64,000 nt of DNA, taken from contig OZ025258.1 of assembly GCA_964019135.1 (NCBI GenBank), forward strand, positions 35,746,126-35,810,125, in the 5' to 3' direction. The notes below the pieces were generated by a model that worked only from the letters and a program-made list of their open reading frames with translations, was not told the origin of the DNA and made no database searches. A program made the position numbers and the translations under genes. This DNA is from Arenicola marina (taxonomy: Eukaryota; Annelida; Polychaeta; Arenicolidae). Below, piece by piece: positions 1-64,000 of the stretch. Every line of letters begins with the position of its first letter. Within the stretch, counting starts at the first letter, position 1.

Positions 1-180
1 TAGTAATATATACAAATATATAGCAACAGTAATGTATACACTTATATATAAGAACAGTAATATATACACTTATATATAACAACAGTAATATATAACAAAA
101 TAAATATATACACATATATATAACATTAATATATTCATATATATAACAACATTAATATACACAAATATATAAATAAACGG
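1..180. repeat. AT-rich microsatellite-like repeat
   Basis: Irregular repeats of a TATATATAACAACAGTAATA-like unit with almost no G or C. It lies upstream of the gene and has no coding content. Nothing else is recognisable in it. Confidence 0.75.
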
Positions 181-664
181 CTTGCCATAGCCCCACCGTC
201 TGCATTTCACGCGACCGATGTCGGGGACCTCTCGCATAGAGCTGAGATGGACAGGTACAGATAATCCGGGTCCTTGATTGATGACCCGTCAAGTCTTGCT
301 TGTCATGATACATAGGTTTTTGGTAAGAACCGGCTCAAGGCAGCTTAACAGTGGCTGACAATGTCATATATCTCATTCTGTGGCAAGAATGTGAACCCGT
401 AGTAATCGCGATATAATAACATATATTGCATTTCGTGATTTCGCTCATTAAAGCAAGGAGAGCGGATATAAGATGAGAGCAATTGCAGTAATTTGTGGAT
501 ATGTGTATGCATTTCGTGCCCTTGGTCGATATCGAATGACCTTCTAAATGCATGACCTGCGAACCGGGGATTCATAGGGATAAGAATTAATCTGTTGTTG
601 CAAACCAAATTGGATTTTATTGTGTTGGCTTCGATCGACGGGCTTCGGGAGGATCCCTGCAGCT
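181..664 (+). other. Upstream region / possible 5'UTR of the Mcr-like gene
   Basis: No coding exon is recognised here. A CCCTGCAG at 655-662 sits two bases before the start ATG and reads as a possible 3' splice site, so the 5'UTR could be spliced, with its first exon upstream or in this stretch. I see no convincing TATA box or initiator. The short open frames on both strands here show no homology or codon pattern I recognise. Confidence 0.4.
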
Positions 665-852
665 ATGGAGTACATGGCGTGGCTGCTGAGGACAAACATC
701 GTGGTCATCCTGTCCCTGATACTGGGAGTCTATACGCCAGTCTACGAGTGTACACGTGCGGACGAAATGACAAATGACATGATTCTGGAAGGACTTCACG
801 CTGGAATAAACCCGGCGGCCTCCGACACTGGATACAGACTACCGAGAGTAAA
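665..852 (+). CDS. Exon 1: start codon, signal peptide
   Basis: The ATG at 665 has a purine at -3 and G at +4. It opens MEYMAWLLRTN followed by a hydrophobic core (IVVILSLILGVY), a typical secretory signal, with cleavage probably near residues 27-32. I chose the GTGCGT donor at 853 because it ends in phase 2 (AA + G of exon 2). The stronger-looking GTAAAG at 848 would break the frame into exon 2. In-frame upstream codons exist from 620, but only the 665 Met precedes a signal peptide directly. Confidence 0.78.
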
Positions 853-3800
853 GTGCGTAAACTAAACAAACCATTGTCCATTCCCATGATTAGAAGTAAA
901 GAGATTTCGTTTTGCTCTGTGCAGATATACAAATTAAAACGGATCGCTTGTACGTTGTTATGAAACCTCCTTACAATGCCGTGCGGCAGTACTAGTCGAC
1001 TAATCAGGAAATGTCTCGATAAGAGAAGATGCTAATATCCTCCATCCGTTCGAATAATGACCTTAAAGTATTACATGATTTAAATATTTTCGGGTTCAGG
1101 TACTACATGATCTAAATATCTGCCGCAGGTATGACATGTTTAAAGCCCTTCTGGATCACGTGTTATGAGATTCAAATCCCTTCTGGATCACGTGTTATAT
1201 GTTTTTATTCACTTCTAGATCTCGTGTTATATGGTTTAAATTGTCTAAATCGCGTGTAATATGGTTTAAATTGTCTAAATCGCGTGTAATATGGTTTACA
1301 TTGCGTCTGGATCACGTGTTACATGGTTTAAATCCCTTCTCGATCAGGTACTACATGGTCCTGGCCCCGCGCCAGGTGCGCGCCGAGCAGACCTACGAGA
1401 TCCACGTCACACTTCTGGATCTGATGTCGTCCAACGTAACGATCAGAGCCATCCTCAGTCGGGATGGAGTCGAGTACGCCAGAGGAATAACCGATTTTTA
1501 CACATCTGGATCAAAGCCAATACAAGTCCAGGTAAGTCCTGCAAATCCTGGTTCTTCCGGATCGGAAGCGTGTCTATATGTGTTATGATATACTTTGATC
1601 AGTTTCAAACAGTATTAGAATGTGTGTACGATCTCTTACTATACAGTGACGACAGTTGAGTCATACCTTCGGGACCGGGCTCATGGCATTTAGCATCACA
1701 TTATGCATACTTTGAATAAACATCCTGGTCCAATACTACAAATTCAACGCATCATGTTTGACTGTCAAGCTTAGTGGCGTATCATTCACATTCACATATA
1801 CATTTATCTTTCGCGTCTCGATCTATACTATTGTCTTGATCGCTTCCATCTTCATGGTGTTTTCTTTGTCTGGATGTTTTGATGTCTTCCATTGTTTTGA
1901 TCTCTTCCATTGTCTTGATCTCTTGCGTTGTCTGGATCTCTTCCAGTGTCCTGATCTCTTCCATTGTTTTGATCTCTTCCATTGTCTTGATCTCTTGCGT
2001 TGTCTGGATCTCTTCCAGTGTCCTGATCTCTTCCATCGCCTGACCTCTTCCATTGTCTTGATCTCTTCTTGTATCTTGATCTATACCAGTGTTATTTCCT
2101 TTGTCTCGATATCTTCCTGAGACTGATCCCTTCCGTCGTCTCGATATCTTCCTGAGACTGATCCCTTCCGTTGTCTCGATATCTTCCTGAGACTGATCCC
2201 TTCCTTTGTCCAGATATCTTCCTGAGACTGATCCCTTCCGTTGTCTCGATATCTTCCTGAGACTGATCCCTTCCGTCGTCTCGATATCTTCCTGAGACTG
2301 ATCCCTTCCGTTGTCTCGATATCTTCCTGAGACTGATCCCTTCCTTTGTCCAGATATCTTCCTGAGAATGATCCCTTCCGTCGTCTCGATATCTTCCTGA
2401 GACTGATCCCTTCCTTTGTCCAGATATCTTCCTGAGACTGATCCCTTCCGTCGTCTCGATATCTTCCTGAGAATGATCCCTTCCGTCGTCTCGATATCTT
2501 CCTGAGACTGATCCCTTCCGTCGTCTCGATATCTTCCTGAGACTGATCCCTTCCTTTGTCCAGATATCTTCCTGAGACTGATCCCTTCCGTCGTCTCGAT
2601 ATCTTCCTGAGACTGATCCCTTCCTTTGTCCAGATATCTTCCTGAGACTGATCCCTTCCGTCGTCTCGATATCTTCCTGAGACTGATCCCTTCCGTCGTC
2701 TCGATATCTTCCTGAGAATGATCCCTTCCGTCGTCTCGATATCTTCCTGAGACTGATCCCTTCCGTCGTCTCGATATCTTCCTGAGACTGATCCCTTCCT
2801 TTGTCCAGATATCTTCCTGAGACTGATCCCTTCCGTCGTCTCGATATCTTCCTGAGACTGATCCCTTCCGTCGTCTCGATATCTTCCTGAGACTGATCCC
2901 TTCCGTCGTCTCGATATCTTCCTGAGACTGATCCCTTCCTTTGTCCAGATATCTTCCTGAGACTGATCCCTTCCGTCGTCTCGATATCTTCCTGAGACTG
3001 ATCCCTTCCTTTGTCCAGATATCTTCCTGAGACTGATCCCTTCCGTCGTCTCGATATCTTCCTGAGACTGATCCCTTCCGTCGTCTCGATATCTTCCTGA
3101 GACTGATCCCTTCCGTCGTCTCGATATCTTCCTGAGACTGATCCCTTCCGTCGTCTCGATATCTTCCTGAGACTGATCCCTTCCGTCGTCTCGATATCTT
3201 CCTGAGACTGATCCCTTCCGTCGTCTCGATATCTTCCTGAGACTGATCCCTTCCGTCGTCTCGATATCTTCCTGAGACTGATCCCTTCCTTTGTCCAGAT
3301 ATCTTCCTGAGACTGATCCCTTCCGTCGTCTCGATATCTTCCTGAGACTGATCCCTTCCTTTGTCCAGATATCTTCCTGAGACTGATCCCTTCCGTCGTC
3401 TCGATATCTTCCTGAGACTGATCCCTTCCTTTGTCCAGATATCTTCCTGAGACTGATCCCTTCCGTCGTCTCGATATCTTCCTGAGACTGATACCTTCCG
3501 TCGTCTCGATATCTTCCTGAGACTGATCCCTTCCGTTGTCTCGATATCTTCCTTGGTCTGGATCCAGATTCCCCAGGGGACTCAGCCCGGGAATCACAAG
3601 CTTACAGTGGCCGGCCTCGTCGGAGGACAGCAAGGAAACACCGTCTTCGAAAACACGACCGATGTCGACTTCCAGCCTAAGTTCGTGTCGATCTTTGTCC
3701 AGACGGACCAACCGGTGTATTATCCTCCACAGACAAGTAGGTTAACATGTTATACACTGCATGCATCAACACGAAAAGCTAAAGTGTATAATCAAAGACG

Positions 3801-6800
3801 TGCAGATATGAGCTTCGGTCAAGCAGAAGCCATCTCAGTTACCGTCCTTTGTGAGGTCGTCTTTCTCTGTTTAACAATGACATAATGATATTAAAACGAT
3901 AAGAACTACAATAATACAAACAAACGTAGTTCGATTTGAGTTTAATTTAATACCGGGACAACGGTGCAAATTGTTACGCACGGGTGATTTTTGCAGTAGG
4001 TGGCACCATTGCTTAATATACTTTCTACGGCAATCGGCACCGAAATGAAATCGTAATCATCTCCTATTTTCGGAAATTAAAAATGGCTTTCTGAAAATGA
4101 ATTTTGCAAAGAATTAACTCGATTTGTCTTTTCTAGAAGAAATACATGAATATTTTGTCCTATAATCGAATAGCATAACGACGTTATGAATCACAGGCTG
4201 GTATGGTAAGAATGGCGTCCAACTTGTATATTGAATTATACAAAATGGGACCAACAATGGCCGAATTGAATTGCTTGTTTATTTTGATAAAACAATCTTG
4301 TGGCGCAACCATAGACTTATGTTAATGGCCTGTTATTTCCATGTCAATCCGACTAATTCACTGTCCAATATCTGTATAGCGTTACCGAAGGTTAAATAAT
4401 TAATAATACATGTAAGACATATCAACAACTAGCATGTTTCATTGATATAGACGGTGCGTTACATTAAAATATCAAAATATCAGTTGATGTTATCGATATG
4501 TATGTACTTTTACTGAACGGATAGCGCAAGGAGACACAGTGCTATAAGTTCCGGGCCTCGCATAGTTACATGTAAACTGATATCAATGACAAATGGCTTT
4601 ATTCTGGGAACCGACCGTATCTATGACTCGATGAGGTTTAATGATGATGATTTATTGATGCTAGACATATGAGACGTTTTTCCACCGCTATATATAGCTC
4701 TACATAATGACCTAAGCTAGGATAGTGAATGTGGACCCCAGAGGCAGGGTACTGCGTGTATATAGCTTCAGAGACAATATATCATCCATTCCTGTCAATG
4801 ATTAATGTGCCGTTACACGTCTCCCGGGGCAGTGGTATGGTGGGTGGGCGGGGGGTGGAGTCATGGTGTGCTATCCACCCCTTCACACCCTCCCTCCCAT
4901 TCCCTCCCCGCCATCCGCCATCACTGTACCACTGCATCTGGAGACTTGTATTGAATTATTGATGTCAATACGTATCGCTTCTTACGCAAATACTTTTAGG
5001 ATTTATTCCAAAAAGCGTCCTCCGGCACCAGTTAATAGTGGCTAGATAATTTTCCGAAACTAAGACATTAATATCTATCGACTACCGAGTTAATTTGTCA
5101 TTTTCTCTAGACCCTTAATTTATATACTTTATGCCTCAAATTTACAATTGCCGACTGCTTGAAATTGCGTGTTGTAATGTTGGTAGCGTGGTTGGTGTCT
5201 ATCGTCGCAAATTAGTAACCACGTTTCTTTCCAATGTTAGGTATGGTCTTTGTAATGTTCCATTGGTTGCTATGCTTTTGCCCTTAGTTACTTATCGAGT
5301 GATCAGCATCAACCCCAAAGACCTGACACCAGTCGACGATGGGATGACCATATACCTCAGGGTGAGTGCTCCTTACAGAGATATTTGAACGATTACTACA
5401 TATCTATGAAGAGGCCCGAGATGGTTACAATGCAAATCATCGCCATTCGACATCAGCCACGTGTCTCAACAAGACTTATTTGTACTGAGCAGTTTTCTCT
5501 TTGTTCTGTCTTACTACAGTTAGCTCAATTTCCACGGGTGCTATCGAAAGGTGGATCGATTATTCATGAAGAACACAAGGGGATTTGTTTGATGCTTGTT
5601 AGGTGTGCTTAACAGAGGACAAATACGGAAACACGGTTTTATAACACCGACAGATCTGTCGTAATTTATAAAACATAATTAGACCATTAACAGGAGACTA
5701 CATTTACTGCCACGAATCCCTTTGATATTTAGCGAGCAACGACAATAATCGCTAAGACAAACAATCTTCATATCAGACCCTTCTTTGTAATGCCTGAAAT
5801 AACTTAGCCACGGCAACTGAAGTGTGATTGCCACTTGGCGTGCTTTTATCGGACCGGAGGCTGGTCTGGCCGGGCACGGGGTCTGGTCGCCGCGTTCTGA
5901 TTGATTACATTATAATGGCCAAGTACCCTGGCTGTTGTCTTAGGTGTTATTGTTGGGGTCCTAGCACACACATGTGAAAAAAAGATAAGATAAATCAACA
6001 GAGAAAGAGAGAAAATATAGGAGATGGTAAGGGAGATATAGAAATAGTAGATCGGGAGAAGCGAACCACAAGGAGCGAGATGACGACACGAGAGACGGAA
6101 GCAGAGAGAGACATACTGATATAGCGAAGAAGACCAAAGAGATTAATGAGAGAGATAATATTAAACATCGAGAAACGGAGACAGATAGCGAAAGAAGAGC
6201 GGTAAACTGAGAGAGAGAAACAGATTGAGAAAGAGAGGAAGAGAGATCCGACTGCGGTCATTCAACTGGCAATCTTCGTGGTCATTGTGATCCATAGTTT
6301 AGAACTAGTGCTATTAATGTAAGATAAGATACTATTTTATATAAGGTCGGTACGATTGAAATGGAAAGATTAGCACTCTGTCACCGACATTAAGTACTGC
6401 ATAATTTTCTCACTTGTGACCTCGCGGTTCGTTGGTCCTATGACGTCGGTAAGAAGCGTTTAAATGCGCCCCCAATCAGGAATAAGTAACACTAACAGTA
6501 ACACCACGCCCAATTGTGATTAGCATCCCCGAGATTCACGCCGCAGAGCTGACCAAATAGCGAGACCAAGCCCAAACAGCGCATGTTTACGGCTTATATC
6601 TACCGCACTACTTGACCACCCAGCATACATGGGCTTCTGATCGCTGCACTTGTAGTGTGATCCCTGGCCGTGGTTCAATGGGACTCGAACCCCCCACTTA
6701 GTCCTCCCGTTTGGCCAAGGGGGCCATGTGAAGCACCCCTCTCGGTATTTTCAGCCAATTCAGCGCCGTGTCTTTACGCAGGATGGTATATTGTCATGAC

Positions 6801-9800
6801 CAACAAAGGCGGCATACCTGCCAAATAAATGATCATAAAAGATTGTCACTGATACGGTATGTTTTACTGATCAGATATCAATGCAAATATTTTCAATCGA
6901 TTAAAACAATATGTGGAAAAGCTCAGATTTAGAGCAGATAACTGTAAGCGAATAATCAGTAATGAGACAATGCTCTACCAAGTTGATGTTATATCTCGCA
7001 GGTGGCAGTTATAGTTATTTCAGATATATATCTTTATTGTTTTCGAGGCCATCAGGCACACAGAACATATACATTAATGACATATACCACGGTAACAATG
7101 GTTCAAGTAAACACGTTTGAACTATTTTAGTGCTTTTAGTGCTAGATTGGACATGATCTATTCTCTTATGTAAAGCTTTTCAGATATATACTGATAAATT
7201 TTGGAGAGTCAATTGCTCTTCTGATACCATTAATTCCATAAACTGTTCATATGTTGGCTGATTCAATCGGGTCTAAATATACTCGTCGAAATTCTATATA
7301 TAATGGGCAGACTAATAAAAAGTGGTACTCATCCTCTAAAACAGTGGTATCGCGCTTTTTCACAACCGTCGTGTCTTCCCTTTTCTATTGATAGGCCGTG
7401 TGCAGAACATCTAAACTTAGCAAGACCGGTGCAAAACTTTCTTATATTAATACAAATCATGTAATTCTCCTACTGTAAGTTATCATTGTATGTTGCATAG
7501 GCACTTAATTTCGGGGAGTCGTGTACACTGATATTGTTGTAATAGTTATTTGACCCCCTTGTCAACATTGCTCCATGGTATCGAGTATTTCATCAAAAGG
7601 AACAAAATTGACGACCATTCTGTGGAGTTAATGGGGCATCGCAAATGGGGCTATTCTAAATTCTATGTGCCTTCGTTTCCAAATTGACTTCACAACTATC
7701 CGGTTACCAATATTTCGCATAATACAGCTTGTTTAATAAGTATTTAAGCTGACCAACATGGAAAGTCGAGACCGTCAATCATAGCTTGAGAAGAAAGACG
7801 AAAATCGAGGGGTAAGTGGCACTAACTACTGCGACTATGTACATGCAATATCGATCGGTTTATAGGCCGAAACGTAATTTTCTAGCCAAAATGCTCTTGT
7901 AGGGTTCAATGTTAAAGTTGGGAATTTGTTTGCAGAAAAACTATTAGGGCGATTTGCAATTTCTAGAGGAGTATACAAGGTACATATGGGCCCAGTACGT
8001 GAAATTATTTTCAACGGGATTAAATCAAAATTGTAAACGTTATAGCCATTCCAAAATTCTTGTGAACCTTGACCTTTGATCTACATGACCCATCTACGAA
8101 CTTAGTCTGACGAAGGCCGTAGACTTATGAAACAAAATCGTACATTTATATATAAAAATATGTCCTTCTGGTAATGAACTAATTTGGTTTCATAGTTTCA
8201 ATAAAAAATCATTCAGCGTTGGTCTTTCGCTTCAAAGCCTGATTAGTCTGTGTGATCCGGGACACTGGAACCTTCATTCTGGCATACATTTCAAAACCAC
8301 TAGTAATTTCCACCCGAGGTCGGAAACTATGTTTCACCTCAACTGCTTAAAGACTTGAAAATGTAAACCATTGATTTCTATTGATTTTAGCATCCATTGT
8401 GTTGATCGTCAATCTGTCTCCGTTAAGAAGGGCGTTCTCATGGCCGTACGACAAAGAGGGTGCATTTATATGTAGAATACGCAAATGGTCCAATGAAAAT
8501 TGAAGTTTGATCTTAACATTTGACCTGCGCCATACTGGTTACGAATCTTGCACTTTAGCCAGCGTAAGGACGCCCGCCACGTCTCCTATGACAGCCAATG
8601 GCCACAAACACATACTGAAGCCCGCCACGTCTCCTATGACAGCCAATGGCCACAAACACGTACGGAAGCCCGCCACGTCTCCTATGACAGCCAATGGCCA
8701 CAAACACTTACGGAAGCCCGCCGCGTCTCATATGACAGCCAATGGCCACAAACACGTACGGAAGCCCGCCACGTCTCCTATGACAGCCAATGGCCACAAA
8801 CACGTACGGAAGCCCGCCACGTCTCATATGACAGCCAATGGCCACAAACACGTACGGAAGCCCGCCACGTCTCATATGACAGCCAATGGCCACAAACACG
8901 TACGGAAGCGCGCCACTTCTTTTACATATACTGACGTGCTTTCTATCATCAAAGTAAAATGTGACCTGACCTCTTCCGCTACATTGATGAATGACTTTGT
9001 AATGAGACTGGGTGCACGAAGCTATGACTAAAACACCACTATAGTATTGAGTCACATTATATGTCCTAGCATGGAAACAAGGTTCATTGACACTATGCGA
9101 GACTTAATCGCGGAACGGCATGCCTCTATATGATATAGGAGACATTGGCGTCCGGGGTGGGGGGGGGGGGGGCACTGCATCAATACATTCGCGTGGGTGC
9201 GCCATCCATGTCATATAAGGCATGTGGAGAATGAAAGAAAAGTGCGGACATTTTAGAGAATAAGGCGAAAACATTAGTCATTTGGGCGACACATAAGTAT
9301 CTACATATGCAATACCCCCCCCCCCCCACCCCCTACCTCGCCCACACATCTCCCTGGTTGCGACATTGGCGTTGGCATAGTTAACTCTGTTACGGATGGT
9401 CTGTAATCTAGCCTATAGGGGACGACTGACGCGGACGGGCGTCTGCGTGACAACGGAAGGATGTCACCTCCAGTAGGACATGAACTTGGCCATTGAAAAC
9501 CGATATACTGATTCCGCTTTAAACTGGATCCAAGCGGCAAAATGTACCGCCATTTTGTTATCTTTGTGGTGGGTGGCGTGGGCTCGCAACATTGCTACCG
9601 GCGGTGTCGGTACAAAGATTTTGGGTGGGGGTGGGGTGATGATGGGGATAGGAGGGGAGGGGTGTCACCACGCCTCTGCAATTATCGGGCCCAGAGCGGT
9701 CAGGACATGGGAAGCTCTACACATCGGCGAGTTACTGTATGCCTCATGTAAACATGTACGCCAAAGAGTTTCCTGCTGGGTGCAGGTAGATCAATGTTTA

Positions 9801-12800
9801 ATTTTATTTAATATTAATGCATTAACATTATCTTATTAACATTATTAGCATGGTCGACACTCGGTGTGGGAAAAGAGGAAGAAGCATGCTTGGTGAAGGT
9901 TCCGAGTCTTTCGAGGCATTTTTTCTGTTATTTTGTTGATGTGATTAATGTGTTAGGCTTTTTTTTATCCTATTTTAGCTTATTTACTTTGGTTTTAGGA
10001 TGGCAAAGGAATAGATGTTCGACGATTATGGATGCAGCAGCTACGATACGGTTTGTAAATTTTCCTCAGTCGTACAAAATATTACCGAAAACCAGTGATG
10101 CATGTAAGTAATATTCAACTATGGCCAAATTGATAAATTCTATTGAAGACTTTTGATACTAACCCTCTGCGGTAAATAATGAATTCAAATTGGATTATCA
10201 GACGAAATAAGTAAACTTCTAACGACCGTAATCGTAGCACGGTTTCGGTTCCTCGAGGTATATGTCAAATGCTTGCCAAAACGAAGCTAAAATAGAAAGA
10301 TTTACCATTTTACTAGTAAGTTTATTTAGTAAAAGAGGCCATCAGGTCCATAGTAAATACAGGGTTATAACATAATTAATACGGTGTAACAGGATATACA
10401 CAGGTTAAATATCAACGTTTGTTTGGTGCAATATCTCTGCCTTGTATAAATAAATAGATAAGTTCAGTGTGTTTTAGTGTTTTACTATGTAGTTAAGACA
10501 CCCCTAACGATAAGTTCAGTGTGTTTTAGTGTTTTACTATGTAGTTAATATACCCCTTACGATAAGTTCAGTGTGTTTTAGTGTTTTACTATGTAGTTAT
10601 GACACCCCTAACGATACCTTGGTTTGTGTCCACAGGGGTCTTCGAAGGGCAGTTCGAGCTCTCATACCCGGTCAATATTGGGACCTGGCACCTGGTGGTA
10701 GATGCCTTCGTAAGCTCATTAATCATTATTATACACGATTTAATTAAGATGATAGGATAATAGTTATCCATGCAAATGTAAGCATATTTGTAAATTAATA
10801 TATATATACATATTTACATATATTTATATATGGATTACTGAATTAGACTCGAAATGGCACACAAATTGTTACCCTCCAAAGTCACAATAAATGATTACTT
10901 TGGTTACAAGTGTCTGTCATTATAGCTATAGTGGCTTGACTTCCATATAACGATGTATATACGTTTTTACCATCTTCCACCATGGTGAGCATTTACCGAT
11001 TGAAGCTACTTCTAAGTGTCTTCACGTATTCAATCTTATAGATGTATACGTGTTATTAACTTATTGTGGGAGTTTGGGTACTCGAGCGGAGTCATCTGAG
11101 TGAATTACATCACAACTGTGACCGATGTCATTCAGATAGCTCATACGGTCCAAATAGTCTATCGGAACAACAATGAACAATGAAATTTAAACAAATCACG
11201 CAAAGATCTATTTTTGATATGTTGCTCTGCTTCGTCAAAATTGCGGTTTAACAATTCAATTCCGATCATATTAACCGCAAACGAGCGTGAGGTGCATGCT
11301 CGTAAATCACCGCGTGAACCCTTGAGCTCGCATACCCGAGAACGACCATGATATCTCTCCTTATACGGTTGTCACTAAAAGGAACATTTTATTTCTATAG
11401 GGCTACACCTACGAACGTCCATTTCAAGTACGTTTTTATTGTAAGTATTTGAGTGAGAAGTATAATAATATTATTTGTTATCGTCATATTTCCTGACGTG
11501 ATCAATGAAATAAGAAATATTACACAACTCAAGTTAACCGAGCAAACTACCTGCGAGAGCCCACTGTACCACCATTTGCATCTAAAACGCGGTCAAAGTG
11601 AAGCCACTACCATGACAATTTCGTCATAAATTACTTCCCTTGATCGCCTCTACCAAATAATGATAAACATTTATAATCATTCTTGAACATCGTAAATGAC
11701 GGGTCGAACTTTCTCACTCTGTAGATTACCGGCGTTTTGAAGTGAATTGCTCTGCACCCATAGAGATCTTTGACACCGCCAGCGTGTACGCCGGAAGTAT
11801 ATACGGACAGTAAGTACACCTCCGGGCGGAATGTTAAGAAAATAAGGAAAATCGCGTATGCACAAAGATTGATAGCCGTTTCACAAGACTTGTTGAATAC
11901 ATATTCCAATAGCAAAGTAGTTGTCTGGTGTGCTTAATACGTTGAGAATGTTGTTGTTAGTGGCCCATTGAGATGGAATTTGCTGTCTACCGAAGCTTAT
12001 GCCAGTTTGCATCATGGATGGAAAGAGTCAATGAGCAGAATGAGTTTGTCCACATATCTGCATCTTCTGCATTTAATCATTGTGAAAAAATATCCCATCA
12101 AAGTTACCTTGCTACCAACATGAGTTTGTAGCGGGTTAAAATTGCCTCTGTCATAATTTATATCAATAAAGTCATGATGTTATTCCACAACACATATTCA
12201 TGTTACTCGACATAATATTATATCCTCACTATCTCAACAGACATGGAACGCTTATGCCTGCATCCGGCAATGCAACAGTCACTTTACAGTGTTGGGATGA
12301 AAACGACGAAACACTTCCTGGTAGTCTGGAGATAGACATTCCTTACGTGAGTCATTGAAACTCGTGCTGGTAGATTAGACGAAGACATCGCTTACGTTAG
12401 TTATTGAGATTTCCCTTATGCTGGTGTTTCAGAAGTATCATTCTCTTTTACGCGCTCTCACTTATGCGCGTGTGACGTCATTGTGGCCGTTTCTGTGTTT
12501 TCTACTTACGCGCCTGTAACGTCATTGTTGCCGTCTCTGTGTTTTCTACTTACGCGCGTGTGACGTCATTGTTGCCGTCTCGGTTTTTTCTGTTAACACG
12601 CCTGTGACGTCATCGTTGCCGTGTCTGTGTTTTCAGCTCCACGGGTATTACGAGTTTGAGTTCTCGATGAACGACATTCTGGATCTGTGGCCGGACCTGG
12701 CGGGCAAGACGTTGTTTCTGGAGACCTGGATGTACGACTGGGAGTTTGGCGAGGCCATGAACGGGACCTTCGTCACCAAGGTCTTCCCCGACACCGTGGC

Positions 12801-15800
12801 CGTCAGGCGACTGGGCAACGACTTCATGTCCTTCCATCCCAACAAACCCTTCATGACCTACGTGAGTCTATGTACATGAGGCGAGACGTTATCCATCCCA
12901 ACAAACCCTTCATGACCTACGTGAGTCTATGTACATGAGGCGAGACGTTATCCACCCCAATAAACCCTTCATGACCTACGTGAGTCTATGCACATGAGGC
13001 GAGACGTTATCCATCCCAACAAACCCTTCATGACCTACGTGAGTCTATGTACATGAGGCGAGACGTTATCCATCCCAATAAACCCTTCATGACCTACGTG
13101 AGTCTATGTACATGAGGCGAGACGTTATCCATCCCAACAAACCCTTCATGACCTACGTGAGTCTGTGTACATGAGGCGAGACGTTATCCATCCCAATAGG
13201 CCCTTCATGACCTACGTGAGTCTATGTACATGAGGCGAGACGTTATCCACCCCAATAAACCCTTCATGACCTACGTAAGTCTATGTATATGAGGCGAGAC
13301 GTTATCCATCCCAATAAACCGTTCATGACCTACGTGCGTCTATGTACATGAGGCGAGACGTTATCCATCCAAATAAACCCTTCATGACCTACGTGAGTCT
13401 GTGTACATGAGGCGAGACGTTATCCATCCCAATAAACCCTTCATGACCTACGTGAGTCTATGTACATGAGGCGAGACGTTATCCATCCCAATAAACCTTT
13501 CATGACCTACGTAAGTCTATGTACATGAGGCGAGATATTATCCACCCCAATAAACCCTTCATGACCTACGTGAGTCTATGTACATGAGGCGAGACGTTAT
13601 CCACCCCAATAAACCCTTCATGACCTACGTGAGTCTATGTACATGAGGCGAGACGTTATCTATCCCAATAAACCCTTCATGACCTACGTGCGTCTATGTA
13701 CATGAGGCGAGACGTTATCCATCCCAATAAACCCTTCATGACCTACGTGAGTCTATGTACATGAGGCGAGACGTTATCCATCCCAATAAACCCTTCATGA
13801 CCTACGTGAGTCTATGTACATGAGGCGAGACGTTATCCATCCCAATAAACCCTTCATGACCTACGTAAGTCTATGTATATGAGGCGAGACGTTATCCACC
13901 CCAATAAACCCTTCATGACCTACGTGAGTCTATGTACATGAGGCGAGACGTTATCCATCCCAATAAACCCTTCATGACCTACGTAAGTTTATGTACATGA
14001 GGCGAGACGTTATCCATCCCAATAAACCCTTCATGACCTACGTGAGTCTATGTTCATGAGGCGAGACATTATTCATCCAAATAAACCCTTCATGACCTAC
14101 GTGAGTCTATGTACATGAGGCGAGACGTTATCCACCCCAATAAACCCTTCATGACCTACGTGAGTCTATGTACCTGAGGCGAGACATTATTCATCCCAAT
14201 AAACCCTTCATGACCTACGTGAGTCTATGTAAATGAGGCGAGACGTTATTTATCCCAATAAACCCTTCATGACCTACGTGAGTCTATGTACATGAGGCGA
14301 GACGTTATCCATCCCAATAAACCCTTCATGACCTACGTGAGTCTATGAACATGAGGCGAGACGTTATCCATCCCAATAAACCCTTCATGACTTACGTAAG
14401 TCTATGTACATGAGGCAAGACGTTATCCACCCCAATAAACCCTTCATGACCTACGTGAGTCTATGTACATGAGGCGAGACGTTATCCACCCCAATAAACC
14501 CTTCATGACCTACGTAAGTCTATGTATATGAGGCGAGACGTTATCTAGCTCGGTGTTTAGGCAAGTGTTATAGTTGCTGTGCCGTTGCGTGGAGCGACAT
14601 GCCTTAAATGTGAGCATTTTGGTAGTTAAGGAAAGTAACCTCATATGGGCAGTGTACTTCATCGCAATGTGATACTTTCACAAAATGTAACATTTTAATT
14701 GAATGTGTCATTTTCTTTTCACTGTGCATTCTTGACTGCATGTTAAACTTTCATCGAACGTGTATTTTTTCAATGAATGTGGAGTGTTTATTGAACGTGA
14801 AACATTTATTGAATGTGGAAAGTTAATTGGATCTGAAACTTTTATTGATTATGAAAGTTTTATTGAATGTGAAAGTTTTATTGAATGTGAAAGTTTTATT
14901 GAATGTGAAGGTTTTATTGAATGTGAAAGTTTTATTGAATGTGAAAGTTTTATTGAATATGAAAGTGTTATTGAATGTAATTATATTTTATATAATAAAA
15001 TAGACCCATTGTAGTATTATTAATTATTTATATTTCCTCTCTTTATAGTTTGCCATGCAGCGGTCTAACGGCGAGCCATATGACTCACCCGAGAATAGAA
15101 CCCTCACCCTTGAGGTGGAGCACGTGGGGCCCGATGCCATGACAACTAGTGTCGACGTTCTCCTGCCAGACGATTCCATTATCAAGTTCAAGGTCACACC
15201 GCAGCAATCGGATGAAAAGCTAATAATCAAGGTACATCACTGGTTGATGGTTAATTGTATTACTGTTTTAGTTAGTAATGAGGCGTTATTTCAGACAATA
15301 CGCCAACATATGATTTATACTTTCATTCATTTTGCGTTCCATCGTCTAAACTGACGCGTCCATGCGCGCGTCCATGTTAGGATGCTTGTAGTGATGTTGT
15401 TAGCATATAAATATTGAAATATATATGAACAGGTCTCTCGTGAGTAAGAATGCATGCATGTCTTCCCTATCCAAATCTTTAGACGATGATATGATAGATG
15501 TGTGCTGAGATAAACCGATCTTGCAATATTCTATGAATTTTTTTCGCATAAACTGTAGTCAAATTTTACCGTCAGAGGTTACAAATCGAATCTTTCCCAG
15601 ACCTGGTGCCGTATTCATAATCCTCTCTTAAAATAGACACGAAAAGTGCATTTCGTCTTGGCCTCACCAGGTCTGTTCTTTGTGCTCATGCTCATGATTA
15701 ATAAATCCTCAATATAATTTTAGCACTATCTTAATTCAGAAAATCTACTTCTTGGGTGACTACTTAAATATTTTGAACCCGATAATCGCTCGAAAAATCT

Positions 15801-18800
15801 TCCACTTAGCGCTAAGTCTAGTGGCGCAGCGTAAGTGGCGATTATGAATACGGCCCCTGGTGCCACAATGGGCCGCAGTAAGTACCTAGTGAGTGGCGGG
15901 AATATGGCTGTACATGTCCATGTATGGTGTACCTCTATGTTAATCTGTGTCCCTCAGGCGTACCACCCGCAGTCTGGCAGCGAGGCCCAATACACAGCTT
16001 ACCGCTACTACAGCCAGAATGGCCACTACCTGTCCCTGACCACCCCCTCCACGACCATGTCCCAGGTGAATATGGGAGGGTTCCCAGTGATTCTGCTTCA
16101 TGTTACACTCTGCAGAATTAATCCGCAGAATTAATTAATTAAAACAGGCGACAGTTATGCTTTAAGGCTGTCGTGTGTGAAGCCATGTAAAAAGTGCCCT
16201 TTCAAAAGGTGCATTCTACATCTTGTTGTTGTTCAATGACACAGATTGATATGTGACACAAACAAGTATGGATGACGATAAGCATAGATTATGCACATTA
16301 TTTAAAGGACATAATCTGTATTGAATTAATACACGTTAACTATTAATAATGTCCAAGCCTTTCACTTCAGTTGTTTCACATTCACTGATCATGAACGAGA
16401 TTATCTTTCTTTTGGCTAATCGGTTGTCGTTATTTCGTTATGCTTTCCAGACGAATACATACATCGTTTTCACTGTGAGAACCAATTTCTTCACCACGGA
16501 GGCGTTTTACATTGTAAGATAATACCTACAATTCATCTTGATGTCTCATTATACAGAAACCAAAATAACATGTGTTTTCCTGATTGGGTGACTTGTTCAT
16601 TATTTCTATTGCCTAAATGGTTGCATAGATGAGGAATCAAAGAAATATGGGGACGTACTTGAAGTAACATAGTACTATATCATGAATGGCGTTTTCTACC
16701 CAATTCTATAACTTATGAGTCATGAGAGCGACAACAAACTGTCTGGGTGTACTGCTGTTTATCGTTCATATATAACAAAGACAAGGCCTGATTTTAATTG
16801 TAGGGGCATCTCAGCGTAGCGGCCTCCACCTTAATAGTAGCAGGGTACACATGCGGAGTGTCGATCTGTGACACGTGAATAATTGCTTTTGAATAACGCC
16901 CATACATAAACACACATTCTTCAATCCCTGACGTACGTCTGAGTACGCCCTGATGTTCAGTAACGAGAACAAGACAGTAGAGCCTCTCACACATCGCATA
17001 GCCCCGAGGAGTATTGCTACACACGCATTATAATCTAGGTAACTGCGAACAATGAAGTGCAGATAGCCAACCAGCTGACGATGAACTCGCAGCAGAAGAC
17101 GTTCTCCGTGGCTCTGTCCCGCAGCATGGTGCCCAGAGCCCACGTGGTCGTGTACGCCATGGTGGAGGGCGAGGTCATCATGGACGGCATGACCTTCTTC
17201 GTCAGGGACTCCAAGATAACCAATGTACGTCCAGGCTGCAGTACATTACACTGCAACTTTTATTCCATCTCAGTAATAATAGTCTCTGTGACATCAATGA
17301 ATAAGACGAAAGTTGCACGAAATAGAGTTATATTTGATGTTTTACAATGTTCGATATGTGCAGGTAGCTAAGGAGCATGCAGTACTTACTTGCCTGCCGA
17401 CATCTTGACAAATGATCCACTGTTGAAAGTCTTCATTGCACATATAATACACTCCATCGTCATGCACTCATAATGAATCAAACGTTCTCTGGTTAGACAA
17501 CTAGATTTAATTTTTTGATAAACGGATTGCCAATATTTTGACTAATCTACAGTGTTTTTGACCGTTCCATTTGTTTCTTGACGACAGGCGTCCCTCGTTG
17601 CGAACTTCGGCAAGGACCTTATCGGGGATACAGTTGAATTCCTGGGGTATGACAGAAAGGGGGCATTCATGTTCCTGGGGTGCGAGCAATGGGAGTGGTA
17701 TAGAAGAGGGGCGAACACACACATCACAGAGAAAAAGGTAAGTCTTCATCAAGCAAATCAGTTTAATTCTTGTTAATTTATGCAAAATGGTCGCATCGCA
17801 TTATCTTTACAAGTATTCTTCGCAAGTATTCTTGTCATGTCACTCTTATTTGATCATTTTTTTAAGTAAATTATTTTTATTTTGTTTATTTAATGTTAGT
17901 GATACAAACGATTGTATCTGTAAGTGGGGGGCAAGGTTTGATGAGCTAAGTTACTCATCCTAATATATTATTTCAATTATTTCTTTGTTAAAGCTTGATT
18001 ATAATAAAACATATCCTTACGGAACCTACATTCAGTTCTTTCACAAAAAGTCATCAACACCATATATTATTTTTACAGGTTCTAGAAGATTTGTGGGGTT
18101 ATGACGAGCCAAACCAGGCTCCCTACCAACAGATGTGGTACCACAACAACCCGAGCTGGGATAGCAGCGTCTTCTTCCTGGCAGAAACCAATGGGCTGGA
18201 CCCTTACTCCACGCTTTGGGTGCGTCAGCTATCATAACAAAGGAGGCGTTCACAGTGAAATGCGTTTTAGCGTCTTTTTTGTTAATTTCTTGGCATTTTA
18301 TGTTGTGATAAGAGGAACCGATGGCAATGATTTCAACCCTGGGCGGCATCGGCAGCTTTGGGAATAACCTGATTTATTGAGGATTAATATTTCATGATTT
18401 CACATAGCCGTGTTATTGTTGATCGATTATAGTAAGCGCTTTAACGGTTAGCAATCGTCAATAACGACATTATGTCTACTTGTAGAGTTCTGGATTGCTG
18501 GTAATGACGGATATGCGCGTGTCTTTTGCACAAGGTAAAGCGCCCGGAGTCTCTTCATTAATATACTGGCATCTATATGATATCGTGATCGTTGTGCTTA
18601 TTGAGTAAACCCTAATTTATTCACAGTAATTCATAGTAATTCATAGTAAATAGAAATTAAGCCACCCTGTTTCGCATATTCCTTAATTGCTTCGAGTTGA
18701 TATATATATCATTTGATTACATCTAAATTTAGAGCAATGTATCCTCGGAAATTGAGTTGGAACTGACGGCATGTATGCTGGTAAAAACATGCAAAAAACC

Positions 18801-21800
18801 AACAGACACAAACTGAACAATATCACGTCGTTTGTTACCATATAAATGACCAATAATATATGTTTGTTTGCGTGCATCTCGCATTGTAACTCGTTTGTAT
18901 TGATCTTTGTTTGGCTAGGGGAGGAGATCGTGTGTAACGCCACCCAAGGTCTGGGGATGTGTATGGACGGCTCGTGTTACGAGCTCGCCAAGCGCTGTGA
19001 TGGCTTCCCTGACTGTCCGGACGGCTATGACGAAGCGGCCTGTGAGTACACAGACACCCATGGCATGTATGTCATGGCAATCACCCCACAGACACCCATG
19101 GCATGTATGTCACGGCAATCACCCCACAGACACCCATGGCATGTATGTCCCCGTAATCATCCCACAGACACCCATGGCATGTGTGTCACGGCAATCACCC
19201 CACAGACACCCATAGCATGTATGTCCCCGTAATCACTCCACAGACACCCATGGCATGTATGTCACGGCAATTACCCCACAGACACCCATGGCATGTATGT
19301 CACGGCAATCACTCCACAGACATCCATGGCATGTATGTCACGGTAATCACTCCACAGACACCCATGGCATGTATGTCACGGCCATCACTCCACAGACACC
19401 CATGGCATGTATGTCACGGCAATCACCCCACAGACACCCATGGCATGTATGTCACGGCAATCACTCCACAGACACCCATGGCATGTATGTCACGGCAATC
19501 ACTCCACAGACACCCATGGCATGTATGTAACGGCAATCACCCCACAGACACCCATGGCATGTATGTCACGGCAATCACTCCACAGACACCCATGGCATGT
19601 ATGTCACGGCAATCACTCCACAGACACCCATGGCATGTATGTCACGGCAATCACCCCACAGACACCCATGGCATGTATGTCCCGGTAATCACCCCACAGA
19701 CATCCATGGCATGTATGTCACGGCAATCACCCCACAGACACCCATGGCATGTATGTCACGGCAATCACCCTACAGACACCCATGGCATGTATGTCACGGC
19801 AATCACTCCACAGACATCCATGGCATGTATGTCACGGTAATCACTCCACAGACACCCACGGCATGTATGTCACGGCAATCACCCCACAGACACCCATGGC
19901 ATGTATGTCACGGCAATCACCCCACAGACACCCATGGCATGTATGTCACGGCAATCACCCTACAGACACCCATGGCATGTATGTCACGGCAATCACCCCA
20001 CAGACACCCATGGCATGTATGTCACGGCAATCACTCCACAGACATCCATGGCATGTATGTCAGGCAATCACCCCACAGACACCCATGGCATGTATGTCAC
20101 GGCAATCGCCCCACAGACACCCATGGCATGTATGTCACGGCAATCACTCCACAGACACCCATGTCATGTATGTTACGGCAATCACCCTACAAACACCCAT
20201 GGCATGTATGTCACGGCAATCACTCCACAGACACCAATGGCATGTATGTTACGGCAATCACCCCACAAACACCCATGGCATGTATGTCACGTCAATCACC
20301 CCACAGACACCCATGGCATGTATGTCACGGCAATCACCCCACAGACACCCATGGCATGTATGTCACGGCAATCACCCCGCAGAAACCCATGGCATGTATG
20401 TCACGGTAATCACTCCACAGACACCCATGGCATGTATGTCCCGGTAATCACCCCACAGACACCCATGGCATGTATGTCACGGCAATCACCCCACAGACAC
20501 CCATGGCATGTATGTCACGGCAATCACTCCACAAACACCAATGGCATGTATGTTACGGCAATCACCCCACAAAAACCCATGGCATGTATGTCACGGCAAT
20601 CACTTCACAGACACCCATGGCATGTATGTTACGGCAATCACCCCACAAACACCCATGGCATGTATGTCACGGCAATCACTCCACAGACACCAATGGCATG
20701 TATGTCACGTCCATCACCCCACAGACACCCATGGCATGTATGTCACGGCGATCACCCCACAGACACCCATGGCATGTATGTCACGGCAATCACCCCACAG
20801 ACACCCATGGCATGTATGTCACGGCGATCACCCCACAGACACCCATGGCATGTATGTCACGGCAATCACCCCACAGACACCCATGGCATGTATGTCACGG
20901 CAATCACCCCACAAACACCCATGGCATGTATGTCACGGCAATCACCCCACAAACATCCATGGCATGTATGTCCCGGTAATCACCCCACAGGCACCCATGG
21001 CATGTATGTCACGGCAATCACTCCACAGACACCCATGGCATGTATGTCACGGCAATCACTCCACAGACACCCATGGCATGTATGTCACGGCAATCACTCC
21101 ACAGACACCCATGGCATCTTTGTAACGGTAATCACTCCACAGACACCCATGGCATGTATGTCACGACAATCACCCCACAGACACCCATGGCATGTATGTC
21201 CCGGTAATCACCCCACAGGCACCCATGGCATGTATGTCACGGTAATCACCCCACAGACACCCATGGCATGTATGTCACGGCAATCACCCCACAAACACCC
21301 ATGGCATGTATGTCACGGCAATCACCCCACAAACATCCATGGCATGTATGTCACGGTAATCACCCCACAGACACCCATGGCATGTATGTCACGTCCATCA
21401 CCCCACAGACACCCATGGCATGTATGTCACGGCAATCACCCCACAAACACCCATGGCATGTATGTCACGGCAATCACCCCACAGACACCCATGGCATGTA
21501 TGTCACGGCAATCACCCCACAAACACCCATGGCATGTATGTCACGGCAATCACCCCACAAACATCCATGGCATGTATGTCCCGGTAATCACCCCACAGCC
21601 ACCCATGGCATGTATGTCACGGCAATCACTCCACAGACACCCATGGCATGTATGTCACGGCAATCACTCCACAGACACCCATGGCATGTATGTCACGGCA
21701 ATCACTCCACAGACACCCATGGCATCTTTGTACGGTAATCACTCCACAGACACCCATGGCATGTATGTCACGGCAATCACCCCACAGACACCCATGGCAT

Positions 21801-24800
21801 GTATGTCCCGGTAATCACCCCACAGGCACCCATGGCATGTATGTCCCGGCAATCACCCCACAGACACCCATGGCATGTATGTCACGGCAATCACCCCACA
21901 AACACCCATGGCATGTATGTCACGGCAATCACCCCACAAACATCCATGGCATGTATGTCACGGTAATCACCCCACAGACACCCATGGCATGTATGTCGCG
22001 TCCATCACCCCACAGACACCCATGGCATGTATGTCACGGCAATCACCCCACAAACACCCATGGCATGTATGTCACGGCAATCACCCCACAGACATCCATG
22101 GCATGTATGTCACGGCAATCACCCCACAGACATCCATGGCATGTATGTCACGGTAATCACCCCAAAGACACCCATGGCATGTATGCCACGGTAATCACTC
22201 AACAGACACCCATGGCATGTATGTCACGGCAATCACTCCACAGACACCCATGGCATGTATGTCACGGCAATCACTCCACATGCACCCATGGCATGTATTT
22301 CACGGTAATCACTCCACAGACACCCATGGCATGTATGTCACGGTAATCACTCCACAGACACCCATGGCATGTATGTCACGGCCATCACTCCACAGACACT
22401 CATGGCATGTATGTCACGGCAATCACTCCACAGACACCCATGGCATGTATGTCACGGCAATCACGCCACAGACAACCATGGCATTTATGTCACGGTAATC
22501 ACTCAACAGACACCCATGGCATGTATGTCACGGCAATCACTCCACATGCACCCATGGCATGTATGTCACGGCAATCACTCCACAGACACCCATGGCATGT
22601 ATGTCACGGCAATCACTCCACAAGTAGCCTGATATAATATGAAGACAATTACAGGCGCTTATGTCTGATTAAATCCCCGCGTACGGCATCGAAACTATGA
22701 GGAATCATGCAGTTATCAAGACACTTTTCCAATATTTTCTTTCTATTGTCTTTGGCACTGGCTTGGGAAATAGTCGGATTATGGTTAACCCCATCATTAA
22801 CCAGAGAAAACGGCCCACATCTGTGGGGTGTGTGATGGCTGGACACATGAACAGTCCCAGAGTGATTTGCTAAGCCGTAACAGCTGCATACATACGATTT
22901 ACCCGCGCCGTACAACTCTCGCCATGATGCCGTCATAACGTGACCTACGATAACGGGCCCAAGTTTTAAACCATGGAAGTGATCAGCCTCCGCTCAGACG
23001 TGGAACAAGGTGGTAGATGCGTTAGTGCTTCAGTCATGACCTGACCATTTATCAACAAAAAGACTGTTTGTTTATAATGGCAACATGAATATCTTGGAAA
23101 GATTAGGATTAGCCCCTGAAAGTAATACGGGATACAATACAACGATCCTGGTTTGTGGCATTAAGAGTATACATGTTGCTGGCGTGGTTTAAGGTGTATA
23201 TCACGGCGATATAAACACCAGGACCCGGTTTTTGGAGAAGTACGCTTATATAAACTCGACACAATCCCATTTTCTGCCGCGTGTTATTTGTTTTATTACT
23301 TTAATTATTTAATTATCATGATCATTATTATATTTTACTCCCCACTGTACTCCTTATTGGCACATTTTCGACGGAATTACCACATTGTGTGTCCATATAC
23401 TTACTGGATTGGTATATTCTCATACCACCAAACCTGTCCAACCAATATTCTCGCAGGTCCAGTGTTAGATCCCCCGAGGAACAAACCCAGCGCTGAGAAT
23501 TCCGTGGCCGGCTTCTACCAGTTGTTTGAGGATGCCACGTGGGCATTCGGTACAAGATACGTTAAGTATGTATGTTAGCCTTCCCGGCTTCCTGCCTTTT
23601 GCTTTACTTCTAACTATTTCTCAAGCAAAGGTATAGCATCGACAGAGGTATTTAAAGGGCTGATTTCGTCCAGTTACTTTACTACTTTGATTAACAAATG
23701 AAGTCATTTCATTGATAAGCTTGTATTTGCTTGTGATTAGATTGTGCCCTTAATATTGGTTTACCTGTGACGTAAGTTGCTCATTTCGTGCTCCGCATAA
23801 TATAACTGTCATATTATAATATATATTGTTTTAAACTTTGATTATAATATATACTTTTTAATGTGATGACTATAATATATATTGTTATATTATCATATAT
23901 ATTGTCATAGTATAATATATATTGACATATTATAATATATACTTTTAATACTATGACTATAATATATAATATAATATTTTCATATATATTGTCATATTAT
24001 AATAGATTCTATATATTGTCATATTATAATATATATTGTCATATTATAATATATAGTCATATTATAATATACATTGTCATATTATAATACACATTTTCAT
24101 AATATAGTATATGTTGTCATATTATAATTTATGTTTCTTCATATTATAACATAATGCTTTCAAATTGTCATATTACTTACTGGTATATTGTTTGAAGCCG
24201 ATAGGTGACCGTTTCCTCTATGTTTGGTGTGTGTGTCGTACTTGCAGTCCCCGCAGTTACAAGGCTAACAATGACGGGGTGGATGGAATGACAGAGCTGA
24301 CGTTGGGCATGCCCACCTCCAACAACTTCTATGTCGTCCACGCCTTCTTCATGCATCCCACAGACGGCATGAGCATCTCACAAAACACGATCGAGGTGAG
24401 ACCATTATTAGACCATTGATTATCTGGGCTGGTATGAGCTTGAATCGTTTTTGTTGTATCAGAACCATCAGACCTGGAGTACCGTAGAACCGCCGTTGCG
24501 TGTTTATGGGGTGTGCAGTCGGTCAGACCTGGAGTACCGTAGAACCGCCGTTGCGTGTTTATGGGGTGTGCAGTCGGTCAGACCTGAAGTACCGTAGAAC
24601 CGCCGTTGCGTGTTTATGCGGTGTGCAGTCGGTCAGACCTGACGTACCGTAGAACCGCCGTTGCGTGTTTATGGGGTGTGCAGTCGGTCAGACCTGAAGT
24701 ACCGTAGAACCGCCGTTGCATGTTTATGCGGTGTGCAGTCGGTCAGACCTGAAGTACCGTAGAACCGCCGTTGCGTGTTTATGTGGTGTGCAGTCGGTCA

Positions 24801-27800
24801 GACCTGGAGTACCGTAGAACCGCCGTTGCGTGTTTATGCGATGTGCAGTCGGTCAGACCTGGAGTACCGTAGAACCGCCGTTGCGTGTTTATGCGGTGTG
24901 CAGTCGGTCAGACCTGGAGTACCGTAGAGCCGCCGTTGCGTGTTTATGCGGTGTGCAGTCGGTCAGACCTGGAGTACCGTAGAACCGCCGTTGCGTGTTT
25001 ATGCGATGTGCAGTCGGTCAGACCTGGAGTACCGTAGAACCGCCGTTGCGTGTTTATGCGGTGTGCAGTCGGTCAGACCTGGAGTACCGTAGAACCGCCG
25101 TTGCGTGTTTATGCGGTGTGCAGTCGGTCAGACCTGGAGTACCGTAGAACCGCCGTTGCGTGTTTATGCGGTGTGCAGTCGGTCAGACCTGCAGTACCGT
25201 AGAACCGCCGTTGCGTGTTTATGCGATGTGCAGTCGGTCAGACCTGCAGTACCGTAGAACTGCCGTTGCGTGTTTATGGGGTGTGCGGTCGGTCAGACCT
25301 GGAGTACCGTAGAACCGCCGTTGCGTGTTTATGTGGATCTAGGGTGCCTTGGCGGTCGGTCTCCCGGGGCTTACATTAGAACGCATTACAACGCAACGAC
25401 GGCTTATAGGATATCCTAATAGGATCTATATATACATAGATATGACCGTCGAGGTGAGCATCTGCCAACGAGTGTGGGAGACATATAGCCAAATCGTTCA
25501 TTTACGTTCCCTATTGCCATCAGATGGGCACGGGGGGGGGGGGTGGTCCCTAGATCAGTTGGTAAGCTGGTTGGGCTGCAGGGCATGAGCACCCATAGTT
25601 GCACGTGCATCTGGTGCACGTGCACGTGCAAGTTTTATTCAACCCCATTTAACTTCTCACGTTCCCGAAAGATTGTGGGGTCCAGTTTTGCCTTCATAGG
25701 CACAAAATCGGCCTAAAAGACAACATTACTTTCTCAGACTGGCACGACGTCGACGATGTTTGCCAACTGCGAGGCCCCAGCGACCATCCGGCGGGGAGAG
25801 CAGGTCGGAATCCGCTGTGCCATCTTCAGCTACTGGGATCAGCACATGGAGGTGGGTGGGTCCTGGAGCTGGCGGCCTCGGCTTGATGGCATGATGGATG
25901 TGGGGGCCACTCCCCTGCAGTTACCACGTGGCTCGCTATATGCACATGCATACTACTAGACAAAAACATGAACCCGATTTCGTATCGAATGGTCAATTAA
26001 CGGTCTATGAGTCACAGGCTGGTGGAAAACGTTGCCACATTGTACAATAATGCACACTTCTATACATTTTCAAAAGAACTTCTATAGAGTTCTATAAAAT
26101 GCTTTGCTAAGGGACCTGGGATCAACAATGGCAAAATTTAATATATTATGGATTAGCCAAGGACATATATACTAATTGCCCGTCATTTTTACTCAGTGTT
26201 TTAGTCAAGATTATTTATATATAAAGGCCGACGGCGCTCAGATAACGCTTTCATGACCTCCGCAGCCAACTGTTAGATACCATCTTTTATTTCGTATGTG
26301 CCATGCGGTCACTATTTGCTATGTCATCTTTATAAGTGAGATATATCAATAATGTATATGAAAAACTGGAATAGATAATACGGGCAAAAATTTGTTTCAT
26401 TAAGATTGATTGATATAAAGTGGAATGATACCTATAATATGATGGGTATTAACATATAACGGACACATATTTCCATCACGAAATTTTTCATAGGAGCTTT
26501 GCTTCATTACTTGATCTTACGTATCATATCGGGCATGCCATCTTCAACAGTTGTGTTTGTACCGGGGAGTTTACTAAATCTAGCATGGTCCATCCTCCTT
26601 TTGTCCAGGCGATGATCACTCTGCATGGGTCTGATGACTATGAGTTTGTGATCGTGGAGGAGTATGGCATAGTGAGCTCCTACACACCGCGCACCTCACA
26701 CGGAGACGTCCAAGTCATGCTGTCCGTAAGTATTGCTATCATTATAGGACAGCACGCTCCCAACAGAGGGTGCTCCGTTATGCCACTAGATGGCGCCCAT
26801 GTCTACCCCGGGTAACAACACTACGAATTTCTCCGACTTTTTTGGCATCGAATATATCATTGTCCTACCTAACGATATCGTTATAGACATGCACATGTAT
26901 CTATTTGCTTTTGAGTGTTTTGGGGTCTTCGAATGAAAGGTCAGAATGAGTCACGCCCCGCTATATTTTCACATAATTTAAAACAAGATAACGTCAACAC
27001 ACCGCTTGGATCAGCTTAGGTGCATACACCCAGGACATAGTATCGGTAGAGGGAACATTGACTGTTAGAGTAACTGGGCTGTAAGACTAGCTTTGTGGAG
27101 ACGCCATGCAGGTTATGCTAGGATTCAGCCCCTGACGGCCTGCCAACGTTCATGCGAATAGGAACGTATAGGCTCGTGCAGAACGTGTGTGGCTCTTGAA
27201 GCGTAATAATGAGCATCACTACCGCCACCGCCATCTACCGAACATACCATTCGAGCAAGATTACTGACGTCATGCATACAACCAACACATACATTCATAA
27301 CGTCATGCATACAAGCCACACATACATTTATAACGTCATGCATACAAGCCACACATACATTTATAACGTCATGCACACAACCAACACATACATTCATAAC
27401 GTCATGCATACAAGCCACACATACATTTATAACGTCATGCATACAAGCCACACATGCATTCATAACGTCATGCATACAACCAACACATACATTTATAACG
27501 TCATGCATACAACCAACACATACATTTATAACGTCATGCATACAACCAACACATACATTCATAACGTCATGCATACAAGCCACACATACATTTATAACGT
27601 CATGCAAACAACCAACACATACATTTATAACGTCATGCATACAACCAACACATACATTTATAACGTCATGCAAACAACCAACACATACATTTATAACGTC
27701 ATGCATAAAACCAACACATACATTTATAACGTCATGCATACAAGCCACACATACATTCATAACGTCATGCATACAAGCCACACATACATTTATAACGTCA

Positions 27801-30800
27801 TGCATACAAGCCACACATACATTCATAACGCCATGCATACAAGCCACACATACATTCATAACGTCATGCATACAACCAACACATACATTTATAACGTCAT
27901 GCATACAACCAACACATACATTTATAACGTCATGCATACAAGCCACACATACATTCATAACGCCATGCATACAAGCCACACATACATTCATAACGTCATG
28001 CATACAAGCCACACATACATTCATAACGTCATGCATACAAGCCACACATACATTCATAACGTCATGCATACAAGCCACACATACATTCATAGCGTCATGC
28101 ATACAAGCCACACATACATTCATAACGTCATGCATACAAGCCACACATACATTCATAACGTCATGCATACAAGCCACACATATATTCATAACTGTCCTAA
28201 CGAAAAATAATATCAACGTGAACACCTCACACGCTGATTGGCTAAAATGCTCGACTCTGATTTGTTGATTCCCAAGTCGTGAAGTTGATCGAAACTTTAG
28301 AACATGCGCAAAGCTTACAATGCGTGGAACACCGGCCCCCCAATTGCACAGTTCGTCGAAAAGTTGATTTGTTGCAATGAACGTTAACGTATTGCATGGT
28401 GTAAAGTGTCATTTGCAGACAGATATGAAGTTGTCTTTTCGTCGCCTTCATTGATTGTGAATTTTGTTAAAACATGAAATAATATTTGACATTTTTATTT
28501 GATCTCTTCGTCCAGTTATTTGCGGGAGACATCTTTTACATCTATTTCCCTATCCTGGCCTCAACGTCCATTCTCGACGCCGGAGGCTCCGAGTTTACGG
28601 TCGGAATCAGCAGCTTCGCCAACGTCCTCCGAGACCATGACGAGATTACATTTCAACTCCTGGTGTGCAATATTCATTGTGTTATCCTCTTTTTTTCTAA
28701 AAGAGCAGAGCTTCTCATTTTGTCAAAGTCTGCCAATAATAATTAGTATTTTGTTGAATTCTTATAATAGTAATTATTATGTTTCATCAAATAGTAATTA
28801 TTATTTTTCATCAAATAGTAATTATTATTTTTCATCAAAAAATAATTAATGTCTTCATGTAATAATACTCCATTTGCATATATGTTGCTTCCAGTACGAC
28901 GGCGTGGCCAATGGGGACTACACCCCCTACCTGGTGGACCTGTTCTACAACCCATCCCTGTACACCCCATACCTACAGATCTCCGTCCCCGAGCAATGGT
29001 GGCAGCCAGAGGACAGGGAACTCCTCTACATCCCCGGCTCTAACTCCGCCTCGGTCAATGTTTACGGTGGGTACTGAGCGTTCATGCAAAGATGATCCTT
29101 AAATAGCTGGTGCCATTTAACGTGAAACAGACACTGGGCAGTGAAATAATTCCATTTAAAAACTGAGTGGAAATACGCATGCTCTCCCCGCAGTAAAGTA
29201 AGTCATACCAGTGCTTGTCCGGTTTATAATGCAGTACCCACATACAACGTGAGATCCCAGCTTGTGATTCTTAAGGGCATTAATTGACGATTATAATTGA
29301 CCATTATGATGTTTTAAGACAGAAATATCTGTGGATTTTTCTCTCAGCAAAAAATTCGCCCGACCTCTATGTACAGTACGAATATTAAAATCCAATGTGT
29401 AACTCGTTGGCATGCCGCTATGGGCGCTCTCTGTCACAGCGCGCTGCACAGGATGGGCCGAAGGCGCTCCCCTTCAGGCCGCTGCATGGGTGACTTCACC
29501 CCAGGCAGATGTGATTATAACAAAGACTGTCTAGACAATCTTTGATTATAACCTGCCACTGTGTGATAACGGGAATGGTAACACGAACACAGATAACCAA
29601 TTTGAGATGAACGGCCTCAATGCATTGTCCGTGGCACATCCGTTATCACGACGCTACAGTGGCGCCACCGGGTGATGGTAGCTAACTGCACCCTCCTGGC
29701 CGCCATTTACGTCGTCATCATGTTAAAGTTAATCCTTTATTTTGCAAGGTGACGTGGTGGCCCCTGGCTTCTTCCAGGACTACTTCACTTTGGATGACAT
29801 CACGGGCATGCCACATGACACAGCGAACGGATACATATTTGACTTCGCGTACAACCTGGCCCTCATGCGCTACCTGTTCGCGGTCAACGAGCTGGACGCC
29901 GACGCTCAGGAAAAAGCTCTGGACTATATGCAGAATAGTAAGTAGAATTTGCGCACGTTATCCACTATGATCTCGTAAATTTGATTCAGGTGCCAGGTTA
30001 GGTCTCAGCGCAAGTGACCCCCAAACTGTCCCAGACAAATCCCAGGAGTGATATGCATACACCCCACGAAGCTTGCGCGAGGAAGGTACACTTGTGTCGA
30101 AGCCTCACTAGGTAGTCGATGTCGCTCGGGGTCATGAAATCGTATTCAATATCATTTTAGCACTCTCCTAATTCAGAATATCCACCTCTTGAGTGAATAC
30201 TTTTATATCTTGAGCCCGATAATCGCTTGGCAAATGTTCCCCTTAGCGCGAAGTAGAATTGCGTATCCTAAGTGGGGTTCATGAACAACGGCCCTTTGAA
30301 TGCAACCCCCCAAAATACTACTGTGATTTACTGCAGGTCATTGATTTGTGTACAAGTAGCCAAGTAGCCACACGGCTCGGGGTGAGTTGATCTCGGACCA
30401 GATGTCGCAATGGGTCTCAGCTAAGTTAGAGCGAGAAAATATGCCAAATTTAGTGTCAGTTAGGAGACTTTCGCACCACGTGTTACTTGAGTATATGAAT
30501 ACGTTTCCATCTTTTCAGTTCTGATGCGTCAGTACACGTACCTTAACGAGGATGGCTCGTTTAAGATTGTCAGGCGGTCCAACGTATCGTGTGTGTGGTG
30601 AGTGCAAGTAGCTCTAACGGGGTTACCTACCTCTAGCTATGGATTGAGCGCCCCCCAGTGGCAAATCCAGGGTTCGAAGCAATTCCCCTTTTGGAGCGAG
30701 GATGCCTTTTTGCAATGCAAAATGTACGCCATTTTAGATGGGAAACCCCGGCTCCCTTTTTTGGGGGACCCCGTTTTTCGGGTTCCCACTCCCTGTTCCC

Positions 30801-33800
30801 ACTCATGTCGTACGATTTTCAAACCTATCCAAATGACGTCTTTTTAGTTTTACAAAATCATAGTGCCGTTTGCAGAATATATCGGTAGGCTTACAATCCC
30901 AAGAAATCTATCTTTAAGTATACCTAAATGAAATCAGCACCTTGTATAATCAGTCAATGAAAACAGCGTCCCCTTATTTCGTTAATAGTAATATAATACA
31001 ATTGGTGGTTATAATCGTGGAGAGATCAAACTAAACAATATACGATAATAACTGTTGAGAATCGCAGCAAGGAAAAATCATCGCATATGATGTAAAACTG
31101 TTACCAGGCTGACGTCCTATGTGCTAGACACTCTTCACGACATGTTCATCACGGAGTGGGCAGAGAAGGTCTACGTCCCGCTGGACATTCTCAACAAGAT
31201 GGCCTTGTGGTTGACCAAACAGCAACAGCCAGACGGCACTTTCGTGGAGACCGCAGACCACGTCTACAACCGATGGTTCGCGGTGAGTCGGCCAGGCTGG
31301 TGCTTGGCTGGTGCCCGGCTGGTGTCTGGCTGGTATCTGGCTGGTGTCTGGCTGGTGCCTGGCTGGTGTCTGGCTGGTGCTTGGCTGGTGCCCGGGCTGG
31401 TGTCTGGCTGGTGCCTGGCTGGTGTCTGGCTGGTGCCCGGCTGGTGCCCGGCTGGTGCCTGGCTGGTGTCTGGCTGGGGCCTGGCTGGTGCCCGGCTGGT
31501 GCCTGGTTGATGCCCGGCTCTTGCACTTCTAGTGCATACAATGTATCAAACGATTGTAAAACGTTAATTAGTTTGACCTTTTTTCACGTTTATTTATGGG
31601 ATTTCTATGTCGTTTAATAACGTTTCACCAGAACTTGATAACTGTTGACAGTTAATGTTCACATTTATTTCTGGAACTGGATGTAAGGGAGATCAACACA
31701 ACGCTAATTATACAGTGTAGACAGGTGTCCGATATCTGACCTGATAGGCCGTAAGTTTGACTTTCCGGTGCTTCACCAGAAGCTGGCAAACACCCCAAAC
31801 AATGTGTCAGTTGTGTCGGGTTGTGACCAATGAGAACCAGCAAATAGATATCCTATGCATGACCTTGACACATGTTTCAGCCGGAATCTATCGACAGAGA
31901 GGGTAACAACCACACGTGGCACGTGCCAACCACGGCCCACGTGACCATAACTCTGGCCAAGGCCACGCGGATTACGGGGGTAAGTGACCTTTGACCCTCA
32001 CGACGTGTCATTTCTATCAATTCTGCAATCCGTTAATCGGGCCAACATTAGAAAACTTCCGCGCATCACCATGCCGCTTTAGTGTGAAGGAAGTGCGAAC
32101 CTTTAGCAAACACAAGCTGAAGAGGATATGGGGATTTGGCAAGTCCATTATACAGTACCTGACGGCGTGACTGCGGGGTTGTATCTGTGGTGTCTAATGA
32201 TACTGCTGTCATATCTATTTGGAATGGCACGTAGAACACTCCGCCAGTCCGTGCGTCAGTAGCTGTGGCATGGGAATGGCACGTAGAACACTCCGCCAGT
32301 CCGTGCGTCAGTAGCTGTGGCATGGGAATGGCACGTAGAACACTCCTCCAGTCCGTGCGTCAGTAGCTGTGGCATGGGAATGGCACGTAGAACACTCCTC
32401 CAGTCCGTGCGTCAGTAGCTGTGGCATGGGAATGCCATGTAGAACACTACTCCAGTCCGTGCGTCAGTAGCTGTGGCATGGGAATGCCATGTAGAACACT
32501 ACTCCAGTCCGTGCGTCAGTAGCTGTGGCATGGGAATGGCACGTAGAACACTTCTCCAGTCCGTGCGTCAGTAGCTGTGGCATGGGAATGGCACGTAGAA
32601 CACTCCTCCAGTCCGTGCGTCAGTAGCTGTGGCATGGGAATGGCATGTAGAACACTCCTCCAGTCTGTGCGTCAGTAGCTGTGGCATGGGAATGGCACGT
32701 AGAACACTCCTCCAGTCCGTGCGTCAGTAGCTGTGGCATGGGAATTGCACGTAGAACACTCCTCCAGTCCGTGCGTCAGTAGCTGTGGCATGGGAATGGC
32801 ACGTAGAACACTCCTCCAGTCCGTGCGTCAGTAGTTGTGGCATGGGAATGGCACGTAGAACACTCCTCCAGTCCGTGCGTCAGTAGCTGTGGCATGGGAA
32901 TGGCACATAGAACACTCGTCCAGTCCGTGCGTCAGTAGCTGTGGCATGGGAATGGCATGTAGAACACTCGTCCAGTCCGTGCGTCAGTAGCTGTGGCATG
33001 GGAATGGCAAGTAGAACACTCCTCCAGTCCGTGCGTCAGTGGCTGTGGCATGGGAATGGCACGTAGAACACTCCTCCAGTCCGTGCGTCAGTAGCTGTGG
33101 CATGGGAATGGCACGTAGAACACTCCTCCAGTCCGTGCGTCAGTAGCTGTGGCATGGGAATGGCACGTAGAACACTCCTCCAGTCCGTGCGTCAGTAGCT
33201 GTGGCATGGGAATGGCACGTAGAACACTCCTCCAGTCCGTGCGTCAGTGGCTGTGGCATGGGAATGGCATGTAGAACACTTCTCTAGTCCGTGCGTCAGT
33301 AGCTGTGGCATGAGAATGGCATGTAGAACACTCCTCCAGTCCGTGCGTCAGTAGCTGTGGCATGGGAATGGCATGTAGAACACTCCTCCAGTCCGTGCGT
33401 CAGTAGCTGTGGCATGGGAATGGCACGTAGAACACTCCTCCAGTCCGTGCGTCAGTAGCTGTGGCATGGGAATGGCACGTAGAACACTCCTCCAGTCCGT
33501 GCGTCAGTAGCTGTGGCATGGGAATGGCACGTAGAACACTCCTCCAGTCCGTGCGTCAGTAGCTGTGGCATGGGAATGGCATGTAGAACACTCCTCCAGT
33601 CCGTGCGTCAATAGCTGTGGCATGGGAATGGCATGTAGAACACTCCTCCAGTCCGTGCGTCAGTAGCTGTGGCATGGGAATGGCACGTAGAACACTCCTC
33701 CAGTCCCTGCGTCAGTAGCTGTGGCATGGGAATGGCACGTAGAACACTCCTCCAGTCCGTGCGTCAGTAGCTGTGGCATGGGAATGGCACGTAGAACACT

Positions 33801-36800
33801 CCTCCAGTCCGTGCGTCAGTAGCTGTGGCATGGGAATGGCACGTAGAACACTCCTCCAGTCCGTGCGTCAGTAGCTGTGGCATGGGAATGGCACGTAGAA
33901 CACTCCTCCAGTCCGTGCGTCAGTAGCTGTGGCATGGGAATGGCATGTAGAACACTCCTCCAGTCCGTGCGTCAATAGCTGTGGCATGGGAATGGCATGT
34001 AGAACACTCCTCCAGTCTGTGCGTCAGTAGCTGTGGCATGGGAATGGCACGTAGAACACTCCTCCAGTCCCTGCGTCAGTAGCTGTGGCATGGGAATGGC
34101 ACGTAGAACACTCCTCCAGTCCGTGCGTCAGTAGCTGTGGCATGGGAATGGCACGTAGAACACTCCTCCAGTCCGTGCGTCAGTAGCTGTGGCATGGGAA
34201 TGGCACGTAGAACACTCCTCCAGTCCGTGCGTCAGTAGCTGTGGCATGGGAATGGCACGTAGAACACTCCTCCAGTCCGTGCGTCAGTAGCTGTGGCATG
34301 GGAATGGCACGTAGAACACTCCTCCAGTCCGTGCGTCAGTAGCTGTGGCATGGGAATGGCACGTAGAACACTCCTCCAGTCCGTGCGTCAGTAGCTGTGG
34401 CATGGGAATGGCATGTAGAACACTCCTCCAGTCCGTGCGTCAATAGCTGTGGCATGGGAATGGCATGTAGAACACTCCTCCAGTCCGTGCGTCAGTAGCT
34501 GTGGCATGGGAATGGCACGTAGAACACTCCTCCAGTCCGTGCGTCAGTAGCTGTGGCATGGGAATGGCACGTAGAACACTCCTCCAGTCCCTGCGTCAGT
34601 AGCTGTGGCATGGGAATGGCACGTAGAACACTCCTCCAGTCCGTGCGTCAGTAGCTGTGGCATGGGAATGGCACGTAGAACACTCCTCCAGTCCGTGCGT
34701 CAGTAGCTGTGGCATGGGAATGGCACGTAGAACACTCCTCCAGTCCGTGCGTCAGTAGCTGTGGCATGGGAATGGCACGTAGAACACTCCTCCAGTCCGT
34801 GCGTCAGTAGCTGTGGCATGGGAATGGCATGTAGAACACTCCTCCAGTCCGTGCGTCAATAGCTGTGGCATGGGAATGGCATGTAGAACACTCCTCCAGT
34901 CTGTGCGTCAGTAGCTGTGGCACGGGAATGGCACGTAGAACACTCCTCCAGTCCGTGCGTCAGTAGCTGTGGCATGGGAATGGCACGTAGAACACTCCTC
35001 CAGTCCGTGCGTCAGTAGCTGTGGCATGGGAATGGCACGTAGAACACTCCTCCAGTCCGTGCGTCAGTAGCTGTGGCATGGGAATGGCACGTAGAACACT
35101 CCTCCAGTCCGTGCGTCAGTAGCTGTGGCATGGGAATGGCACGTAGAACACTCCTCCAGTCCGTGCGTCAGTAGCTGTGGCATGGGAATGGCACGTAGAA
35201 CACTCCTCCAGTCCGTGCGTCAGTAGCTGTGGCATGGGAATGGCACGTAGAACACTCCTCCAGTCCGTGCGTCAGTAGCTGTGGCATGGGAATGGCACGT
35301 AGAACACTCCTCCAGTCCGTGCGTCAGTAGCTGTGGCATAAGAATGGCACGTAGAACACTCCTCCAGTCCATGCGTCAGTAGCTGTGGCATGGGAATGGC
35401 ACGTAGAACACTCCTCCAGTCTGTGCGTCAGTAGCTGTGGCATGGGAATGGCACGTAGAACACTCCTCCAGTCTGTGCGTCAGTAGCTGTGGCATGGGAA
35501 TGGCACGTAGAACACTCCTCCAGTCTGTGCGTCAGTAGCTGTGGCATGGGAATGGCACGTAGAACACTCCTCCAGTCTGTGCGTCAGTAGCTGTGGCATG
35601 GGAATGGCACGTAGAACACTCCTCCAGTCTGTGCGTCAGTAGCTGCGGCATAGGAATGGCACGGAGAACACTCCTCCAGTCTGTGCGTCAGTAGCTGTGG
35701 CATGGGAATGGCATGTAGAACACTCCTCCAGTCCGTGCGTCAGTAGCTGTGGCATGGGAATGGCACGTAGAACACTTCTCCAGTCCGTGCGTCAGTAGCT
35801 GTGGCATGGGAATGGCACGTAGAACATCCCTCCAGTCCGTGTGTCAGTAGCTGTGGCATGGGAATGGCATGTAGAACACTCCTCCAGTCCGTGCGTCAGT
35901 AGCTGTGGCATGGGAATGGCAAGTAGAACACTCCGCCAGTCCGTGCGTCAGTAGCTGTGGCATGGGAATGGCACGTAGAACACTCCTCCAGTCTGTACGT
36001 CAGTAGCTGTGGCATGGGAATGGCATGTAGAACACTCCTCCAGTCCGTGCGTCAGTAGCTGTGGCATGGGAATGGCATGTAGAACACTCCTCCAGTCCGT
36101 GCGTCAGTAGCGGTGGCATGGGAATGACACGTAGAACACTCCTCCAGTCTGTGCGTCAGTAGCTGTGGCATGGGAATGGCACGTAGAACACTCCTCCAGC
36201 CCGTGCGTCAGTAGCTGTGGCATGGGAATGGCACGTAGAACACCCCTCCAGTCCGTGTGTCAGTAGCTGTGGCATGGGAATGGCATGTAGAACACTCCTC
36301 CAGTCCGTGCGTCAGTAGCTGTGGCATGGGAATGGCACGTAGAACACTCCTCCAGTCTGTACGTCAGTAGCTGTGGCATGGGAATGGCACGTAGAACACC
36401 CCTCCAGTCCGTGTGTCAGTAGCTGTGGCATGGGAATGGCATGTAGAACACTCCTCCAGTCCGTGCGTCAGTAGCTGTGGCATGGGAATGGCACGTAGAA
36501 CACTCCTCCAGTCCGTGCGTCAGTAGCTGTGGCATGGGAATGGCACGTAGAACACTCCTCCAGTCCGTGCGTCAGTAGCTGTGGCATGGGAATGGCACGT
36601 AGAACACTCCTCCAGTCCGTGCGTCAGTAGCTGTGGCATGGGAATGGCATGTAGAACACTCCTCCAGTCCGTGCGTCAGTAGCTGTGGCATGGGAATGGC
36701 ATGTAGAACACTCCGCCAGTCCGTGCGTCAGTAGCTGTGGCATGGGAATGGCACGTAGAACACTCCTCCAGTCCGTGCGTCAGTAGTTGTGGCATGGGAA

Positions 36801-39800
36801 TGGCACGTAGAACACTCCTCCAGTCCGTGCGTCAGTAGCTGCGGCATGGGAATGGTACGTAGAACACTCCTCCAGTCCGTGCGTCAGTCGCTGTGGCATG
36901 GGAATGGCACGTAGAACACTCCTCCAGTCCGTGCGTCAGTAGCTGTGGCATGGGAATGGCACGTAGAACACTCCTCCAGTCCGTGCGTCAGTAGCTGTGG
37001 CATGGGAATGGCACGTAGAACACTCCTCCAGTCCGTGCGTCAGTAGCTGTGGCATGGGAATGGCATGTAGAACACTCCTCCAGTCCGTGCGTCAGTAGCT
37101 GTGGCATGGGAATGGCACGTAGAACACTCCTCCAGTCTGTGCGTCAGTAGCTGCGGCATGGGAATGGCACGTAGAACACTCCTCCAGTCTGTGCGTCAGT
37201 AGCTGTGGCATGGGAATGGCATGTAGAACACTCCTCCAGTCCGTGCGTCAGTAGCTGTGGCATGGGAATGGCACGTAGAACACTTCTCCAGTCCGTGCGT
37301 CAGTAGCTGTGGCATGGGAATGGCACGTAGAACACCCCTCCAGTCCGTGTGTCAGTAGCTGTGGCATGGGAATGGCATGTAGAACACTCCTCCAGTCCGT
37401 GCGTCAGTAGCTGTGGCATGGGAATGGCAAGTAGAACACTCCTCCAGTCCGTGCGTCAGTAGCTGTGGCATGGGAATGGCACGTAGAACACTCCTCCAGT
37501 CCGTGCGTCAGTAGCTGTGGCATGGGAATGGCACGTAGAACACTCCTCCAGTCCGTGCGTCAGTAGCTGTGGCATGGGAATGGCACGTAGAACACCCCTC
37601 CAGTCCGTGCGTCAGTAGCTGTGGCATGGGAATGGCACGTAGAACACCCCTCCAGTCCGTGTGTCAGTAGCTGTGGCATGGGAATGGCATGTAGAACACT
37701 CCTCCAGTCCGTGCGTCAGTAGCTGTGGCATGGGAATGGCACGTAGAACACCCCTCCAGTCCGTGTGTCAGTAGCTGTGGCATGGGAATGGCATGTAGAA
37801 CACTCCTCCAGTCCGTGCGTCAGTAGCTGTGGCATGGGAATGGCAAGTAGAACACTCCTCCAGTCCGTGCGTCAGTAGCTGTGGCATGGGAATGGCACGT
37901 AGAACACTCCTCCAGTCCGTGCGTCAGTAGCTGTGGCATGGGAATGGCACGTAGAACACTCCTCCAGTCCGTGCGTCAGTAGCTGTGGCATGGGAATGGC
38001 ACGTAGAACACTCCTCCAGTCCGTGCGTCAGTAGCTGTGGCATGGGAATGGCAAGTAGAACACTACTCCAGCCCGTGCGTCAGTAGCTGTGGCATGGGAA
38101 TGGCACGTAGAACACTCCTCCAGTCTGTACGTCAGTAGCTGTGACATGGGAATGGCACGTAGAACACTCCTCCAGTCCGTGCGTCAGTAGCTGTGGCATG
38201 GGAATGGCACGTAGAACACTCCTCCAGTCCGTGCGTCAGTAGATGTGGCATAGGAATGGCACGTAGAACACTCCTCCAGTCCGTGCGTCAGTAGCTGTGG
38301 CATGGGAATGGCACGTAGAACACTCCTCCAGTCCGTGCGTCAGTAGCTGTGGCATGGGAATGGCACGTAGAACACTCCTCCAGTCCGTGCGTCAGTAGCT
38401 GTGGCATGGGAATGGCACGTAGAACACTCCTCCAGTCCGTGCGTCAGTAGCTGTGACATGGGAATGGCACGTAGAACACTCCTCCAGTCCGTGCGTCAGT
38501 AGATGTGGCATAGGAATGGCACGTAGAACACTCCTCCAGTCTGTACGTCAGTAGCTGTGACATGGGAATGGCACGTAGAACACTCCTCCAGTCCGTGCGT
38601 CAGTAGCTGTGGCATGGGAATGGCACGTAGAACACTCCTCCAGTCCGTGCGTCAGTAGCTGTGGCATGGGAATGGCACGTAGAACACTCCTCCAGTCCGT
38701 GCGTCAGTAGCTGTGACATAGGAATGGCACGTAGAACACTCCTCCAGTCCGTGCGTCAGTAGCTGTGGCATGGGAATGGCACGTAGAACACTCCTCCAGT
38801 CCGTGCGTCAGTAGATGTGGCATAGAAATGGCACGTAGAACACTCTTCCAGCCCGTGCGTCAGTAGCTGTGGCATGGGAATGGCACGTAGAACACTCCTC
38901 CAGTCTGTGCGTCAGTAGCTGTGGCATGGGAATGGCATGTAGAACACTCCTCCAGTCCGTGCGTCAGTAGCTGTGGCATGGGAATGGCACGTAGAACACT
39001 TCTCCAGTCCGTGCGTCAGTAGCTGTGGCATGGGAATGGCACGTAGAACACCCCTCCAGTCCGTGTGTCAGTAGCTGTGGCATGGGAATGGCATGTAGAA
39101 CACTCCTCCAGTCCGTGCGTCAGTAGCTGTGGCATGGGAATGGCAAGTAGAACACTCCTCCAGTCCGTGCGTCAGTAGCTGTGGCATGGGAATGGCACGT
39201 AGAACACTCCTCCAGTCCGTGCGTCAGTAGCTGTGGCATGGGAATGGCACGTAGAACACTCCTCCAGTCCGTGCGTCAGTAGCTGTGGCATGGGAATGGC
39301 ACGTAGAACACCCCTCCAGTCCGTGCGTCAGTAGCTGTGGCATGGGAATGGCACGTAGAACACCCCTCCAGTCCGTGTGTCAGTAGCTGTGGCATGGGAA
39401 TGGCATGTAGAACACTCCTCCAGTCCGTGCGTCAGTAGCTGTGGCATGGGAATGGCACGTAGAACACCCCTCCAGTCCGTGTGTCAGTAGCTGTGGCATG
39501 GGAATGGCATGTAGAACACTCCTCCAGTCCGTGCGTCAGTAGCTGTGGCATGGGAATGGCAAGTAGAACACTCCTCCAGTCCGTGCGTCAGTAGCTGTGG
39601 CATGGGAATGGCACGTAGAACACTCCTCCAGTCCGTGCGTCAGTAGCTGTGGCATGGGAATGGCACGTAGAACACTCCTCCAGTCCGTGCGTCAGTAGCT
39701 GTGGCATGGGAATGGCACGTAGAACACTCCTCCAGTCCGTGCGTCAGTAGCTGTGGCATGGGAATGGCAAGTAGAACACTACTCCAGCCCGTGCGTCAGT

Positions 39801-42800
39801 AGCTGTGGCATGGGAATGGCACGTAGAACACTCCTCCAGTCTGTACGTCAGTAGCTGTGACATGGGAATGGCACGTAGAACACTCCTCCAGTCCGTGCGT
39901 CAGTAGCTGTGGCATGGGAATGGCACGTAGAACACTCCTCCAGTCCGTGCGTCAGTAGATGTGGCATAGGAATGGCACGTAGAACACTCCTCCAGTCCGT
40001 GCGTCAGTAGCTGTGGCATGGGAATGGCACGTAGAACACTCCTCCAGTCCGTGCGTCAGTAGCTGTGGCATGGGAATGGCACGTAGAACACTCCTCCAGT
40101 CCGTGCGTCAGTAGCTGTGGCATGGGAATGGCACGTAGAACACTCCTCCAGTCCGTGCGTCAGTAGCTGTGACATGGGAATGGCACGTAGAACACTCCTC
40201 CAGTCCGTGCGTCAGTAGATGTGGCATAGGAATGGCACGTAGAACACTCCTCCAGTCTGTACGTCAGTAGCTGTGACATGGGAATGGCACGTAGAACACT
40301 CCTCCAGTCCGTGCGTCAGTAGCTGTGGCATGGGAATGGCACGTAGAACACTCCTCCAGTCCGTGCGTCAGTAGCTGTGGCATGGGAATGGCACGTAGAA
40401 CACTCCTCCAGTCCGTGCGTCAGTAGCTGTGACATGGGAATGGCACGTAGAACACTCCTCCAGTCCGTGCGTCAGTAGCTGTGGCATGGGAATGGCACGT
40501 AGAACACTCCTCCAGTCCGTGCGTCAGTAGATGTGGCATAGAAATGGCACGTAGAACACTCTTCCAGCCCGTGCGTCAGTAGCTGTGGCATGGGAATGGC
40601 ACGTAGAACACTCCTCCAGTCCGTGCGTCAGTAGCTGTGGCATGGGAATGGCATGTAGAACACTCCTCCAGTCCGTGGGTCAGTAGCTGTGGCACGGGAA
40701 TGGCATGTAGAACCCTCCTCCAGTCCGTGCGTCAGTAGCTGTGGCATGGGAATGGCACGTAGAACACTCCTCCAGTCCGTGCGTCAGTAGCTGTGGCATG
40801 GGAATGGCATGTAGAACACTCCTCCAGTCCGTGCGTCAGTAGCTGTGGCATGGGAATGGCACGTAGAACACTCCTCCAGTCCGTGCGTCAGTAGCTGTGG
40901 CATGGGAATGGCATGTAGAACACTCATCCAGTCCGTGCGTCAGTAGCTGTGGCATGGGAATGGCATGTAGAACACTCATCCAGTCCGTGCGTCAGTAGCT
41001 GTGGCATGGGAATGGCATGTAGAACACTCCTCCAGTCCCTGCGTCAGTAGCTGTGGCATGGGAATGGCATGTAGAACACTCCTCCAGTCCGTGCGTCAGT
41101 AGCTGTGGCATGGGAATGGCATGTAGAACACTCCTCCAGTCCGTGGGTCAGTAGCTGTGGCATGGGAATGGCACGTAGAACACTCCTCCAGTCCGTGTGT
41201 CAGTAGCTGTGGCATGGGAATGGCATGTAGAACACTCCTCCAGTCCCTGCGTCAGTAGCTGTGGCATGGGAATGGCATGTAGAACACTCCTCCAGTCCGT
41301 GCGTCAGTAGCTGTGGCATGGGAATGGCATGTAGAACACTCCCCCAGTCCGTGCGTCAGTAGCTGTGGCATGGGAATGGCAAGTAGAACACTCCTCCAGT
41401 CCGTGCGTCAGTAGCTGTGGCATGGGAATGGCATGTAGAACCCTCCTACAGTCCGTGTGTCAGTAGCTGTGGCATGGGAATGGCACGTAGAACACTCCTC
41501 CAGTCCGTGCGTCAGTAGCTGTGGCATGGGAATGGCATGTAGAACACTCCTCCAGTCCCTGCGTCAGTAGCTGTGGCATGGGAATGGCATGTAGAACACT
41601 CCTCCAGTCCGTGCGTCAGTAGCTGTGGCATGGGAATGGCATATAGAACACTCCTCCAGTCCGTGCGTCAGTAGCTGTGGCATGGGAATGGCAAGTAGAA
41701 CACTCCCCCAGTCCGTGCGTCAGTAGCTGTGGCATGGGAATGGCAAGTAGAACACTCCTCCAGTCCGTGCGTCAGTAGCTGTGGCATGGGAATGGCATGT
41801 AGAACCCTCCTACAGTCCGTGTGTCAGTAGCTGTGGCATGGGAATGGCATGTAGAACACTCCTCCAGTCCGTGCGTCAGTAGCTGTGGCATGGGAATGGC
41901 ATGTAGAACACTCCTCCAGCCCGTGCGTCAGTAGCTGTGGCATGAGAATGGCATGTAGAACACTCCTCCAGTCCGTGCGTCAGTGGCTGTGGCATGGGAA
42001 TGGCATGTAGAACACTCCTCCAGTCTGTGCGTCAGTAGCTGTGGCATTGGACTGGCATGTAGAACACTCCTCCAGTCCGTGCGTCAGTGGCTGTGGCATG
42101 GGAATGGCATGTAGAACACTCCTCCAGTCCGTGCGTCAGTAGCTGTGGCATGGGAATGGCATGTAGAACACTCCTCCAGTCCGTGCGTCAGTAGCTGTGG
42201 CATGGGAATGGCACGTAGAACACTCCTCCAGTCCGTGCGTCAGTAGCTGTGGCATTGGACTGGCACGTAGAACACTCCTCCAGTCCGTGCGTCAGTAGCT
42301 GTGGCATGGGAATGGCACGTAGAACACTCCTCCAGTCCATGCGTCAGTAGCTGTGGCATGGGAATGGCATGTAGAACACTCCTCCAGTCCGTGCGTCAGT
42401 AGCTGTGGCATGGGAATGGCACGTAGAACACTCCTCCAGTCCGTGCGTCAGTAGCTGTGGCATTGGACTGGCACGTAGAACACTCCTCCAGTCCGTGCGT
42501 CAGTAGCTGTGGCATGGGAATGGCACGTAGAACACTCCTCCAGTCCATGCGTCAGTAGCTGTGGCATGGGAATGGCACGTAGAACACTCCTCCAGTCCGT
42601 GCGTCAGTAGCTGTGGCATTGGACTGGCACGTAGAACACTCCCCCAGTCCGTGCGTCAGTAGCTGTGGCATGGGAATGGCACGTAGAACACTCCTCCAGT
42701 CCATGCGTCAGTAGCTGTGGCATGGGAATGGCATGTAGAACACTCCTCCAGTCCGTGCGTCAGTAGCTGTGGCATGGGAATGGCATGTAGAACACTCCTC

Positions 42801-45800
42801 CAGTCCGTGCGTCAGTAGCTGTGGCATGGGAATGCCATGTAGAACACTCCTCCAGTCCGTGCGTCAGTAGCTGTGGCATGGGAATGGCATGTAGAACACT
42901 CCTCCAGTCCGTGCGTCAGTAGCTGTGGCATGGGAATGGCACGTAGAACACTCTACCAGCCCGTGCGGCAGTAGCTGTGAAATGATTCCTGGAAATGTGA
43001 TGCATATCCTAAAAATGGTTTATGAATACGGGCCCTGGCACCAACAATTTCATCGTCCTGGGAGTTTAGTCAGCATTACATTAGCATATATATTTTTTAT
43101 ATTTACGCAAAAAGTTACCTAATACAAAAACATTTTGCCGGATCCTATTTCCGTAGGAGGCCAAGTCGGCGGCGTCGACGGCTGTGACGTTAGCCAGTGA
43201 ATACCTGGCGACGAAGGCAGCGCACCTGGCGGACTCCTTCCAGATGGCGATCACCTCTTACGCTTTGCAAAAGAGCGGCAACAGCTACAAGGATGAAGCC
43301 TTCCTAATCCTGCAGACCATGTCGCGGCAAGATACTGTGGGTGAGAACGTCTGATTCAGAAGGGGAATATCCATCAATACATGTGCGTGTATAATGCGTG
43401 AGTAAACGTCCTTGAACCGTACGTGCAGTCCCCAGAGGTCGACGGGACGAGGTTGGTCATACTGCAGCCGGTGTCGGGGTAAATATACTCACCTTATAGA
43501 TAAATACCTTCTTTTTTTCTATACAAAAATGGGTACCTGTTTCCGTGGAAATTCTATGTAATAATACTGTTATTGACTTTTGTATTCGTGACTTCAGTAG
43601 CATGAAATGTAGTGATCTTGTCATCATTTATCTTATCTGTGTGTTTACATCAATATAATATAAATCATAGAACAGGATATAGAAATATAGTACAGAAAAA
43701 TTACAATTCCAGTTGACGCAACAGGCTGGTTTGAATCTATCCCACGTAACCTTTTTTGGAAGCCTTGGCTTAAATCTAAATGTTCGTATATTCCCTACAT
43801 TGTGAATAGAGATGTAATATAGCGTGTAGTGTTTTGAGGCGGACGGGTACCCTCCCCCCCCCCAACCCACCTCCCGCCCCAGCCTCATGTGCCAAGATGA
43901 GTCTTATTGTGAAAATGGACGCTTCCTTGCAGACAGCCACCCGTACTGGTGTACCTGGGAGTTAGAATCCAACCCCTACGACATCGTCGACAATAAATAC
44001 ATGTTACTGTCGCGGCCAGACTTCCCGAACCTGTCCAACGCTGTCATGGCAACGTCCTACGCCATGCTGCTGTATCTAGATCACGGGATGTTCGAGGAAT
44101 CCAGACCCATCATGAAATGGATTGTCAATAGTCACCAGTCCGACCTTTGTTTCGCATCCGACCTGGTAAAGATTACCGCATTATTGAAGATGACAAGGAG
44201 TCGATTTTTTTAGTAGCCCCATATGAGGTGTATATAATGGTATTATTATTATGCAAGATCTGTAACTTCTAACCATTTAAACAGGCTTTTCCCGTAAAAG
44301 TTGTTACTATATAGAGTTTGAGCTTTTCATTGCCGCAATACACATAGCCACCAACTTACGATGAGCTCTCAAACCAAATTAATGTAGCCATGGATTATAA
44401 CTGATGACTGACCTGCCCCGCCCACTCTCGGTGCAGGACACACTGTTAGGCGTGCGGGCGCTGACGGAGTACGCCAAGCGGGAGACCAACCACCAGTTCT
44501 ACAACATGGCCATCGACATTAAGGCCACGTCGTCCCCAGACTGGCACGAAACAGCCCGAATCAACGCCTCGTCCTTCCCCCTCTACTACAGCTATAGCGT
44601 GAGTTAACATGTCGAGTCAACGCCTCGTCCTTCCCACTCTACCACACCTATAACGTGAGTTAACATGTCGAGTCAACGCCTCGTCCTTCCCCCTCTACTA
44701 CACCTATAACGTGAGTTAACATGTCGAGTCAACGCCTCGTCCTTCCCCCTCTACTACAGCTATAACGTGCGTTAACATGTCGAATCAACGCCTCGTCCTT
44801 CCCACTCTACCACACCTATAACGTGAGTTAACATGTCGAATCAACGCCTCGTCCTTCCCACTCTACTACACCTATAACGTGAGTTAACATGTCGAATCAA
44901 CGCCTCGTCCTTCCCACTCTACCACACCTATAACGTGAGTTAACATGTCGAATCAACGCCTCGTCCTTCCCACTCTACCACACTTATAACGTGAGTTAAC
45001 ATGTCGAATCAACGCCTCGTCCTTCCCCCTCTACTACAGCTATAGCGTGAATTAACATGTCGAGTCAACGCCTCGTCCTTCCCCCTCTACTACAGCTATA
45101 ACGTGAATTAACATGTCGAATCAACGCCTCGTCCTTCGCCCTCTACTACAGCTATAGCGTGAGTTAACATGTCGAGTCAACGCCTCGTCCTTCCCACTCT
45201 ACCACACCTATAACGTGAGTTAACATGTCGAGTCAACGCCTCGTCCTTCCCACTCTACCAGACCTATAACGTGAGTTAACATGTCGAATCAACGCCTCGT
45301 CCTTCCCACTCTACCACACCTATAACGTGAGTTAACATGTCGAATCAACGCCTCGTCCTTCCCCCTCTACTACAGCTATAACGTGAATTAACATGTCGAG
45401 TCAACGCCTCGTCCTTCCCCCTCTACTACAGCTATAACGTGAATTAACATGTCGAATCAACGCCTCGTCCTTCCCCCTCTACTACAGCTATAGCCTGAGG
45501 TAACATGTTGAGTCAACGCCTCGTCCTTCCCCCTCTACTACAGTTATTAACGTGAGTTAACATGTCGAGTCAACGCCTCGTCCTTCCCCCTCTACCACAC
45601 CTATAACGTGAATTAACATGTCGAGTCAAAGCCTCGTCCTTCCCCCTCTACTACAGCTATAACGTGAGTTAACATGTCGAGTCAACGCCTCGTTCTTCCC
45701 CCTCTACTACAGCTATAACGTGAATTAACATGTCGAGTCAACGCCTCGTCCTTCCCCCTCTACTACAGCTATAAGGTGAATTAACATGTCGAATCAACGC

Positions 45801-48800
45801 CTCGTCCTTCCCCCTCTACTACAGCTATAGCGTGAGTTAACATGTCGAGTCAACGCCTCGTCCTTCCCCCTCTACTACAGCTATAACGTGAGTTAACATG
45901 TCGAGTCAACGCCTCGTCCTTCCCCCTCTACTACAGCTATAGCGTGAGTTAACATGTCGAGTCAACGCCTCGTCCTTCCCCCTCTACTACAGCTATAACG
46001 TGAGTTAACATGTCGAGTCAACGCCTCGTCCTTCCCCCTCTACCACACCTAGAGCGTGAATTAACATGTCGAATCAACGCCTCGTCCTTCCCCCTCTACT
46101 ACAGCTATAACGTGAGTTAACATGTCGAGTCAACGCCTCGTCCTTCCCCTTCTATTACAGCTATAGCGTGAGTTAACATGTCGAGTCAACGCCTCGTCCT
46201 TCCCCTCTACTACACCTATTACGTGAGTTAACATGTCGAGTCAACGCCTCGTCCTTCCCCCTCTACTACACCTATAACGTGAGTTAACATGTCGAATCAA
46301 CGCCTCGTCCTTCCCCCTCTACTACAGCTATAACGTGAGGTAACATGTCGAATCAACGCCTCGTCCTTCCCCTCTACTACACCTAGAGCGTGAGTTAACA
46401 TGTCGAATCAACGCCTCGTCCTTCCCCCTCTACTACAGCTATAACGTGAGTTAACATGTCGAATCAACGCCTCGTCCTCCCCCTCCACTACAACTATAAC
46501 GTGAGTTAACATGTCGACTCAACGCCTCGTCCTTCCCACTCTACCACACCTATAACGTGAGTTAACATGTCGAATCAACGCCTCGTCCTTCCCACTCTAC
46601 CAGACCTATAACGTGAGTTAACATGTCGAATCAACGCCTCGTCCTTCGCACTCTACCAGACCTATAACGTGAGTTAACATGTCGAATCAACGCCTCGCCC
46701 TTCCCCCTCTACTACACCTATAACGTGAGTTAACATGTCGAGTCGACGCCTCGTCCTTCCCCCTCTACTACAGCTATAACGTGCGTTAACATGTCGAATC
46801 AACGCCTCGTCCTTCCCACTCTACCACACCTATAACGTGAGTTAACATGTCGAATCAACGCCTCGTCCTTCCCACTCTACCAGACCTATAACGTGAGTTA
46901 ACATGTCGAATCAACGCCTCGTCCTTCCCACTATACCACTCTTATAACGTGAGTTAACATGTCGAATCAACGCCTCGTCCTTCCCCCTCTACTACAGCTA
47001 TAGCGTGAATTAACATGTCGAGTCAACGCCTCGTCCTTCCCCCTCTACTACAGCTATAACGTGAATTAACATGTCGAATCAACGCCTCGTCCTTCGCCCT
47101 CTACTACAGCTATAGCGTGAGTTAACATGTCGAGTCAACGCCTCGTCCTTCCCACTCTACCACACCTATAACGTGAGTTAACATGTCGAATCAACGCCTC
47201 GTCCTTCCCACTCTACCAGACCTATAACGTGAGTTAACATGTCGAATCAACGCCTCGTCCTTCCCACTCTACCACACCTATAACGTGAGTTAACATGTCG
47301 AATCAACGCCTCGTCCTTCCCCCTCTACTACAGCTATAACGTGAATTAACATGTCGAGTCAACGCCTCGTCCTTCCCCCTCTACTACAGCTATAACGTGA
47401 ATTAACATGGCGAATCAACGCCTCGTCCTTCCCCCTCTACTACAGCTACAGCGTGAGTTAACATGTCGAGTCAACGCCTCGTCCTTCCCCCTCTACTACA
47501 GTTATTAACGTGAGTTAACATGTCGAGTCAACGCCTCGTCCTTCCCCCTCTACCACACCTATAACGTGAATTAACATGTCGAGTCAACGCCTCGTCCTTC
47601 CCCCTCTACTACAGCTATAACGTGAGTTAACATGTCGAGTCAACGCCTCGTTCTTCCCCCTCTACTACAGCTATAACGTGAATTAACATGTCGAGTCAAC
47701 GCCTCGTCCTTCCCCCTCTACTACAGCTATAACGTGAATTAACATGTCGAATCAACGCCTCGTCCTTCCCCCTCTACTACAGCTATAGCGTGAGTTAACA
47801 TGTCGAGTCAACGCCTCGTCCTTCCCCCTCTACTACAGCTATAACGTGAGTTAACATGTCGAGTCAACGCCTCGTCCTTCCCCCTCTACTACAGCTATAA
47901 CGTGAGTTAACATGTCGAGTCAACGCCTCGTCCTTCCCCCTCTACTACAGCTATAACGTGAGTTAACATGTCGAGTCAACGCCTCGTCCTTCCCCCTCTA
48001 CCACACCTAGAGCGTGAGTTAACATGTCGAATCAACGCCTCGTCCTTCCCCTTCTATTACAGCTATAGCGTGAGTTAACATGTCGAGTCAACGCCTCGTC
48101 CTTCCCCTCTACTACACCTATTACGTGAGTTAACATGTCGAGTCAACGCCTCGTCCTTCCCCCTCTACTACACCTATAACGTGAGTTAACATGTCGAATC
48201 AACGCCTCGTCCTTCCCCCTCTACTACAGCTATAACGTGAGGTAACATGTCGAATCAACGCCTCGTCCTTCCCCTCTACTACACCTAGAGCGTGAGTTCA
48301 CATGTCGAATCAACGCCTCGTCCTTCCCCCTCTACTACAGCTATAGCGTGAGTTAACATGTCGAATCAACGCCTCGTCCTTCCCCCTCTACTACAACTAT
48401 AACGTGAGTTAACATGTCGAATCAACGCCTCGTCCTTCCCACTCTACCACACCTATAACGTGAGTTAACATGTCGAATCAACGCCTCGTCCTTCCCCCTC
48501 TACTACAGCTATAGCGTGAGTTAACATGTCGAGTCAACGCCTCGTCCTTCCCCCTCTACTACAGCTATAACGTGAGTTAACATGTCGAGTCAACGCCTCG
48601 TCCTTCCCCCTCTACTACAGCTATAGCGTGAGTTAACATGTCGAGTCAACGCCTCGTCCTTCCCCCTCTACTACAGCTATAACGTGAGTTAACATGTCGA
48701 GTCAACGCCTCGTCCTTGCCCTTCTACCACACCTAGAGCGTGAGTTAACATGTCGAATCAACGCCTCGTCCTTCCCCCTCTATTACAGCTATAGCGTGAG

Positions 48801-51800
48801 TTAACATGTCGAGTCAACGCCTCGTCCTTCCCCTCTACTACACCTATTACGTGAGTTAACATGTCGAGTCAACGCCTCGTCCTTCCCCTCTACTACACCT
48901 ATAACGTGAGTTAACATGTCGAATCAACGCCTCGTCCTTCCCCCTCTACTACAGCTATAACGTGAGGTAACATGTCGAATGAACGCCTCGTCCTTCCCCT
49001 CTACTACACCTAGAGCGTGAGTTAACATGTCGAATCAACGCCTCGTCCTTCCCCCTCTACTACAGCTATAACGTGAGTTAACATGTCGAATCAACGCCTC
49101 GTCCTTCCCCCTCCACTACAACTATAACGTGAGTTAACATGTCGACTCAACGCCTCGTCCTTCCCACTCTACCACACCTATAACGTGAGTTAACATGTCG
49201 AATCAACGCCTCGTCCTTCCCACTCTACCAGACCTATAACGTGAGTTAACATGTCGAATCAACGCCTCGTCCTTCCCACTCTACCACACCTATAACGTGA
49301 GTTAACATGTCGAATCAACACCTCGCCCTTCCCCCTCTACTACACCTATAACGTGAGTTAACATGTCGAGTCGACGCCTCGTCCTTCCCCCTCTACTACA
49401 GCTATAACGTGCGTTAACATGTCGAATCAACGCCTCGTCCTTCCCACTCTACCACACCTATAACGTGAGTTAACATGTCGAATCAACGCCTCGTCCTTCC
49501 CACTCTACCAGACCTATAACGTGAGTTAACATGTCGAATCAACGCCTCGTCCTTCCCACTCTACCACACTTATAACGTGAGTTAACATGTCGAATCAACG
49601 CCTCGTCCTTCCCCCTCTACTACAGCTATAGCGTGAATTAACATGTCGAGTCAACGCCTCGTCCTTCCCCCTCTACTACAGCTATAACGTGAATTAACAT
49701 GTCGAATCAACGCCTCGTCCTTCGCCCTCTACTACAGCTATAGCGTGAGTTAACATGTCGAGTCAACGCCTCGTCCTTCCCACTCTACCACACCTATAGC
49801 GTGAGTTAACATGTCGAGTCAACGCCTCGTCCTTCCCCTCTACTACACCTATTACGTGAGTTAACATGTCGAGTCAACGCCTCGTCCTTCCCCCTCTACT
49901 ACACCTATAACGTGAGTTAACATGTCGAATCAACGCCTCGTCCTTCCCCCTCTACTACAGCTATAACGTGAGGTAACATGTCGAATCAACGCCTCGTCCT
50001 TCCCCTCTACTACACATAGAGCGTGAGTTCACATGTCGAATCAACGCCTCGTCCTTCCCCCTCTACTACAGCTATAGCGTGAGTTAACATGTCGAATCAA
50101 CGCCTCGTCCTTCCCCCTCTACTACAACTATAACGTGAGTTAACATGTCGAATCAACGCCTCGTCCTTCCCACTCTACCACACCTATAACGTGAGTTAAC
50201 ATGTCGAATCAACGCCTCGTCCTTCCCCCTCTACTACAGCTATAGCGTGAGTTAACATGTCGAGTCAACGCCTCGTCCTTCCCCCTCTACTACAGCTATA
50301 GCGTGAGTTAACATGTCGAGTCAACGCCTCGTCCTTCCCCCTCTACTACAGCTATAGCGTGAGTTAACATGTCGAGTCAACGCCTCGTCCTTCCCCCTCT
50401 ACTACAGCTATAACGTGAGTTAACATGTCGAGTCAACGCCTCGTCCTTGCCCTTCTACCACACCTAGAGCGTGAGTTGACATGTCGAATCAACGCCTCGT
50501 CCTTCCCCCTCTACTACAGCTATAACGTGAGGTAACATGTCGAATCAACGCCTCGTCCTTCCCCTTTACTACACCTAGAGCGTGAGTTCACATGTCGAAT
50601 CAACGCCTCGTCCTTCCCCCTCTACTACAGCTATAGCGTGAGTTAACATGTCGAATCAACGCCTCGTCCTTCCCCCTCTACTACAACTATAACGTGAGTT
50701 AACATGTCGAATCAACGCCTCGTCCTTCCCACTCTACCACACCTATAACGTGAGTTAACATGTCGAATCAACGCCTCGTCCTTCCCCCTCTACTACAGCT
50801 ATAGCGTGAGTTAACATGTCGAGTCAACGCCTCGTCCTTCCCCCTCTACTACAGCTATAACGTGAGTTAACATGTCGAGTCAACGCCTCGTCCTTCCCCC
50901 TCTACTACAGCTATAGCGTGAGTTAACATGTCGAGTCAACGCCTCGTCCTTCCCCCTCTACTACAGCTATAACGTGAGTTAACATGTCGAGTCAACGCCT
51001 CGTCCTTGCCCTTCTACCACACCTAGAGCGTGAGTTAACATGTCGAATCAACGCCTCGTCCTTCCCCCTCTATTACAGCTATAGCGTGAGTTAACATGTC
51101 GAGTCAACGCCTCGTCCTTCCCCTCTACTACACCTATTACGTGAGTTAACATGTCGAGTCAACGCCTCGTCCTTCCCCCTCTACTACACCTATAACGTGA
51201 GTTAACATGTCGAATCAACGCCTCGTCCTTCCCCCTCTACTACAGCTATAACGTGAGGTAACATGTCGAATCAACGCCTCGTCCTTCCCCTCTACTACAC
51301 CTAGAGCGTGAGTTAACATGTCGAATCAACGCCTCGTCCTTCCCCCTCTACTACAGCTATAACGTGAGTTAACATGTCGAATCAACGCCTCGTCCTTCCC
51401 CCTCCACTACAACTATAACGTGAGTTAACATGTCGACTCAACGCCTCGTCCTTCCCACTCTACCACACCTATAACGTGAGTTAACATGTCGAATCAACGC
51501 CTCGTCCTTCCCACTCTACCAGACCTATAACGTGAGTTAACATGTCGAATCAACGCCTCGTCCTTCCCACTCTACCAGACCTATAACGTGAGTTAACATG
51601 TCGAATCAACGCCTCGCCCTTCCCCCTCTACTACACCTATAACATGAGTTAACATGTCGAGTCGACGCCTCGTCCTTCCCCCTCTACTACAGCTATAACG
51701 TGCGTTAACATGTCGAATCAACGCCTCGTCCTTCCCACTCTACCACACCTATAACGTGAGTTAACATGTCGAATCAACGCCTCGTCCTTCCCACTCTACC

Positions 51801-54800
51801 AGACCTATAACGTGAGTTAACATGTCGAATCAACGCCTCGTCCTTCCCACTCTACCACACTTATAACGTGAGTTAACATGTCGAATCAACGCCTCGTCCT
51901 TCCCCCTCTACTACTGCTATAGCGTGAATTAACATGTCGAGTCAACGCCTCGTCCTTCTCCCTCTACTACAGCTATAACGTGAATTAACATGTCGAATCA
52001 ACGCCTCGTCCTTCGCCCTCTACTACAGCTATAGCGTGAGTTAACATGTCGAGTCAACGCCTCGTCCTTCCCACTCTACCACACCTATAACGTGAGTTAA
52101 CATGTCGAATCAACGTCTCGTCCTTCCCACTCTACCAGACCTATAACGTGAGTTAACATGTCGAATCAACGCCTCGTCCTTCCCACTCTACCACACCTAT
52201 AACGTGAGTTAACATGTCGAATCAACGCCTCGTCCTTCCCCCTCTACTACAGCTATAACGTGAATTAACATGTCGAGTCAACGCCTCGTCCTTCCCCCTC
52301 TACTACAGCTATAACGTGAATTAACATGTCGAATCAACGCCTCGTCCTTCCCCCTCTACTACAGCTATAGCGTGAGTTAACATGTCGAGTCAACGCCTCG
52401 TCCTTCCCCCTCTACTACAGTTATTAACGTGAGTTAACATGTCGAGTCAACGCCTCGTCCTTCCCCCTCTACCACACCTGTAACGTGAATTAACATGTCG
52501 AGTCAACGCCTCGTCCTTCCCCCTCTACTACAGCTATAACGTGAGTTAACATGTCGAGTCAACGCCTCGTCCTTCCCCCTCTACTACAGCTATAGCGTGA
52601 GTTAACATGTCGAATCAACGCCTCGTCCTTCCCCCTCTACTACAGCTATAACGTGAGTTAACATGTCGAGTCAACGCCTCGTCCTTGCCCTTCTACCACA
52701 CCTAGAGCGTGAGTTAACATGTCGAATCAACGCCTCGTCCTTCCCCCTCTATTACAGCTATAGCGTGAGTTAACATGTCGAGTCAACGCCTCGTCCTTCC
52801 CCTCTACTACACCTATTACGTGAGTTAACATGTCGAGTCAACGCCTCGTCCTTCCCCCTCTACTACACCTATAACGTGAGTTAACATGTCGAATCAACGC
52901 CTCGTCCTTCCCCCTCTACTACAGCTATAACGTGAGGTAACATGTCGAATCAACGCCTCGTCCTTCCCCTCTACTACACCTATAACGTGAGTTAACATGT
53001 CGAATCAACGCCTCGCCCTTCCCCCTCTACTACACCTATAACGTGAGTTAACATGTCGAGTCGACGCCTCGTCCTTCCCCCTCTACTACAGCTATAACGT
53101 GCGTTAACATGTCGAATCAACGCCTCGTCCTTCCCACTCTACCACACCTATAACGTGAGTTAACATGTCGAATCAACGCCTCGTCCTTCCCACTCTACCA
53201 GACCTATAACGTGAGTTAACATGTCGAATCAACGCCTCGTCCTTCCCACTCTACCACACTTATAACGTGAGTTAACATGTCGAATCAACGCCTCGTCCTT
53301 CGCCCTCTACTACAGCTATAGCGTGAGTTAACATGTCGAGTCAACGCCTCGTCCTTCCCACTCTACTACACCTATAACGTGAGTTAACATGTCGAATCAA
53401 CGCCTCGTCCTTCCCACTCTACCAGACCTATAACGTGAGTTAACATGTCGAATCAATGCCTCGTCCTTCCCACTCTACCACACCTATAACGTGAGTTAAC
53501 ATGTCGAATCAACGCCTCGTCCTTCCCCCTCTACTACAGCTATAACGTGAATTAACATGTCGAGTCAACGCCTCGTCCTTCCCCCTCTACTACAGCTATA
53601 ACGTGAATTAACATGTCGAATCAACGCCTCGTCCTTCCCCCTCTACTACAGCTATAGCGTGAGTTAACATGTCGAGTCAACGCCTCGTCCTTCCCCCTCT
53701 ACTACAGTTATTAACGTGAGTTAACATGTCGAGTCAACGCCTCGTCCTTCCCCCTCTACCACACCTATAACGTGAATTAACATGTCGAGTCAACGCCTCG
53801 TCCTTCCCCCTCTACTACAGCTATAACGTGAGTTGACATGTCGAGTCAACGCCTCGTTCTTCCCCCTCTACTACAGCTTTAACGTGAATTAACATGTCGA
53901 GTCAACGCCTCGTCCTTCCCCCTCTACTACAGCTATAACGTGAATTAACATGTCGAATCAACGCCTCGTCCTTCCCCCTCTACTACAGCTATAGCGTGAG
54001 TTAACATGTCGAGTCAACGCCTCGTCCTTCCCCCTCTACTACAGCTATAACGTGAGTTAACATGTCGAGTCAACGCCTCGTCCTTCCCCCTCTACTACAG
54101 CTATAGCGTGAGTTAACATGTCGAGTCAACGCCTCGTCCTTCCCCCTCTACTACAGCTATAACGTGAGTTAACATGTCGAGTCAACGCCTCGTCCTTCCC
54201 CCTCTACCACACCTAGAGCGTGAGTTAACATGTCGAATCAACGCCTCGTCCTTCCCCTTCTATTACAGCTATAGCGTGAGTTAACATGTCGAGTCAACGC
54301 CTCGTCCTTCCCCTCTACTACACCTATTACGTGAGTTAACATGTCGAGTCAACGCCTCGTCCTTCCCCCTCTACTACACCTATAACGTGAGTTAACATGT
54401 CGAATCAACGCCTCGTCCTTCCCCCTCTACTACAGCTATAACGTGAGGTAACATGTCGAATCAACGCCTCGTCCTTCCCCTCTACTACACCTAGAGCGTG
54501 AGTTAACATGTCGAATCAACGCCTCGTCCTTCCCCCTCTACTACAGCTATAGCGTGAGTTAACATGTCGAATCAACGCCTCGTCCTTCCCCCTCTACTAC
54601 AACTATAACGTGAGTTAACATGTCGAATGAACGCCTCGTCCTTCCCACTCTACCACACCTATAACGTGAGTTAACATGTCGAATCAACGCCTCGTCCTTC
54701 CCCCTCTACTACAGCTATAGCGTGAGTTAACATGTCGAGTCAACGCCTCGTCCTTCCCCCTCTACTACAGCTATAACGTGAGTTAACATGTCGAGTCAAC

Positions 54801-57800
54801 GCCTCGTCCTTCCCCCTCTACTACAGCTATAACGTGAATTAACATGTCGAGTCAACGCCTCGTCCTTCCCCCTCTACTACAGCTATAACGTGAATTAACA
54901 TGTCGAATCAACGCCTCGTCCTTCCCACTCTACCAGACCTATAACGTGAGTTAACTTGTCGAATCAACGCCTCGTCCTTCCCACTCTACCAGACCTATAA
55001 GGTGAGTTAACATGTCGAATCAACGCCTCGCCCTTCCCCCTCTACTACACCTATAACGTGAGTTAACATGTCGAATCAACGCCTCGTCCTTCACCCTCTA
55101 CTACAGCTGCAACGTGAGTTAACACGTCGAATCAACGCCTCGTCCTTCCCCCTCTACTACAGCTATAGCGTGAGTTAACATGTCGAATCAACGCCTCGTC
55201 CTTCCCTCTCTACTACACATATAACGTGAGTTAACATGCCGAGTCAACGCCTCGTCCTTCCCCCTCTACTACACCTATAACGTGAGTTAACATGACGAGT
55301 CAACGCCTCGTCCTTCCCCCTCTACTACAGCTATAGCGTGAGTTAACATGTCGAATCAACACCTCGTCCTTCCCCCTCTACTACACCTATAAGGTGAGTT
55401 AATATGTCGCATCAACGCCTCGTCCTTCCCTCTCTACTACACATATAACGTGAGTTAACATGTCGAGTCAACGCCACGTCCTTCCCCCTCTACTACACAT
55501 ATAACGTGAGTTAACATGTCGAGTCAACGCCACGTCCTTCCCCCTCTACTACAGCTATAGCGTGAGTTAACATGTCGAGTCAACGCCTCGTCCTTCCCCC
55601 TCTACTACACCTATAACGTGAGGTAACATGTCGAATCAACGCCTCGTCCTTCCCCCTCTACTACAGCTATAGCGTGAGTTAACATGTCGAATCAACACCT
55701 CGTCCTTCCCCCTCTACTACACCTATAACGTGAGTTGGCATGTCGAATCAACGCCTCGTCCTTCCCCCTTCTACTACACCTATAGCGTGAGTTAACATGT
55801 CGAGTCAACGCCTCGTCCTTTTCTCTCTACTACACCTATAACGTGAGTTAACATGTTGAATCAACGCCTCGTCCTTCCCCGTCTACTACACCTATAACGT
55901 GAGTTAACATGTCGAATCAACGCCTCGTCCTTCCCCCTCTACTACAGCTATAGCGTGAGTTAACATGTCGAATCAACACCTCGTCCTTCCCCCTCTACTA
56001 CACCTATAACGTGAGTTAACATGTCGAGTCAACGCCTCGTCCTTCCCCCTCTACTACACCTATAACGTGAGTTAACATGTCGAATCAACGCCTCGTCCTT
56101 CCCCCTCTACTACACCTATAGCTTGAGTTAACATGTCGAGTCAATGCCTCGTCCTTTTCTCTCTACTACACCTATAACGTGAGTTAACATGTCAAGTCAA
56201 CGCCTCGTCCTTCCCCCTCTACTACAGCTATAGCGTGAGTTAACATGTCGAGTCAACGCCTCGTTCTTCACCCTCTACTACAGCTGCAACGTGAGTTAAC
56301 ATGTCGAATCAACGCCTCGTCCTTCCCCCTCTACTACAACTATAGCCTGAGTTAACATGTCGAATCAACGCCACGTCCTTCCCCCTCTACTACAGCTATA
56401 ACGTGAGTTAACATGTCGAGTCAACGCCTCGTCTTTCCCCCTCTACTACAGCTATAACGTGGGTTAACATGTCGAATCAACGCCTCGTCCTTCCCCCTCT
56501 ACTACACCTATAACGTGAGTTAACATGTCGAGTCAACGCCTGGTCCTTCCCTCCCTACTACACCTATAACGTGAGTTAACATGTCGAATCAACACCTCGT
56601 CCTTCCCCCTCTACTACACCTATAAGGTGAGTTAATATGTCGAATCAACGCCTCGTCCTTCCCTCTCTACTACACATATAACGTGATTTAACATGTCGAG
56701 TCAACGCCACGTCCTTCCCCCTCTACTACACATATAACGTGAGTTAACATGTCGAGTCAACGCCACGTCCTTCCCCCTCTACTACAGCTATAGCGTGAGT
56801 TAACATGTCGAGTCAACGCCTCGTCCTTCACCCTCTACTACACCTATAACGTGAGGTAACATGTCGAATCAAAGCCTCGTCCTTCCCCCTCTACTACAGC
56901 TATAGCGTGAGTTAACATGTCGAATCAACGCCTCGTCCTTCCCCCTCTACTACACCTATAACGTGAGTTGGCATGTCGAATCAACGCCTCGTCCTTCCCC
57001 CCTCTACTACACCTATAGCGTGAGTTAACATGTCGAGTCAACGCCTCGTCCTTTTCTCTCTACTACACCTATAACGTGAGTTAACATGTCGAATCAACGC
57101 CTCGTCCTTCCCCCTCTACTACACCTATAACGTGAGTTAACATGTCGAATCAACGCCTCGTCCTTCCCCCTCTACTACAGCTATAGCGTGAGTTAACATG
57201 TCGAATCAACATCTCGTCCTTCCCCCTCTACTACACCTATAACGTGAGTTGGCATGTCGAATCAACGCCTCGTCCTTCCCCCCTCTACTACACTTATAGC
57301 GTGAGTTAACATGTCGAGTCAACGCCTCGTCCTTTTCTCTCTACTACACCTATAACGTGAGTTAACATGTCGAATCAACGCCTCGTCCTTCCCCCTCTAC
57401 TACACCTATAACGTGAGTTAACATGTCGAATCAACACCTCGTCCTTCCCCCTCTACTACACCTATAACGTGAGTTAACATGTCAAGTCAACGCCTCGTCC
57501 TTCCCCCTCTACTACAGCTATAACGTGAGTTAACATGTCGAGTCAACGCCTCGTCCTTCCCCCTCTACTACACCTATAACGTGAGTTAACATGTCGAGTC
57601 AACGCCTCGTCCTTCCCCCTCTACTACACCTATAACGTGAGTTAACATGTCGAATCAACGCCTCGTCCTTCCCCCTCTACTACACCTATAGCTTGAGTTA
57701 ACATGTCGAGTCAATGCCTCGTCCTTTTCTCTCTACTACACCTATAACGTGAGTTAACATGTCAAGTCAACGCCTCGTCCTTCCCCCTCTACTACAGCTA

Positions 57801-60800
57801 TAGCGTGAGTTAACATGTCGAGTCAACGCCTCGTCCTTCACCCTCCTACTACAGCTGCAACGTGAGTTAACATGTCGAATCAACGCCTCGTCCTTCCCCC
57901 TCTACTACAACTATAGCCTGAGTTAACATGTCGAATCAACGCCTCGTCCTTCCCCCTCTACCACACCTATAACGTGAGTTAACATGTCGAATCAACGCCT
58001 CGTCCTTCCCCCTCTACTACACCTATTACGTGAGTTAAGATGTCGAGTCAACGCCTCGTCCTTCCTCCTCTACTACACCTATAACGTGAGTTAACATGTC
58101 GAATCAACGCCTCCTCTTTCCCCCTCTACTACACCTATAACGTGAGGTAACATGTCGAATCAACGCCTCATCCTTCCCCCTCTACTACAGCTATAACGTG
58201 AGTTAACATGTCGAGTCAACGCCTCGTCCTTCCCCCTCTACTACACCTATAACGTGAGTTAACATGTCGAATTAACGCCTCGTCCTCCCCATTCTACTAC
58301 ACCTATAACGTGAGTTAACATGTCGCGTCAACCCCTCGTCCTTCCCCCGTCTACTACAGCTATAACGTGAATTAACATGTCGAATCAACGCCTCGTCCTT
58401 CCCCCTCTACTACAGCTATAACGTGAGTTAACATGTCGAGTCAACGCCTCGTCCTTCCCCCCTCTACTACACCTATAGCGTGAGTGAACATGTCGAATCA
58501 ACGCCTCCTCTTTCCCCCTCTACTACACCTATAACGTGAGGTAACATGTCGAATCAACGCCTCGTCCTTCCCCCTCTACTACACCTATAGCTTGAGTTAA
58601 CATGTCGAATTAACGCCTCGTCCTTCTCCCTCTACTACACCTATAGCTTGCGTTAACATGTCGAATCAACGCCTCGTCCTTCCCCCGTCTACTACAGCTA
58701 TAACGTGAATTAACATGTCGAATCAACGCCTCGTCCTTCCCCCTCTACTACAGCTATAACGTGAGTTAACATGTCGAATCAACGCCTCGTCCTTCCCCCT
58801 CTACTACAGCTATAGCGTGAGTTAACATGTCGAATTAACGCCTCGTCCTTCCCCCTCTACTAAAGCTATAACGTGAGTTAACATGTCGAATCAACGCCTC
58901 GTCCTTCCCCCTCTACTACACCTATAACGTGAGTTAACATGTCGCGTCAACGCCTCGTCCTTCCCCCTCTACTACAGCTATAACGTGAGTTAACATGTCG
59001 AGTCAACGTCTCGTCCTTCCCCCTCTACTACACCTATAACGTGAGTTAACATGTCAAATTAACGCCTCGTCCTTCCACCTCTACTACATCTATAACGTGA
59101 GTTAACATGTCGAATCCACGCCTCGTCCTTCCCCCTCTACTACAGCTATAACGTGAGTTAACATGTCGAATTAACGCCTCGTCCTTCCCCCTCTACTAAA
59201 GCTATAACGTGAGTTAACATGTCGAATCAACGCCTCGTCCTTCCCCCTCTACTACACCTATAACGTGAGTTAACATGTCGCGTCAACGCCTCGTCCTTCC
59301 CCCTCTACTACAGCTATAACGTGAGTTAACATGTCGAGTCAACGCCTCGTCCTTCCCCCTCTACTACAGCTATAACGTGAGTTAACATGTCGAGTCAACG
59401 CCTCGTTCTCGCCCCCCCCCCCCCTTTACTACAGCTATAGCGTGAGTTCATAATGTCCGTTATTTTGTCCGCTGTTGACTTTGTTGTTTGTCATCTTCAC
59501 CAGGTTCCCCAGGCCTGGGGTGAGGTTGTCACGTACGGTCAAGGCACGGGTTTCGCCTTCCTCAGCGTAAGGAAAATCTAATTTTTAGCGATGCTCTGAT
59601 CTGTGGCTTTATATAATGTGTTCACAAAATTGTAGAAGTCTTGGTTCGTAACGCTGTGTACAATATTTAGGCTACGCGAAAGAGAAACTCATGTCGAATC
59701 TTTTCCATGCGCTTTGTCATGATGACACCAATTACGAGCACTCTAAGAGACTTGATCCGACCCATTTGTGATCAAAAGTTGTGAAAGTTGGTAATAATAA
59801 TCCAAATTCCATCTTGCAAATAGGCAGATTTCTCTTGATGAGCATTACGTAATGGACAATGCAACGTGATAGAATCACCGCGATATATAAATTACATGAT
59901 AGAATCACCGCGATATATAAATTACATGATAGAATCACCGCGATATATAGATTACATGATAGAATCACCGCGAGATATAGATTACATGATAAAATCACCG
60001 CGAGATATAGATTACATGATAGAATCACCGCGAGATATAGATCACATGATAAAATCACCGCGAGGTATAGATTACATGATAGAATCACCGCAAGATATAG
60101 ATTACATGATAAAATCACCGCGAGATATAGATTACATGATGGAATCACCGCGAGATATAGATTACATGATAGAATCACCGCGAGATATAGATTACATGAT
60201 AAAATCACCGCGAGATATAGATTACATGATAGAATCACCGCAAGATATAGATTACGTGATAACATCACCGCGAGATATAGATTACATTCCGGAAGACCAG
60301 TGCAACGTCCGGTGAACCCATAATTTTGGGCGCATTTCTTTATGCCAGGGCAGGGATATCCCGCCCGGTACACCCGACACGTGACAAGAATCTTCCGTGC
60401 GTACCTAAAGGCGTATCTCTAATGATGTGCGGCCACCGGTCACGTCTATATTTATATGTAAAGACATTTACCCCCTTGACTGCATGGCCCGCCGTATGAC
60501 TTCCACTTTTCCCGCTAGATGGGGTCCACGTACTATGTTGAGAAGCCCTGGCAAGTCTACCAACCCACGCACGGGATCGACTCTTTTGTCATGACCATTG
60601 ACGACGTCCGGTTTTACGGCCGCAACGCCAGTATGCTCGACATCAAGTCATGTGCCACGTGAGTTTCGTATAATCACGCGGCACTTACAATCACATATAT
60701 ATACAAGCTATATTTATTATTATCACTATATTATTATTTTATTTTTCATTTTATCATAAGTGCCCATTTCTACTGAAAAGATACACATCACGCATATTTT

Positions 60801-63653
60801 AATTGAATAAAACGGCAATTTATGTGATTAAATCCAGATGGAGCCAGCCTAACTACGGGAACACTTCCGGAATGGTTCGCTACATGGTGGAGATGCCGAC
60901 GGGCTTCATCGTGGATCGGAATGAGATTGAGCGGATCTACCAGGCGCAGGTCCCGGGCCTGCTCAGGGTCCGCTTCCGGGACAAGGGCATGGGCAACGCC
61001 GTGATCTTCATCTTCGATCACGTCAGTACCCCGGACCCGCGCCAGGATTAGTGGGAATAGTCGTCAAGGGTACTAGAAAATAGTCTCTATGGGAACTGGG
61101 AAATAGTCGTTTGGGGTATTGGGAAATAATTGCCAGGGGTATTGGGAAATAATTGCCAGGGGTATTGGGAAATAGTCGCCAGGGGTACTGGGAAATAGTC
61201 GCTAAGAGTTATTGGAAAATAGTCGCCAGGGGTATTGGGAAATAGTCGTCAGGATTATTAGGAAATAGTCGCCAGGGGTACTGGGAAATAATCGCCAGGG
61301 GTATTGGGAAATAATTGCCAGGGGTATTGGGAAATAGTCGCCAGGGGTACTGGGAAATAGTCGCTAAGAGTTATTGGAAAATAGTCGCCAGGGGTATTGG
61401 GAAATAGTCGTCAGGATTATTAGGAAATAGTCGCCAGGGGTACTGGGAAATAATCGCCAGGGGTATTGGGAAATAGTCGCCAGGGGTATTGGGAAATAGT
61501 CGCCAGGGGTACTGGGAATAGTCGCTAGAGGTATTGGAAAATAGTCGTAAGGGGTATTGGGAAATAGTCGCTAGAGGTATTGGGCAATAGTCGCCAGGTT
61601 TTGGGAAATAGTCGTCAGGATTATTGGGAAATAGTCGCCAGGGGTATTGGGAACTAGTCGCCAGGGGTTTTGGGAAATAGTTGCTAGAGGTATTGAGAAA
61701 TAGTCGCCAGGGTTATTGGGAAATAGTCGCCAGGGGTACTCGGAAATAGTCGCCAGGGGTACTGGGAAATAGTCGCCATGGATATTGGGAAATAGTCGCC
61801 AGAGGTATTGGGAAATAGTTGCCAGGGACTGGGAATTAGTCGTCAGGATTATTGGAAAATAGTCGCCAGGGGTACTGGGAAATCTTCGCCACGGGTATTG
61901 GGAAATAGTCGCCGGGGGTATTGGGAATAGTCGCTAGAGCTATTGGAAAATAGTCGTAAGGGGTATTGGGATATAGTCGCTAGAGGTATTGGGCAATAGT
62001 CGCCAGGTTTTGGGAAATAGTCGTCAGGATTATTGGGAAATAGTCGCCAGGGGTATTGGGAAATAGTCGCCAGGGGTATTGGGAAATAGTCGCCAGGGGT
62101 ACTGGGAATAGTCGCTAGAGGTATTGGAAAATAGTCGTAAGGGGTATTGGGATATAGTCGCTAGAGGTATTGGGCAATAGTCGCCAGGTTTTGGGAAATA
62201 GCCGTCAGGATTATTGGGAAATAGTCGCCAGGGTTATTGGGAAATAGTCGCCAGGGGTACTGGGAATAGTCGCTAGAGGTATTGGAAAATAGTCGCAAGG
62301 GGTATTGGTATATAGTCGCTAGAGGTATTGGGCAATAGTCGCCAGGTTTTGGGAAATAGTCGTCAGGATTATTGGGAAATAGTCGCCACGGGTATTGGGA
62401 AATTGTCGCCAGGGGTACTGGGAATAGTCGCTAGAGGTATTGGAAAATAGTCGTAAGGGGTATTGGGATATAGTCGCTAGAGGTATTGGGCAATAGTCGC
62501 CAGGTTTTGGGAAATAGTCGTCAGGATTATTGGGAAATAGTCGCCGGGGGTATTGGGAAATAGTCGCCGGGGGTATTGGGAAATAGTCGCCGGGGGTATT
62601 GGGAAATAGTCGCCAGGGGTACTGGGAAATCATCGCCAGGGGTATTGGGAAATAGTCGCCGGGGGTATTGGGAAATAGTCGCCGGGGGTATTGGGAAATA
62701 GTCGCCAGGGGTATTGGGAAATAGTCGCCAGAGGTATTGGGAAATAGTCGCCAGGGGTATTGGGAAATATTCGCCAGGGGTATTGGGAAATAGTCGTAAC
62801 GGGTTTTGGTTGAAATAGTCGCTAGGGTATAGATTCAATAGCACGTAAGTCATTTTGATGTTTTAAGTTTCGATCATAACATATTTCTAACAAGATTAAA
62901 TCTACGACACACCGAAGTGTATGATATCTACTCAATCAAGGCGAATGGCCAAAGAGTGTAATACTACTTGGATTGGCTCCATTGAGCTATTGTCTTGAAA
63001 GAGGGTCGCGTTATGACCGTTGCGATACCAGGTCTAGCACCGCAATACCGGACTTCTTTTTATTTTCTAGAAGCATAATATTTCGCAAGCAGACATTTAT
63101 ATCGAAAAATGATTTGTGGGAAGAGTACGTCATTGATTAATAGAGAGCGCACGGCTCATATTCAGTAAACGCAGACAAAATGTATACCGCAATTTGTGGA
63201 CACGTTTTGTGGCTACTTTTCGACACGAAGAAATGATTGTTGATTTGTGTCTTTTGTCTTACTATTAGAAGTGTGGGTATTTATACTATTTAAACTGATT
63301 GACGAATAATCACGTCATAAGAAGCGATCTCCAACGTACGCATACAGCTACTGTATACTGGTAAGCCAAAGTAAGACTATCAGAGTGAGAACGAACCTTC
63401 TGTTGAGGCGCAATTATTTGATATTGACTTATATTGTCGTCCGATAATGTCGCGATTCCTGCAGCGCTTGGCTGCAGCGGATCGCGGGCCGCTTGGTGAC
63501 GCCTCGGTCGAGATAACCGTTTCCTGTTCACGTGACCCCCGCAGGTGGACGTGAAAGTGAAAACCTGCGTCTCCTTTACCGCTCGGCGCTGGTTCCCTGT
63601 CGCCAACACATCGATCAACCACTTCATCGGCGTCAGGGAGTATGGGGAACCAG
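665..63653 (+). CDS. Macroglobulin complement-related (Mcr/TEP6)-like protein, 35 exons, 3' end outside window
   Basis: Spliced coding sequence of 35 exons (each listed separately), 4,624 nt, about 1,541 residues to the edge. All splice sites are GT-AG and all phases match. Order with approximate residues: signal peptide 1-30; MG1-MG6 about 30-692, with MG6 resuming after 770; LDLa 698-734; MG7 about 820-930; CUB-like and TED-like 930-1340; CUB strand and MG8/receptor-binding-like to 1541. Family hallmarks include QTDQPVYYPPQT with INPKDL (MG2), RRGEQV (MG7), DGSF, WLTSYV and DTLLGVRALTEYA (TED). The thioester PxGCGEQ is replaced by PHDTANG at 1024-1030, so covalent target capture is not expected. 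LDLa plus lost thioester is the known Mcr architecture; insect Mcr acts extracellularly at septate junctions and in clearance, which I infer only by analogy. CD109 or a degenerate TEP are alternatives, but the LDLa argues against them. About a dozen N-glycosylation sequons are visible (e.g. NVT, NTT, NAT, NGT). Confidence 0.9.
1085..1347 (+). repeat. ~30-32 bp degenerate repeat ending in the exon 2 acceptor
   Basis: About eight diverged units of the type TTCTGGATCACGTGTTATAT followed by GGTTTAAAT. The last unit reads CTTCTCGATCAG directly into exon 2 (GTACTACATGG). The ACATGGTT in the repeats matches the first exon bases, so the array appears to include copies of the 3' splice junction. Confidence 0.75.
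1348..1531 (+). CDS. Exon 2: MG1 domain
   Basis: Acceptor CGATCAG at 1341-1347, donor GTAAGT at 1532. It encodes YYMVLAPRQVRAEQTYEI, the first beta strands of a macroglobulin MG1 domain (family pattern Y-V-x-A-P-x-x-x-R), and ends IQVQ in phase 0. It contains an NVT sequon. The acceptor region is the last unit of an intronic repeat (see 1085-1347). Confidence 0.92.
1872..2105 (+). repeat. 18-bp minisatellite, intron 2
   Basis: About 13 units of TGATCTCTTCCATTGTCT with variants such as GGATCTCTTCCAGTGTCC. The pyrimidine-rich TCTTCCAG variants resemble the exon 3 acceptor (TCTGGATCCAG). Because 18 is a multiple of three, a repetitive frame stays open on both strands, which I do not regard as coding. 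Confidence 0.9.
2106..3566 (+). repeat. 35-bp minisatellite (~41 copies), intron 2
   Basis: The unit is CTCGATATCTTCCTGAGACT plus GATCCCTTCCGTCGT, with a second variant carrying CCTTTGTCCAG in place of CCGTCGTCTCG. The two types are interspersed. The final partial copy, TCGATATCTTCCTTGG, runs into the exon 3 acceptor. The unit is rich in TTCC/CTTCC pyrimidine tracts, and the minus-strand frame stays open for 539 codons by chance of composition. Confidence 0.95.
3568..3736 (+). CDS. Exon 3: end of MG1, start of MG2
   Basis: Acceptor GGATCCAG at 3560-3567, donor GTAGGT at 3737, exit phase 1. It encodes IPQGTQPGNHKLTV and then FVQTDQPVYYPPQT, the family signature vQTDkPvYkPGQ at the MG1/MG2 border. 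It contains an NTT sequon. The preceding 1.5 kb of repeat abuts the acceptor. Confidence 0.95.
3737..5287 (+). other. Intron 3, mostly unique sequence
   Basis: There is no exon or gene in this stretch. At about 4190-4290 the segment ATCACAGGCTGGTATGG and GGGACCAACAATGGCCGAAT resembles 26015-26150 in intron 21, which suggests an old interspersed element. A short C-rich patch lies at 4870-4925. Confidence 0.6.
5288..5361 (+). CDS. Exon 4: MG2 core
   Basis: Acceptor CCCTTAG at 5281-5287, donor GTGAGT at 5362. It completes PPQT-ITYRVISINPKDLTP, matching the TEP/A2M pattern PGQTVkFRvlsiNpkdL. Entry phase 1, exit phase 0 after MTIYLR. Confidence 0.95.
5985..6250 (+). repeat. Purine-rich (GAGA-like) tract
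   Basis: About 265 bases in which the + strand is dominated by A and G in GAGAGA, GAAAGAGAG and similar runs. This is simple-sequence DNA with no coding meaning. Confidence 0.8.
6650..6730 (-). mobile_element. Possible tRNA-derived SINE head (degenerate)
   Basis: Read on the - strand, a B-box-like GGTTCGAGTCCC (6691-6680) lies 16 bases after an A-box-like TGGCCAAACGG (6718-6708). The spacing is shorter than in a tRNA (about 31 or more), so this is at best a shortened or decayed Pol III head. The GGTTC/GAACC hairpin could also be fortuitous. No poly(A) tail or target-site duplication was identified. Confidence 0.35.
7030..7440 (-). mobile_element. Non-LTR retrotransposon (LINE) 3' remnant: RT C-terminal region
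   Basis: On the - strand the translation gives LAKFRCSAHGLSIEKGRHD, then after a frameshift TVLEDEYHFLLVCPLY, then MELMVSEEQLTLQNLSVYI. These are the conserved C-terminal blocks of many invertebrate LINE ORF2 proteins (R-C-S-x-H-x-L-x-I-E-x-GR followed by EDExHFLxxCPxY). A stop and frameshift interrupt it. It is followed by a short 3' tail with CTGATGGCCTCG and AATAAA near 7045. It is a dead, 5'-truncated copy. Confidence 0.85.
8568..8916 (+). repeat. 48-bp minisatellite (~7 copies), intron 4
   Basis: The unit starts GCCCGCCACGTCTCCTATGA and continues CAGCCAATGGCCACAAACAC and GTACGGAA, with few substitutions. 48 is a multiple of three, so open frames run through it on several frames. The unit contains a CCAAT box-like CAGCCAATGG. 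Confidence 0.95.
9153..9340. repeat. Poly-G and poly-C homopolymer runs
   Basis: A run of about 14-20 Gs near 9155-9173 and of about 14 Cs near 9317-9331, 150 bases apart, so the two could pair in a single strand. They are prone to slippage and sequencing error. Confidence 0.7.
9999..10050 (+). CDS. Exon 5: MG2 (DPxGNxxxxW-like strand)
   Basis: A 52-nt exon after acceptor TGGTTTTAG at 9990-9998, with donor GTTTGT at 10051 (weak). It encodes DGKGIDVRRLWMQQLRY plus G, aligning with the family pattern (D)PsGNrvrqW. Phases 0 in and 1 out join exon 4 and exon 6 exactly. It lies 4.6 kb from exon 4. Confidence 0.87.
10310..10400 (-). mobile_element. Second LINE 3'-tail-like fragment
   Basis: The stretch AGAGGCCATCAGG followed by an AT-rich tail (TAATACGGTGTAAC) resembles CGAGGCCATCAGG and its flank at 7045-7110, the 3' tail of the LINE remnant. 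Probably another 3' end of the same or a related family. The match is short. Confidence 0.45.
10459..10615 (+). repeat. 52-bp repeat, three copies before exon 6
   Basis: Three near-identical copies beginning GATAAGTTCAGTGTGTTTTA and ending ACACCCCTAAC. The last ends about 20 bases before the exon 6 acceptor. The unit length equals that of the intron 28 array, but the sequence is unrelated. Confidence 0.93.
10636..10709 (+). CDS. Exon 6: MG2 end
   Basis: Acceptor TGTCCACAG at 10627-10635, donor GTAAGC at 10710. It encodes VFEGQFELSYPVNIGTWHLV, the conserved fqLs-pplGtW motif that closes MG2. Entry phase 1, exit phase 0. Three copies of a 52-bp repeat lie directly upstream. Confidence 0.94.
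10710..11400 (+). other. Intron 6
   Basis: Unique intronic sequence with a TATATATA-type patch at 10795-10830. No array, exon or mobile element recognised. Confidence 0.6.
11401..11440 (+). CDS. Exon 7: MG3 start
   Basis: A 40-nt exon with acceptor TTTCTATAG before 11401 and donor GTAAGT at 11441. It encodes GYTYERPFQVRFY, matching the family strand f-V-eYvlPrFeV, and exits in phase 1. Confidence 0.88.
11725..11809 (+). CDS. Exon 8: MG3
   Basis: Acceptor CTCTGTAG at 11717-11724, donor GTAAGT at 11810. It continues FY-YYRRFEVNCSAPIEIF and ends SIYGQ. This corresponds to the LPrFeVxvxxP strand and the YsYGxpV strand of MG3. It contains an NCS sequon. Phases 1 in and 2 out fit both neighbours. 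Confidence 0.9.
12241..12346 (+). CDS. Exon 9: MG3 end
   Basis: Acceptor ATCTCAACAG before 12241, donor GTGAGT at 12347. It encodes HGTLMPASGNATVTLQCW to LEIDIPY, the G-x-v-t-v strand following YG-x-x. Exit phase 0. A degenerate second copy of the exon tail plus donor follows in the intron at about 12365-12410. Confidence 0.93.
12420..12636 (+). repeat. Acceptor-proximal repeat with full CRE octamers, before exon 10
   Basis: About four diverged units containing TTACGCGCGTGTGACGTCAT, TGTTGCCGTCTCTGTG and TTTTCTAC. The last unit ends GTGTCTGTGTTTTCAG and so supplies the exon 10 3' splice site. The palindromic CRE/ATF octamer TGACGTCA is intact at 12473, 12561 and 12605 and mutated (TAACGTCA) in the remaining unit. 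Confidence 0.85.
12637..12861 (+). CDS. Exon 10: MG3/MG4
   Basis: Acceptor GTGTTTTCAG at 12627-12636, donor GTGAGT at 12862, 75 codons in phase 0/0. It encodes LHGYYEFEFSMNDILDLWPD through FHPNKPFMTY, the end of MG3 and linker into MG4. It contains an NGT sequon. Its last 29 nt are amplified about 29 times in the downstream intron, and its acceptor region resembles the repeats just upstream. Confidence 0.95.
12833..14548 (+). repeat. 59-bp minisatellite made of exon 10 tail plus donor (~29 copies)
   Basis: Each unit is 29 nt identical or nearly so to the end of exon 10 (TCCATCCCAACAAACCC then TTCATGACCTAC), followed by GTGAGTCTATGTACATGAGG and CGAGACGTTA. The first unit is the genuine exon end and donor at 12862. 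Most copies keep GTGAGT; some have GTAAGT or GTGCGT. Reading through the first donor meets TGA after six codons. Confidence 0.97.
14549..15048 (+). other. End of intron 10 outside the 59-bp array
   Basis: About 200 bases of unique AT-rich sequence, then the 18-bp repeat and an AT-rich stretch before the exon 11 acceptor. No gene. Confidence 0.6.
14760..14985 (+). repeat. 18-bp repeat, intron 10 3' part
   Basis: About ten copies of TTGAATGTGAAAGTTTTA with diverged flanking units, ending about 60 bases before the exon 11 acceptor. This repeat is unrelated to the 59-bp array upstream. Confidence 0.9.
15049..15231 (+). CDS. Exon 11: MG4
   Basis: Acceptor CTCTTTATAG at 15039-15048, donor GTACAT at 15232, 61 codons in phase 0/0. 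FAMQRSNGEPYDSPENRTLTL matches the family pattern in which a dG-x-P turn opens MG4. It contains an NRT sequon. Confidence 0.94.
15602..15866. mobile_element. MITE-like foldback element, copy 1 (intron 11)
   Basis: It is bounded by the inverted repeat GCCGTATTCATAATC (15609-15623 region) and GATTATGAATACGGC (about 15839-15854). The interior, with TTTTAGCACTATCTTAATTC and CCCGATAATCGCT, is shared with a second copy at 30125-30297. No coding capacity, so it would be non-autonomous. Confidence 0.75.
15958..16065 (+). CDS. Exon 12: MG4/MG5
   Basis: Acceptor TCCCTCAG at 15950-15957, donor GTGAAT at 16066, 36 codons in phase 0/0. It encodes AYHPQSGSEAQYTAYRYYSQ, consistent with the MG4/MG5 linker that carries the aromatic A-x-Y motifs of TEPs. 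Confidence 0.92.
16451..16513 (+). CDS. Exon 13: MG5
   Basis: A 63-nt exon with acceptor GCTTTCCAG and donor GTAAGA at 16514. It encodes TNTYIVFTVRTNFFTTEAFYI, a beta strand pair corresponding to the Y-x-V strand of MG5. Phase 0/0. Confidence 0.9.
17039..17224 (+). CDS. Exon 14: MG5
   Basis: Acceptor TAATCTAG at 17031-17038, donor GTACGT at 17225, 62 codons in phase 0/0. It contains SRSMVPRAHVVVYAMVEGEV, the conserved P-x-a-h-v-v-v-Y-x-v segment (mPsarllvYyv in A2M family members). Confidence 0.95.
17588..17737 (+). CDS. Exon 15: MG6 first half
   Basis: Acceptor ACGACAG at 17581-17587, donor GTAAGT at 17738, 50 codons in phase 0/0. ASLVANFGKDLIGDTVEFLG and GAFMFLGCEQ correspond to the pG-x-v-x-l and vgl-vDks strands of MG6. 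Confidence 0.94.
18079..18219 (+). CDS. Exon 16: MG6
   Basis: Acceptor ATTTTTACAG before 18079, donor GTGCGT at 18220, 47 codons in phase 0/0. It encodes VLEDLWGYDEPNQAPY and later FFLAETNGLDPYSTLW, equivalent to the helix/loop segment of MG6 before the bait or anaphylatoxin region. Confidence 0.92.
18486..18534 (+). CDS. Exon 17: MG6 strand before LDLa
   Basis: A 49-nt exon with acceptor TACTTGTAG and donor GTAAAG at 18535. It encodes SSGLLVMTDMRVSFAQ plus G, matching the family strand aGl-vlTd-x-x-l that immediately precedes the bait/ANA insertion. Phases 0 in and 1 out are required to join exons 16 and 18. Confidence 0.87.
18919..19041 (+). CDS. Exon 18: LDL-receptor class A domain
   Basis: Acceptor TTGGCTAG, donor GTGAGT at 19042, phase 1/1. 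Five cysteines lie in the LDLa order: IVC, GMC, GSC, AKRC, PDC. The calcium-box residues DCPDGYDE follow. The sixth Cys codon is split, with T here and GT at the start of exon 19. A symmetrical 1-1 exon is typical of a shuffled module. LDLa modules bind ligands with a bound calcium ion. Its position in place of the bait/anaphylatoxin segment matches Mcr-type proteins. Confidence 0.95.
19049..22622 (+). repeat. 38-bp minisatellite (~94 copies), intron 18
   Basis: The unit is ACAGACACCCATGGCATGTA followed by TGTCACGGCAATCACCCC. It starts seven bases after the exon 18 donor. Copies differ mainly at CACCCC/CACTCC and CACGG/CCCGG. Recurring blocks of variants show higher-order duplication. The unit is not a multiple of three, yet it lacks stops in several frames, giving long artefactual open frames (up to 637 codons). 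Confidence 0.97.
22623..23456 (+). other. Intron 18 after the array
   Basis: About 830 bases of unique sequence. A 95-codon minus-strand open frame at 22936-22649 with several Cys and His residues is visible, but I cannot assign it. No transposon termini were seen. Confidence 0.5.
23457..23565 (+). CDS. Exon 19: last LDLa Cys and MG6 continuation
   Basis: Acceptor TTCTCGCAG at 23448-23456, donor GTATGT at 23566. The first two bases complete the TGT Cys of LDLa, followed by PVLDPPRNKPSAENSV and LFEDATWAFGTRYV. The latter parallels the yFPeTWxw motif after the A2M bait region, with fewer key residues kept. Exit phase 2. Confidence 0.92.
23805..24160 (+). repeat. ~20-bp AT-rich repeat, intron 19
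   Basis: Diverged units of ATTGTCATATTATAATATAT. Strongly AT-rich and able to form cruciforms (TATAATATATTATA-like). It ends about 90 bases before the exon 20 acceptor. Confidence 0.85.
24248..24395 (+). CDS. Exon 20: MG6 end
   Basis: Acceptor TACTTGCAG, donor GTGAGA at 24396, phases 2 in and 0 out. It encodes NPRSYKANNDGVDG and MTELTLGMPTSNNFYVVHAF, the strand segment that in the family reads t-x-v-P-d-x-i-t-x-w. A second AG 9 bases downstream (24255-24256) is also in frame, so a 3-residue shorter form is possible. Confidence 0.92.
24467..25335 (+). repeat. 55-bp minisatellite (~16 copies), intron 20
   Basis: The unit is GGTCAGACCTGGAGTACCGT, then AGAACCGCCGTTGCGTGTTT and ATGCGGTGTGCAGTC. 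Variation is limited to a few positions (GGAG/GAAG/GCAG; GCGG/GGGG/GCGA). Confidence 0.96.
25598..25634. repeat. Palindromic CACGTG cluster
   Basis: TTGCACGTGCATCTGGTGCA followed by CGTGCACGTGCAAG holds three CACGTG E-boxes in 35 bases and can form a near-perfect hairpin. It lies in intron 20, 100 bases before exon 21. Regulatory function is only a possibility. Confidence 0.6.
25738..25851 (+). CDS. Exon 21: MG7 start
   Basis: Acceptor CTTTCTCAG, donor GTGGGT at 25852, 38 codons in phase 0/0. CEAPATIRRGEQVGIRCAIF followed by SYWDQHME is the conserved lPysv-RGE-x-x-l-x-x-x-vfNY motif that starts MG7. Confidence 0.96.
25852..26608 (+). other. Intron 21
   Basis: Unique sequence with a partial match to intron 3 (GTCACAGGCTGGT and ATCAACAATGGCAAAAT at about 26015-26150), probably a shared old repeat. 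No exon. Confidence 0.5.
26609..26725 (+). CDS. Exon 22: MG7
   Basis: Acceptor TTTTGTCCAG, donor GTAAGT at 26726, 39 codons in phase 0/0. It encodes AMITLHGSDDYEFVIVEEYG, following the v-v-L strand of MG7. Confidence 0.93.
27267..28190 (+). repeat. 33-bp minisatellite (~28 copies), intron 22
   Basis: The unit is ATAACGTCATGCATACAAGC followed by CACACATACATTC, with a second variant ATACAACCAACACATACATTT. 33 is a multiple of three and has no stop in one frame on each strand, so both strands show open frames of over 330 codons with an 11-residue period. I treat these as by-products of the array. Confidence 0.96.
28516..28662 (+). CDS. Exon 23: MG7 end / CUB start
   Basis: Acceptor CTTCGTCCAG, donor GTGTGC at 28663, 49 codons in phase 0/0. 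GDIFYIYFPILASTSI, then EFTVGISSFANVLRDHDEIT, match the v-x-FpI-x-p, l-x-i-x-v-x-a and D-x-v-x-r-x-l positions at the MG7/CUB border. Confidence 0.95.
28757..28850 (+). repeat. 24-bp AT-rich repeat, four copies, intron 23
   Basis: Four units of AGTAATTATTATTTTTCATC plus AAAT, ending about 45 bases before the exon 24 acceptor. Confidence 0.85.
28895..29066 (+). CDS. Exon 24: CUB-like strand to TED
   Basis: Acceptor TTGCTTCCAG, donor GTGGGT at 29067, exit phase 1. It encodes YDGVANGDYTPYLVDLFYNP and IPGSNSASVNVYG, the latter equivalent to VxGSxxxxvxvxGD just before the thioester domain. Confidence 0.95.
29067..29748 (+). other. Intron 24, with inverted repeats
   Basis: Contains a near-palindrome CAAAGACTGTCTAGACAATC-TTTG at about 29520-29545. 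A wider inverted pair, GCCACTGTGTGATAACGG (29554-29571) and CCGTTATCACG-ACGC-TACAGTGGC (29640-29664), suggests a small foldback element. Otherwise unique. Confidence 0.5.
29749..29937 (+). CDS. Exon 25: TED start, thioester motif lost
   Basis: Acceptor TTTTGCAAG, donor GTAAGT at 29938, phases 1/1. Where active members have PYGCGEQN, this protein has PHDTANGY at residues 1024-1031. An ungapped alignment keeps P, then F-A-x-N and Y-L downstream, but puts Thr for the thioester Cys and Gly for the Gln. No Cys is present nearby, so a thioester cannot form. The following FDFAYNLALMRYLFAVNEL is the first TED helix. Confidence 0.95.
30125..30297. mobile_element. MITE-like foldback element, copy 2 (intron 25)
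   Basis: It shares TTTTAGCACTCTCCTAATTC, CCCGATAATCGCTTG and CTTAGCGCGAAGT with the element in intron 11, in the same orientation. The termini are more diverged (TTCATGAACAACGGCCC at the right end). Confidence 0.7.
30519..30597 (+). CDS. Exon 26: TED
   Basis: Acceptor TCTTTTCAG, donor GTGAGT at 30598, phases 1 in and 2 out. ILMRQYTYLNEDGSFKIV is the family helix pair y-x-r-q-L-x-y-x-x-x-DGSFs. It contains an NVS sequon. The Trp codon is completed by exon 27. Confidence 0.95.
30598..31107 (+). other. Intron 26
   Basis: Unique sequence with a homopolymer-rich patch (CCCTTTTTTGGGGGACCCCG at about 30752-30771). No exon. Confidence 0.5.
31108..31282 (+). CDS. Exon 27: TED
   Basis: Acceptor GTTACCAG, donor GTGAGT at 31283, phase 2 in and 0 out. 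W-LTSYVLDTLHDMF matches sTWLTAfVlk-x-f, and MALWLTKQQQPDGTFVE matches wL-x-x-Q-x-x-dGsFxE. The catalytic His of active members appears to align with Tyr in DHVYNRW, as expected for a protein without a thioester. Confidence 0.95.
31290..31520 (+). repeat. ~10-bp GCTGGTGCCTG minisatellite, intron 27
   Basis: About 22 tandem copies of GGCTGGTGTCT / GGCTGGTGCCT, beginning seven bases after the exon 27 donor. G/T-rich on the + strand. The resulting open frames (VWLVPGWCLAGA-type) are low-complexity artefacts. Confidence 0.95.
31881..31979 (+). CDS. Exon 28: TED
   Basis: Acceptor CATGTTTCAG, donor GTAAGT at 31980, 33 codons in phase 0/0. NNHTWHVPTTAHVTITLAKA parallels the sLTAyVliaLlEa helix. It contains an NHT sequon. 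An 11-kb tandem-repeat intron follows. Confidence 0.93.
31985..31997 (-). promoter_or_regulatory. DR1-type nuclear-receptor-like site
   Basis: TGACCTTTGACCC reads on the - strand as GGGTCAAAGGTCA, a near-consensus DR1 (two AGGTCA half-sites with one-base spacing), the class bound by HNF4/RXR/COUP receptors. It lies five bases into intron 28. The match is by sequence only. Confidence 0.35.
32215..42965 (+). repeat. 52-bp minisatellite (~206 copies), intron 28
   Basis: The unit is AGTAGCTGTGGCATGGGAAT, then GGCACGTAGAACACTCCTCC and AGTCCGTGCGTC. It is highly homogeneous with a small set of recurring variants (GGCATG, GGCAAG, CCCCTCC, CATTGGACTGG, GTGTGTC). The variant GGCAAGTAGAACACTACTCC occurs at 38051 and 39767, exactly 33 units apart, marking a 1,716-bp higher-order duplication. 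There is no spacer between units, so it is not CRISPR-like. Confidence 0.98.
43015..43046. mobile_element. MITE-like element, solitary right end (intron 28)
   Basis: TTTATGAATACGGGCCCTGG followed by CACCAACA matches the right end of the intron 11 element (TTATGAATACGGCCCCTGG, TGCCACA). Only the terminus is present, just after the 52-bp array ends. Confidence 0.55.
43157..43340 (+). CDS. Exon 29: TED
   Basis: Acceptor TATTTCCGTAG, donor GTGAGA at 43341, phases 0 in and 1 out. AKSAASTAVTLASEYLATKA and DSFQMAITSYALQKSGN are the amphipathic TED helices (family pattern ai-x-YLe and dpYalAi-aYAL). A GTGGGT four bases upstream would break the frame into exon 30. Confidence 0.95.
43341..43932 (+). 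other. Intron 29
   Basis: Unique sequence with a C-rich patch at 43851-43880 just upstream of the exon 30 acceptor. No array. Confidence 0.6.
43933..44165 (+). CDS. Exon 30: TED end
   Basis: Acceptor TTCCTTGCAG at 43923-43932, donor GTAAAG at 44166, phases 1 in and 0 out. HPYWCTWE matches the yW motif. DLSNAV-like LSNAVMATSYAMLLYL and PIMKWIVNSHQSDLCFASDL match the v-E-x-tsYaLLalL and i-x-rWL-x-x-q-n-GgF-StQ helices, with GGFSTQ degenerated to DLCFASDL. Confidence 0.95.
44437..44598 (+). CDS. Exon 31: TED end / second CUB strand
   Basis: Acceptor TCGGTGCAG, donor GTGAGT at 44599, 54 codons in phase 0/0. DTLLGVRALTEYAKRET equals the family DTvvaLqALaeYA. The final 42 nt (RINASSFPLYYSYS) are the seed of a roughly 265-copy array in the following intron. 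Those 42 nt include a pyrimidine tract ending CTACTACAG, an acceptor-like sequence within coding DNA. Confidence 0.96.
44557..59448 (+). repeat. 56-bp minisatellite made of exon 31 tail plus donor (~265 copies), intron 31
   Basis: The unit is 42 nt of the exon 31 end (CGAATCAACGCCTCGTCCTT, CCCCCTCTACTACAGCTATA, GC) plus 14 nt of intron (GTGAGTTAACATGT). The first unit is the real exon end, with donor at 44599. Units vary at CGAATC/CGAGTC, CCCCTC/CCACTC, ACAGC/ACACC/AGACC and GTGAGT/GTGAAT. The rare variant GTTATTAACG occurs at 45543, 47501, 52420 and 53707, indicating block duplications. The array ends in GTGAGTTCATAATG about 60 bases before exon 32. Confidence 0.98.
59504..59566 (+). CDS. 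Exon 32: CUB strand
   Basis: Acceptor TCTTCACCAG, donor GTAAGG at 59567, 21 codons in phase 0/0. VPQAWGEVVTYGQGTGFAFL is the conserved v-x-x-x-GsGxalvqv strand. Confidence 0.94.
59866..60288 (+). repeat. 30-bp minisatellite (~14 copies), intron 32
   Basis: The unit is GATAGAATCACCGCGAGATA followed by TAGATTACAT. 30 is a multiple of three, so frames stay open on both strands. Not coding. Confidence 0.95.
60519..60658 (+). CDS. Exon 33: MG8 / receptor-binding-like domain start
   Basis: Acceptor TCCCGCTAG, donor GTGAGT at 60659, exit phase 2. MGSTYYVEKPWQVYQPTHGI then VRFYGRNASMLDIKSCAT, the region before the C-terminal cysteine of TEPs. It contains an NAS sequon. Confidence 0.93.
60838..61021 (+). 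CDS. Exon 34: MG8 / receptor-binding-like domain
   Basis: Acceptor TAAATCCAG, donor GTCAGT at 61022, phases 2 in and 0 out. NTSGMVRYMVEMPTGFIVDR matches the sgMaiv-v-lpSGf-x-d motif of the A2M receptor-binding domain. GMGNAVIFIFDH matches the strand v-x-x-Y-f-d. It contains an NTS sequon. Confidence 0.96.
61045..62845 (+). repeat. ~23-bp minisatellite (~78 copies), intron 34
   Basis: The unit is GGGAAATAGTCGCCAGGGGT plus ATT, with 20-24 bp length variants. Blocks containing CAGGTTTTGGGAAATAGTCG recur about every 180-200 bases in the middle of the array, a higher-order pattern. It starts about 25 bases after the exon 34 donor. Confidence 0.95.
62846..63544 (+). other. Intron 34 after the array
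   Basis: About 700 bases of unique sequence up to the exon 35 acceptor. No exon or mobile element recognised. Confidence 0.55.
63545..63653 (+). CDS. Exon 35: MG8 C-terminal strand, gene continues beyond window
   Basis: Acceptor ACCCCCGCAG, donor GTATGT at 63654, exit phase 1. VDVKVKTCVSFTARRWFPVA and FIGVREYGEPG correspond to cv-x-f-x-a-x-x-x-x-V and the v-x-v-YDYYep strand that ends most family members. No stop codon is reached, so at least one more exon lies to the right; a short tail or membrane anchor cannot be excluded. Confidence 0.92.
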
Positions 63654-64000
63654 GTATGTTGGCTGAGAGTAGGCAGGGGGTGTAACGAAGGAGGAAGAGG
63701 AGGAGGGGGAGGAGGGCGAGTGGGAGGGGGGGGGACGAGGGGGATGAGGAGAAGGGGCGTTGGTGCGGTCAATGATGAGGGGAGGGGAGGCGGTTTGGCA
63801 ATGGTTGCGGATAGGGAATAGGGTGGTGATGGGGTGAACGCTGTTGCTACGCATAAAGCGCAGGGTTAGTACAGGGGTTAAAGGTCAAGTCCTGGTGTCT
63901 CGTTCTCCTGGTGTATCCTGAGCCTGTGTTGGGAGGGATTGTAGTGCATATCGATCTATAGAAAACCCATGTGCAAGCAAGCCCGTGTGTGCATGATATT
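63654..64000 (+). other. Start of intron 35, G-rich tract
   Basis: Holds a purine-rich, G-run-rich tract at about 63678-63800 (repeated GGAGG and GGGGGGGGG runs) with G-quadruplex potential on the + strand. No exon seen before the window ends. Confidence 0.6.

Follow-up and report, generated by a model that had tools for sequence, protein, structure and literature searches.

A 15-kb tandem array spanning a 5′ splice site in a macroglobulin-complement-related gene of Arenicola marina

In amphioxus, tandem repeats lying over exon-intron borders have been described as 'mirages', and regular splicing of the genes carrying them is reported to be undisturbed (PMC3087553, PMC3902484). The passages of these papers dealing with mirages name Adh3, the globins BflGb6 and BflGb9, troponin C and PGBD5 as mirage genes, place the repeats at the 5′ or the 3′ boundary, and describe many of the copies as bearing AG/GT signals. 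In human IFI6 (G1P3, 6-16), a minisatellite supplies multiple splice donors (Turri 1995, as related in PMC4526556). Tandem duplication of AGGT-type sites has been discussed as a route of intron gain (Rogers 1989 and Gao and Lynch 2009, as cited in PMC3087553; PMC4974935), and the pertinent part of PMC12783039 describes a large, minisatellite-bearing intron in an annelid gene, earthworm metallothionein. A preliminary description of the A. marina array reported here had stated that its author knew of no mechanism described for such a case at this scale; judged from the passages cited, the amphioxus mirages (PMC3087553, PMC3902484) and human IFI6 (PMC4526556) are precedents.

The array occupies positions 44557 to 59448 on the plus strand of the window, i.e. 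the whole 64-kb stretch of A. marina DNA that was analysed, and comprises 266 units of 56 bp as delimited by TRF and cyclic alignment. TRF reported 265.3 copies with a period of 56 at 44557-59406, and cyclic alignment of 44557-59452 gave 266 units with 108 distinct sequences and a mean identity to the consensus of 95%. Unit 1 consists of the 42 nt tail of an exon (44557-44598) and the first 14 nt of the following intron, and the unit structure and the number of about 265 copies given in the preliminary description are thereby borne out in the assembly. The GT of the donor is kept in 258 of the 266 units, and exact GTGAGT in 208; the other donor hexamers were GTGAAT (31), GTGAGG (12), GTGCGT (5) and a few others. 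The TAA after the donor is retained in 256 units. The final unit, starting at 59391, is degenerate, yet its donor is still intact; this last copy of GTGAGT lies at 59442-59447 (plus strand), and its use would give a 62-nt intron. It had also been stated that every donor other than the first would add 56n bases; the addition is not always an exact multiple of 56, since 29 of the 266 units carry indels. Minor bases had a mean frequency of 0.012 in the intronic part outside the donor hexamer, 0.038 in the hexamer itself and 0.057 in the exonic part, and the array units gave no clear sign of selection-driven decay of decoy donors. In the 64-kb window, no known RNA family reached the gathering threshold and no tRNA gene was found.

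Unit 1 has 18 exact twins inside the array, and at its last codon it shows the same variation as the other units. Blocks of units are also duplicated, 10 identical units recurring at a lag of 41 and 6 at a lag of 111. Chance is of no concern as the origin of the 56-bp array. According to the passage on it in PMC3087553, one amphioxus mirage seems to have been misassembled in the draft genome, and the array in A. marina could likewise be an assembly artefact or have an inflated copy number. The array is located in a 43-Mb contig. We regard an artefact as very improbable: a simple assembly loop is hard to reconcile with the 108 variant units and the block duplications at lags 41 and 111, other loci hold similar arrays built from different units, and the last-codon variant is common to the array and an independent protein (see below).

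From homology, the host of the array is a macroglobulin-complement-related (MCR/CD109-like) gene of immune type in A. marina. The protein is homologous over its length, TED region included, and the exons match P0001, an A. marina protein that carries this name in nr. A TED_complement match in the ORF of one exon had an E value of 4.5e-4 and 19.9 bits, below the curated cut-off of 22. The exon at 18918 presumably encodes an LDLa domain, given its cysteine pattern; the Pfam list for P0001 is without LDLa. The array-bearing exon, exon 31 of the preliminary description, lies at 44437-44598 on the plus strand (162 nt, phase 0; tblastn, P0001 residues 1107-1160), and its borders are GGTGCAG/GACACA at the acceptor and AGC/GTGAGT at the donor. 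The next exon (VPQAWGEVVTYGQGTGFAFLS), at 59504-59566 on the plus strand (63 nt; tblastn, P0001 residues 1161-1181), ends in the donor TTCCTCAGC/GTAAGG. Comparison of P0001 with the exons of the window gave 29 ungapped matches with 1306 of 1306 internal residues identical; P0001 does not include the exons further upstream, and nothing in the window matches its six N-terminal residues. The sole residue difference found was at the last codon of exon 44437-44598, which is N in P0001 and S in the assembly, and because of it P0001 was taken as independent of this assembly. P0001 and P0002, the protein of a paralog, are probably derived from mRNA. Among publications on A. marina complement, judged by title and the start of the abstract, none was evidently on these proteins.

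In P0001, ...YYSYN of exon 44437-44598 runs straight into VPQAW... of exon 59504-59566 without extra sequence. Therefore, the authentic donor is GTGAGT at 44599-44604 (plus strand), the first of the 258 intact GT donors, although P0001 is evidence for first-donor use only, as other products would be lost or undeposited. If donor 1 were skipped, the frame would read AGC-GTG-AGT-TAA, with an in-frame TAA at 44605-44607 (plus strand), 6 nt beyond donor 1. This reading and the join in P0001 agree with the claim of the preliminary description that the first donor alone gives functional protein.

The donors had also been described as equivalent, and neither the weight matrix nor accessibility sets donor 1 apart. 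A stronger first donor was considered as the selector but found no support in the weight matrix, in which 158 of the 258 intact donors scored above donor 1 and 62 others tied with it. The 30-nt context of donor 1 is identical in 37 units, donor 1 included. The estimated energy of the duplex with U1 was -6.5 kcal/mol for donor 1 and -5.8 kcal/mol for the common copy, and donor 1 shares this small edge of 0.7 kcal/mol with 62 other units that have an identical 9-mer. A special RNA structure marking donor 1 was likewise without support, with accessibility and fold score being ordinary: 58 of the 208 exact donors were less accessible than donor 1, and a 280-nt piece of the array folded no better than its shuffles (z 0.69). 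In classical work on competition between two sites, the intron-proximal donor is often favoured, and by this preference the last copy, with its 62-nt intron, would be the favoured donor here. What singles out donor 1 is its closeness to the exon body, and not its strength, its accessibility or its distance from the acceptor.

The 56-bp array is not the only donor-spanning array in the A. marina genome. In the same gene, the last 29 nt of an exon at 12637-12861 (plus strand; tblastn, P0001 residues 109-183) seed a second donor-spanning array at 12833-14545 (plus strand; TRF and sequence), consisting of 29 units of 59 bp, each with 29 nt of exon tail and 30 nt of intron (TAC/GTGAGT), and read-through there reaches TGA after 15 nt. 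P0002 joins exons cleanly at two more donor-spanning arrays, of about 91 units of 31 bp and 5 units of 21 bp. Tandem arrays enclose 7 of the 122 donors in four paralogous genes of the cluster and, elsewhere in the genome, the donors of 6 of 40 sampled myosin-head exons. An in-frame stop follows 1-141 nt past the donor in all seven donor-spanning arrays of the cluster, with the frame taken from the homology match. No array spanning the same exon was found in the two paralog copies of exon 44437-44598 that were fetched.

We consider the array to be, probably, an unusually long mirage, i.e. a grown minisatellite without dedicated function that is tolerated through the choice of the exon-adjacent donor. 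The minisatellite would have begun when a short stretch over the 5′ splice site of the host gene was duplicated in tandem, and may have expanded to about 265 units via unequal exchange or slippage. The 3′ splice site at 44436 and the nearest downstream donor would define the 162-nt exon, donor 1 would be paired across the exon before the other donors compete, and the array would be removed within the 14.9-kb intron. Transcripts spliced from a later donor would keep the TAA that directly follows donor 1, which should expose them to nonsense-mediated decay. The choice of donor 1 fits exon definition combined with such decay. With medians of 147 nt for exons (n = 119) and 656 for introns (n = 121), short exons are combined with long introns, conditions under which exon definition is to be expected. 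Instead of exon definition, an enhancer within the unique portion of the exon could also direct the choice of donor 1.

It is unlikely that many array donors are used and that nonsense-mediated decay alone clears their products, in which case the array would be a costly leak lowering or tuning expression, with allele length as the dial. The equivalence of the donors in sequence, with 37 units sharing the context of donor 1, and the stop 6 nt past donor 1 would accord with such a leak, its lost products being invisible among deposited proteins, and use of downstream units is described for human IFI6 in the relevant part of PMC4526556. However, similar arrays at 7/122 and 6/40 donors would be expensive, and the Adh3 data and globin RT-PCR from amphioxus suggest, in the passages of PMC3087553 on them, that regular splicing is unhindered. 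A dedicated role of the array, in which its donor-like sequences would draw U1 to the 15-kb intron (against premature polyadenylation, or as a U1 sponge) or aid stepwise intron removal, appears very unlikely. The GT in 258, the GTGAGT in 208 and the acceptor-like ACAG end behind a pyrimidine tract in 123 of the 266 units speak for such a role, whereas conservation is not highest in the donor columns (0.038 against 0.012 in the other intronic part), the two fetched paralog copies of the exon have no such array, and each step through an internal ACAG would add 7 nt, usually breaking the frame. Most likely, the array has no dedicated function.

Passive tolerance does not explain why array starts cluster at donors. 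Of 51 array starts, 16 lay within -45 to +40 nt of donors against 5.0 expected, a post hoc clustering as this interval was picked after the data were seen; the four donor intervals tried gave P values of 0.056, 1.7e-5, 5e-4 and 4e-4, and the acceptor side 0.87, 0.23, 0.09 and 0.07. Array ends lay at acceptors in 7 of 51 cases. With array bases counted as target, 1.0 border-spanning seeds were expected at donors and 0.7 at acceptors; without array bases as target, 7 donor seeds were seen against 3.5 expected (P 0.056). At the final codon of exon 44437-44598, the N of P0001 corresponds to the majority base of the array (191 of 266 units), and the exon in the window encodes S. On account of the clustering of starts and this N/S difference, a tentative, rather doubtful reading is that in A. 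marina 5′ splice sites are hot spots for array starts, with several per cent of introns opening with donor arrays, that exchange between array and exon rewrites last codons, and that strict exon-proximal splicing hides the process.

The locus is a natural competition among some 258 near-identical donors, whose distances to a single acceptor range from 62 nt to 14.9 kb. As strength and context are nearly constant, the old question of whether a splice site is selected by pairing on the exon side or on the intron side becomes directly measurable in one animal. Given the recurrence of such arrays, exon ends in species of this sort may be placed wrongly by gene prediction and by short-read mapping.

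Compared with the known systems, the A. marina array shares with intron gain at AGGT-type sites the tandem duplication across splice signals, but shows no new intron, the existing one being lengthened. It resembles earthworm metallothionein in being a minisatellite in a big intron of an annelid gene, with the difference that the part of PMC12783039 on this intron describes no repeats spanning splice sites. As in IFI6, a single exon end is supplied with several 5′ splice sites by tandem units. In IFI6, two downstream units are used as donors, yielding three mRNA species and different isoforms according to the passage in PMC4526556, which indicates that preference for the first unit is not universal; in A. 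marina, the stop lies directly after donor 1 and later donors would truncate the protein, making stable use of later donors as in IFI6 unlikely. By structure, the A. marina array is a mirage, of the same kind rather than of common descent: the units span an exon-intron border, with 42 + 14 nt in one array and 29 + 30 nt in the other. Mirages are homogenised inside with the cluster edge left out; here the last unit is degenerate, in line with this, yet unit 1 has its 18 exact twins. Mirages are also characterised by unstable length, in somatic tissue too, whereas the present analysis covered a single assembly. The array differs in size, with 266 units over 15 kb against the 2-7 repeats given for PGBD5 and 3-6 for BflGb6 in the amphioxus passages, in its recurrence at 7/122 and 6/40 sampled donors, and in its host, an annelid instead of a cephalochordate; border-spanning minisatellites thus exist outside chordates. 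In scale, annelid host and recurrence, the A. marina arrays exceed what the passages of the mirage literature describe.

The array at window positions 44557 to ~59448 consists of 266 units of 56 bp (265.3 copies in TRF), each composed of 42 nt of exon tail followed by 14 nt of intron, and spans the donor of exon 44437-44598, in agreement with the approximately 265 copies of exon tail plus donor in the preliminary description. The 266 units comprise 108 distinct sequences, with a mean identity of 95% to the consensus. The donor GT was kept in 258 units and the exact GTGAGT in 208, and TAA after the donor was present in 256. Although the last unit is degenerate, its donor (59442) is intact and lies 62 nt upstream of exon 59504-59566. 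Donors are thus present in the copies as described, but the accompanying claim that each later one adds 56n bases does not hold throughout: 29 of the 266 units carry indels, and therefore the shift at a later donor is not in every case a whole multiple of 56. Columns 32-35 of the unit read ACAG, closing a pyrimidine-rich stretch, in 123 of 266 units, a potential acceptor 7 nt before the donor.

The window, part of an 867-Mb genome, contains exons matching macroglobulin-complement related protein-like 2 of Arenicola marina in nr (P0001). All 1306 internal residues in 29 ungapped exon matches were identical, a count that omits the gapped match of residues 109-199 (109-183 identical by eye), residues 32-45 (short exon below the exon-match cut-off), and the match ends, where the other differences were by eye intron bases or split codons. 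On this agreement the host was taken to be A. marina, an annelid. The upstream exons have no counterpart in P0001, whose first six residues find no match in the window. It reads NASSFPLYYSYN-VPQAWGEVV, with exon 44437-44598 joined to exon 59504-59566 and nothing between, which shows that the first donor (GTGAGT, 44599-44604) is used, though not that it is the exclusive one. The sole true difference found between P0001 and the window exons was N in P0001 at the exon end against S (AGC) in the window, and the N codon (AAC) has the array majority base at that column (191/266 units). P0001 was therefore taken as independent of this assembly; the exon tail seems to change in step with the array, and P0001 was presumably derived from mRNA. 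P0001 and P0002, the protein of a paralog, are single database proteins.

Scored with a human-type donor weight matrix, 158 of the 258 intact donors (first included) scored higher than the first, 62 equal and 37 lower. Estimated U1 pairing (-6.5 kcal/mol for the first donor vs -5.8 for the common copy) places the first donor slightly above the common copy, in a tie with 62 other units having the same 9-mer. Among the 208 exact donors, 58 were less accessible than the first, and the folding of a 280-nt array piece was no better than that of shuffles (z 0.69). The donor nearest the acceptor is the last copy, not the first. What distinguishes the first donor is that it alone lies close to the non-repeated exon body and the upstream 3′ splice site. 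As the median exon is short (147 nt) and the median intron long (656 nt, a median that missed exons would shorten), exon definition is the natural reading of first-donor choice: it would select the donor closest to this part of the exon, and products meeting TAA would probably be removed by decay.

Tandem arrays make up 32% of the surrounding 340 kb, which contains four paralogs with 125 exon matches. Counting arrays of at least 2.4 copies, and with the borders of paralog A and B exons set by homology and simple scoring (some donors chosen are surely wrong), 7/122 donors, 2/122 acceptors and 0/125 mid-exon points lay inside arrays in the four genes; for random gene points the value was 38.5% of 5000. 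The donor arrays in TRF had 29 and 265 copies in the window gene, 33 copies of 37 bp, 8 of 73 bp and 42 of 70 bp in paralog A, and ~91 copies of 31 bp and 5 of 21 bp in MCR-like 3. The 29 units of 59 bp in the window gene (12833-14545) span the donor of exon 12637-12861, and the 70-bp array of paralog A includes 6 exon bases only (GAATAC/GTGAG, seen 41 times). The acceptor arrays were 10 copies of 65 bp in paralog A and ~35 copies of 62 bp in paralog B (region 212098-214247, L007/L008; TCTGACCCCCAG/GTGCCC), the latter, with the last copy adjacent to the exon, being the mirror case of the donor-spanning arrays. The counts exclude two cases of two copies each, one at a donor in paralog A and one at an acceptor in the window gene. 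No donor-spanning array was found at the paralog A and B copies of exon 44437-44598; thus, the main array either postdates the split or was lost in A and B.

Array starts fell -45 to +40 nt from a donor in 16 of 51 cases in the four genes vs 5.0 expected (binomial P 1.7e-5; the interval is one of four tried after seeing the array list), and array ends equally near an acceptor in 7 of 51 (P 0.23). Seven arrays began in the last 60 exon bases vs 3.5 expected (P 0.056). Both selection against arrays within exons and a mutational preference for donors may have a part in the donor bias.

A 10.8-kb intronic array of the window gene (32221-42979, 207 units of 52 bp) starts 241 nt past a donor and ends ~178 nt before an exon, spanning neither splice site. 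Two 38-bp arrays of ~94-95 copies (window 19049-22622; paralog A intron, region 97343-100956) have nearly identical units and both begin 7 nt past the donor of the corresponding exon, hence the array is shared by the two paralogs or was exchanged between them. The 55-bp arrays at window 24468-25333 and L003:5999-7103 have nearly alike units in different introns of two paralogs, which suggests, from unit similarity, a dispersed repeat family. A 23-bp array (window 61040-62827) begins 18 nt past the donor CAC/GTCAGT of the exon ending at 61021.

Elsewhere, in one gene family, 300 bp around the 3′ end were sampled for 40 of 77 myosin-head exon matches. Donor-spanning arrays were present in 6 of the 40 pieces (L038, L045, L058, L059, L061 and L063), with 3 to 7 donor copies per piece, and a donor-like motif was found near the exon end in 35. 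The units in L063:1-300 seem to carry a GC-type donor (CTCCAG/GCAAGT, 3 copies in the piece).

The preliminary description had knowledge of no described mechanism at such scale, yet precedents exist in the literature. In amphioxus, Ebner et al. (PMC3087553) report globin genes whose intron-exon borders are tandemly duplicated; these duplications bear the name 'mirages', taken from Adh3, and the Adh3 data and the authors' RT-PCR suggest that they do not interfere with regular splicing. Border repeats in amphioxus PGBD5 are described in PMC3902484, which cites Adh and troponin C, and according to PMC4526556, citing Turri 1995, two downstream repeat units in IFI6 serve as donor sites, giving three mRNAs. 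The kind of repeat is therefore known; as far as the open-licence literature searched reaches, it is the annelid host and the size and frequency of the arrays that are new and set the A. marina case apart from amphioxus mirages and IFI6.
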